The notes under the pieces were generated by a model. That model had not been told where the DNA came from. It did no database searches and saw nothing but the letters and a program-made list of their open reading frames with translations. From assembly GCA_944325075.1 (NCBI GenBank), contig CALUYU010000022.1, positions 1-35,353 on the forward strand: a stretch of 35,353 nt of DNA. Direction: 5' to 3'. The stretch's first letter is position 1, and each line of letters starts with the position of its first letter. This document shows positions 1 to 35,353 of this stretch, one piece after another. A program made the position numbers and the translations under genes. This stretch comes from Candidatus Gastranaerophilales bacterium. Its GTDB lineage: Bacteria; Cyanobacteriota; Vampirovibrionia; Gastranaerophilales; Gastranaerophilaceae.

Positions 1-28
1 GTGTTTTTTGGTTTGCTATTTTTCTTTG

Positions 29-63
29 ACTCTCAAAACGTGGTAAGGAAGCCTTTTAAGAGT
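29..63. repeat. Inverted repeat at the fibre gene stop
   Basis: ACTCTCAAAA (29-38) pairs with TTTTAAGAGT (54-63) with one wobble and a 15-base loop. The hairpin covers the fibre stop codon. No U run follows on either strand, so it is not a convincing terminator. It could help mRNA stability or be chance. Confidence 0.35.
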
Positions 64-919
64 TACCCCCCCCCCCGTCTAAAAATATTGATATGACTGC
101 ATTTGCGACCAGTTTACAATCAGCCAAAACTTCTTCGGAAGTTTTTATTTTAGCTTTATAAGGCATTACACTTACATCAACCCAGACATCATTTATCTGC
201 ATGTCAGAAGGTTCTGCTTTTTGGATATAAATTTTATTATTATATATCTCCAAACCCTCTGTATCTGGATTATAAAATAGATTGTAATCTCCTGCAGATA
301 ACTGCGATATATCAAGTGAAATATCTTCATTTATCGTATATGTTTCGCCGTCTGCTGTTGTACATACAGCTGGTGAATGCTGGGTTAAAGTATTACCCGA
401 AAGCGTTACTAAAGCAGGCTCTCCGTTTTCATCAACAGGCCCGGAATTAAAACAGAATACAGGCATACTGCTTCCGGAACCTCCGGAAATATTTGTCTGC
501 ACATGAAAATTTATTTTATTCCGGTTATCAATGGTCAATATTTTTGTCCATGATTCCGTATCAGACAAATCATCACTGTTTAGTGCTTTATTTGAACGAT
601 ATAAGATAAAATCACTGCCGTTTATTGTCCACACAAACACAGAGGCGTTATAAGCCACCTTATCGGAATGTTTCAATATTCCTATATTTGTCAGTGCACT
701 AATAAACTGTGTTTTGTTATTTCCGTCCTCCAATTCACTATTCGGAGTCACTCCGGCAAGCTGAAGAACCTGATAAAGACAATAAGCTATATCCTGAATA
801 TGTTCCGCGACTATTGCCGTTCCGTCTTGCTGTCCCGGTGAACTTTCATTTTTAAACGCTCCAAAAGGCAAATCAACTGTAGCAGACTGAGTTTTTTCAT
901 AATCACATAATTTTTTCAT
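56..919 (-). CDS. Tail fibre / receptor-binding protein
   Basis: This 287-residue protein is probably the tail fibre or distal baseplate protein. The N-terminal part has the pattern common in fibres of contractile-tailed phages (SSPGQQDGTAI..EHIQDIAYCLYQVLQLAG, residues about 26-56). The middle is rich in Gly, Ser, Asn and Thr, as in beta-structured fibres, and no enzyme motif is visible. It is the last gene of the late run and follows the Mu gp48-like gene, where Mu-type phages place the fibre. The last codons contain a run of eleven G (66-76 on the plus strand as C), giving a GGGG tail before NS and stop. Slippage there would change the C-terminus. Sequence past the stop is too short to show a following gene. 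Confidence 0.72.
   Translation of the reverse strand: MKKLCDYEKTQSATVDLPFGAFKNESSPGQQDGTAIVAEHIQDIAYCLYQVLQLAGVTPNSELEDGNNKTQFISALTNIGILKHSDKVAYNASVFVWTINGSDFILYRSNKALNSDDLSDTESWTKILTIDNRNKINFHVQTNISGGSGSSMPVFCFNSGPVDENGEPALVTLSGNTLTQHSPAVCTTADGETYTINEDISLDISQLSAGDYNLFYNPDTEGLEIYNNKIYIQKAEPSDMQINDVWVDVSVMPYKAKIKTSEEVLADCKLVANAVISIFLDGGGGNS
66..76 (-). repeat. G11 homopolymer at the 3' end of the tail-fibre gene
   Basis: Eleven consecutive C on the plus strand are G11 in the fibre mRNA. With G11 the reading is D-G-G-G-G-N-S-stop. With G10 the frame continues through VTLKRLPYHVLRVKEK to a stop at 16-18. With G12 a stop follows immediately. Long G tracts are known slippage sites in phase-variable genes, but they are also sites of sequencing error. 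Confidence 0.8.
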
Positions 920-928
920 AAATTTCCT

Positions 929-1585
929 CTAATACAAAGTAATCTTACAAAGACATACATATTCTGCAGGTCTGGTCTTTAAAAGTAAATCCATAAAAAT
1001 TTTATACTGGCCGTATGTCATCGGATTAATAACAGTGATAATCAAGACCTTATCCCAACGGGTAATTTTTGCTGGATCATCATAACTGTTTCCGTAGTAC
1101 AACGCTCCGTTACAAATTAGTTTGTATCCGGACGCCCCGTATTGAACCTTTACATCATTTACGGTCTGGCCATATTCCGTATAACCGTATTCAAAAGTAC
1201 CAAGATAAGTGAGGTCTTTCATAGGTATATTCTCTACTACTTTGACCTGTATCCCGGCACGTGCCATTACCTGTTCAATATATCCAAACCCCTGGCCGCC
1301 GCGTAAAGACCACTGAACCTCCGCATTCGCCTGACGTTCTTTCAATATATCTGAAATTACTTCTATGTCAAAAAGTTTTTCATAATTTTCAACATCTGCA
1401 AGCTGCTCTTCTTCCGTAGCATAATGGTTTGAAGTCAAAAACGGAGCATAAACAATCCTGTAAGCCGAACGCCGTATATCCTCAAAAGGTTTGATTAATG
1501 CCTGAACCAATGCTTTGATATTATAATTAACAAGACGCCACGCCCGACCGTTCCCGAGAAGACTTTTAAAACTCTGAAAAATCAT
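929..1585 (-). CDS. Tail/baseplate protein, Mu gp48 (YmfQ) family
   Basis: The protein has 218 residues. The N-terminus LLGNGRAW (residues 9-16) matches the LLPxGxAW signature of the YmfQ/Mu gp48 family, and the length fits. These proteins sit at the baseplate periphery between the gp47-like wedge and the fibre. It starts with ATG, overlaps the baseplate J gene by four bases (ATGA), and lies ten bases before the fibre gene, exactly the Mu order 47-48-fibre. The family call rests on the motif plus position. Confidence 0.78.
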   Translation of the reverse strand: MIFQSFKSLLGNGRAWRLVNYNIKALVQALIKPFEDIRRSAYRIVYAPFLTSNHYATEEEQLADVENYEKLFDIEVISDILKERQANAEVQWSLRGGQGFGYIEQVMARAGIQVKVVENIPMKDLTYLGTFEYGYTEYGQTVNDVKVQYGASGYKLICNGALYYGNSYDDPAKITRWDKVLIITVINPMTYGQYKIFMDLLLKTRPAEYVCLCKITLY

Positions 1586-2805
1586 AATACTATATCAACA
1601 CCGTTTATTTTTAATTTTTCAATACATGCAAGACACCCAATACCAAGAATATCTTCATTTATAACCTCACCGCTTGAGTTTTTTAATACAAACGAATTGT
1701 AAGTGCCGCCATCTGCATCTATTGCATTTTGCACTGCAGCATTTAGTTTACTTGCATTAATTGTCGCATCCTGCTTTGTATAACCTAACGCCATAACATT
1801 AGGTTTTTTGGTATCCAGATATGAAACAATCGCAGTCTTTATTTTTGAATTAATATCATTCGTAGCCGGACTTAATTCCGTTATTTCAACTCTGTATCCG
1901 GTATAAACAGGCTTTCTCAACTCAACAACAGCACCGGCCGGGCGTCTTGTATTTTTCATATCTTCAGTTCCGTTAATCGCCATAGCAACCTGATACATTA
2001 AACCAGAGCCGGATATTGTTTTCATGTTACCATTGTCCCATTCCGGAAATGGGTTCGGTGTTACATTACCCGACGGAGTCCTATTTTTACCACTGCCCAA
2101 CGCAACCAAATAAACAACAATCGTACCTGATTCTAATACATAAGGAAATGCATCGGAAATACCCGCAACCTCCGTTGACCATAAATAATAATCAACAATA
2201 CTGCCGCCCTGTGCTTTACGTTTAAATGCCATTAAAACACGGGTTCTGCAATCCTCAACATCCTCATCATTGCTGCCTGTAACCAGTACAGATTTTACGA
2301 TTGCTTTATCAGGAACACCTTCAAAAGGGTTTGTAATATCGAGCTCATCCCCGGGATTTAAATTTCCAATCGGCCCGGAGGTTTTTGCTTCGACGCTTAA
2401 AGTCACGGCACCGTCAATCGGTACCCCGGTTGACAAAGATGCATACACAACTCCGTTTTTTGTACTTTTCCATAACGTGCCGGCTATTATTGACGATGCT
2501 GTGACATTACTAAGCTCAATCTGCAGCGTTGTCTTGGTTCCGGTCTTATACTCTACACCAAATAGACTGCCCCACATCTTCAAAACCGGTAATGAACAAG
2601 TTTGAGGTAATATCTGCAAATATACCCAGGCCAAATAATTTTGATACATTGACGCAACGCCAGCAACAGCCCAGGCAAGAGAACGCACAACAGATTTAGG
2701 CAGCAGCGGAGCTTTAACTCCGGTTTCTTTTTGTATTCTCGTTGTATAATCGCTTATAATATCTGACTGTATCTCTTTTAAGGTTTTCTTTTTATACCCT
2801 GCCAT
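1582..2805 (-). CDS. Baseplate wedge protein J, Mu gp47 family
   Basis: This is a baseplate J-like protein of about 407 residues, the wedge component of contractile tails. Supporting features are an N-terminal helical part, a central beta-rich part, SNDEDVEDCRTRVLMAFKRK (about residues 180-200; typical is a ExDxxfRxRi segment), and a C-terminal region on polynucleotide-like stretches ending ACIEKLKINGVDIVL. The start chosen is ATG at 2805, six bases after GGAGAG. A TTG four codons upstream (2817) is also open but has no better ribosome site. It overlaps the gp46-like gene by 14 bases and the gp48-like gene by four, so translation is likely coupled. Confidence 0.85.
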   Translation of the reverse strand: MAGYKKKTLKEIQSDIISDYTTRIQKETGVKAPLLPKSVVRSLAWAVAGVASMYQNYLAWVYLQILPQTCSLPVLKMWGSLFGVEYKTGTKTTLQIELSNVTASSIIAGTLWKSTKNGVVYASLSTGVPIDGAVTLSVEAKTSGPIGNLNPGDELDITNPFEGVPDKAIVKSVLVTGSNDEDVEDCRTRVLMAFKRKAQGGSIVDYYLWSTEVAGISDAFPYVLESGTIVVYLVALGSGKNRTPSGNVTPNPFPEWDNGNMKTISGSGLMYQVAMAINGTEDMKNTRRPAGAVVELRKPVYTGYRVEITELSPATNDINSKIKTAIVSYLDTKKPNVMALGYTKQDATINASKLNAAVQNAIDADGGTYNSFVLKNSSGEVINEDILGIGCLACIEKLKINGVDIVL

Positions 2806-3223
2806 AAATCTCTCCAAAACGTTTCAATTCCGACTTTTCGCTGTCCCATACCAGTGCGTATCGTTCAACCGAACCGTCAGGCTGTGTTATCGTAAGAACA
2901 ACTTCAGTAGTCTTATTTCCTCCTGATACAGCTGAGGCATCAACACTGCTTATTAACCCTGAATTTACCATCCAATCCAGTTTCGACGCAATTATTGCAC
3001 CAAGATTTTTTAAATTATCAGGAGTGGCCGGCTTATTGAATTCGGCTTCAACGTCATCATTCTCAATATCAAACGTATCATTATCAAGGACATCGTAAAA
3101 AGCTTTTCCGCCAAAAAGGCTTAAATAAACAGCATTATATAATGTGCAATTTAAAATAAGGTCACCGTCAGAACTTATATCCAGCTCCCCTCCGTCGCCG
3201 TTTTCTATCATTAAAATATCCAA
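2792..3223 (-). CDS. Baseplate protein, Mu gp46 family
   Basis: The protein has 143 residues. The N-terminus is acidic with IENGDGGELDISSDGDLIL, then NAVYLSLFGGKAFYDVL, which fits the Mu gp46 / gpW-gp25-like pattern (xGDlxxd..L.tAVxLSLftd+). It would be a wedge protein next to J. The start is TTG at 3223, seven bases after a full GGAGG; the ATG four codons in is too far (19 bases) from that site. One base separates it from the gp45-like gene upstream. Confidence 0.72.
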   Translation of the reverse strand: MDILMIENGDGGELDISSDGDLILNCTLYNAVYLSLFGGKAFYDVLDNDTFDIENDDVEAEFNKPATPDNLKNLGAIIASKLDWMVNSGLISSVDASAVSGGNKTTEVVLTITQPDGSVERYALVWDSEKSELKRFGEIYGRV

Positions 3224-3703
3224 TTACGCACCTCCGGTCACAATACCGCTTTCCGTTGTGACTGAATTTGAATAAGTGCCGCTTGCACCGTTTTCTGCAA
3301 CAATGACTGCACCCGTAACCGTTCCGGAAACTTTCAGCTCTCCATTATGTTCCCAGGTTCCGGATGTCAAAATTTTACCTGTCGGAACAATTACAACATC
3401 ACCGTTATTTTTTAAATGAATTTCAGCAGCAACCTTTATTCCGCTTGTATCAGTTGAATAAAATCTTTTTTCCCCCGGTTCCGATTTTCTTTCAATATTA
3501 TCCCGAAAAAGAAACAAAACGCCGTCTCTGGGATTACTTCCGACATTAGATGATAAAGCCTTAATCTGTTCCGGCGGGTTATAATCATCACCGCCGCCAT
3601 GGTATTGTTCCATATAAACCGCATCAGAACCGTAAGGAGTTGTCTTAAATTTTCTGATAACTCCAGATATCGTTTTATCTAGTATTTTCGCAATTTTTAG
3701 CAT
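3224..3703 (-). CDS. Baseplate spike/assembly protein V, Mu gp45 family
   Basis: This is a 159-residue spike-like protein. The N-terminal half has the OB-like segment of gpV/gp45 (SNVGSNPRDGVLFLFRDN, then EIHLKNNGDVVI). The C-terminal 50 residues are a Gly/Thr/Val/Ser-rich beta repeat (SGTWEHNGELKVSG, then TVTGAVIVAENG) expected of a trimeric needle. The start is ATG at 3703, nine bases after GGAGAG. A longer reading to 3742 lies inside the upstream gene. No HxH iron-binding motif is seen at the tip, so the needle may end in a separate tip protein or none. Confidence 0.75.
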   Translation of the reverse strand: MLKIAKILDKTISGVIRKFKTTPYGSDAVYMEQYHGGGDDYNPPEQIKALSSNVGSNPRDGVLFLFRDNIERKSEPGEKRFYSTDTSGIKVAAEIHLKNNGDVVIVPTGKILTSGTWEHNGELKVSGTVTGAVIVAENGASGTYSNSVTTESGIVTGGA

Positions 3704-4833
3704 AATGGCAAACTCTCCGGAATAATTCCTGTATAAGCACAAGGAAGTGTTAAAATAATTGAATTCCCCTTATCTCCATCCTGTTCAAATTCTTCTACAA
3801 TCATTTTTGTTTCATCAAAGATATAGCAAGACGGCGATTGAAGATAAACAAAATCGCCCTTCTTGAGGTTAAAGAAGTCATTAACACTTAATCTGACCTT
3901 TATTGCATCCCCTATCGAACGGCACGCATACCAGTTTGCAAAATCACTGATACTGCCGGAATAGGTGTCATCTGCAAATATTCGTTTGGTTATCGGCAAA
4001 TCGTACGGAATTTCCACAACTGCCTGAGCAGGCTCCGGATACTGTGTTTGTGCTACATAATACCTTGCAAGCTCATCAGTTGAAAATTCAGCATTCCAAT
4101 CAGTAACCCCTACAGTTTCACCCTCCAGAAACGACATCTTTGCAGACGTATCCTGCACAGTCCCTACATATAATTTTGTTCCGTCATCATCAACAATAAA
4201 TCCTCTTGAAGAAGCCAGTCTTGTTATGTATTCCCAACAGGTTTCATCCTCTCTTGCTGCATAACTGTTACCGATTTCAGTCTGGGATACATAATCCAAA
4301 TTCGGATTATTTTCAAATTCTACCTGAATACCAAAATAATCACATATTGTTTGTATTATTGATTTTATACTTAAATAAGATGAATTCAGCGGCTCCGGAA
4401 CAACTGTTTCAAGTAAAATGCCGGCTGATGACATTATATATAGACAGGTCTTAATCCCTGCATTTGTCACTTCCGGCCGGATATCAGCAATATACCCGTT
4501 CAAGAATAACCCGTCATTATCATATACAGAAACACTCTGACCTCTTTTAAAAGAAAATTCCTCCGGATTAGAGTCAAAATCCAGAATAACCCCTTTCACA
4601 GCTCCCAGCATATTAATTAAAAGGTAATAATAAAAACGGTGGTAAACAGTACCATCAATATTACAGCGAACACCTTCACCATCAGCGGGCAAATCATCAT
4701 CTGCAGGTACAATAATATACCCGTCAGTATTATTATTAATCTTAGATAAATCGCCTGCTTTATCAGGCACGCCGTAAAGTTTACGCGAGATATTATCATA
4801 GTCAATATTACCCTTGTAGATTTTTTTAAACAT
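3697..4833 (-). CDS. Baseplate hub protein (gpD / Mu gp44-like) with LysM-like N-terminus
   Basis: The protein has 378 residues. Residues about 1-45 (IYKGNIDYDNISRKLYGVPD..DLSKINN..DGYIIVPADD) look like the LysM-type gpX protein that usually is a separate small tail gene. The rest resembles the gpD/gp44 hub (GYIADIRPEV, the long stretch with QTEIGNSYAAREDETCWEYITRLASSRGFIV, and KGDFVYLQSP). It appears to be a fusion of gpX-like and gpD-like parts, between the gpN-like and gp45-like genes. The start is ATG at 4833 and overlaps the upstream stop by eight bases. Confidence 0.75.
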   Translation of the reverse strand: MFKKIYKGNIDYDNISRKLYGVPDKAGDLSKINNNTDGYIIVPADDDLPADGEGVRCNIDGTVYHRFYYYLLINMLGAVKGVILDFDSNPEEFSFKRGQSVSVYDNDGLFLNGYIADIRPEVTNAGIKTCLYIMSSAGILLETVVPEPLNSSYLSIKSIIQTICDYFGIQVEFENNPNLDYVSQTEIGNSYAAREDETCWEYITRLASSRGFIVDDDGTKLYVGTVQDTSAKMSFLEGETVGVTDWNAEFSTDELARYYVAQTQYPEPAQAVVEIPYDLPITKRIFADDTYSGSISDFANWYACRSIGDAIKVRLSVNDFFNLKKGDFVYLQSPSCYIFDETKMIVEEFEQDGDKGNSIILTLPCAYTGIIPESLPLC

Positions 4834-6088
4834 AGATTACAATCTTTCGGCCTTTTTCCAAAAAGAAAAATTCATCTCCCGATAAATTATTTGTACGGTT
4901 TACATAATCAATCGCCGCTTCCGGATCAGATTTAAACATATCCGGATAATTTTCAAACGCCACCATTAAAGGATTGGAATGCTCTTTTAAAAATAATGTC
5001 TTTTCTACTTTTAAGTCATCACTCTTATCAATAATAGAACCTATTGTTTGGTTTACTATTTCTGTTGTATCAACTTCGGTGATTATTGTATCTTCAAGAT
5101 TTTTATTGATAATTTCTTCTATATCCTGAGACTGTACAATATAGTTATCATTTATTTCCTGAATATTTTCTGCAGCAAGAACGGCATCTTTTCTTAACTC
5201 AAAGTCACTGCTGTTAATAACATCACAGCCTGTCATAATTGTTGATTTCAAAAACAAATCATCAGCTGTATATTCAGATTTTGTCACATTTTCTGAAGAT
5301 GACGGCAGTAAACCTGAAATAATATCAGATATTGACGTAATCACATCCGAAACGTTATCATAAGTCAAAAGCCCTTTTTTTAACAGTATTCCAAGCTGTG
5401 TTGACATTACAAGCGGATTATTCAAGATGTTTTGTGACTTTATATCCTGTAAAATCCCGATAAAGTCAGAATTTTGAATATCGTTGAATTTTTCTGCCAG
5501 TTTATCAAGATTAGACCCCCACCTGTCGGCAAAACTTTGTTTATCCTCAATCACCGCAACAGTTTCTGCAAAACTTTCGGATAATGTTTCCTGCATTTGA
5601 TTTATATTCTTTGTTAATGATGTTGTTTTTGTTACTTTGGCCGTCGGATACACAGTGCCGCTGCACTGATGGAACGATATATTTACTTCCGTATGTGAGA
5701 GCTTTTCAACAGTATCCTGCTCAAAATCAATATCAAGAGCCTGGACGATCATTATATTACCGTATGACAGCTGCAGTTTACTTTTACCATGCTCACAGTA
5801 AGCAGCTTCAAAATTATCGGCATCAATGTCATGATTATCGCCAAAGAAGTATAACTTTAATGAAAAATCACGACCGGATACCCCCATGTCCTGAAAAGTA
5901 TCATCAGACATATTAACTGTTTTATATGACGTTTTGTTGTTATTCTTTCCATAACTGCGTGTAGGATTATTTTTAACCTCTCCCTTACGTTTTCTGGAAT
6001 ATTTTATTTTTCCGTCAGTTTGTAAAATAAATTTTTTACCGGACGGGGATGTCCAAATAACCTGTTTTTGTCTGTCTGAATAACTCAT
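4826..6088 (-). CDS. Tail/DNA circularisation protein, Mu gpN (gp43) family
   Basis: The protein has 420 residues. The N-terminus IWTSPSGKKFILQTDGKIKYSRKRKGEV and the middle FSLKLYFFGDNHDIDADNFEAAYCEHGKSKLQLSYGN fit the DNA-circularisation/gpN N-terminal domain, which in Mu-type phages lies between tape measure and hub. The second half is helical and acidic. The C-terminus FFLEKGRKIVIYV is like a LysM-type or gpX contact. It starts at ATG 6088, sharing one base with the tape-measure stop. The name DNA circularisation is historical; a structural tail role is more likely. Confidence 0.72.
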   Translation of the reverse strand: MSYSDRQKQVIWTSPSGKKFILQTDGKIKYSRKRKGEVKNNPTRSYGKNNNKTSYKTVNMSDDTFQDMGVSGRDFSLKLYFFGDNHDIDADNFEAAYCEHGKSKLQLSYGNIMIVQALDIDFEQDTVEKLSHTEVNISFHQCSGTVYPTAKVTKTTSLTKNINQMQETLSESFAETVAVIEDKQSFADRWGSNLDKLAEKFNDIQNSDFIGILQDIKSQNILNNPLVMSTQLGILLKKGLLTYDNVSDVITSISDIISGLLPSSSENVTKSEYTADDLFLKSTIMTGCDVINSSDFELRKDAVLAAENIQEINDNYIVQSQDIEEIINKNLEDTIITEVDTTEIVNQTIGSIIDKSDDLKVEKTLFLKEHSNPLMVAFENYPDMFKSDPEAAIDYVNRTNNLSGDEFFFLEKGRKIVIYV

Positions 6089-7878
6089 TATTGCTTCCGC
6101 TTACCTTTTAATTTAACTTTAAATACCCTGCCGTCAACGGTTTTGGCATTAACAACTTTTGCATCATATCCTTCCGGAGCAATTAGTTCTATTTCCAACA
6201 CTCCGCTATTTTCATTTGACTTATGCGGGCTTTCAATTTCGTAACGTTTATTCAGATACTTTTCAAAATCGATAACATTATCGTTTCTCGGACGCGACAT
6301 CTGTTCAAGAATTCTGACAGTCCTGTTATTGTTATAAACCTTTGTCGCTGCAGGAAGTTGAACAATTTCAGGCCCGCGTTCCCCAACAAGTGCCAGCCCG
6401 CCGGAAAAATAATTCGTTCCGGAAGCAAAGCCCGGAACCTTTTTATCATTTGAGTTTTTCCTCTTTTCCATAACATTTCGGGTAACATTTACAACAGCAC
6501 CGACAGGAGTAAACCTAAATGCGAGTTCCGCAGCCTCTTTAATCTTATTAAAAATAGGTTCAATCTTTTGCCATAAATCCATAATCCAGGATTTTGCCTT
6601 TTGTACAAAATCAAGGGTAGCCGCTTTTACTTTATCCCAATTTAATGCAAGCAATACAAGCCCTGCAACCACTGCACCGATTGCAACTGCCACCCAGGTC
6701 ATCGGATTCATCAATAATGCTGCAGTCTGTGCAGCTATGGCTGCAACACTTGCCCATATTGAAGTTGTTAATGTTCCAAATTTTATAGCAAGCCCTAACA
6801 CAGCCCACGCTAAATTATTAAAGTTTGCTATAATTGCGACTGTCGCAATTCCGCTAATTGCCGCAATAATTTTGTCGGAATTCGATTTAATAAAACCGGC
6901 AAATTGCTGAATTACATTATAAAGCCCCGCAAACATGTGATAACAATTTTTCAGAATATTATAAAAATCTTCAAACGATTTCTGGATAACAGGCATATTA
7001 TCAACAAGTAACTGGTTTGCTTTAGTTAATAATTTTGTATATTCAGGAAGTATCACCATTCCCCAGTTTGTCTGAATTTCTTTCAGCATTTCTGAGTGCA
7101 TACGCATCTGGTTTGCGGCATTGCCGCCTGTTCTTAAAAAATCACCCTGGGCATTTTTGGTTCTATCCATTACATACAAATATCGGAGTTCAACTTTTTC
7201 AGCCTCTTTCATATCTTTTATCTTTTTTCGTAATCCTTTGCTGCGTGCAAATTCTTCAAGGTTTGCTTGCGTCATTACAACACCAAGATTTTTCAAAGAC
7301 TCGGTTTCACCGGTATAAACAGATTTTAAAGCCGTTGTCGCAATATCATTAGAGATATTTTTAAACGATGCCATATCAGCCCCGAGTTGGGTTAAAGACA
7401 TTGCCATTTCAGCTGCACGTTTCTGCGACATCCCCATACCAGTTCCCATATCACCAAACAAAGCCGCACTATCTAATGCGGTCTGCTGGGCAAGCCCCAT
7501 ACTTTTAACTGAGGTTTTTGCCCATTCAGTAACCTGCTTGCTCATTGAACCAAATGCAACATCAATTTTACCGCGTGTTTCTGTCAAATCCGATGCCAGA
7601 TCTATCCAAGCTTTACCTAATGCTGCAATCTGTTGTACAACCTGCCCCGCAACCACAGCCATAATAGCATTTTTAACGGTAAATATTTTATCTGTAACAG
7701 AAGTAATACCGTTGCCTAAACTTTTAAACCCTGAACCAATAAAACGGAAGGCACGGTTAAAAGCACCCTGAATTCGTCCTGCCTGTTGCTGAAAGCTGTT
7801 TCCTTTTTCAATCATTGATTTAAAAGCAGGAGTAACCCCGTCAACAGCCTTGAACTTTGTAAATATAGAAAATGACAT
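6088..7878 (-). CDS. Tail tape measure protein
   Basis: The protein has 596 residues and sets tail length and is ejected during infection. Evidence is the phage tail tape-measure pattern in the first 250 residues (WAKTSVKSMGLAQQTALDSAALFGDMGTGMGMS.. region and DIATTALKSVYTGETESLKNLG), a hydrophobic segment at about 326-413 able to form membrane helices, and the C-terminal motif FASGTNYFSGGLALVGERGPEIVQLPA. It starts five bases after the stop of the frameshifted chaperone product. At about 600 residues the tail should be short for a myovirus. Confidence 0.93.
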   Translation of the reverse strand: MSFSIFTKFKAVDGVTPAFKSMIEKGNSFQQQAGRIQGAFNRAFRFIGSGFKSLGNGITSVTDKIFTVKNAIMAVVAGQVVQQIAALGKAWIDLASDLTETRGKIDVAFGSMSKQVTEWAKTSVKSMGLAQQTALDSAALFGDMGTGMGMSQKRAAEMAMSLTQLGADMASFKNISNDIATTALKSVYTGETESLKNLGVVMTQANLEEFARSKGLRKKIKDMKEAEKVELRYLYVMDRTKNAQGDFLRTGGNAANQMRMHSEMLKEIQTNWGMVILPEYTKLLTKANQLLVDNMPVIQKSFEDFYNILKNCYHMFAGLYNVIQQFAGFIKSNSDKIIAAISGIATVAIIANFNNLAWAVLGLAIKFGTLTTSIWASVAAIAAQTAALLMNPMTWVAVAIGAVVAGLVLLALNWDKVKAATLDFVQKAKSWIMDLWQKIEPIFNKIKEAAELAFRFTPVGAVVNVTRNVMEKRKNSNDKKVPGFASGTNYFSGGLALVGERGPEIVQLPAATKVYNNNRTVRILEQMSRPRNDNVIDFEKYLNKRYEIESPHKSNENSGVLEIELIAPEGYDAKVVNAKTVDGRVFKVKLKGKRKQ

Positions 7879-7880
7879 AA

Positions 7881-8455
7881 TTAGCCTTTCGGAACAGTAT
7901 TTTTCTTTTTCTCGTATTTGTAGGCAAGAGGAGCTTTTTCAAGTACCTCACAAGCCGGCATATTATCAACATTAGTTGATGTATCAAATCTTTCAAGCCA
8001 CAAAAAGTCTGCCATTGCCAATATTTTAGGCAGCCTTATTTCAAGAAAAAATCAAGACACGCCATAGCAATTTCAAGATTTGTTCCATGCATTTCGTTTA
8101 TAATAGCCTCAGGAACATCACAAACATTTGATAACATTTTTACCGAGGCATCAAACCCGCCTTCTTTTAGTTTTTTAGCATCCCGAACCTTAAACTTATT
8201 TTTGTAATACAGTTCGTTGCGTTCAAAATCTCCGGAACGAATAGTTCTTGTTAATTTTTGAACAAGACATTTTTTTTCTTCGTCATAATAAATTAACCCG
8301 GCCATTACACCTTGTATAAGATTGGTCGATAGCTTTATTTCCTCAGCTGTTTTTTCCCTTACTCCAAAATCAATTAAATCAATTTCAAGTTTATCTGCCA
8401 TTTCATTAATATATTTTTCAGCATCCTCTTTAGTCATTTTTTCTTCAAATTTCAT
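7881..8455 (-). CDS. Frameshifted tail assembly chaperone (gpGT/gp41-42 type)
   Basis: This is the long product made by -1 frameshifting on T TTT TTC at 8051-8045. After the shift the ribosome reads CTT GAA ATA AGG and continues for about 54 more codons (ending KKKNTVPKG) to TAA at 7881-7883, two bases before the tape-measure ATG. There is no other gene in 7881-8035. The extension has a plausible sequence (LAMADFLWLERFDTSTNVD). Tail assembly chaperones of many long-tailed phages are made in this two-product way. Confidence 0.8.
8036..8455 (-). CDS. Tail assembly chaperone, short product (Mu gp41-like)
   Basis: This is the 139-residue in-frame product, ending LDFFLK. It is a charged helical protein with no enzyme motif, lying between tube and tape measure where Mu gp41 and lambda gpG lie. 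The family match to the E/41/14-type chaperones is from position and general shape. The start is ATG at 8455, four bases after GGAGAG. The chaperone would coat the tape measure while the tube polymerises. Confidence 0.78.
   Translation of the reverse strand: MKFEEKMTKEDAEKYINEMADKLEIDLIDFGVREKTAEEIKLSTNLIQGVMAGLIYYDEEKKCLVQKLTRTIRSGDFERNELYYKNKFKVRDAKKLKEGGFDASVKMLSNVCDVPEAIINEMHGTNLEIAMACLDFFLK
8045..8051 (-). promoter_or_regulatory. -1 ribosomal frameshift site T TTT TTC
   Basis: Within GAT TTT TTC TTG AAA TAA the heptamer fits X XXY YYZ with the zero-frame codons TTT TTC. The zero-frame stop follows two codons later, and the -1 frame is open for 54 codons. Confidence 0.8.
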
Positions 8456-8469
8456 TGCACTCTCCTTTT

Positions 8470-8501
8470 AAAAAGCTGAAACAGTTAATAACCGTTTCAG
8501 C
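8470..8501 (-). terminator. Hairpin with U5 between tube and chaperone genes
   Basis: GCTGAAAC and GTTTCAGC (8475-8482 and 8494-8501) form a stem around a second small dyad, GTTA-T-TAAC. On the minus strand five T follow. It is a modest intrinsic terminator placed between the highly expressed sheath-tube genes and the low-copy chaperone and tape-measure genes, so it may reduce read-through. Confidence 0.6.
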
Positions 8502-8509
8502 ATATATTT

Positions 8510-8878
8510 TTAACTATGTTTCAATTTCCCTGTGTTTGATACAATATCAAAAGCATCCGTAACATTGTTTTTGGTAGATATGCCCAAAGATTCAACAACA
8601 ATCATTCCTTCACAGGTATAAGATTTATCATCAGTTTCTACTCGAATAGATAAATTTTCCTTTCCAAGGAAAGATTCAAGGACACTAAGTTCTTTTGCAT
8701 CAACCTGACAACCTTCAAGCCGTCCCGGAACTACTTTTTTCACAGCCCTTGTTTCGTTGTTCCCAAATGTAACATATTCCGTTATCTGTTCACCGCCTAC
8801 ATGTACTTTCACCTCACAGTCATTCGGCACCCCAAAGCTATAACCTTCTATTGTAATAGATTTTAAATATCCTGACAT
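8510..8878 (-). CDS. Tail tube protein, Mu gpM family
   Basis: The protein has 122 residues (Mu M has about 118). It begins SGYLKSITIEGYSFGVPNDCEVKVHVGGEQITEYVTF, and has the beta-rich GRLEGCQVDAKELSVLESFLGKENLSIRVET and CEGMIVVESLGIST that fit the gpM tube (the asked-for ...G.V..+...T.eGKA... type). It lies five bases after the sheath stop, the standard sheath-tube pair of contractile tails. Confidence 0.82.
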   Translation of the reverse strand: MSGYLKSITIEGYSFGVPNDCEVKVHVGGEQITEYVTFGNNETRAVKKVVPGRLEGCQVDAKELSVLESFLGKENLSIRVETDDKSYTCEGMIVVESLGISTKNNVTDAFDIVSNTGKLKHS

Positions 8879-8883
8879 ACTTA

Positions 8884-10746
8884 TTAACCTCCGTAATTAA
8901 ATCCAACCATATTGCAAATATCAACAATACGATTTACTCCGGATAAATCAGGGAACGAATTAATGTTTATTCTGTCCGGATTAGTATTGTCAATTTCCCC
9001 GATTGTATAACCAATGGCACTTTCAACATTAGCAAGAATTGCCGCCGTTCCCAGTGCCCTTATAATACTGTTAACTTTATCAACGAAAGCACTTACTTTT
9101 TTAGCCTTCGGATTTGTTGTTACATCATCTTCACCAATAACGATAACCGATTTCCAGTTGTCATCATATTTAAACGGATACATCAAATTGTATGCTATAT
9201 TACCAAGACAGCACACATCTCTGTCATACATATACAGCGTTTTCTTACTGCCAAGAGGATGATAGAATGTACATAAATCTCCTACTTGATACCCACCGTC
9301 AGCTAACGGTTCAAGATTCGGAATTCCTGCTTTCAACAACTTGTCACGCAATTCCCATTTTAACGGTCTTAATTTTCCGTAATCACCAAAAATTTGAATA
9401 TTTATCTGATCATCCCGCCTGCTGTTACCAAACTCAACAAGGGAATCAATATCAACAGTACCTTCCACAAGTTTGTTTTCCGGAAACTCTTTTGCTGTAT
9501 AGCAAGCTACATACTGTGCAATCTTAGTATCAGTACGCCATCCCTGAAAATATTCTCTCATTGCATCAAGAGAATTGTCATCATTAAATTGTGAACATAC
9601 TCTTGTAATACCGAGTTCTTCAGTAATTAATTCAAGATAATCATCAATTTTTACAAGCCCAGCCCCTTCACTTACAACAGCAGCAGAAAAACTAACACCG
9701 TAATCTGCTGCTGTAATCGGCTTGTATTCAGAATTAACAACATCAATTTCAAATTTTGCAGACTCCCCTTTAACTTTTGATTCCAGAGTTAATACAACAG
9801 TCGAACTGCCGTTTGCTGTACCGGAAATATTTAGAGCTGCAAATAAGTCCGTTCCTGTTGACGGAGTTAAAATTTCAATCTTGGAAGCAGCCCCGCTTGT
9901 GTTTGATGTTAATATATAAGCAGAACTTGCAGCTTCAGGGCTTTCTGCTGTAAGTGTCAGTCCTGTTAAATGACTGCTTAATGCTGTTATTACATCTTCA
10001 GCAGTTTCTGCAGAAACAGTTCCTACTGAAGCTTCCTGTTTTTCACCGCCATCAACAGAATATGCTACATAATAATCATCTTCAGTCAAAGTTGTGCAAT
10101 CAACAGCTGCAGATGATTGTATTTTTGCTGATGTCGCAGATGCCTTATCATCAACTACAGCAGTAAAAGGTATCTCCACATATTCATCAAGAGCCGACTT
10201 AATCGCTGTCAGAATATCCTTTACCTCTGCATCTTTTTTAAGCGTAAAAGGTATATTTTCATAATTAAACGCATTAAGTTTTATTCCTTTGGGATCCAAT
10301 GCCGGATTATTATGAGCATTTGTCGCAACTTTCGACGCTACATCAGCCGCAGCTTCAAAAAGCTGTTCTTTATATCTAAAATATAATGTTGAATTTACAG
10401 TTGGTTTACCGGTTACGGACAAATTAACTTTATGCTTTGTTCCGCTTTCAATTTCCGGAACAGGTAAAAAATATGTTTCAACATTAGCACCGCTTCTATC
10501 CTGCGGAAATGCTTTCAGTGCCATTCGATGTAATGGTGAACCGAACCCCATCATTACACCGACATCATCTGCATTCCCGGAACCTGAATAAATCGTATTC
10601 GGTTCTATAGTCTTGCCGGTTTGATAGTTGCCTAAAAACAACAGCCTTTCCGGACGTAAATATGCTCCGGTATTCTGTGCACGCTGATAAAAGGCAACAC
10701 CTGTCGCCGATGCCCGTGCATCGGACGCAATAGATTTTACAGTCAT
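8884..10746 (-). CDS. Contractile tail sheath protein, Mu gpL family
   Basis: The protein has 620 residues. Its C-terminal region (RPLKWELRDKLLKAGI, then DLCTFYHPLG and the NIAYNLMYPFKYDDNWKSVIVIGEDDV segment) and FQGWRTDTKIAQYVACYTAKE fit the L-type sheath. It is about 125 residues longer than Mu L. The extra sequence is at about residues 195-345, rich in Ser, Thr, Ala and Gly, and is probably one or two surface domains. The start is ATG at 10746, seven bases after AGGAGG, one of the strongest ribosome sites in the window, as expected for an abundant protein. Confidence 0.88.
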   Translation of the reverse strand: MTVKSIASDARASATGVAFYQRAQNTGAYLRPERLLFLGNYQTGKTIEPNTIYSGSGNADDVGVMMGFGSPLHRMALKAFPQDRSGANVETYFLPVPEIESGTKHKVNLSVTGKPTVNSTLYFRYKEQLFEAAADVASKVATNAHNNPALDPKGIKLNAFNYENIPFTLKKDAEVKDILTAIKSALDEYVEIPFTAVVDDKASATSAKIQSSAAVDCTTLTEDDYYVAYSVDGGEKQEASVGTVSAETAEDVITALSSHLTGLTLTAESPEAASSAYILTSNTSGAASKIEILTPSTGTDLFAALNISGTANGSSTVVLTLESKVKGESAKFEIDVVNSEYKPITAADYGVSFSAAVVSEGAGLVKIDDYLELITEELGITRVCSQFNDDNSLDAMREYFQGWRTDTKIAQYVACYTAKEFPENKLVEGTVDIDSLVEFGNSRRDDQINIQIFGDYGKLRPLKWELRDKLLKAGIPNLEPLADGGYQVGDLCTFYHPLGSKKTLYMYDRDVCCLGNIAYNLMYPFKYDDNWKSVIVIGEDDVTTNPKAKKVSAFVDKVNSIIRALGTAAILANVESAIGYTIGEIDNTNPDRININSFPDLSGVNRIVDICNMVGFNYGG

Positions 10747-10758
10747 TAATTATCCTCC

Positions 10759-11409
10759 TTATAAATCCGTAATTAAAACCGAAATCAGCTGATCACGGAT
10801 ATGATTCTGTATATATAGTTCTTTTATTTGTGTTCCAGTTAAATATTTTGTTTTTTCATCGAATTCAAGTTCAAAAATCATTTTTTGTGACAATGAACTT
10901 TTAACCATATTTTCTTTTTCCGGATAAAAAGTCCTCTCCACTGATTTTAAAATGGTTGAAGATATTCCGGCTTTAATGCGGATATTCTCAGCGGCTTCAC
11001 TCATCATTATTTGCTTAATTTGAGCAATAAGATAATCCAGCCTTATATCCGCTATTGCATCACCAGACATCTTAACAGAATGTTCATCAAACAAGTCATT
11101 GTCTCCTGACGCAAAAGCTTCTATTACAAGCTGATTTGTAGATTGCAACCTTGACATAGTTTGAGTACCATCATAGTCAGACCTGTCAAAATAAATATAA
11201 ATACAAGCCATTTCATGGATATTCGGACTGCGGAATTCATGATTTTTAACTTCAAAGTTAACATAATTCTTAATCCAACATTCATCCTTACCCATTTTAC
11301 GGGCAATATTAATCTGGTTATCCCGTTCCGAGCTTATAATTTCCGCTATCAAATCAACCGCAAACGTTTGTTTCATCGGCGGAATCAATTCCTCAAAAAT
11401 AGGTTTCAT
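10759..11409 (-). CDS. Tail terminator-like protein (Mu gp37 position)
   Basis: The protein has 216 residues and lies directly before the sheath, where Mu has gp37/gp38 and other myophages have the tail terminator. It has an N-terminal helical part (MKPIFEELIPPMKQTFAVDLIAEIISSERDNQINIARKM), a beta-rich middle with IYIYFDRSDYDGTQTMSRLQSTNQLVIEAFASG, and a helical C-terminus. This arrangement suits a tail-completion protein. I do not recognise a firm family motif. It overlaps the upstream gene by one base (TAATG). Confidence 0.5.
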   Translation of the reverse strand: MKPIFEELIPPMKQTFAVDLIAEIISSERDNQINIARKMGKDECWIKNYVNFEVKNHEFRSPNIHEMACIYIYFDRSDYDGTQTMSRLQSTNQLVIEAFASGDNDLFDEHSVKMSGDAIADIRLDYLIAQIKQIMMSEAAENIRIKAGISSTILKSVERTFYPEKENMVKSSLSQKMIFELEFDEKTKYLTGTQIKELYIQNHIRDQLISVLITDL

Positions 11410-11846
11410 TAAAATTTACCTGTTCTTAAACTTGTTATATCCGGAATATCTTTTGCAATAGTCGGTTTTATAAGATAAATTCCAAGCATTCTGTCTATCG
11501 CAACATGCTCACACTTAAATTTTTTCCACTCTTTAATTGAAGGGAAATATATATCAATAAGCCAATCTTTATCAACAACACCAATTTTTACACTGGTCAT
11601 GTTAATTGTTACTTCTGCTCTGTCCGCAAAAATTCCGAGTCCGGTATCCGTACTTATGTCAATTCCGATAAACGGAGCGAAACACCCTAGCTTATCATCT
11701 TTGTCATAATCCGGATCATTTTCAGATAAAGTTGAACCACGACCCTGAATTTTACCGTCCGGACTGTATAAAATACATTTTGTAGAAAACAGACCATTAT
11801 CAACAATGGTCTGTTTATCAATTTCCAACATTTCAAATCCATTCAT
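11409..11846 (-). CDS. Probable head-tail joining (neck) protein
   Basis: The protein has 145 residues, is acidic and mainly beta, and lies between the capsid gene and the gp37-like gene. In lambda-like heads this slot holds the FII-type or connector protein, and in Mu the gp36-like one. No signature motif is seen, so the function is taken from position only. ATG at 11846 is six bases after the capsid stop; TTTTTATG has no strong ribosome site, so it may be translated by coupling. Confidence 0.45.
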   Translation of the reverse strand: MNGFEMLEIDKQTIVDNGLFSTKCILYSPDGKIQGRGSTLSENDPDYDKDDKLGCFAPFIGIDISTDTGLGIFADRAEVTINMTSVKIGVVDKDWLIDIYFPSIKEWKKFKCEHVAIDRMLGIYLIKPTIAKDIPDITSLRTGKF

Positions 11847-11852
11847 AAAAAC

Positions 11853-12926
11853 CTACAAAAGATTTGAATATGATACATAACCGTCAGGATTTGTTGGAAC
11901 AAACAAAGGTGCAGCTTTTACACCATGTTCAAGTGTCGTTATTCCTGCACTTGCTTTAGGATAACAATATGCGTATTCTTTAGCTTTAATAATCTGAATT
12001 GAATTAAATATATCCTGCATATCAGGCGACATATTCGGACAGGTCACCAATCCACCATAGAACATAGTCAGATCATGGTTTTTAGGCAGCAAGATTGCTC
12101 TGTCATTTGGAATAAAGCGTTGAGTAGTACCTTCACCCGCAAAATTATATCCTTTAGGAATTGTAAACCCGCCTTTAAATCCCCAAATGTAAATTGTAAA
12201 TCCGTCCCCTGCTAAACAACCTGACAAAGAAGCTCCGGGAGATTTTTCGACAGGCATTCCTATTGCAACCCTGTCTATACCATCCAGTCGTTTAGAAAGT
12301 TTTTGAACTTCATCATTTAATAAAATCGGATTTGTGACAGAACCGTTTGAAATAAAATGAAACTCACAATCAGCGACTTTACCATCATCAACTATCAACT
12401 GGCATCCATTCATTAATTCATCCACAATTTTTGCGGACGTATCAGAGTATTTTTTAGCAGCTGCAATATCATGTGTTGATTTTTTATTAAACTTAATCTT
12501 ATCACCGTTATGTAGTGTAAGTTCGCCGTTTAACAAACCGTCTGCCACCTGTTTACTTTTTGAATTCGCCTGAAAATCAGAAAAAATACCCTGGTTTTTA
12601 GAAACCTCTTCAACAGCATCTGCCACCCTTTCACCATAAGGAATTGCTCCGAATGGTCTTTCCAAAAACCACTTGTCAGTCAACGCAGTATAATCATTGT
12701 ATTGAGGGATTTTATATTTAAAACTTTCATATCTGGACAGGTCATGGAAACGGCCTCCCGTACATTGAGGCAAGTCAACTGAATATAATGACTTTACAAC
12801 ACGGCTATCTAACTCTATAGTAGCTTTATTGGTCAAAACTTCTTTACATAAATTGGTAAGAAATTGCGGAGCCGCTTTTCTTCTTTCAAAACCGCCCGCA
12901 AAATATGTATTCAAATCAATCGCCAT
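11853..12926 (-). CDS. Major capsid protein, lambda gpE family
   Basis: The protein has 357 residues (lambda E has 341). It starts MAIDLNTYFAGGFERRKAAPQFL and has the loop with PYGERVADAVEEVSKN, the QVADGLLNGELTLHNGDKIKFNKKS segment, and an MSPDMQDIFNSIQIIKAKEYAYCYPKA stretch near the C-terminus. These match E-type capsids, including the internal DIYIW-like FTIYIWGFKGG. It follows the decoration protein directly, as lambda D-E. Confidence 0.85.
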   Translation of the reverse strand: MAIDLNTYFAGGFERRKAAPQFLTNLCKEVLTNKATIELDSRVVKSLYSVDLPQCTGGRFHDLSRYESFKYKIPQYNDYTALTDKWFLERPFGAIPYGERVADAVEEVSKNQGIFSDFQANSKSKQVADGLLNGELTLHNGDKIKFNKKSTHDIAAAKKYSDTSAKIVDELMNGCQLIVDDGKVADCEFHFISNGSVTNPILLNDEVQKLSKRLDGIDRVAIGMPVEKSPGASLSGCLAGDGFTIYIWGFKGGFTIPKGYNFAGEGTTQRFIPNDRAILLPKNHDLTMFYGGLVTCPNMSPDMQDIFNSIQIIKAKEYAYCYPKASAGITTLEHGVKAAPLFVPTNPDGYVSYSNLL

Positions 12927-13280
12927 TTACTCACCTATTCCTTCCTGAACATTCATTACTAAAATTCCATTGTTCTTTAACGTAGTCTTTATCGCATCGA
13001 CAGTATCACCGCTTTTTGTTAAAATTAAAGCATTTGCATTAACCTGACCGTATGCAATAACTCTGGCATTTTTGACATCTAAACTTGAGTCGGTTGTATT
13101 TTCTACATCAGCTGCAAGAATATAGCATGGGACTTCACTCCCATCCTCAGCACTTGATTGATATGGAACCAGTACATTACCTGTCGTAATTTCACCAAGA
13201 ACTGTACCGGCCAGAACTGTCCCTTTTGTTGCAATTCTCAATGTTGCATCCGTATATACACAATTAATTCCTGTTATCAT
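12927..13280 (-). CDS. Head decoration protein, lambda gpD family
   Basis: The protein has 117 residues. GTVLAGTVLGEITTGN followed by VPYQSSAEDGSEVPCYILAADVE is the decoration-protein pattern (G.vLG.it..g....y..aa.DGs..p..il). It stabilises the expanded capsid at the three-fold positions. It stops directly before the capsid start and starts one base into the end of the protease-scaffold gene, the same order as lambda C-Nu3-D-E. Confidence 0.88.
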   Translation of the reverse strand: MITGINCVYTDATLRIATKGTVLAGTVLGEITTGNVLVPYQSSAEDGSEVPCYILAADVENTTDSSLDVKNARVIAYGQVNANALILTKSGDTVDAIKTTLKNNGILVMNVQEGIGE

Positions 13281-13654
13281 TATTTAACCTCCATTAATCC
13301 GCGGGCCTGTAATGCAGTTTCAATTTCCGCTTTTTTTGCAGCATCTTCTGGCTCTTCATCGCCCGGCTTTGTCGGGTCATCAGTATTAAGAGCTGCAGGA
13401 GATTGTGTCTGCATTGATTGAATAGTATTTGCACAAACCTGTTTATGCGTATAAACAGACATCATATCCGCAAAAGTTTTTCCTTCTTTTATTGCAGAAG
13501 TTGCTTCATCTTTTGCAATGTCAAAAAATCTCAGGTGATCTTCAACCCTTTTATGTTCGGCATCGCAACCCGCTTTCAAACCTTCGTTGTATCCTTCATT
13601 TTTTACCTGAGCATAAATTTCAGGATACTTTGCTTTCAATTCGTTTAAATCCAT
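13280..13654 (-). CDS. Nested in-frame scaffold protein (Nu3-like)
   Basis: There is an internal ATG at 13654 (MDLNELKAKYPEIYAQVKNEG), five bases after a perfect AGGAGG. It would give a separate 124-residue protein made of the scaffold part only. In lambda the scaffold Nu3 is made the same way inside C. The sequence is acidic and helical, with charged repeats and a PGDEEPEDAAKKAEIETAL tail. The strong internal ribosome site is the main evidence. Confidence 0.75.
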   Translation of the reverse strand: MDLNELKAKYPEIYAQVKNEGYNEGLKAGCDAEHKRVEDHLRFFDIAKDEATSAIKEGKTFADMMSVYTHKQVCANTIQSMQTQSPAALNTDDPTKPGDEEPEDAAKKAEIETALQARGLMEVK

Positions 13655-14347
13655 TCTTTCCTCCTGTTGTTGATTTGTTATACAATTATTTTTTGTCCGT
13701 TGCAGTGTATCTGACGCTGTTATTGGAGCCGCAAACATTTTTGCAACCTTATCAAGGTCTGCTTTTACAAACTCTTTTGTCATTTTTGCATTTAATGATT
13801 GAATACGTTCTTTGGCTGATGCTGTTAATATATCGACATCAGTTACTACATCATTATTCTCATCATTTTCAAGTACTTTACCCCATGTGGAAAGTTCATC
13901 TTTTCCTACAAAATAGGTTGTGTTATCCATCATGTCTTTAATTTCGTCATAACTTAAGCCGGTATCTTCAACATATTTATTACGAAAATGATTGGCCAGT
14001 TTTTCCAGAAGTATTCCATAACTTTGAATTTCCCTGTAATCACCCCAGGCAACCCCCGACGGATTGTGTATCATAACAACACCGTTTTTCTCAAAAAGAA
14101 GCTCATTGCCGGGTAACTTGCCGGCAAGCATAATATAGCTGCCCATTGATGCAGCAAGGGTTACAATAACCTTAATTTTGCCTTTTGTATAATTTTTTAA
14201 GGCATTATAGATAGAGAACCCTTCATACACCCCGCCGCCCGGAGTATCCACAAGAAGCTCAATATCACCGTCTGCAAATCGTAATTGACGTTCAATATCA
14301 TTAGCAAAGACATCCCAGCCAATTTCACCTTTAATTTTTATTTGCAT
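13280..14347 (-). CDS. Head maturation protease with C-terminal scaffold (ClpP-like, lambda C / Nu3 layout)
   Basis: The protein has 355 residues from ATG 14347, eight bases after GGGAGG and overlapping the upstream stop (TGATG). Residues about 1-200 are a ClpP-like serine protease: DTPGGGVYEGFSIYNAL, catalytic Ser67 in LAASMGSY, and His94 in VVMIHNPSG. The last 124 residues are a charged helical scaffold. A longer reading begins at 14374 but has a poorer site. The protease is packed in the prohead and cleaves the scaffold and itself. Confidence 0.88.
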   Translation of the reverse strand: MQIKIKGEIGWDVFANDIERQLRFADGDIELLVDTPGGGVYEGFSIYNALKNYTKGKIKVIVTLAASMGSYIMLAGKLPGNELLFEKNGVVMIHNPSGVAWGDYREIQSYGILLEKLANHFRNKYVEDTGLSYDEIKDMMDNTTYFVGKDELSTWGKVLENDENNDVVTDVDILTASAKERIQSLNAKMTKEFVKADLDKVAKMFAAPITASDTLQRTKNNCITNQQQEERMDLNELKAKYPEIYAQVKNEGYNEGLKAGCDAEHKRVEDHLRFFDIAKDEATSAIKEGKTFADMMSVYTHKQVCANTIQSMQTQSPAALNTDDPTKPGDEEPEDAAKKAEIETALQARGLMEVK

Positions 14348-14775
14348 CAATATAGCCTCCCGCATCCGGAGCAAACACCATCATAAACTTTTGAATAACA
14401 ACTGATACAAAGCCCCTCATCTTTTTTAGACTTTTTGACGGTCTGCCTAGGCTTATTTTCAGGCTTATTTTCAGGCTTGTTTTCGGGTTCATAAACTTCT
14501 GTATGTACAGCCTCAGCATTTTCAGCATTATTTGTTTCAGGCTGTGTCTCATCTGCCGGCTTTTGCTCCTGTGTGGAATTATTGATTTCCTTATCCGCAT
14601 CTTCAACTTTTTCAGAACTTTCTACTGAATTCTTTTCAGCATTTTTAATCAATGCATAAAGTTCTAAAGCTTTCATTTTTTTAGGCTCACATGTAAGTTT
14701 TAATCGTTTTACTTCCCCAATAAGCATTTGCTGCTCATCTTGCGGCAATTCTGTAAACATTCTGTCATCTGTCAT
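14347..14775 (-). CDS. Acidic protein with ENKP repeats and a zinc ribbon
   Basis: The protein has 142 residues and its family is not recognised. The N-terminal part (MLIGEVKRLKLTCEPKKMKALELYALI) is like a small SAP/HeH-type helical unit, which is only a guess. The middle is disordered, rich in Glu, Asn, Lys and Pro, and contains three ENKP repeats. The C-terminus has CISCYSKVYDGVCSGCGRLY, a CxxC..CxxC zinc ribbon. It sits between portal and protease in the head module. ATG 14775 follows GAGG by nine bases; ATGs up to 14790 are also open. Confidence 0.65.
   Translation of the reverse strand: MTDDRMFTELPQDEQQMLIGEVKRLKLTCEPKKMKALELYALIKNAEKNSVESSEKVEDADKEINNSTQEQKPADETQPETNNAENAEAVHTEVYEPENKPENKPENKPRQTVKKSKKDEGLCISCYSKVYDGVCSGCGRLY
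14450..14485 (-). repeat. 12-bp tandem repeat (three units, ENKP)
   Basis: The unit GGCTTATTTTCA occurs at 14450-14461, 14462-14473 and with two changes at 14474-14485. Twelve bases code for four residues, so copy-number change would keep the frame. Confidence 0.85.
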
Positions 14776-16348
14776 TCTTATCATCCTCATCTTTTTCGTT
14801 ATCCGGAGTGATACCTTGCAGGCTTATTCCGCTTTCTTGCAGTTTTTTAATCTGTTCCGAATAACTTTTGCATAACGTTTCAAAAGTTGTCTTACTGCCA
14901 AGTTCCTGCAAGGCTCCTTCAAAATCTGTCAAGCCGTTCTTCAATTTTGTAACAACAGCATTGACTTCCTTAACAGGATCAATATGCGGTATCGGCATCC
15001 CTTCAAATTTTGCAAGTAAATAAGCATTATCCGCATACCCGGGCTTATTACGCAACTCAATATACTTTGGAGCCTCAAGATTACCTTTTAATACTTCTAA
15101 ATCAAAAAACTGCTCATAAACCGGTTGATAAAACCCGTCTATACAAAGATATTTGCGGTTAAATTTTAAAATGGCTTCAAACATTTTTAATGAAGCACGG
15201 GATGCTGAAAAATTATTCTGAAATACCATTAATACAACTTCAAAAGGTAAACCCATTGAAGCATAATCATATTTCATATTATTATCAAGAAATACCCCAA
15301 AGTTAACGTTTGGACGCTTTGTATCATAAGATTGAAGCTTTTGTCCTCTTGGCATGTGCAGCACTAATCCGTTTGTAAAACGGCGTAATTGCGTATAGAT
15401 CTTGTCAATTAAAGTTTTATCTTCAAATTTTTCCTTAGAAAGTTCAGGTAGAACTTTTGATGCACCACCCAATGTTTTGTTATTTAAAGGATTAATACCG
15501 GTTGATGTCGCATCCTGGTCAATCGTTGCAACAAATTTACCGTTTAAAGCACTTGCGAGGACTTCATTTTCGGTATAATCTCCAATCTTATCCATTTTCT
15601 GCATTATTGCACCGAGAATAGAATATCCTCTGGTTGAACCTATACGGACTTTATTAGAATAAGCAAGCCACGCATACAAAGTACCCTTATCATCAAAGGC
15701 TTTAATACGCTGTTCTTTACCATCGTCATCCAATACATAATAAGCGATGTGACGACCGTTTTTATCAACTTCCACACCATTTTTGATTTTATTGCCCGTA
15801 TCGCTGTTTAAAGTTTTACTTGAATAGACATTACGTCCGTCAACAAGCTGATATTCATTATATCCGTTAACTATACGACGTATAATTAAAACGTCACCGC
15901 CAACAACAGCATTAAACGCGACGTTTTTGGCCAGCTGATGAATGTCATTTTGCTTATCTGCAGAGGCTATTTTTTCGGTACAATAAAGTTCCCATAAATC
16001 TTTTATATCTTTTTTGAAACTGTCTTGTAATTCAATATCGTATTTTCTTTTTAAAAACTCTTCTTTTGGTGTCGGATAAAGCTCCAATCCTGTTCCTACT
16101 AGAAATTGAACTATTCGATCAACCCCGGCTTTTACAAACTCATTAGTTTGATAAAGATTATAGGCACGTTTTGACATTCTGTAATAATCAACATTATATT
16201 CTTTACCACTATCCATTGCGAAATAATCTTTTTCACCGCTAAAGTAATCCCACAAAGAATAGCTGCCGGAATAAGCCTGCGGTTCAACATGAGGTTGAAC
16301 TTGCATTTCCGTTTTTTGAATTTTTTTAAAAATGTCCTGAATAAACAT
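14765..16348 (-). CDS. Portal protein, lambda gpB family
   Basis: The protein has 527 residues and forms the dodecameric portal through which DNA enters. NNFSASRASLKMFE near residue 385 is the S-A-R-A-S signature of lambda-type portals. YRMSKRAYNLYQTNEFVKAGVDRIV near the N-terminus and HMPRGQKLQSYDTKRPNVNFGVFLDNNMKYDYASMGLPFEVV further on also fit. The C-terminus is acidic. It overlaps the gpW-like gene upstream by 23 bases. Confidence 0.92.
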   Translation of the reverse strand: MFIQDIFKKIQKTEMQVQPHVEPQAYSGSYSLWDYFSGEKDYFAMDSGKEYNVDYYRMSKRAYNLYQTNEFVKAGVDRIVQFLVGTGLELYPTPKEEFLKRKYDIELQDSFKKDIKDLWELYCTEKIASADKQNDIHQLAKNVAFNAVVGGDVLIIRRIVNGYNEYQLVDGRNVYSSKTLNSDTGNKIKNGVEVDKNGRHIAYYVLDDDGKEQRIKAFDDKGTLYAWLAYSNKVRIGSTRGYSILGAIMQKMDKIGDYTENEVLASALNGKFVATIDQDATSTGINPLNNKTLGGASKVLPELSKEKFEDKTLIDKIYTQLRRFTNGLVLHMPRGQKLQSYDTKRPNVNFGVFLDNNMKYDYASMGLPFEVVLMVFQNNFSASRASLKMFEAILKFNRKYLCIDGFYQPVYEQFFDLEVLKGNLEAPKYIELRNKPGYADNAYLLAKFEGMPIPHIDPVKEVNAVVTKLKNGLTDFEGALQELGSKTTFETLCKSYSEQIKKLQESGISLQGITPDNEKDEDDKNDR

Positions 16349-16592
16349 TACTATTCCTTATGATTGATATATTTTCGCCTGAGTAGTGTTCTTTTTTCTC
16401 GTTATATAGATATTCAAGGTTATTACGCATATCAATAAGCTCTTTCAGCGTTGCACGCTTTACATTAGTTGAACCTTGACCGCTGTTTAATGTATAACTG
16501 CTGATACCACCGTTTAATGTGGCCTGCTCAATAGCAGCATCTATATTTTTGATATTTTGTTCAAGACGTTTTAGTTCTTCCAATGTTGTCAT
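16326..16592 (-). CDS. gpW-like head-tail joining protein
   Basis: The protein has 88 residues and lies between large terminase and portal, the position of lambda gpW. The segment LEQNIKNIDAAIEQATLNGGISSYTL, then VKRATLKELIDMRNNLEYLYNEKK, follows the gpW layout (short helix, beta hairpin, helix). It would bind below the portal. Starts at ATG 16592 one base after the terminase stop; the ribosome site is weak (AAAGGCGG). Confidence 0.68.
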   Translation of the reverse strand: MTTLEELKRLEQNIKNIDAAIEQATLNGGISSYTLNSGQGSTNVKRATLKELIDMRNNLEYLYNEKKEHYSGENISIIRNSNVYSGHF

Positions 16593-16593
16593 G

Positions 16594-18510
16594 TCAGGCC
16601 GCCTTTAAAGTTTTAAATACTTCGCCCGAATTTGAAGCCTGCAAATTCAGGTAATTTCTAGATATTTCACTAATAACCAATTCGGCCGCACATAAGTTAT
16701 AAACATTCAAGTCAAATGCTTCATTTCGTCCATGGGCAACCCAATTTATACTAATTAATCCACTGTCTGAAACTTTTTTAACTCGATGTTCTGTCGTCAG
16801 CTGACGTAAATACTCATCAGAATATCCGTTTGCAATAGTTGACCATCCGTCCGGATAATCTTCATCTGAGGCACGCCAATCTTGATTGAACCAGCCGGCT
16901 AACTGATTTTTGTAAGAGTCAACATAGATTTCAACTAATTTAACAGAATAGTTATCAAGAGAACGGATTTTATATTTATCTCCAGTTTTGGATGTTGACC
17001 CGATTCCCTTTAATGGGAATATTATACCTTCACCGTATTGCTCGCAAAAACGATAAATCAAATCAGTCTTTTCGCCATCACCAGAGTCAATTAACATATA
17101 AAAAATTTGTTTACCAGCCCAAATTTTATCTTTTATGTCCAATAGCTCCTGCCAGCATGGATCCATAGGATTTGAAGTATCTCCAGGAATAACAATATGA
17201 TTAATTCCCCAATTTCGGAACCTGTCACCCCAAGCCTTAACTTCAACTTCAAGTCTGTTATCCTGAACGTCGCAAGCAGCAGTTAAAAATAATGCATCAT
17301 CAGGAATTTCATCATTATTAAATTTTCCGTCCCTTAATTTTGTAATTGAGACAGAATTGACACCTGCTGTCGTATCTTCAAACGGTAATCCTAAATCATG
17401 ATTGTAAAATATTCGTAATTTTTCACGATTATTTCCTGCATTAATAAATCTTTTTACAATTTCCCACCATTCACGGGCCGGAGAATACAACGAGCTAATT
17501 TGATATGATTGAAAACATGGAACCTGACTTACAGCTGTCGGCTTCCAGTAACCCTTTTTAAGCATTGAAGGTTTATAATGCTCATTAATTAATTCTCCAC
17601 AATGTTTACATTTATATCTAACAGAGTCGTAACAACCGCATTTGCATTCTTTTGAATTAAAAATCAATCCGTATGGTTTGAAAATAACACCGTCAGTTTC
17701 AACTCCTTTTTCTTCAGGATATAAACCACCATTTTTAGAATAAAATATTAGTTCCTGATATTCACCACAAAACGGACAAGGAACATAATACTTTCTTTGG
17801 TCGCCCTTTAGATAATATTGATAAATATGACTGCTATGCTTTAATAAGGGTGTTGAAATATAGCCTATTCTTTTATCTCTGCCAAAAGAGTCTGTACGTG
17901 AAACTGCAAGTTCAACAGGATCACCTTCATCCCCAAGTTTGTCCGGGTATGCATCAAGTTCATCAAGTAAAAGAATTTTTATAGGAAAACTTCTTAAATC
18001 ATCTGCACTTTTAGCCCCTACAATTCTAAGAAAACCGCCTACAAATTCTATTAATGACGTGGTATCGCCTTGCCGTCTGCTGTTTTTATTCCCGGTATCA
18101 GCAACAATTCTGTCTCTTAGACCGGAGTCATCAATCAACTGATCAATTTTCACCTTCTTGTAATCTCGCAATAACGATTTACTACCGGACACAAGCATTA
18201 TACTTGAGGGATTTTCTGCTATATGATAACCGATTGCATTATCAAATATTGATGTAGTAAAACCTAATTGCACCCCCTTCATAACAGCTACTTCCCGAAC
18301 TCTGCTTGTTCTCGAGAAACAATCCGCAATTTCGCGGGTATAAGGCATATAATCAAAATTAAAATTCCCCGGCTTTTTCGTTACTTTACTACTCAAAAAT
18401 CTGTTAGCTTCAGCCCATTCTGAAACGGTTGGCAAAATATCTTTTTTTGAAAAACTTAAGGCTAAATCAATAATTCTATCAATTTGAACTTCACGTTTAT
18501 CAACTATCAT
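16594..18510 (-). CDS. Terminase large subunit, lambda gpA family
   Basis: The protein has 638 residues and is the packaging ATPase and nuclease. The ATP site is MKGVQLGFTTS (about 77-87), Walker B is ILLLDELDAY (about 179-188), and there is a zinc-binding block CPFCGEYQ (245-252) to CKCGCYDSVRYKCKHCGE. The nuclease part has LTAACDVQDNRLEVEVKAWG (about 410-430) and NEAFDLNVYNLCAAELV at the end. Length and order match GpA-type enzymes, which usually act at cos sites. It overlaps the small subunit by 11 bases. Confidence 0.94.
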   Translation of the reverse strand: MIVDKREVQIDRIIDLALSFSKKDILPTVSEWAEANRFLSSKVTKKPGNFNFDYMPYTREIADCFSRTSRVREVAVMKGVQLGFTTSIFDNAIGYHIAENPSSIMLVSGSKSLLRDYKKVKIDQLIDDSGLRDRIVADTGNKNSRRQGDTTSLIEFVGGFLRIVGAKSADDLRSFPIKILLLDELDAYPDKLGDEGDPVELAVSRTDSFGRDKRIGYISTPLLKHSSHIYQYYLKGDQRKYYVPCPFCGEYQELIFYSKNGGLYPEEKGVETDGVIFKPYGLIFNSKECKCGCYDSVRYKCKHCGELINEHYKPSMLKKGYWKPTAVSQVPCFQSYQISSLYSPAREWWEIVKRFINAGNNREKLRIFYNHDLGLPFEDTTAGVNSVSITKLRDGKFNNDEIPDDALFLTAACDVQDNRLEVEVKAWGDRFRNWGINHIVIPGDTSNPMDPCWQELLDIKDKIWAGKQIFYMLIDSGDGEKTDLIYRFCEQYGEGIIFPLKGIGSTSKTGDKYKIRSLDNYSVKLVEIYVDSYKNQLAGWFNQDWRASDEDYPDGWSTIANGYSDEYLRQLTTEHRVKKVSDSGLISINWVAHGRNEAFDLNVYNLCAAELVISEISRNYLNLQASNSGEVFKTLKAA

Positions 18511-19075
18511 AAAATCTTTTTAACGCTTTACGAGCCTGCTCAAGCCCATTTTTATAAATTTCTTCATTTTTTGAGACTAACAGTTTTAAATCAAGGTCAT
18601 CTTGATGTTGACCGGTCAAAATTAAATCACGTATTTCATCAATAATTTGCGTTGGAGCTTCTAATAGCAGATTATGAAATATTTCATAAGACTGAATAAT
18701 TATTTTGTTTAAAACTTCCGTTTCTACAACTTCTTTTTTTGCGGTTGCCAGCTTTAAATCCAACAATTCATTTTCTTTTTGATATTTTTTTACTTTCTCG
18801 GAATAAAGCGGATCATCTTTTAAAGTCCCTGTCCTGCGAATTAATTCTTTATCTTCAATATCATCTTCATCCAGTAGCTCTTCTTTTGTAGGAACACCGG
18901 TATATTTCGGAACTGTTTCTTTTCTTTTTTCAATATAAGCCAGATTCCTTGAATCATCTAAATCAATCAAACCATCATCAGATTCAAAAATTTTTTTTTC
19001 TGATAATAGAGCATTTATCCTTGATTGATTTACGTTAAAGCGTCTTGCTAACTCAGCTTTTGTTATTTTATTCAT
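18500..19075 (-). CDS. Terminase small subunit (Nu1-like, DNA-binding)
   Basis: The protein has 191 residues. An N-terminal helix-turn-helix (ITKAELARRFNVNQSRINALLSEKKI) is followed by a charged linker and a helical C-terminus (LLEAPTQIIDEIRDLILTGQ) that would contact the large subunit. Length and position are those of lambda Nu1. The start is ATG at 19075; the possible ribosome site GAAGG is about 12 bases upstream. The start codon lies inside the first of several TTCATG repeats. Confidence 0.85.
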   Translation of the reverse strand: MNKITKAELARRFNVNQSRINALLSEKKIFESDDGLIDLDDSRNLAYIEKRKETVPKYTGVPTKEELLDEDDIEDKELIRRTGTLKDDPLYSEKVKKYQKENELLDLKLATAKKEVVETEVLNKIIIQSYEIFHNLLLEAPTQIIDEIRDLILTGQHQDDLDLKLLVSKNEEIYKNGLEQARKALKRFYDS

Positions 19076-19158
19076 GGTTATTCATGCCTTCTTCATGGAT
19101 TTAAAATAAAAAAGCCCAATATATCAGCATTTTAGCCTTATTATTTCATGATTTCATG
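19071..19158. repeat. Five TTCATG copies before the terminase gene
   Basis: TTCATG occurs at 19071, 19081, 19092, 19145 and 19153; the last two sit in a tandem ATTTCATG ATTTCATG (19143-19158). The cluster is just upstream of the small terminase gene, where lambda has its cosB terminase-binding repeats. Candidate terminase-binding region. Confidence 0.45.
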
Positions 19159-19188
19159 CTTTCAAAAAATTTGGGGGACTTTTTAACG

Positions 19189-19215
19189 TTCGGGGTGCGG
19201 AAAAACAACCCCGAA
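19189..19215. repeat. 8-bp inverted repeat upstream of terminase
   Basis: TTCGGGGT (19189-19196) pairs perfectly with ACCCCGAA (19208-19215) across 11 bases. No U run follows on either strand, so it is not a terminator. It is in the only non-coding gap beside the terminase genes (19076-19248) and could be part of the packaging site. Confidence 0.5.
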
Positions 19216-19248
19216 TTTATACTGGTGCCGCATAGTACCTTTTTGACT

Positions 19249-19983
19249 TTAACTTGTACTCAATCCCTTAGAGAGTGCTTTTTCAAGACGTTTGTTCGCC
19301 TCTTTCGAATAAATCATATCAGCTGAAGCAAGAATTTTATTTGTGGCAACTTGCAGCCATTGAGTTCGTTTAATATTGGTTCGTTTATTTCTAAGGTTAT
19401 ATAATAGTGTTACACTTTTTTTAGAAACCTTATAAATACCTTTATGACCGCGGCTATTTGTTAGAATAACATTTACAGAAGTTTTATTTCTAACAGCAAA
19501 AGCTTGAGCTTGTGCAGCTTGTCTGGATGGTTTTTTAGTCGGATTAGCAACAATATTGCTTAATTTTTTAGCATTCAAAGAAGTTAAAAGATTAGCTTTT
19601 CTGACAGTTTTTTTATAGCTGCCGCCACGGGCTGAAGGAGTAGCTGCAAACGTAAAATTACCTTTAGCGACAATCGGGCTTCCGGTTTCCTGTTTTGCAA
19701 GCTGTTCCGTTTTCTTGCCTAAATGTTGAGAACGTTGCCCTGCAAAGCTCTGCATTGATGAAATATTAAATATATTTTCACATTTTTTATAACCAACGGA
19801 ACCTTGTATAAATTTATTTCGCAGAGTAAACACTTCTGGCAAAATTTTTGTTTTTGCAATATTAGAGGTTTCATACGCGAATCGGTTTAAGGTTCCGCGG
19901 ACAGCGAGAGGGAAAGCACTTTTGCTACAGTTTTTAAGGTTATCTGTAAGTTTTTTAATATCTTTAGTATCAATCTTAAACAT
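19249..19983 (-). CDS. Basic protein, possible minor tail Z / gp10-like
   Basis: The protein has 244 residues and is strongly basic. The N-terminal part (DTKDIKKLTDNLKNCSKSAFPLAVRGTLNRFAYETSNIAKTKI) recalls the lambda gpZ family (phage minor tail protein Z: l..s+.a.P.a...alN+.a...+....+). That family normally lies with head-tail joining genes; here it sits between a methyltransferase and terminase. ATG at 19983 overlaps the upstream stop by eight bases. The family call is tentative. Confidence 0.42.
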   Translation of the reverse strand: MFKIDTKDIKKLTDNLKNCSKSAFPLAVRGTLNRFAYETSNIAKTKILPEVFTLRNKFIQGSVGYKKCENIFNISSMQSFAGQRSQHLGKKTEQLAKQETGSPIVAKGNFTFAATPSARGGSYKKTVRKANLLTSLNAKKLSNIVANPTKKPSRQAAQAQAFAVRNKTSVNVILTNSRGHKGIYKVSKKSVTLLYNLRNKRTNIKRTQWLQVATNKILASADMIYSKEANKRLEKALSKGLSTS

Positions 19984-20824
19984 CAAAAATGCTACCTTGA
20001 GAAAACTTATTATCCTTCACCTGCCATAATCCGTTCACGTTATCAACATCATAATTACAGATTAAAAGTTCTTTATACATATTATTTTTAATACATTTTC
20101 GATTAATCCCGTTTACTCTTTCAATTTCAATTATATTAAAATCTTTATACAGCTCTCTTATTTTTGGAGCGTCGTCATAACTCAAAAGAAAACGCCCTTT
20201 TATATTTTTTAAAATATCTCTGAGTCGTTCATGTTCAAAGTTTGTGGTACTTATAACATCATAACCGGCTCCGGAACTGTAAGGCGGATCACAATAGAAG
20301 AATGCATTTGATGTATCATATTGCGGAATCAGTTCCATTGCAGATAAATTTTCAATTATAACCTTATCAAGACGTTTTGAAATTTTATCAATTCTTTCAA
20401 TAAGCCCGCCTGCAGATTTTATTGAACCGTCATAACAGACTCCGAAACACTTCCCTTTACCTCCGAAAGAACGGGACAAAATAAACATAAACCTTGCGGC
20501 TTTTTGAATATCAGTTTCACCCGGATTTTGAATTAACGATAAGAATTGTTCCCGGGAATGAAATAAATAGCACATTTCACGTGCGAGTTCGCACGGATGA
20601 TACTTTACAACACGGAAAAGATTAACTAATCTTCCATCCAAATCATTATAAACTTCAAGTTCAGCCCAGCGATGATAATAAAACAAAACCCAACCGCCGC
20701 CGCCAAAAGGTTCAATGTAGCTTGAAATATCTTGAGGAATTAAGCGGGAAATATCTTTGCGGAGCAGTCTTTTTCCGCCGAGCCAGTTAATGAGATACGC
20801 ACCAAAGTCCTGTCTTGTAACCAT
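19976..20824 (-). CDS. DNA adenine N6-methyltransferase (Dam/D12 class)
   Basis: The protein has 282 residues from ATG 20824, five bases after AAGGTGG. Motif X is INWLGGKR (12-19), the S-adenosylmethionine site is EPFGGGGW (38-45), and the catalytic motif is DPPYSSGAGY (179-188). The order and length are those of D12-class enzymes. It may protect phage DNA from host restriction or control late genes. No partner endonuclease is present, so it is an orphan enzyme. Target sequence is not visible; GATC is typical of relatives. Confidence 0.88.
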   Translation of the reverse strand: MVTRQDFGAYLINWLGGKRLLRKDISRLIPQDISSYIEPFGGGGWVLFYYHRWAELEVYNDLDGRLVNLFRVVKYHPCELAREMCYLFHSREQFLSLIQNPGETDIQKAARFMFILSRSFGGKGKCFGVCYDGSIKSAGGLIERIDKISKRLDKVIIENLSAMELIPQYDTSNAFFYCDPPYSSGAGYDVISTTNFEHERLRDILKNIKGRFLLSYDDAPKIRELYKDFNIIEIERVNGINRKCIKNNMYKELLICNYDVDNVNGLWQVKDNKFSQGSIFDV

Positions 20825-20913
20825 AAATACCACCTTTTTATTAACAAAGTTGCACAACAATACACATGACTGATACCATGAGCATGCAGGTAATCATAAG
20901 GTGATTTATGGTT

Positions 20914-20945
20914 AACCGTATTAGTGTTGCAGCACTAATACGGTT
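20914..20945. promoter_or_regulatory. 32-bp hairpin with perfect 13-bp arms
   Basis: AACCGTATTAGTG (20914-20926) and CACTAATACGGTT (20933-20945) are perfect inverted copies around TTGCAG. There is no T run on either strand. It lies between the early-operon terminator and the first late genes, so it may be an operator, an RNA processing site, or a packaging element. Confidence 0.6.
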
Positions 20946-20946
20946 G

Positions 20947-20958
20947 GGGCGTACGCCC
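20947..20958. repeat. 12-bp GC-rich perfect palindrome
   Basis: GGGCGTACGCCC is a perfect 12-bp palindrome in an AT-rich region, one base from the long hairpin. It may be a protein-binding site. It also resembles a possible cohesive-end region, but this is not shown. Confidence 0.55.
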
Positions 20959-20970
20959 TACCTGTACAAT

Positions 20971-20992
20971 AAAAAGAGGGCGGGGAGCCCTC
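20971..20992 (-). terminator. Intrinsic terminator of the early operon
   Basis: On the minus strand GAGGGC-TCCCC-GCCCTC is followed by TTTTTATT, a strong stem with U run. It lies about 40 bases after the stop of the last early gene at 21035. It separates early from late transcription, so late genes need their own start or an antiterminator. Confidence 0.85.
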
Positions 20993-21034
20993 AAATAGTA
21001 CATACAAAATACCATGCAAACGCACACACACATT

Positions 21035-21514
21035 TTATATAAACAACAGTTTTTTTGAACTATCAATATCTTCAAAATTAGATTTAATACGGCCGAGCCT
21101 GAGAGTTGAAAGATTAGAATAACATCTTTTTATAATACCGTATTCGGAATAGTTTAAATAAAACCCTGATTTATAACCCGGAGAGTTTTTAATTATTTCG
21201 TATAAAACAGACTTACGGACTTCAAATATTTTTTCAAAAATATCATCAGCATCCTTACCTGTAAAAATTCTGTGTTCAGGTTTAAAACTGCCAAAAGCCT
21301 TTGCTCTTTTATCATCTTTTCTCAGTTTATCCTCTCCCTCTTTTACAAATTTAAAATTTGTAATGAGTGTATAATGCTTTCCGCAAACGGGACAATGTGC
21401 TGTTCGCATAAAAGCGAAAGAATACTGTCTGTTTTTAGGGATAATAACAAAAGTCTGGTCAATAACACATTTATGCTTTTTACAGTCTTTGTTATCACAA
21501 TAAATTTTAAGCAT
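21035..21514 (-). CDS. Zinc-finger protein of unknown function, last early gene
   Basis: The protein has 159 residues and its family is not recognised. It carries YCDNKDCKKHKC near the start and CPVCGKHYTL at about 41-50, which could bind one zinc. The spacing recalls Ogr-type late activators (C-x2..4-C, about 25-30 residues, C-x2-C) but the rest does not. A basic stretch follows (KLRKDDKRAKAF). It lies just before the terminator and the late genes, which is where a late-gene regulator could be, so that is a hypothesis only. GAGAGA is six bases before the ATG. Confidence 0.6.
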   Translation of the reverse strand: MLKIYCDNKDCKKHKCVIDQTFVIIPKNRQYSFAFMRTAHCPVCGKHYTLITNFKFVKEGEDKLRKDDKRAKAFGSFKPEHRIFTGKDADDIFEKIFEVRKSVLYEIIKNSPGYKSGFYLNYSEYGIIKRCYSNLSTLRLGRIKSNFEDIDSSKKLLFI

Positions 21515-21808
21515 AGTAAATCTCTCTTTCCGTTTTTGTTTTTTCTGATGTCGGAAGACCCGCTCGCCTATATTCGGATATAACCGAAAGAATTCAGGTT
21601 CAGATAGTATTCAAAAACTGCTCCGAAAGTTTTAAACTTTCCTCATCGCATGTTCACTATAAACGATTTTTAAAATAAAAAACATCGGGGTAAACCATGC
21701 ATTTTAAAATCGGTTCTAACACTGTCAGGGAATAGAATACATGCTAAATTTTACTATTTTTGTTATAAAAAAATTTTTATGAAATTTTCAATGTACAAAT
21801 CTTATTTT
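21515..21808. other. AT-rich non-coding gap (possible promoter)
   Basis: There are 294 bases without a credible gene on either strand. They contain a 17-bp near-palindrome GAAAGTTTTAAACTTTC (21625-21641), TTCGG/CCGAA arms around 21580, and near-inverted arms CGATTTTTAAAAT (from 21664) and ATTTTAAAATCG (ending about 21712). The right edge has a possible minus-strand promoter. Confidence 0.55.
21762..21791 (-). promoter_or_regulatory. Possible promoter for the zinc-finger gene
   Basis: On the minus strand TTGAAA (21791-21786) and TATAAC (21767-21762) are 18 bases apart, just after the replication gene stop. It would give a long leader before the gene at 21514. Confidence 0.4.
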
Positions 21809-22840
21809 TTATCGGATTGGCAGGTTTATACGTTTCATTTTTTCGTATGCTGCACGAGCCTTCTGTATTACAGCTTCCACCATGGCTTCATCTTCTATAT
21901 TCTCAGGTTCTGTCGGAGTTTCTTTTTTGGGTGCATCTTTTTTAGGCGGCAAAAGCCCCAGTTCATTAGCCTTTATACGGGAATGCTCTGCAAGCACTCT
22001 GTCAAATGAACATGGAACTATCCTAGTAACATCCTTTTCCTTGATTTTCCAACCTCTTGATGCTTTTTTAAAAACGTCCTGCCAGTATTTCCGTTTTTCA
22101 GTGTCATATCCGCCGTTTCTAGTCAGTGTTTCCGCTATTGCAGCCCTGTCATCGCATGATGCTTCAAAATCCGGATTTTTTAATGTCTTGTAATCTTCAC
22201 AAAACATTGTTACTTCAAGGCTATCAGCATCAATTTTTCGAGAACCTGCATAATCCTGATTTTGAGAAAAATTTTCACACACACGCCCATGTGTATGTGT
22301 GTTTTCATCTGGTTTACTATATGTGTTTACATCTGGTATAGGTTTGTGAAATTTCCCAGATCGATCTGTGAAATTTCCCACATCGATTTGTGAATTTTCG
22401 CACATCGATTTTGCATTTTTCCCACATCGATTTGGCAAATTTACCAAATCGACCGTTTCGGTACTTTCGGGATTATTTTCTACCTTATCGTTATATTTTT
22501 GAGGCTCGTCAGCCTCATCATGTTCAGATAAAAGTTTATTTAAAACTTCCTCATTAATTGAATACCAGATAGTCTTGTCATAAGGGCTTTTATTAAAATT
22601 CCCTTTTATTAAAATTCCTTCAGTCATCAATTTTTTGAGAATATTTCTTATTTGATGTTCTGTCCAAAAAGGAAAGATTTTACAAAACGCTCCGATTGAA
22701 TTATATGTCCAATAACGGCCGTCATGAAAATTAGCATTATTTGCTTCGTTTTTTTTCAGCCAATGCTGAAAATTGCGAATAATAATCGCTTCATTTACAC
22801 CTAATTTTTGTGCTATTTCTACATTAAAACCGTATTCCAT
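21809..22840 (-). CDS. Replication initiation protein (replisome organiser)
   Basis: The protein has 343 residues. The N-terminal 95 residues form a winged-helix type domain common in phage initiators: IAQKLGVNEAIIIRNFQHWLKKNEANN, then GRYWTYNSIGAFCKIFPFWTEHQIRNILKKLMTEGILIKG and TIWYSINEE. The middle (about 130-190) is poorly structured and its DNA is a row of five iterons. The C-terminal part (YWQDVFKKASRGWKIKEKDVTRIVPCSFDRVLAEHSRI) may bind the host helicase or loader. No helicase gene is in the window. It would bind its own iterons and recruit host replication proteins, as lambda O does. Confidence 0.78.
   Translation of the reverse strand: MEYGFNVEIAQKLGVNEAIIIRNFQHWLKKNEANNANFHDGRYWTYNSIGAFCKIFPFWTEHQIRNILKKLMTEGILIKGNFNKSPYDKTIWYSINEEVLNKLLSEHDEADEPQKYNDKVENNPESTETVDLVNLPNRCGKNAKSMCENSQIDVGNFTDRSGKFHKPIPDVNTYSKPDENTHTHGRVCENFSQNQDYAGSRKIDADSLEVTMFCEDYKTLKNPDFEASCDDRAAIAETLTRNGGYDTEKRKYWQDVFKKASRGWKIKEKDVTRIVPCSFDRVLAEHSRIKANELGLLPPKKDAPKKETPTEPENIEDEAMVEAVIQKARAAYEKMKRINLPIR
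22277..22340. repeat. CA/GT-rich dyad and direct repeats beside the iterons
   Basis: CACACACAC...GTGTGTG arms lie at about 22277-22303, followed by two direct copies of TGTGTTTNCATCTGGT about 24 bases apart (22298-22340). The spacing is a multiple of three, so these repeats are also visible in the protein. Confidence 0.5.
22343..22452. other. Replication origin: five 22-bp iterons inside the initiator gene
   Basis: Five contiguous units of exactly 22 bp are at 22343, 22365, 22387, 22409 and 22431. The consensus is TTTGTGAAATTTCCCACATCGA in plus-strand orientation. Units 1-3 are closest; 4 and 5 have diverged. Each has the dyad GTG-AAATTTC-CCAC. Twenty-two is not a multiple of three, so the protein does not repeat, and selection must be on the DNA. 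Lambda ori has the same layout, with iterons inside O. Confidence 0.85.
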
Positions 22841-22867
22841 TTTTATATACCTTTGTTGTCTTTAACC

Positions 22868-22988
22868 AAATCCGCGTCTTGGATTATTGCTTCACTCGGG
22901 CAAACCGCTCATTATACTTCGTAGTCATTCGCTGTTGCCCTCATTACTTCGAGTTTCGGACAAAGTCCTCACACTACGCAAAATCCGC
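22868..22988. repeat. Hairpin-rich repeat element, copy A
   Basis: About 121 bp bounded by direct AAATCCGC copies (22868-22875 and 22981-22988). Inside are AATCC-GCGTCTT-GGATT (22869-22885), GGGCAA...TTGCCC (22898-22940) and GGAC-AAA-GTCC (22958-22968). It shares the start AAATCCGC(T)GTCTTGGATT and the end CGCA(A)AATCCGC with copy B. It fills the gap between the replication gene and the 60-residue gene. Confidence 0.65.
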
Positions 22989-23170
22989 TAGTTTTGGCTT
23001 TCTACATGTTTTTCGAGTTTGTTTTCTTTAAGCTGCAGAGTAGCCTGCAGGGCCGCAAGGTATCCTCTTTTGTAGTGAAAATTTGCAACAGCATCCTGCA
23101 TCCACAATGCTGCATTTGCAAAATCCTGCTGAGCTCTTCGGATTTGATTTATAAGAGTTTCTTTATCCAT
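22988..23170 (-). CDS. Small protein, unknown
   Basis: The protein has 60 residues, helical, with many Gln, Ala and Lys and a basic C-terminus. It has no known motif. ATG 23170 is six bases after GAGG and overlaps the upstream stop by eight bases, which supports that it is translated. Its stop codon lies directly at the edge of repeat element A. Confidence 0.6.
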   Translation of the reverse strand: MDKETLINQIRRAQQDFANAALWMQDAVANFHYKRGYLAALQATLQLKENKLEKHVESQN

Positions 23171-23354
23171 TTACAACCTCATCTTCCAAGGGGTGTAAGT
23201 TATCCAATTCTTCATACTTACGTTTTCCGTTAACGTCAACCCAAATTGCATACATCACATTTTTGTCTGCAAATTCGTTTAAGTAAGTTTTAATTAACAA
23301 CCCTATTTCACCTGTTTTTGTGTTTCTGATTTTTGTTCCAAAAGCTGCATCCAT
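23163..23354 (-). CDS. Small protein, unknown
   Basis: The protein has 63 residues. The sequence FGTKIRNTKTGEIGLLIKTYLNEFADKNVMYAIWVDVNGKRKYEELDNLHPLE looks like a compact beta barrel (KOW or SH3-like pattern), which is only an impression. The start is ATG 23354, six bases after AAGGACGG. It belongs to the tightly packed early operon. Confidence 0.6.
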   Translation of the reverse strand: MDAAFGTKIRNTKTGEIGLLIKTYLNEFADKNVMYAIWVDVNGKRKYEELDNLHPLEDEVVNG

Positions 23355-23394
23355 TTTTTACCGTCCTTTTTTGTTTTGTAATCTTATATACACA

Positions 23395-24030
23395 TTAATC
23401 GCTCCGAATATCAGATACAGCAAGCGTTTTACAATATTTTGTAACATCCGGACATGATTTACCTTCAGAATTAATGACATGCAAAACAGGAATTCCGTAC
23501 TTTGCAAACATTTCACAATTTTTGATGTCATCATCCAGTGCAAACCTGATATTATAACGCGGCAAGACTTCTTTTGTCAGAATATCTTCTTTTACAGCCT
23601 CACTCGGACGCCTGTCGTTAAGTTCACGCATATAAAGTTCAAAACACCACCCGATATATCCGACAATGGCATCAATCGTTATAATTTGGAGTTCTTTGCT
23701 GCGAGCCGTTATAAAAATCGGTTTTAAACCTGCCCTTGAATAAAGCTTAACGATTTCCAATGCCCACATATTCGCAGGGCAGCTTCCGGCATATTTATTA
23801 AAAAATTTCCACAAATCATCTCCGGACAAATTCAAAATTTTTGCTTTAGTAAAAATCGGATTTGTATAAAAGAATACATCGTCTAAATCGACAATAACAG
23901 CCTTACGTCGCTTATTTTCCGAATCAGCATCCGAGCGGATTACAGGCAATACGTCATTTTTGAATAAATGCAACCTTTTATTGGCCTGATGTTCATATTC
24001 ATTTGCATAAACCTTTTTTATACGATGCAT
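23395..24030 (-). CDS. HAD phosphatase, PseT/PNKP-like 3'-phosphatase
   Basis: The protein has 211 residues. Motif I is VDLDDVFFYTN (nucleophile Asp48, acid Asp50), motif II IFITARS (Thr108), a loop with Arg and Lys LYMRELNDRRPSEAVKEDIL, and motif IV FALDDDIKNCEMFAKYGI (166-168). The MR..ND.R....K..I loop is typical of the T4 PseT 3'-phosphatase domain, which removes 3'-phosphates from broken nucleic acid. No kinase domain (no P-loop) and no ligase are seen, so it is a lone phosphatase. A 5'-nucleotidase role is possible. Confidence 0.75.
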   Translation of the reverse strand: MHRIKKVYANEYEHQANKRLHLFKNDVLPVIRSDADSENKRRKAVIVDLDDVFFYTNPIFTKAKILNLSGDDLWKFFNKYAGSCPANMWALEIVKLYSRAGLKPIFITARSKELQIITIDAIVGYIGWCFELYMRELNDRRPSEAVKEDILTKEVLPRYNIRFALDDDIKNCEMFAKYGIPVLHVINSEGKSCPDVTKYCKTLAVSDIRSD

Positions 24031-24251
24031 ATTACCCCCTTTACTTTCGCCAATCCGTCATACTCACTCATTCCGCATGCGGCTGGCTTATCAACAATAA
24101 TTCGGAATAACAGCTGCGGAGTGACACTATACAAAACTTTCGGTTTTGACATCTTTAGCCGGGATTCAAGTACTTTAAACGGAAAATGTTCATAAATATC
24201 AACTTCCGTAGCAACATTACTTAAACCCTTTACAAATTCAATCTTATTCAT
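24018..24251 (-). CDS. Small protein, unknown
   Basis: The protein has 77 residues from ATG 24251 (MNKIEFVKGLSNVATEVDIYEHF). The start overlaps the upstream stop by eight bases and follows GGAGTG. The mixed alpha/beta sequence has no motif I can name. A longer reading to 24305 lies inside the upstream gene and is not preferred. Confidence 0.55.
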   Translation of the reverse strand: MNKIEFVKGLSNVATEVDIYEHFPFKVLESRLKMSKPKVLYSVTPQLLFRIIVDKPAACGMSEYDGLAKVKGVICIV

Positions 24252-24585
24252 ACACCCACTCCGTTTCTCTGATTGCCTGCTTGATATATTCGCCAAAATT
24301 TTCACACGTGAAAATATAATCTAATAATTGATCCAAAAAAGATTTTCTATCTGCAAAAGTAAAACACCTTCCGTTTTGTAATGCTTCTACAACTGTAAAA
24401 ATATCACCTCTTTTGGTTGTAAATCTAAGTTCAATTAGCTTCACAAAGTTTTCCGGCTGTGTGAAGTCAGGAAAAACTCTCTTTTTCCCTAAATTGACAC
24501 AACCGTCTGTTGTTTCTGTTGTATATTCAAACCACTTACCTTCAATCCCGCAAATTCTGCACAGTTCTTCTGATAGGTTAGTCAT
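24244..24585 (-). CDS. Conserved-looking phage protein, unknown
   Basis: The protein has 113 residues, with an N-terminal LCRICGIEGKWFEY that could hold a metal with other Cys, and a helical C-terminus (SFLDQLLDYIFTCENFGEYIKQAI). ATG 24585 is after AAAGGAGG with good spacing, so it is well expressed. Function not known. Confidence 0.6.
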   Translation of the reverse strand: MTNLSEELCRICGIEGKWFEYTTETTDGCVNLGKKRVFPDFTQPENFVKLIELRFTTKRGDIFTVVEALQNGRCFTFADRKSFLDQLLDYIFTCENFGEYIKQAIRETEWVYE

Positions 24586-24604
24586 TGGTTTTCCTCCTTT
24601 TACT

Positions 24605-25018
24605 TTAACTAAAAATTACCTTGCGTCTGTTTTTCCAAGAGTGATAAAACATCTTTTTCAGGCGGTCAAATACATTAAAATCACCTTGACCATGATATGT
24701 TTCACTAATTCGATAATCCATTTTCAAATCTTTTATTGTTAAATAGATTTTTCTGCTTTCAGAAGGTGTAAAACTACCTTCCGTGTCAGGATGTGCAAGA
24801 AAAATCAGCAAATCACCGGCAATATTTTTAAATTCTTCAAATTCTTTATCTGATAAGGGTTTTTCCGGAGTGTAAGGCAGATTGCCAAAAGCCCAGCGAC
24901 GATACATTTCACCTAACTTTGCATTGTAAATTTTTGCTAACTCTAACCTGAAGTTCATAAAGCTGATATATCCAATATCAAAACTGTCATAATTATTTAC
25001 TGTTATAGTTAATCCCAT
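24605..25018 (-). CDS. Phage protein, unknown
   Basis: The protein has 137 residues, starting MGLTITVNNYDSFDIGYISFMNFRLELAKIYN. It contains an aromatic/charged middle and a basic C-terminus (RLKKMFYHSWKNRRKVIFS). Ribosome site AAAGGAG is eight bases from ATG 25018. No motif suggests a role. Confidence 0.6.
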   Translation of the reverse strand: MGLTITVNNYDSFDIGYISFMNFRLELAKIYNAKLGEMYRRWAFGNLPYTPEKPLSDKEFEEFKNIAGDLLIFLAHPDTEGSFTPSESRKIYLTIKDLKMDYRISETYHGQGDFNVFDRLKKMFYHSWKNRRKVIFS

Positions 25019-25021
25019 TAT

Positions 25022-25291
25022 TTATTCTCCTTTTAGTTTTGTCCTTATCTTTTGCAAATCATGAATTAACATATCTAAAGCAGCTATTCCTTCTCTGCCA
25101 TCAAAGAATAAACAAACATTTTTCTCGTGCAGTTCTATTGTAGATTTGCCTGCGAATTCATTGCTGGTACTGCCTACCGGTGTAGAAGGTTTATTGTATA
25201 AAACTTCTACGGTTCCTGTTGTATCAATCGCAATACCAACAGTTCCGTGTCCTAAATGAACTTCTCTGCAATTTTCTATATCTCTTATCAT
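25022..25291 (-). CDS. Small phage protein, unknown
   Basis: The protein has 89 residues (VHLGHGTVGIAIDTTGTVEVLYNKPSTPVGS.. then CLFFDGREGIAALDMLIHDLQKIRTKLKG). It reads as an N-terminal beta part with a C-terminal helix. The start is ATG 25291, joined to the upstream stop as TAATG, with AAGGAG before it. Confidence 0.6.
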   Translation of the reverse strand: MIRDIENCREVHLGHGTVGIAIDTTGTVEVLYNKPSTPVGSTSNEFAGKSTIELHEKNVCLFFDGREGIAALDMLIHDLQKIRTKLKGE

Positions 25292-25746
25292 TAGTTATCT
25301 CCTTCCGCTTTGTTGATGATGTTAAGGATTTTTGCTAAATTGTTTTTCAATGGATAAACTCTGTTTGTTTCCATAATTGCTTGAATTATTCCCTCAATCT
25401 CCTCAAGAGCCTCTTTATATTCATCAACTTTACAATCTGGACAATCCATCATTAATTCAACTTTTCTTTTCAGTTCCTCGCACTCCTGTGTCTTGCGGGT
25501 GAGTTGCTTAAACGAACAGTTGAGGTTATCTTTACATAATAGTTTATAACCACTTTCTGGAAGTTGGCTTAATTGGCATTGTTTGCAAATATTCCAATGC
25601 TCACATCTACTTACATCCACTCCGTCAACTATTATCTGTTCTTTATTTTTAGAAACAGCATGAGGTCTTTCTGTCGGTGTTTCTTCGGGTTCTTCATTTT
25701 CTCCCCATTTTTCAGTGACCCACTTTTTCTGTTCTTTATCTATCAT
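25291..25746 (-). CDS. Cysteine-rich phage protein, unknown
   Basis: The protein has 151 residues from ATG 25746, nine bases after GGGAGG. It has VDGVDVSRCEHWNICKQCQ, CKDNLNCSFKQLTRKTQECEELKRKVE and a second MMDCPDCKVDEYKEALEEIE. Paired Cys suggest zinc binding and the C-terminal half is coiled coil. A longer reading to 25800 overlaps the small gene at 25736 and is not preferred. Function unknown. Confidence 0.6.
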   Translation of the reverse strand: MIDKEQKKWVTEKWGENEEPEETPTERPHAVSKNKEQIIVDGVDVSRCEHWNICKQCQLSQLPESGYKLLCKDNLNCSFKQLTRKTQECEELKRKVELMMDCPDCKVDEYKEALEEIEGIIQAIMETNRVYPLKNNLAKILNIINKAEGDN

Positions 25747-25879
25747 TTTTAGATTCCTCCCAGGCAATGTACAATGCTCCCAGTGCTCTTTGTACATCAT
25801 TTTCGTCAGCCTTACCTTTATTTTTATTTTTAATAAGACACATAAGTTTCACATAATAAAAAATTTCTTTTGTTGTCAT
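25736..25879 (-). CDS. 47-residue small protein, unknown
   Basis: This short gene reads MTTKEIFYYVKLMCLIKNKN, then KGKADENDVQRALGALYIAW and EESKNDR. Its ATG shares a base with the upstream stop (TGATG) and its stop overlaps the next start (ATGATAGATAA). It fills a gap that would otherwise have no gene and keeps the operon pattern, so it is likely real. No function is suggested. Confidence 0.62.
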   Translation of the reverse strand: MTTKEIFYYVKLMCLIKNKNKGKADENDVQRALGALYIAWEESKNDR

Positions 25880-26454
25880 CAATCCGCCTCTCCAATATTC
25901 CGAAAATAAAAATCAACATCATATTTAGCTGCATCCGGATAGCCTTCAAAAATGTTCCCCACGACTTTTGTTTTCTTCTGGTAACTGCCTAAAGAAGTTC
26001 CGCCTCGATCATATCCTGCAGCACATGTCGAATAAGATACAACACCATAAGAATAATGGTCTTTTCTGTATTTTATCTCGGTCACATCCCCTTCAAAAAT
26101 TTCAATTCCGGGCCAATCTTCAGCTTTATGTTCCTGCAGCCATTCTTGTTGCAGCACCGGTGATAAATCTTTGAATTTTGTGCTGTCATAAACACCCGTT
26201 GACTGCATCAAATTTGTAAAATCTTTTGTAAATACCCATATTTCATCTTTAAAGATATCTTCAAGATAATTTTGTTTATTTAAGTCATTAATAAAATCAT
26301 CAAAAGAGTTTTTTGGGTATTTTTTTTCAAAAATATCTTTGATTAACTCAAATCTCATTGTATAAAAGTAAGTTTCTACACTTTCAACAGGAACAATAAT
26401 TGCAAAATTTTCAGTTTTTAAAGCAGCCCTAAAATTAAATCGATTCTGCATCAT
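25879..26454 (-). CDS. YopX-like phage protein
   Basis: The protein has 191 residues. RFNFRAA at the start and EIFEGDVTEIKYRKDHYSYGVVSYSTCAAGYDRGGTSLGS.. followed by KKTKVVGNIFEGYPD near the end fit the YopX family (FRAW..., EGDiv.., GvVeyd..., viGNiyE.p). The middle is longer than usual. YopX proteins are common in early phage operons and have no established function. Confidence 0.6.
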   Translation of the reverse strand: MMQNRFNFRAALKTENFAIIVPVESVETYFYTMRFELIKDIFEKKYPKNSFDDFINDLNKQNYLEDIFKDEIWVFTKDFTNLMQSTGVYDSTKFKDLSPVLQQEWLQEHKAEDWPGIEIFEGDVTEIKYRKDHYSYGVVSYSTCAAGYDRGGTSLGSYQKKTKVVGNIFEGYPDAAKYDVDFYFRNIGEAD

Positions 26455-26651
26455 TACCCTCCGTACCTTGCCGCATAAATATTTTCAAAAACTAAACCCT
26501 GATTTTTTAAATCCCGTTTCAAATCAGAAACGTCGCCAAAAATATATGAGCGAATAAGTCTATCATCTGCAAAATAAAAATAATCCCCATAAACAGGATA
26601 ATCATCGGCTAAAATTTCACCCGGCTTAAATGTTACTTCGTTTCCTGACAT
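26454..26651 (-). CDS. Small phage protein, unknown
   Basis: The protein has 65 residues (FKPGEILADDYPVYGDYFYFADDRLIRSYIFGDVSDLKRDL). It ends TAATG, joined to the YopX-like gene. The pattern resembles small companions of YopX proteins. Function not known. Confidence 0.55.
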   Translation of the reverse strand: MSGNEVTFKPGEILADDYPVYGDYFYFADDRLIRSYIFGDVSDLKRDLKNQGLVFENIYAARYGG

Positions 26652-26652
26652 T

Positions 26653-27096
26653 TTAAAAATCCTCTCTTCTTATTAGATATTCAATTCGATTTTTACAACC
26701 CTCAAAATCACCACCGCATTCGTTTTTAAAAATAAATTGCATACCACATTTACCACAGTCGATGTGTTCATAGATAAATTTATAAAGTCTTTCTTCTCTT
26801 ACCTCAAACGATTTTATCCTCTCATGCTGCCGGCAGGCCATTTCTTTTAAATTATCGTTTATCTTCACTAGTGACAGCTGCTCCCGCATAAGACCGTTAG
26901 AAGTTTTCCGCTCCATATCAATGACCCAATTCTGTGTTTTAAGGGCTGATTTATATTTTGTAATCGTTGCCTGCTGTGCCAATAAAAGACAAAAACATCT
27001 TATAATCCCGCGGACTATTCCATGGTCATATAGCCTGTGTAAAAGTTTTACATATTCTTTTGATATTGCTTGTCGTTTTTCATTAAATGTTGGCAT
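26653..27096 (-). CDS. Phage protein with C-terminal cysteine cluster
   Basis: The protein has 147 residues, mostly helical and basic, with a C-terminal CGKCGMQFIFKNECGGDFEGC (about 115-135) that could bind zinc. A long helix region (TITKYKSALKTQNWVIDMERK..) comes before it. ATG 27096 is six bases after GAGG. I do not recognise the family. Confidence 0.58.
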   Translation of the reverse strand: MPTFNEKRQAISKEYVKLLHRLYDHGIVRGIIRCFCLLLAQQATITKYKSALKTQNWVIDMERKTSNGLMREQLSLVKINDNLKEMACRQHERIKSFEVREERLYKFIYEHIDCGKCGMQFIFKNECGGDFEGCKNRIEYLIRREDF

Positions 27097-27400
27097 CTTT
27101 CACCTCAACATCAAACCACCTGCCAATTTTTGTTAAATATTTCTTATTCTCTTTAGTTCTTTTTCGTAATGTTGAAAACATAATGCCCTTGTCTCCAACA
27201 AAAAACAGAAGATAATAATTTCCTTGTTCTATATCTCTTTGCGTTCCGTCAGGTCGTTTTGTATCATACTCCAATAAAGCATTTACTTTACCTTCCACAA
27301 CAAAGTCACCATCCAAAATCAAATCTACCCACACAAGCTTTGCTCTGGCCTGATTACATAATTTAGGATAATTACAACCAAATTTAATTACATTAGCCAT
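27083..27400 (-). CDS. Phage protein, unknown
   Basis: The protein has 105 residues from ATG 27400, five bases after GGAGAG (MANVIKFGCNYPKLCNQARAKLVWV). The N-terminal FGCNYPKL...QARAKLV pattern recurs, as I remember it, in phages of Firmicutes next to SSB-type genes. Mixed alpha/beta with no catalytic motif. Function unknown. Confidence 0.58.
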   Translation of the reverse strand: MANVIKFGCNYPKLCNQARAKLVWVDLILDGDFVVEGKVNALLEYDTKRPDGTQRDIEQGNYYLLFFVGDKGIMFSTLRKRTKENKKYLTKIGRWFDVEVKDANI

Positions 27401-27401
27401 T

Positions 27402-27734
27402 TCAACTCTCCTTATCTTTCTGCTCCACAGGATCCGCAAGTTTTAGAAATTCCCTTACGAAAAATTCAGTATAAATATTTGAATTATATTCATACTGGTA
27501 AAACCTTCCCGAAACTTTTACCAAACAGCCTTTTTTACAAATTTCGCAAAAAGCCTCTGCAGTTTCTTTATAAGCTTTGCAGTTCAGCCAAAGAGTATCC
27601 TTACTGTCTTTGCTGTCTTTTAACGGTATTGAAAATTTACAGCTGGCAGTTCCGGCATCAGAATATTTAATTTCCGGTTCTGTACAAAACCCAACAAAAG
27701 TCTTTTCTGCATATTTTTCAAATTTTTCAAACAT
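27402..27734 (-). CDS. ssb: Single-stranded DNA-binding protein
   Basis: The protein has 110 residues from ATG 27734, six bases after GAGG. It is an OB-fold of SSB type: TFVGFCTEPEIKYSDAGTASCKFSIPLKD, then TLWLNCKAYKETAEAFCEICKKGCLVKVSGRFYQYEYNSNIYTEFFVREFLKL. It binds ssDNA in replication. It lacks the usual acidic DDDIPF-type tip, ending VEQKDKES, so partner binding may differ. A start at 27746 lacks a ribosome site. Confidence 0.85.
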   Translation of the reverse strand: MFEKFEKYAEKTFVGFCTEPEIKYSDAGTASCKFSIPLKDSKDSKDTLWLNCKAYKETAEAFCEICKKGCLVKVSGRFYQYEYNSNIYTEFFVREFLKLADPVEQKDKES

Positions 27735-27769
27735 TTTTATCCTCATTTATTAACTTTCAGTTACTTTAG

Positions 27770-28855
27770 TTATGCCATCGGCATTACAAGATATCTGTGT
27801 TCCATATCAGGAAACACAACAGCACTGCGGGCTCCGTTCAAACAAAATTTCACCAGATTTCCGCTGATTGAATTTAATACAGTCTGGATATAGTAACGAT
27901 TAAGAATAAAAGATATGTCATCGCCGTTTTTATCTTCAGCAACCAAAGTATCATTACTTTTGTACATACAGGCTTCAACTGTAACCAGACTACCTTTTAA
28001 AGAAAACATTACTTTACATTTATCTTCTTTTTCTTCAACTACGCTGATACGGTTAAGGACTTTTTTCAGCTCGTCTTTATTAACGGAAAATTCTGTCAAA
28101 AAAGCTTTCGGGATAATCTGGTCAACTTTTGGAAATGTCCCCTCAAGAACTCTGGTATAGAATTTTGAATTGCAAAAATCAAACATGCAATAACTACCAC
28201 TAACAATTAAATCAACATCTCCACTAGCGGGGATAAGTTGATTTAATGCAGCTACAGATATTGCAGGAATAACAGCCGATAAGTTAATATCAGGAGTTTC
28301 TGTAGTCTTTATCACATAAGCCAGACGATTGCCATCAGTTGCAATAAACTTTACAATATTTCCGCTAACCTCAATATTTATACCGCTTATAATCCCGTCT
28401 TCTGCATCTGAAGTAAAACCTTTTGTTTTGATAAAACCTTCCCGCAGCGATGCAGCTGTTATTGACACAGTCAGATCACCTTCTCTGACTTTATTATCAT
28501 CAAAATATGTTTCCGGATATTCACTCAGGTTAGTTTTCGGAAGCTTGCATTTCGTTTTATCCTTTTTTATCCAAACAACATTTTCTTTTTCTTCAATAAA
28601 GGCATCCCCGCTCATTGTTTGTAAAATCGCGGTTAGTTTTTCAATCTCTATTAAACATTTACCAGGCTCCATTATCTGTGCAGGCACTCTGATGACAGCT
28701 CCGTTGATGAGATTTGATACCGTTATCTTAATTTCGTCCTTAAGGGTCTCAAAAATACCGTTGCTTAAAACAGGACAAACTTTATCCGGTTTTGCTATAT
28801 GCTTAACTTTATTCAACGCTTCTAAAATTTCAGGTATATTTACTTTTATATGCAT
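27770..28855 (-). CDS. dnaN: DNA polymerase III sliding clamp (beta subunit)
   Basis: The protein has 361 residues, the usual clamp length. It shows three similar domains: IPEILEALNKVKHIAKPDKVCPVLSNG; AASLREGFIKTKGFTSDAEDGIISGINIEV with FIATDGNRLAYV; and LEGTFPKVDQIIPKAF with the C-terminal YLVMPMA. The clamp would keep the host replicase on phage DNA. No phage DNA polymerase or loader is in the window, so it likely works with host proteins. GAGG-type ribosome sites and short spacing tie it to a 50-residue gene upstream. Confidence 0.93.
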   Translation of the reverse strand: MHIKVNIPEILEALNKVKHIAKPDKVCPVLSNGIFETLKDEIKITVSNLINGAVIRVPAQIMEPGKCLIEIEKLTAILQTMSGDAFIEEKENVVWIKKDKTKCKLPKTNLSEYPETYFDDNKVREGDLTVSITAASLREGFIKTKGFTSDAEDGIISGINIEVSGNIVKFIATDGNRLAYVIKTTETPDINLSAVIPAISVAALNQLIPASGDVDLIVSGSYCMFDFCNSKFYTRVLEGTFPKVDQIIPKAFLTEFSVNKDELKKVLNRISVVEEKEDKCKVMFSLKGSLVTVEACMYKSNDTLVAEDKNGDDISFILNRYYIQTVLNSISGNLVKFCLNGARSAVVFPDMEHRYLVMPMA

Positions 28856-28856
28856 G

Positions 28857-29009
28857 TTATTCCTCTATAATTTTCAATAAATTTTCAACCACAGTCTTTA
28901 CGGTATAGCTGTTTTCAATCTTTGGAATACCGCATGTAATATCGCATTTTATTGATTTAAGCCTGTATTTTATATCTTCAAGTTTTTCTTCAGCCCAATT
29001 ATCATTCAT
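28857..29009 (-). CDS. 50-residue small protein, unknown
   Basis: This short gene (MNDNWAEEKLEDIKYRLKSI, KCDITCGIPKIENSYTVKTV, VENLLKIIEE) begins in an ATGAATGA overlap with the upstream stop and ends one base before the clamp start. It uses the operon's normal start-stop coupling and fills the 146-base gap before dnaN. Helical and acidic, no motif. Confidence 0.6.
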   Translation of the reverse strand: MNDNWAEEKLEDIKYRLKSIKCDITCGIPKIENSYTVKTVVENLLKIIEE

Positions 29010-30015
29010 TTGAACACTCTTTTCTTAGTTCTTTAATTGCACAGGACAAAACCCAGCACGCTGTATCATAATCTTTAGCCAACGTATAAGATTGAAAATT
29101 AAATATATCAGTATTTTGGTTCTGCACAAGAGCATCACCGATTTCCGAACAGTATTTTTTATATTTTTTATCAATCAATTCACGTGCGGTTTTAAGGCAG
29201 CCAATTATTTTATCTGTTTGACAATCTTTAGGCGGTTCGGAATTTTTCGCAGCCATATCATGAGCAGACGACGGTATCTGACAAGTATCACGGTGTATAT
29301 CCTCAGCAACGAGATTTGACTTCCCTTCAATATCGTTTATCTGTCCAAGTTCAAATCCGCTGTCTTGGATTTGCTCCACGCGAACAGAGTTTCGCATTTG
29401 CGGCTTTACCGCAGTATGCTCAATCTTCCTCTCACAAACGATACTCAATCGTTTGTTCGGCAGAGTGCTATCCGGACTCGTTTCACTTCGTCCGTCCGCA
29501 AATCCGCATTCATTAAACAGGTAACTGTATAGTGCAGTTTTCTTGATTCTATTGCCATACGGGATTAAATGTTTTGTTTTTTTATAAATATCAGTCATTG
29601 ATACAGATAGTGAAGCCTCTGTAAGCCCGCAATTTTCTGCAATTTTATTTGATGGAGTACCTTTTACAATTTCCGCAATAATTTTCTTTTGAGTTGTATT
29701 GAAAAGTTTTAATAACTCGGCTTGCTTTTCTTTGACGCTATTGCACTTGATTTTATGTTCCTCATCAAGTCCGCACTCTGTACTTTTCGTATTTATTGTT
29801 TCCACAAAAAACCTCTCTTTCTCTTTATTTTCGAGTATCTTTAAATACCTGTTTATATACTGCGAATCTTTTTTAAAATTAGCTTTTATACATTGCCAGT
29901 TTGCAAATTCTTCCGGTGTCATTCTTGTTGCGTCTGATATCCACGAAAGTATATAGCTGTAACCCCATCCGCTTGGAGAATAAATTTCATCATTGCCAAA
30001 TCCATCGATATTCAA
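29002..30015 (-). CDS. LuxR-like HTH regulator with an inserted repeat element
   Basis: The protein has 337 residues. Residues about 106-165 (NTTQKKIIAEIVKGTPSNKIAENCGLTEASLSVSMTDIYKKTKHL) are like the LuxR/GerE HTH. The C-terminal 100 residues are helical (TARELIDKKYKKYCSEIGDALV, DTACWVLSCAIKELRKECS). Between them, about residues 171-221 are encoded by repeat element B and look unlike the flanks. The start is TTG at 30015, ten bases after GAGG; no other start is near. A DNA-binding role is probable, target unknown. Confidence 0.65.
   Translation of the reverse strand: MNIDGFGNDEIYSPSGWGYSYILSWISDATRMTPEEFANWQCIKANFKKDSQYINRYLKILENKEKERFFVETINTKSTECGLDEEHKIKCNSVKEKQAELLKLFNTTQKKIIAEIVKGTPSNKIAENCGLTEASLSVSMTDIYKKTKHLIPYGNRIKKTALYSYLFNECGFADGRSETSPDSTLPNKRLSIVCERKIEHTAVKPQMRNSVRVEQIQDSGFELGQINDIEGKSNLVAEDIHRDTCQIPSSAHDMAAKNSEPPKDCQTDKIIGCLKTARELIDKKYKKYCSEIGDALVQNQNTDIFNFQSYTLAKDYDTACWVLSCAIKELRKECSNE
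29352..29507. repeat. Hairpin-rich repeat element, copy B, in frame in a coding gene
   Basis: It is bounded by CAAATCCGC direct copies (29352-29360 and 29499-29507), 147 bp apart (49 codons, so the frame is kept). Hairpins: CAAATCC/GGATTTG (29352-29373), GCGG/CCGC with GCA/TGC (29394-29419), ACAAACGAT/ATCGTTTGT (29434-29456), CGGAC/GTCCG (29473-29494). The first 20 bases and the last bases match copy A. Confidence 0.72.
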
Positions 30016-30017
30016 AT

Positions 30018-30143
30018 TTACTCATCCTCTATATTGTCAACATGCTTCTTGCAGTATTCGTGGATAAATTCAATAAACACAAACAGCAGCAGAATTCCGC
30101 AAACAATTACTCCCGTAATAATCTTAATCAGTACAATTAACAT
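30018..30143 (-). CDS. 41-residue single-pass membrane protein
   Basis: This short gene reads MLIVLIKIITGVIVCGILLL, FVFIEFIHEYCKKHV, DNIEDE. The first 27 residues are hydrophobic, giving one membrane helix, then a charged tail. Its ATG overlaps the end of the upstream HTH gene, and its stop is just before the TTG start of the next gene. It may be a regulatory or holin-like small protein, not determinable here. Confidence 0.62.
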   Translation of the reverse strand: MLIVLIKIITGVIVCGILLLFVFIEFIHEYCKKHVDNIEDE

Positions 30144-30354
30144 TTGACCCCTTTCCAAAATGTTTATTTAACAGTTCTATCCTGTTTTTAACATTTTTCT
30201 TTTGATAAATATTAGTAATATGTCTTTCCAGAGTACCTTTACAAATACACAAAATTTCACGGATTTCTCGATTCGTTTTGCCTCCGATTATCAACTCAAA
30301 TATTTCATTCTCTCTGCGGCTGAGTTTATTCCTTTTGTGCATTGTTTCGCCCAT
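30124..30354 (-). CDS. Small LuxR/GerE-type HTH protein
   Basis: The protein has 76 residues from ATG 30354, six bases after GAGG. Nearly all of it is a GerE-type HTH: LSRRENEIFELIIGGKTNREIREILCICKGTLERHITNIYQKKNVKNRIELLNKHF. It has no receiver or sensor domain, so it is a stand-alone DNA-binding protein, possibly a phage regulator. Confidence 0.82.
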   Translation of the reverse strand: MGETMHKRNKLSRRENEIFELIIGGKTNREIREILCICKGTLERHITNIYQKKNVKNRIELLNKHFGKGSNVNCTD

Positions 30355-30577
30355 CCTTATCCTCGGATTTTGCAATTTTATTTAATTCAGACTCAAGAGA
30401 AGCTAAACTCTGACGAATATTTTCAAGCCCTTCAACTACAGTTTTTGTTATTTCAGAAATTGTCGCACTTTTTTCATACAGCAGTTTCATCGCTCGTTGA
30501 TGATGCTCACAAACTTGCTGAAGGTCGTGTTCAAGTTGTGATACCGTTACTTTTTTATTCTTAGAATCTTTTTGCAT
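30326..30577 (-). CDS. Small coiled-coil protein, unknown
   Basis: The protein has 83 residues from ATG 30577, five bases after GAGG. Mainly coiled coil (KVTVSQLEHDLQQVCEHHQRAMKLLYEKSATISEITKTVVEGLENIRQSL) with a charged tail. It overlaps both neighbours. Function unknown. Confidence 0.58.
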   Translation of the reverse strand: MQKDSKNKKVTVSQLEHDLQQVCEHHQRAMKLLYEKSATISEITKTVVEGLENIRQSLASLESELNKIAKSEDKDGRNNAQKE

Positions 30578-31040
30578 AACCACCTCTGTAAATTTTTGGC
30601 TGTAATTTTTCAAAAACTTCCTTCAATATCGGATACCTGCCGAATTTATCGTCACCCAAACCGATATAACGCCGTAATTCAGAAATCTTAATTCTAAAGC
30701 GATCAATCATCCTGCCGCGTTTTACAGATACAAGAACAACATCTTCATCATCCAGAACACCGGCAATTTTTACGAAAATAAAAATAAATTTCGGGTCATA
30801 TTCAGACCACAGGAACCAGGTTATTTTGTCTTTTTCAATGTCATAGATAAAACTTCCTGCAAAAAGGGGATTATCCCAAAAACATAGCGGTTTTACGGTA
30901 AATTTAGACATTATTCCGTTATGCTTTACTTTTATTTTGTATTTTTCATATTCCCCGCGAACTTTGTCTCCGGCTGTAACATTTCGGGTTTCCGCAGCAG
31001 AATATTCTCGTCCGTTGACATTAACAAGAACATTTCTCAT
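30561..31040 (-). CDS. Phage protein, unknown
   Basis: The protein has 159 residues, beta-rich in the first part (MRNVLVNVNGREYSAAETRNVTAGDKVRGEYEKYKIKVKHNG) and basic at the C-terminus. The middle has aromatic clusters (ITWFLWSEYDPKFIFIFVKI). It overlaps the neighbours at both ends, as usual here. No motif seen. Confidence 0.55.
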   Translation of the reverse strand: MRNVLVNVNGREYSAAETRNVTAGDKVRGEYEKYKIKVKHNGIMSKFTVKPLCFWDNPLFAGSFIYDIEKDKITWFLWSEYDPKFIFIFVKIAGVLDDEDVVLVSVKRGRMIDRFRIKISELRRYIGLGDDKFGRYPILKEVFEKLQPKIYRGGYAKRF

Positions 31041-31345
31041 TCAAACAAATTCCCCTGTTGTAAATCGAATTCAATATCTGCAATAATTTCCGGAAGTTTT
31101 TCCGCTCGTTGTTTTTGTTTGGTTAAGAACCCTTGAAAATCAATAATCAAATCAAGAGTTTTTTTGCACGCGGATATTTCCTTTTTATCTTCATCATCTA
31201 TTGCATCTTTGAACTTAGTCTTATACTCATCAACTGCAAGTTTAAAGCCGTCTGTTTCAAGTAATGCTGCAATAGCCTCACGCCTTGGCAGCTCATTTTT
31301 TAATACTTCAAGTTCAGCATATAGCTGTTTTTTAGTTTTTACCAT
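31037..31345 (-). CDS. Coiled-coil protein, unknown
   Basis: The protein has 102 residues, all helical and charged, with two long coiled-coil segments (KKQLYAELEVLKNELPRREAIAALLE and KKEISACKKTLDLIIDFQGFLTKQKQRAEKLPEIIADIEF). ATG 31345 is five bases after GAGAGG. It may be an accessory to replication or recombination, but this is a guess. Confidence 0.6.
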   Translation of the reverse strand: MVKTKKQLYAELEVLKNELPRREAIAALLETDGFKLAVDEYKTKFKDAIDDEDKKEISACKKTLDLIIDFQGFLTKQKQRAEKLPEIIADIEFDLQQGNLFE

Positions 31346-31361
31346 AACAACCTCTCTTAAA

Positions 31362-31391
31362 CAAAAGGGCTTTATACTGGGTACAAAGCCC
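31362..31391 (-). terminator. Terminator or attenuator inside the early operon
   Basis: On the minus strand GGGCTTT (31391-31385) pairs with AAAGCCC (31373-31367), then TTTTGTTT follows. It lies after the second early genes and before the main block, so read-through or antitermination could control the operon. Confidence 0.65.
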
Positions 31392-31418
31392 GAAAATAGG
31401 AGTATCTTATAAAAAGAA

Positions 31419-31664
31419 TTACAAACAATTCAATTCCATACATAATACAGGTATCATTTTTCTGTTTTGCAAATAATAATTAATAAGCCTGCGTTGAAAA
31501 ATAAACTCCATAACAGAATCAACACGCTGAAATATTGGGATATTAATCCCGTTATTGCTTTTTAGAGTATTTTCCACACAGGTTCTGACTATTCTGACCT
31601 TTTTCTCATAAGGCATTGAATTTATTTTTCTTTGAATAAAAGCTCGCTCTATAAATTTAAACAT
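31419..31664 (-). CDS. Small basic protein, unknown
   Basis: The protein has 81 residues (MFKFIERAFIQRKINSMPYEKKVRIVRTCVENTLKSNNG). Helical and basic, no motif known. ATG 31664 is after AAGGAG. It lies between the excisionase-like genes and a terminator. Confidence 0.58.
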   Translation of the reverse strand: MFKFIERAFIQRKINSMPYEKKVRIVRTCVENTLKSNNGINIPIFQRVDSVMEFIFQRRLINYYLQNRKMIPVLCMELNCL

Positions 31665-31665
31665 C

Positions 31666-31818
31666 TTATTCTCCTTTATTTTTTAAATTTCTTTTACTTA
31701 ACCATTTTTCAAATTCTGCCTGATTTTTAGGATTTTTATAAAATTCAATTATCTTGTCCTTAAGATAAAAACAAAAAGCATCAAGTGCAGGCTCCGGAAC
31801 CACAGACAAATTAATCAT
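31666..31818 (-). CDS. 50-residue small protein, unknown
   Basis: This short gene reads MINLSVVPEPALDAFCFYLK, DKIIEFYKNPKNQAEFEKWL, SKRNLKNKGE. It is after GGAGG with good spacing, overlaps the end of the HTH gene upstream, and its stop is one base from the next start. It is helical and basic, no motif. Confidence 0.65.
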   Translation of the reverse strand: MINLSVVPEPALDAFCFYLKDKIIEFYKNPKNQAEFEKWLSKRNLKNKGE

Positions 31819-31984
31819 GTTTACCTCCAGATACAATAAACTTATTTATATCTTCTTCAGCAAACAAATACTTGCGGCCGGATCTTTTATAGGTAATTTC
31901 ACCGTTTCTGCATTTTCGGGTCAGCACCTGTGGACTTAAATGCAGAATTTTTGCTGCTTGTTTTGTTTCGTAAAAATTTACCAT
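31811..31984 (-). CDS. Excisionase-like HTH protein
   Basis: The protein has 57 residues from ATG 31984 (MVNFYETKQAAKILHLSPQVLTRKCRNGEITYKRSGRKYLFAEEDINKFI). This is the winged-helix pattern of MerR/excisionase-type proteins (TkeaAkiLgvsp.Tv.r..+.G.i.+.k.G+.y.f...di..y). It is first in the early operon, opposite the recombinase module, so it may control excision or act as a Cro-like regulator. The frame is open up to 32119, but the homologous part begins at 31984. No strong ribosome site. Confidence 0.75.
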   Translation of the reverse strand: MVNFYETKQAAKILHLSPQVLTRKCRNGEITYKRSGRKYLFAEEDINKFIVSGGKHD

Positions 31985-32039
31985 AATGTCAACTTTCTTT
32001 AACTTGATGTCATATTTATACAGATTTTGCATAAATTTT

Positions 32040-32056
32040 TGTAAACAAAATTTACA
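32040..32056. promoter_or_regulatory. Operator-like dyad
   Basis: TGTAAA-CAAAA-TTTACA is a perfect 6-bp dyad with 5-base spacer in the region between the early promoter and its first gene. A wider ACACAA...TTGTGT pair (32054-32086) is next to it. It may be a binding site for the repressor or the excisionase-like protein. Confidence 0.5.
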
Positions 32057-32139
32057 CAACAGACAACAAAATAGTTGCCTTTGTGTTAATGTTGAAAATA
32101 TAAAGTCATTTAAAATCATGTAAAATAACTTATAAAAAC

Positions 32140-32168
32140 AATATACAATATTTTGTTTATAAAGTCAA
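32140..32168 (-). promoter_or_regulatory. Early (lytic) promoter
   Basis: On the minus strand TTGACT (32168-32163) and TATATT (32145-32140) are 17 bases apart, a good sigma70-type promoter facing the early genes. It is opposite the repressor gene and overlaps the repressor promoter. Confidence 0.75.
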
Positions 32169-32181
32169 CAAATATTTTAAT
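32153..32181 (+). promoter_or_regulatory. Repressor promoter
   Basis: TTGTTT (32153-32158) and TTTAAT (32176-32181) are 17 bases apart. Its -35 lies inside the early promoter, so the two promoters cannot be used together, a usual design of lysogeny switches. Arms TTGTT/AACAA (32153-32171) lie over both. Confidence 0.6.
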
Positions 32182-32217
32182 AATGTGAATAAAATCTACA
32201 TTAGATATAGGAGTACT

Positions 32218-32847
32218 ATGAATTATAATACGGTTTTAGCTAAACTTTTACAGGTTACAAAACGTAACATAAGTCAAAAAGAGTTATGTGAGATTACAGG
32301 CGTTGATAAAGGAACAATGAGTGCCAGAGCAACACGAAACAGTAAATTTAAACCTGAAGAACTCAAAAAAATAGAAAAGGCATTTAATGTTGACTTAAAC
32401 GACAATATTGTAAACAATAATTTTATCAAAATACCGGTTTTCGGAAATGTAACAGCAAGCATGGGCTATGGTATCACAGTATATGACGAAAACCAGACCG
32501 GAGTTTACGAAATCAGCCAGAAACTGGCAAAAGATATCGGCATCATTCCGGGCAAAACAGAGATGATTTTTGCATCCGGAGACAGCATGTATCCGACAAT
32601 AGAAGGCGGAGACAGCCTTTTAATAGATACGTCAAAAAAAGAAATTTATGATGGCCGCATTTATTGTGTAAGAATAGACGGCCAGCTGTATGCAAAACGT
32701 TTACAAAAAATTCCGCCAAATACTGTCAAAGTCATTTCAGATAATGAGAAAAAATATGATCCGTTTTACGTTGACTTTTCAAAAAATATCAATTTCGATT
32801 TTGACGTAATCGGTGAAATCCGCTGGTGGGGAAGAGTAGCAAGGTAA
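32218..32847 (+). CDS. CI/LexA-like repressor, peptidase S24 family
   Basis: The protein has 209 residues from ATG 32218, four bases after AGGAG. The N-terminal HTH is about 1-60 (NISQKELCEITGVDKGTMSARATRNSKF). The C-terminal half is S24-type: catalytic Ser123 in ASGDSMYPTIEGGD, Lys160 in QLYAKRLQ. It likely maintains lysogeny and responds to DNA damage. The place of the cleavage site reads TASMGYG where relatives have ASAGxG, so Met-Gly replaces Ala-Gly and self-cleavage could be altered. A longer reading from 32185 has a worse start. Confidence 0.9.
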   Translation: MNYNTVLAKLLQVTKRNISQKELCEITGVDKGTMSARATRNSKFKPEELKKIEKAFNVDLNDNIVNNNFIKIPVFGNVTASMGYGITVYDENQTGVYEISQKLAKDIGIIPGKTEMIFASGDSMYPTIEGGDSLLIDTSKKEIYDGRIYCVRIDGQLYAKRLQKIPPNTVKVISDNEKKYDPFYVDFSKNINFDFDVIGEIRWWGRVAR

Positions 32848-32861
32848 AAAGGAGTTTAATA

Positions 32862-33323
32862 ATGAAAAAAGTTTATGTCCTAGTATTAATTTTATTTATA
32901 AGCAGTTTTACGATTACCGGATGCGGATCAAAAAGTAACAAAGTACCGGTTGAGACCAAAAAAGAAATTTCTGTAAATCCGGTTAATACTGCATCACCTC
33001 AACTAATAGAAAATATGAAGTTTGTACTAAATAAAAATTGGGAAATTGTTGATACAAATAAAATTTATGTAACTAAATCAAAGGATTTTGAAAATGTTTA
33101 TTTTATTGGAACATTAGTAAAAAATGGTTCACAAATATATAATTGTATATGGGCTTCAAACAGCGACAAAATGGATGGTGATACGATGTCCGCGAATGAT
33201 TTTGCTATACAGGCTTCTTCGATAGCAGATGGAAGGAAATCACAAGCCGGAATAAGCGAACACGATGACGGGTATTCAAGAATAAATCAAAAACTTTTAT
33301 CCGACTGGACAAATATAAAATAA
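32862..33323 (+). CDS. Lipoprotein, probable lysogenic-conversion gene
   Basis: The protein has 153 residues from ATG 32862, after AAGGAG with seven bases. MKKVYVLVLILFISSFTITGC is a lipoprotein signal peptide with the lipobox ITGC. The mature part has VPVETKKEISVNPV and a single beta/alpha domain, no enzyme motif. It sits between the repressor and recombinase, a common place for genes expressed in the lysogen. A superinfection-exclusion or surface role is possible but not shown. Confidence 0.72.
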   Translation: MKKVYVLVLILFISSFTITGCGSKSNKVPVETKKEISVNPVNTASPQLIENMKFVLNKNWEIVDTNKIYVTKSKDFENVYFIGTLVKNGSQIYNCIWASNSDKMDGDTMSANDFAIQASSIADGRKSQAGISEHDDGYSRINQKLLSDWTNIK

Positions 33324-33338
33324 CTAGACTTATAATTT

Positions 33339-34907
33339 ATGAACACCAAACCAATACCTGCAGCTGCATACGGTAGATATTCAAGTCACTTACAAAATGA
33401 ACAGTCAATAGAAGGACAATTTACCGATATATATGCAAAAGCAAAAAGAGAAAATTATATTATCGTAAAAGAATATGTTGACCAGGCAATGACAGGTCGA
33501 AATGACAACAGACCCGCATTCCAACAAATGATTGAGGACAGTAAGAAAGGGATTTTTAAAGCTGTATTTGTATGGTCAATAGATCGTTTTGCAAGAAATC
33601 GCTACCTTGCCGCAATCTATAAACACGAACTACGCAAAAACGGTGTTAAACTGCTTTATGCTGCAGAAAATATTCCTGACGGCCCGGAAGGCATTATGCT
33701 TGAAGGTATTTTAGAAAGTGCAGCAGAATATTTTAGCGAATATAATGCACAAAAATCAATGCGGGGTAAAAGAGAAACAGCACTAAAGGGGAAATATAAC
33801 GGTGGTGGCATTCTGTGGGGATATAAAATAGACAAAGAAAATCATTATATAATAGATAAAAAAGCAGCTCCTATAATTAGAAATATATTTGAACAATATG
33901 CATCAGGTGTTTCAAGTAATAAAATTGCGGCAAACCTCAATAATAGCGGAATTAAAACAGTGCTTGAAACATCTTGGGATAACAGAAAAATCCTTCAGGT
34001 TTTACGCCATAAAGCTTACGGGGGATTTTACTGTTGGAGCGACTATTGTTTAGAAAACAAGATTCCGGCAATCGTAGATAAAAAAACATTTGAAACGGTA
34101 CAGGACAAGATGAGAAAGAACAAAGAAAAAGCAGCAACATTTAAGGCTAAAGAATATTATATTCTTTCAGGAAAATTATATTGCGGGAAATGTGATAGTC
34201 GAATGGTTGGTAATAGGGCCCGAATATCACGTAAAACTAACGAAAAAACATGCTACTATAGCTGCAGCGGGAAAAAATTATATAAAAACTGTGATTTAAA
34301 ATCTTTTAGGAAGGAATTTTTAGAAGAATTAGTTATTAATGAAATAAAAAACTTTCTGGCCAACGATTCTATTCTCGAACAAATAGCCGGAAAAATTAAT
34401 AGTTTATTAGAACACGAAACGTCAACTTTTAAATTATCTGATGCATTAAAGGCCCAGCTGAATGAAACTGAGAAATCCTTAAAAAATCTTTTATTTGCAA
34501 TAGAAAAGGGAATTATATCCGAAACCACACAAAACCGACTTTCAGAACTTGAAATCCAAAAGAAGGATTTAATCTTAAAAATACGTCAAGAAGAATTAAA
34601 CGAACAAAGGCCAATTATTTCAAAAGAACAAATTCTATTTTTCCTAGAACGATTTAAAAATGCCGACACAAATGATATAAATACAAAAGAAATACTCATT
34701 GAGACTTTTATACACAGGGTATATATTGATGAGAATTATTTAAGAATAATATTTAATATATCAGATGAAAATAGTGAAAGGAAAATTGATTTAAAAACCA
34801 TACAACAAGCAGAAAAAGAGAAAAATAAATTCAACGCTTCTAGCGTCTTGGATACTTCACATAAGTGTTACCACACCGATTATGCCAAGAGTTATAAGAA
34901 CTTCTGA
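33339..34907 (+). CDS. Large serine recombinase (phage integrase)
   Basis: The protein has 522 residues and carries out integration and excision. The resolvase domain is at 1-150: YGRYSSHLQNEQSIEGQ with catalytic Ser15 in the YxRxS motif, and WSIDRFARNR with Arg83 and Arg86. The recombinase domain is in about 160-270 (GWGYKIDKENHYIIDKKAAPIIRNIFEQYASGVSSNKIA is of this type). The zinc ribbon is LYCGKCDSRMVG with YSCSGKKLYKNC, followed by a coiled coil (about 375-450). The last about 20 codons overlap the broken prepilin gene on the opposite strand. The ribosome site is weak. Confidence 0.94.
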   Translation: MNTKPIPAAAYGRYSSHLQNEQSIEGQFTDIYAKAKRENYIIVKEYVDQAMTGRNDNRPAFQQMIEDSKKGIFKAVFVWSIDRFARNRYLAAIYKHELRKNGVKLLYAAENIPDGPEGIMLEGILESAAEYFSEYNAQKSMRGKRETALKGKYNGGGILWGYKIDKENHYIIDKKAAPIIRNIFEQYASGVSSNKIAANLNNSGIKTVLETSWDNRKILQVLRHKAYGGFYCWSDYCLENKIPAIVDKKTFETVQDKMRKNKEKAATFKAKEYYILSGKLYCGKCDSRMVGNRARISRKTNEKTCYYSCSGKKLYKNCDLKSFRKEFLEELVINEIKNFLANDSILEQIAGKINSLLEHETSTFKLSDALKAQLNETEKSLKNLLFAIEKGIISETTQNRLSELEIQKKDLILKIRQEELNEQRPIISKEQILFFLERFKNADTNDINTKEILIETFIHRVYIDENYLRIIFNISDENSERKIDLKTIQQAEKEKNKFNASSVLDTSHKCYHTDYAKSYKNF

Positions 34908-35047
34908 TAATGTAAATGCTGCCTTTTTCTTAGTGGGTAAACCCTCCGGCATGTTACTATCTAAATCATTTAAAACCTTAGCAGGAGAGCTTAAATACGT
35001 TGTCCCCCTCCCTTGGTTGAAAGCCTTGCTCTGTCTGCGTTTTGCAT
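34857..35047 (-). pseudogene. 5' fragment of host prepilin gene, cut by the prophage
   Basis: The sequence at 34952-34857 reads MPEGLPTKKKAAFTLSEVLI, TLGIIGVVTLM, stop. KKKAAFTLSEVLITLGIIGVV is the class III (type IV pilin/pseudopilin) N-terminal signal with the cleavage site before Phe and Glu5. After GIIGVV pilins continue AAxTIP, but here the reading leaves the family at TLM-stop, marking the phage junction. The best start (ATG 35047 after AGGAGAG) is out of frame and ends after 18 codons; one extra G in the GGGGG at 35004-35008 would join it to the pilin frame. Confidence 0.8.
34865..34877. other. Predicted right attachment site (attR/attL core)
   Basis: GTGTTACCACACC is a short imperfect dyad exactly where the pilin reading leaves its family. 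Large serine recombinases cross over at a central dinucleotide in such a dyad. The partner site lies left of this window, so the core is an inference. Confidence 0.5.
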
Positions 35048-35210
35048 GTATTACTCTCCTGTTATTATCTTTACTTTTTTATTATAAAATGTTTTTTTTA
35101 ATATTTCAAGCAATCCGTTTTTTATTACATTGAAAATATTTACTCATTAAGTTTTTATAATTTTTTAAATAAAACAGCAAAAAATAAAATTTAGGAGTTT
35201 TCTAAACAGT
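34908..35210. other. Host junction region without an intact gene
   Basis: About 300 bases contain the pilin 5' fragment and its promoter on the minus strand, and the upstream region of the host gene at 35211. TATAAT at 35156-35161 may be a -10 for that gene. A plus-strand reading at 34882-35133 is not credible. Confidence 0.6.
35081..35109 (-). promoter_or_regulatory. Promoter of the interrupted prepilin gene
   Basis: On the minus strand TTGAAA (35109-35104) and TATAAT (35086-35081) are exactly 17 bases apart, followed by AGGAGAG and ATG 35047. It is the best sigma70-like promoter in the window, and its transcript would run antisense into the recombinase gene. Confidence 0.75.
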
Positions 35211-35353
35211 ATGCAAGTTACCCCTGTCGTAAATTATAATAATAAATTCAGACCTTCATTCCAAAGTAATTCACGGGTTGTTCGGGATAAGGTTGGCAAT
35301 CTTTTATATCGAAATACTACTAACTTTTTCCGCAGTGATTTGAATTGGGATGC
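35211..35353 (+). CDS. Host protein, N-terminal part (runs off the window)
   Basis: The gene begins at ATG 35211 after TAGGAG and reads MQVTPVVNYNNKFRPSFQSN, SRVVRDKVGNLLYRN, TTNFFRSDLNWDA, open to the end of the window. The short N-terminal form with PSFQ followed by a charged segment is, from memory, common in Gastranaerophilales proteins, so it supports the host guess. No function can be said from 47 residues. Confidence 0.7.
   Translation, partial: MQVTPVVNYNNKFRPSFQSNSRVVRDKVGNLLYRNTTNFFRSDLNWD

Follow-up and report, generated by a model that had tools for sequence, protein, structure and literature searches.

A prophage regulator gene of a Candidatus Gastranaerophilales bacterium carries a hairpin-rich segment within its reading frame, which raises the question of where this segment came from and how a gene could take it up and stay open. 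The gene lies in the 35,353-nucleotide stretch analyzed here (the window, contig C22 of a 2.26-Mb draft genome), in a prophage with genes for a GpA-type terminase, a lambda-type portal, a sheath, a tape measure and a serine recombinase. Our comparisons indicate that the segment very probably belongs to a family of small, non-autonomous mobile repeats found in the Gastranaerophilales, and that it combines two elements (X and Y), which would move as a folded single strand; mobility is read here from the comparison of copies, not from observed copying.

The frame of the regulator ORF (29002–30015, minus strand) is unbroken across the element, and a weak GerE/LuxR-type HTH is found at residues 108–146 (PF00196, 19.8 bits, below the cut-off). 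Two copies of CAAATCCGC are located at 29352–29360 and 29499–29507, at a spacing of exactly 147 bp (49 codons), and AAATCCGC, for which 1.3 occurrences would be expected in the window, appears five times, a number reached by none of 100 shuffles. Regulator homologues were recovered from five related prophages (G454, G021, G249, G252, and G112), while a protein search of IMG/VR gave no relatives. Residues 173–221 are missing from all five; the linker that follows the HTH is poorly conserved and the alignment within it is approximate, the conserved YLFNxCGF end being clear. Since the homologues carry Cys-Gly-Phe codons at that end (TGCGGGTTT, TGTGGTTTT, or TGTGGATTT), the second GCGGATTTG (29352–29360) probably represents the gene's own pre-existing codons, and the inserted unit is the 147 bases that precede it in gene order, i.e., 29361–29507 (GCGGATTTGCGGACGG...AAATCCAAGACA). 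The CAAATCCGC repeats were also considered as a target-site duplication, which was rejected, as none is seen at other insertions and the homologues have Cys-Gly-Phe there. The insert has a higher GC content than the rest of the gene (0.50 vs. 0.34) and a higher GC3 (0.51 vs. 0.29), and is therefore compositionally foreign. The 49 added residues are probably a tolerated linker and not a functional domain. An earlier note on this DNA had proposed a hairpin-rich element at 29352–29507, with direct ends 147 bp apart and a coding content unlike the rest of the protein, inserted in frame in the regulator. The ends, the coding content and the in-frame insertion are borne out, although the limits had to be moved to 29361–29507 and the single element became two nested ones; neither outcome that the note had set as a refutation was obtained, as the homologues lack the segment and further copies exist.

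The insert is a composite of an X of ~105 bp (GCGGATTT...AAATCCAAGACA in the window) with the 39-bp hairpin Y nested inside it (Table 1). Across the family X measures 100–119 bp and has the form GCGGATTT[S]CGKACGG-hairpin-CCGGATAGCGARNANATTGAGC-hairpin-GCGAAACTNTNNGAGCGTGGAG[S]AAATCCAAGAC(A), while Y has the form ACTCTGCCG-hairpin-GAGAGG, with 39–45 bp in nearly all copies, 42 of which are listed in contexts other than the window insert. The same nesting as in the window recurs at L267 and L268, which come from two genomes of a different genus and adjoin tRNA-Gly genes. The nearer of the two is non-coding and shares 84% DNA identity over 148 bp with the window insert, and this recurrence argues that XY moves as a unit. 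Y is also found at other positions within X (L049, L096, and L182), X is nested within Y in one case (L102), and X is found within other palindromes as well.

Table 1. Positions in the window of the regulator gene, the parts of its insert and the related intergenic copy.
Feature	Position	Strand	Remarks
Host gene, prophage regulator-like ORF, 337 aa	29002..30015	-	TTG start; HTH and five prophage homologues
Inserted DNA, X with nested Y, 147 bp = 49 codons	29361..29507	-	R1 match; absent in homologues
GCGGATTTG after the insert, identical to the start of X	29352..29360	-	Homologues' Cys-Gly-Phe codons there
X, 5' part	29467..29507	-	GCGGATTTGC outer-stem strand, CGGACGG hairpin, GGATAGC; BLASTN module q14-54, helices 1-2
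Element Y, 39-bp hairpin ACTCTGCCG-AACAAACGATTGAGTATCGTTTGT-GAGAGG	29428..29466	-	Nested in X between GGATAGC and AGATTGAGC
X, 3' part	29363..29427	-	TTGAGC-hairpin-GCGAAAC...GCAAATCCAAGA; BLASTN module q95-160, helices 1, 3-5
Copy A, divergent intergenic member	22868..22988	-	R1 21.3 bits, E 4.2e-4

In the folding tests the insert was more stable than its dinucleotide shuffles as minus-strand RNA (z = -3.0), minus-strand DNA (z = -3.5) and plus-strand RNA (z = -3.25), no shuffle folding as well in any of the three. In the RNA model an outer GGATTTGC/GCAAATCC stem encloses several hairpins. At the level of the family, X is a conserved and covarying multibranch fold: its outer stem is GGATTT../..AAATCC, and its branches are a first hairpin and a long arm. 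In an alignment of 36 distinct X sequences, 95.9% of the cells of the 26-pair structure are paired. Double changes were counted in 126 cells, compared to 34.4±6.5 for shuffles, and covariation scored 0.340 compared to 0.106, a signal that is lost when the partners are slid by 1–3 columns. The long arm has conserved internal loops, GCGA/GAGC and TTGAGC/GCGAAAC, and these unpaired pieces could be modeled as tandem G-A pairs beside G-C pairs. Taken alone, the modeled fold is compatible with both a DNA and an RNA form. An identity with an Rfam family was tried and rejected, with no match in Rfam 15 at the gathering threshold or at E-values up to 1.

A covariance model built from the X alignment (R1) scored the window insert at 60.6 bits (E about 2e-15; 1.7e-15), and its scan of the window gave nothing significant beyond the insert and copy A. 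The latter, which the earlier note had pointed out as an intergenic relative with the same ends and other inner stems, is a real if distant member: it runs from GCGGATTT to AATCCAAGA, its inner stems differ, and it is followed by GCGGATTT. Four loci of the same genome (L001, L004, L006, and L008) likewise have the X ends with a different interior and weak R1 scores, and are also followed by GCGGATTT. X-like sequences with the interior GGTGTCAG...CTGACACC were observed in this genome (G000) at L001, L003, L004, L006, and L008, on contigs C1, C23, C74, C98, and C103; they lie near contig ends and in an 84-bp tandem, and assembly breaks and undercounting are therefore likely there.

The search for further copies gave many in host genomes. 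By BLASTN the element matched 12 of the 13 genomes of the genus, as the separate modules q14-54, q52-97, and q95-160, and R1 matches were obtained in 97 of 292 genomes of the phylum (21 of the 115 genera sampled), all of them in the window's own family (Gastranaerophilales) and many with at least 13 copies. The records recovered by a pattern scan of public genomes were mostly Candidatus Gastranaerophilales and Melainabacteria; pattern matches in Oscillospiraceae, Gemmatales, Thalassomonas, Pseudoruegeria, and a filamentous cyanobacterium had no R1 match and were discarded as chance. A genuine-looking X in a record titled Muribaculaceae (L123) has the same CTGAACTT context, which suggests a mis-binned contig or a transfer. 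Several genomes contain many near-identical X copies in a context specific to each genome, such as the TGTCATCCTGAACTT|GTTTCAGGATCT hairpin in G025 or CCCCTTGAGGGAGA|CAGGGTTAGGG in G295, and these could reflect recent X activity or the amplification of a composite repeat. L227–L237 of G025 have X within a TGTCATCCTGAACTTG/TTTCAGGATCT hairpin repeat, and the two may amplify there as one composite; we take this hairpin repeat to resemble one known in other bacteria. Among viral contigs, the only genuine X found besides that of the window prophage is L202 (IMG/VR, 6384–6494, 112.5 bits), inside a GCGGGTTT/AAACCCGC palindrome; L203 turned out to be a chance hit within a gene. With this single viral copy a phage-specific family was rejected, and we conclude that X belongs to the host and that phages pick copies up: of the two homes originally considered for the repeat, host or phage group, only the host is retained.

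It is evident from the target sites that X prefers the loops or centers of hairpins, notably the T-loop motif of tRNAs and the loops of other palindromic repeats. At 31 non-redundant sites the two flanks of X pair together better (mean -6.86 kcal/mol) than when permuted (-5.23±0.42 kcal/mol; 0/2000 permutations), with no signal at 30 bases out. The tRNA T-loop sequence TTC[GA](A) precedes X at 10 of the 31 strictly non-redundant sites, compared to a background of ~1%, and at 31 of 59 in a less strict set. Among the 40 copies with enough flank, 16 have an intact tRNA gene upstream on the same strand, at 73–300 bases (mostly 73–107), and one on the opposite strand, while random places gave 1.5%. 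At these tRNA-linked copies a repeat of the tRNA gene's 3' end lies past the terminator, with X in the T-loop of that repeat, an arrangement also seen at a tmRNA gene. Loci of this kind (L048, L055, L015, L016, L169, L185, L190, and L200) were observed downstream of tRNA-Lys, -Val, -Arg, -Asp, and tmRNA genes, with an inverted-looking arm and in some cases with the 3'-end repeats in tandem. A different pattern was found for Y, whose arrays are located upstream of tRNA-Ile, -Pro, and -Leu, within repeated units of promoter plus 5' half. L061, L062, L059, and L066 show such tandem units with periods of about 97–140 bp; after the units come a short copy of the 5' end that looks inverted and then the intact tRNA gene. 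The window site has no obvious hairpin loop and is instead a GCGGATTT motif, the sequence with which X itself begins, so that homology-guided joining is a real alternative there and fits as well.

The precision of insertion can be followed in a gene family of 67–70 codons, present in 141 of 288 genomes of the family and often in several copies per genome. In four loci (L045, L106, L152, and L167) it carries X antisense and in frame at the same or a nearby site; these may share ancestry and were not counted as independent events. X-free copies are spread across the Gastranaerophilales family, and when L167 is compared with X-free L290–L313, GTAGA(T/C)|TTTGC is broken by exactly 102 bases or 34 codons (TGTCTTGGATTT...AAATCCGC), in frame and with no target-site duplication. 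None was found at the tRNA T-loop sites either, within 1–2 nt, the 3' end of X varying by 1–2 nt. The clean pair of filled and empty sites shows that X inserts precisely and without duplication. Few of 59 X copies are in convincing genes, with open frames both sense and antisense, and most are intergenic or associated to tRNAs.

For the prophage, this would mean that the XY composite entered the regulator just before the ancestral TGCGGATTTG (Cys-Gly-Phe), landing in the unconserved linker past the HTH; as XY is 147 bp with no stop, it would have added 49 residues and the frame was kept. The folded single strand, either ssDNA or RNA, would be inserted into an unpaired loop by factors acting in trans. 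The nested copies show that X can carry Y, and Y can carry X. Neither of the two domains considered as machinery tracks copy number: Y1_Tnp (PF01797) was matched in 10/20 high-copy and 4/20 zero-copy genomes (p = 0.10), and RVT_1 in 7/20 of each. Both an RT and a Y1 transposase were for this reason rejected as required machinery, and neither lends support to the proposed transfer step. A longer, autonomous version of X was not found at the loci examined, which cover part of the genomes. Some of the near-identical copies could also have spread by homologous recombination or within a larger composite repeat.

How such a strand is moved can be explained in several ways. Tentatively, X and Y may be minimal mobile elements defined by structure, inserting into loops (tRNA T-loops, D/anticodon arms, hairpin repeats, and X and Y themselves) with no known transposase or RT, and using duplicated tRNA-gene ends as safe harbors across the family, from which genes and prophages are seeded. 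A REPIN- or MITE-like element mobilized in trans by a Y1 transposase (IS200/IS605, RAYT) would be excised and inserted as ssDNA with hairpin ends and no duplication, and both the lack of duplication and the strand-specific entry into hairpins fit single-strand transposition; Y1_Tnp is also somewhat commoner in high-copy genomes. We nevertheless regard it as unlikely, given that Y1_Tnp is unmatched (as scored on draft assemblies) in half of the high-copy genomes, including four with many near-identical X copies (G025, G056, G063, and G295), that the 5' flank of X is not a fixed tetranucleotide, and that the REP doublet architecture and tags (PMC3116915, PMC3733652) are not seen. An RNA intermediate seems to us doubtful to a similar degree: a folded RNA would enter loops in transcripts, for instance the T-loop of a tRNA, and the product would be copied into DNA by reverse transcription and then recombine into the genome. 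The T-loop copies in tRNA sense, with upstream tRNA genes 16 to 1 in favor of the same strand, would be expected from it, and G-A-like tandem internal loops by G-C pairs are typical of structured RNA; yet RVT_1 is equally rare in high- and zero-copy genomes, there are antisense copies in protein genes, and the strand bias may only mirror which strand carries the T-loop sequence.

The likeness to the protein-coding palindromic elements of Rickettsia (RPEs), put forward in the earlier note, held only in part. RPEs are palindromes of 100–150 bp often found in frame in genes (PMC3767692, PMC10969869), and X (100–119 bp) and XY (147 bp) resemble them in being palindromic, multicopy and in some cases in frame without breaking the gene. 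That our insert was selected for encoding a harmless peptide is, however, very improbable, as most X copies are non-coding and those compatible with an ORF are sense or antisense, so that no conserved peptide is kept, unlike RPE-1 to RPE-3; the frequent in-frame insertion with a conserved peptide that characterizes RPEs was not found among the X copies, and nothing was found outside the Gastranaerophilales family. The main niche beside tRNA genes and the mutual nesting of X and Y further separate them, together with host and sequence, the latter judged from description. Least credible of all is a regulator linker, GC-rich and hairpin-prone, that was duplicated or expanded naturally with no mobility. 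The linker does differ in length between homologues, but the insert fits the family model (E = 1.7e-15), and nearly all of it is found again as non-coding DNA beside a tRNA-Gly gene of another genus (84% DNA identity); these family matches refute it.

The small mobile repeat proposed here also has to be placed among other known systems. Like REPINs and REPs, X is a non-autonomous hairpin repeat found in tandem arrays and entering existing palindromes; REPINs need RAYTs (PMC3116915), whereas a Y1 transposase is missing in 10/20 of the high-copy genomes, and in place of two inverted REPs with a GTAG/CGTC tag X has one asymmetric multibranch fold with the ends GCGGATTT/AAATCCAAGA. As in MITEs (PMC10969869), X is short, non-autonomous and dispersed, with nearly inverted ends (GGATTT/AAATCC) that pair over 8 bp, although the clean site has no duplication, the loci examined gave no cognate transposon, and the conserved interior of X is strand-asymmetric. 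Mobile elements that insert into palindromes are also known among ISs (PMC1525189). Mobile hairpins with no known machinery are described in mitochondria, as double-hairpin or repetitive hairpin-forming elements (PMC2800124, PMC4478555); they are organellar and, by their description, unlike X in sequence and architecture. In the open-access literature on repeats of Gastranaerophilales and Melainabacteria, to which the search was confined, no description of the X family was found. The nearest in spirit are the SDRs of Nostoc, which Elhai et al. reportedly described in 2008 as tiny structured mobile repeats of the cyanobacterial phylum, 21–27 nt long, with SDR4-6 folding, nesting in themselves and showing compensatory changes, and with no known machinery. 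At 100–119 nt, and with its multibranch fold, X would be larger. Overall, we regard X and Y as small palindromic mobile repeats, probably new, that resemble RPEs, SDRs and REPINs in the way they work, fall outside the named families tested and are set apart from SDRs and RPEs by description.

The way in which the smallest bacterial repeats move, whether RPEs, SDRs or many palindromes, is an old open question. The X family offers for its study much that is mostly missing in those cases: hundreds of copies in many species with strong covariation and precise filled and empty pairs, nested copies from which a relative order can be read, genomes in which the family expanded recently, and a marked preference for certain targets, hairpin loops and the tRNA T-loop. 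The prophage examined here gives an example in which a small mobile repeat of this kind has lengthened a phage regulator by 49 residues with the frame kept.

Follow-up and report, generated by a model that had tools for sequence, protein, structure and literature searches.

A temperate phage of gut Cyanobacteriota interrupts a prepilin gene at a signal conserved across a large host gene family

The A118-type phages of Listeria carry a serine integrase and interrupt comK, a gene that can be restored by excision. Other phages enter genes for prepilins: Lactococcus phage TP901-1 integrates in comGC (PMC6882331, PMC7693887), and its reported attB of 13 bp, tcaatcaaggtaa (PMC7693887), corresponds, on the opposite strand, to codons T-L-I-E of the FTLIE prepilin signal. 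Pneumococcal PPH100 likewise inserts in comGC, at an attB, ACCAACATCTCCACCAA (PMC8637289), that reads LVEML on the gene strand, and comparable insertions in comYC are found in several species, at a site that is orthologous but not perfectly conserved (PMC4774983). Insertion at a prepilin signal is therefore already known, from Firmicutes phages. Multi-targeting large serine recombinases, in which one integrase cluster is found in more than one target gene, have been defined by a threshold of more than three gene clusters; DUF4368 occurs in 63% of the multi-targeting clade, and some of the targets are loose and AT-rich (PMC10083194).

The stretch of DNA analysed here (the window) is a whole contig of 35,353 bases, C22, from a genome of 2.26 Mb in 107 contigs (G000), and holds most of one prophage, the right ~35 kb at positions 1-34871. 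A DNA search of the same genome with the window's left end found the remaining left ~5.4 kb, with the lysis genes and attL, on contig C84 (L146:926-6377). Read from right to left, C84 carries tail-fibre genes, small genes, an amidase endolysin gene (phrog_435) and an uncharacterised gene, followed by the 3' part of a pilin gene and then a host gene. The order of the two contigs is backed by a phage from another genus (G110:C7), which matches window positions 4-13383 at 95% identity and C84 1604-4317 at 92%, the order being unchanged. The overlap between C84 and the window is only a stretch, 84% similar, that surrounds a poly-C run, and the join was therefore not read through in the assembly; assuming that the two abut, the prophage is ~40.3 kb long.

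Between attL and attR lies the gene set of a temperate myovirus (repressor, integrase, terminase, portal, capsid, sheath, baseplate and endolysin), the capsid match being weak and the endolysin located on C84. Window genes include the tail sheath (8884-10746, minus strand; phrog_165), a gpA-type terminase large subunit assigned by profile matches (16594-18510, minus strand) and an S24-type phage repressor (32185-32847, plus strand; PF00717, PF01381), together with a D12 methylase, a lambda-type portal, a ClpP-like protease and baseplate genes. The prophage is thus a temperate phage with a contractile tail; its host is placed by kinship in the Gastranaerophilales family of gut Cyanobacteriota. 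Scans of IMG/VR with the integrase, the terminase and the attP arm returned no close relative, and a scan of viral contigs for the pilin signal returned one intact pilin only. Between repressor and integrase, an open reading frame for a small lipoprotein (32862-33323, plus strand) occupies a position at which superinfection-exclusion lipoproteins occur in other temperate phages. The phage also carries a homologue of the DNA polymerase III beta clamp with all three domains (27770-28855). Poly-C/G tracts of 11-13 bases lie in phage tail-fibre genes (window 66-76; L146, on C84, 4889-4900 and 6296-6308; L147 13308-13318) and fall at the motif FLDGGGG in both of those checked, one of which reads through; the window's own tail-fibre gene stops just past its tract, and such fibres are candidates for phase variation.

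The large serine integrase (33339-34907, plus strand; phrog_95) has resolvase N-terminal, recombinase and zinc-ribbon domains above their cut-offs (PF00239, PF07508, PF13408), a Ser15 that aligns with Ser12 of TP901-1, and no Pfam match to DUF4368. Its reading frame crosses a pilin signal antisense and terminates inside it: positions 34916-34869 of the minus strand read FTLSEVLITLGIIGVV, followed by TLM and a stop, and homology to pilin genes of the same genome breaks off at 34870, in keeping with an earlier observation that the signal gives way to non-pilin sequence at the end of the recombinase gene. The last ~12 integrase codons (34872-34907) come from host DNA that lies antisense to the pilin signal, and the C-terminus is therefore recoded by antisense pilin DNA at each insertion: after KCY the protein continues HTDYAKSYKNF in the window and YTYYSQCYQYLSK onward in a second insertion (L058, described below), and in the circular phage form it would read HTNINNQDIFYNC onward.

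On the minus strand, the 5' fragment of the split prepilin gene (34869-34952; MPEGLPTKKKAAFTLSEVLITLGIIGVV) runs from its only in-frame ATG, at 34952-34950 (MPEGLPTKKKAAFTLSE), which is without a clear ribosome site. Upstream, as read from the sequence, lies a leader region (34953-35047, minus strand) with an interrupted G tract, GGGAGGGGG, at 35012-35004. An AGGAG at 35060-35056 and an ATG at 35047-35045 (both minus strand) open an 18-residue frame, MQNADRARLSTKGGGQRI followed by a stop, which is not the pilin frame. Further upstream, a promoter-like site, TTGAAA-17-TATAAT (35109-35081, minus strand), is a consensus match only, five such sites being found against 2.5 expected in shuffles. The intact promoter and ribosome site described previously are thus present as a promoter-like site and an AGGAG-ATG pair, but the ATG of that pair lies out of frame with the pilin.

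A common core, GGTGTGGT, occupies 34870-34877 (minus strand) in attR and L146:926-933 in attL; on the gene strand attR reads CTTGGCATAATC-GGTGTGGT-AACACTTATGTGAAG, and attL, on C84, reads GTTGTTTATATT-GGTGTGGT-TGCAGCAATGACC. Joining the two host halves gives one unbroken prepilin frame (KKKAAFTLSEVLITLGIIGVVAAMTLPTVLNDIQDKQFK onward), and the joined protein scores 19.7 bits against TIGR02532 (NCBIfam; cut-off 16.3), a model that the 3' remnant by itself does not match. The junction of pilin and phage is not a chance resemblance, because attL and the 3' part of the pilin are found on C84, and because the FTLAEVLIT signal pattern matches 143 times in this genome and not once in a reversed control. 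The central claim of the preliminary description, a prophage inside a prepilin gene at its conserved signal, is therefore borne out by a shared core and a single restored frame; the 3' part of the pilin, which it had proposed seeking left of the prophage, lies beside the left phage end.

The phage halves of the two sites, which together make attP, carry an inverted repeat, GTCTTGG...CCAAGAC, flanking the core; a 7-bp run that near the centre arises in 1.2% of shuffles (P about 0.012). The crossover is placed on the GT at 34871-34870, within bounds set by L058 and its prophage-free relatives. The base preceding this GT follows the host, being GGTGTA-GT in L058 and the empty loci as against GGTGTG-GT in the window, and the crossover dinucleotide is therefore most likely GT. 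Two other candidate matches were set aside: contig C59, with the best other match to the attP right arm in the same genome, just upstream of a proton-pumping pyrophosphatase gene, was rejected as attL and attributed to chance, as was an AT-rich match to the left end of C84 in the metagenome-assembled genome (MAG) that holds L058. When the genus was searched for a prophage-free ortholog of the pilin interrupted in the window, only 43% relatives came up.

L058, a contig of 3,330 bases, carries an integrase 98% identical to the window's, inserted in another pilin gene but at the same codon. It tracks the window through the phage up to the crossover; on its host side lies the pilin sequence MIRHAFTLAEVLITLGIIGVV beside a helix-turn-helix gene. 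Four prophage-free syntenic loci (L194, L196, L197 and L200) have the same helix-turn-helix gene followed by an intact pilin, so that for this second insertion the uninterrupted pilin expected in prophage-free relatives is found, and L058 diverges from all four exactly at the GT of GGTGTA-GT. L058 was deposited in an alphaproteobacterial MAG. Misbinning is the most likely explanation, the DNA belonging to the window's bacterial family, because that MAG has no other pilin signal and the L058 flank finds matches in many genomes of this family; with the flank syntenic with loci there, an alphaproteobacterial host was rejected. A further locus, L195 (G085), has the L058 helix-turn-helix gene, nearly identical in its 3' half, with no pilin beside it, and the pilin slot next to this gene is, as far as these loci indicate, variable among genomes.

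A third copy of the integrase, 95% identical, is found on L059, a contig deposited as Candidatus Gastranaerophilales that terminates at the base equivalent to window 34871, on the crossover dinucleotide itself. An assembler would be expected to stop in this way where the sequence has more than one continuation. An artefact of assembly or binning, fusing a phage end to a pilin repeat, must be weighed against these contigs, the more so as the window's genome is fragmented at pilin leaders and L058 is misbinned; but the phage boundary is identical in two independent assemblies, and both junctions of the window prophage fit one core and one frame, so that this explanation is largely refuted and extremely unlikely.

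Integrase copies 95-98% identical thus occur in three hosts (window, L058 and L059), and two distinct insertion sites, in two pilin genes of two hosts, are seen directly. For serine integrases of 34-42% identity from this bacterial family, flanking sequence of ~1.5 kb contains no pilin signal, and the choice of site is therefore particular to the 95-98% group. The related phage from another genus (G110; 92-95% identical) terminates at sequence resembling a tRNA 3' end (L147 19200-20000); close phages have thus exchanged integration modules.

Candidate sites for such an integrase are abundant. A pattern for the mature part of the protein gave 152 matches in the window's genome against four in the control, and prepilin genes number ~145 (loci L002-L008, L081-L130, L172-L193 and L207-L246), in agreement with an earlier suggestion that several attB sites could exist. 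Among 54 intact signal sites of this genome that were read completely, the GT core is kept at 52, and conservation is 94% at first, 99.8% at second and 66% at third codon positions; constraint on the protein thus preserves the DNA required by the integrase. The left half-sites used in the window and in L058 differ at five of 22 bp, all of them third codon positions, and 49 of the 54 sampled sites are as close as the L058 site, or closer, to the used left half-site.

The explanation proposed is that the bacterial attachment site would be the DNA for prepilin G-I-I-G-V-V-A-A, with crossover at the GT with which the second V codon opens. The first two positions of each codon are near fixed in this stretch and the sites used vary at wobble bases, so that any of the host's ~145 prepilin genes could in principle act as attB. 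Insertion cuts the pilin gene, leaving leader and signal on one side and the mature domain on the other, and excision, for which large serine integrases need a directionality factor, would restore the frame. With ~145 copies of the signal in the host, and a near-identical integrase found at that codon in a different pilin gene of another host, what the virus recognises seems to be the signature of a gene family and not a single address. We infer that this integrase performed the insertion, that several sites within one genome are used and that excision takes place. Counted against the explanation are that only two insertion sites are seen directly, each in a different host, that the window's genome has a single copy, that the host of L058 is deduced from synteny and that the join between C84 and the window was not read through; nevertheless, the explanation as a whole, with attB in the DNA for the best-conserved segment of the prepilin, is very probable.

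It may be instead that the integrase accepts strictly one pilin gene, or a few, whose DNA chances to fit, the other ~140 signals going unused and the family-wide target being only apparent. The attB sites of large serine recombinases are often specific, the window's genome holds one copy of the prophage only, and no more than two used sites are known. Yet those two sites lie in different genes whose half-sites differ at wobble bases alone, most sampled pilins are as close to the window's site as that of L058, and the point at which the L059 contig stops hints that more than one sequence continues from there, which together make strict specificity possible but unlikely.

What insertion would cost the host depends on the state of its pilin genes. 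The usual layout is a ribosome site, an ATG, about ten codons, a tract of G9-G14 and a long leader. Such a tract lies upstream in 68 of 103 sampled pilin genes of this genome, and in 55 of the 72 with at least 700 bases available upstream; a start codon was found for 57; in two of these (G12) the frame continues into the pilin, and in 55 it does not. In an earlier 215-kb sample of these loci, a strict pattern placed a pilin signal downstream of 31 of the 35 long G tracts, and three of the other four were at loci whose pilin the strict pattern misses, or running near a pilin. With tract lengths taken from one assembly, in which errors are possible, these counts suggest a very large phase-variable poly-G pilin repertoire. 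Within the literature searched, no paper pairs Gastranaerophilales with phase variation. The long pilin leaders (L081-L110, L174-L193) are themselves mosaics of common modules (CHPELVSGS, KVGWAFSPTMKLCWGRNPN and AFTLAEVFSPYYLSPRR) and contain partial copies of the signal, with a module inserted inside FTLAEVLITL in L176, and many contigs stop 60-600 bases upstream of a pilin signal.

If the tract lengths are right, the phage would have entered one member of a huge and mostly silent repertoire, where loss of a gene would be cheap. The earlier proposal that excision could restore a pilus gene stands in part: the frame is restored on joining, but the pilin is out of frame with the best start codon, and "excision restores a working pilus gene" is a weaker claim than "excision restores the frame". 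That same frame and the interruption of its G tract, with no excised form seen, would also suit a fixed and inactive remnant in a dead pilin gene that never excises. This is improbable, however, as the phage genes are intact frames, the integrase is near-identical in three hosts and the core is identical at both attachment sites.

A more ambitious reading is that the integrase evolved to read a protein-family signature through the wobble, such that, whatever the genus within this bacterial family, each gene of a very large and phase-variable pilin family would be an attB; entering one silent pilin copy would cost the phage almost nothing, and its poly-G tail-fibre genes would track the switching pili of the host. 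Taken whole, that reading is doubtful. The locus nonetheless offers a natural and testable case of integrase specificity following codon constraint, which bears on how serine integrases choose and shift their targets, and it ties the insertion of a phage to a phase-variable pilin repertoire that looks to be among the largest seen in a single genome.

Set beside known systems, the window phage resembles TP901-1, which also has a large serine integrase, a prepilin signal as its target and a gene split by insertion. The two integrases share 27% identity, however, and cross over at different codons, TP901-1 at T-L-I-E and the window integrase ~ten codons downstream at G-V-V; the target of TP901-1 is one gene, comGC, whereas that of the window's host is a family of ~145. 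PPH100 and the comYC prophages likewise place a serine integrase at a prepilin signal, but their target is a competence pilin whose loss stops transformation, while the window phage sits in one of many pilins, most of them seemingly off. The A118 phages, to which the preliminary description compared this prophage, share a serine integrase and an interrupted gene that excision could restore, but comK is a single-copy gene that does not encode a pilin; the parallel is less apt than those of TP901-1 and PPH100, whose serine integrases use the comGC signal. The multi-targeting clade mostly carries DUF4368, which the window integrase lacks, its motif being strict and set by a protein family. New here are the distant phylum, the distantly related integrase, the other crossover codon and the large family of target genes.
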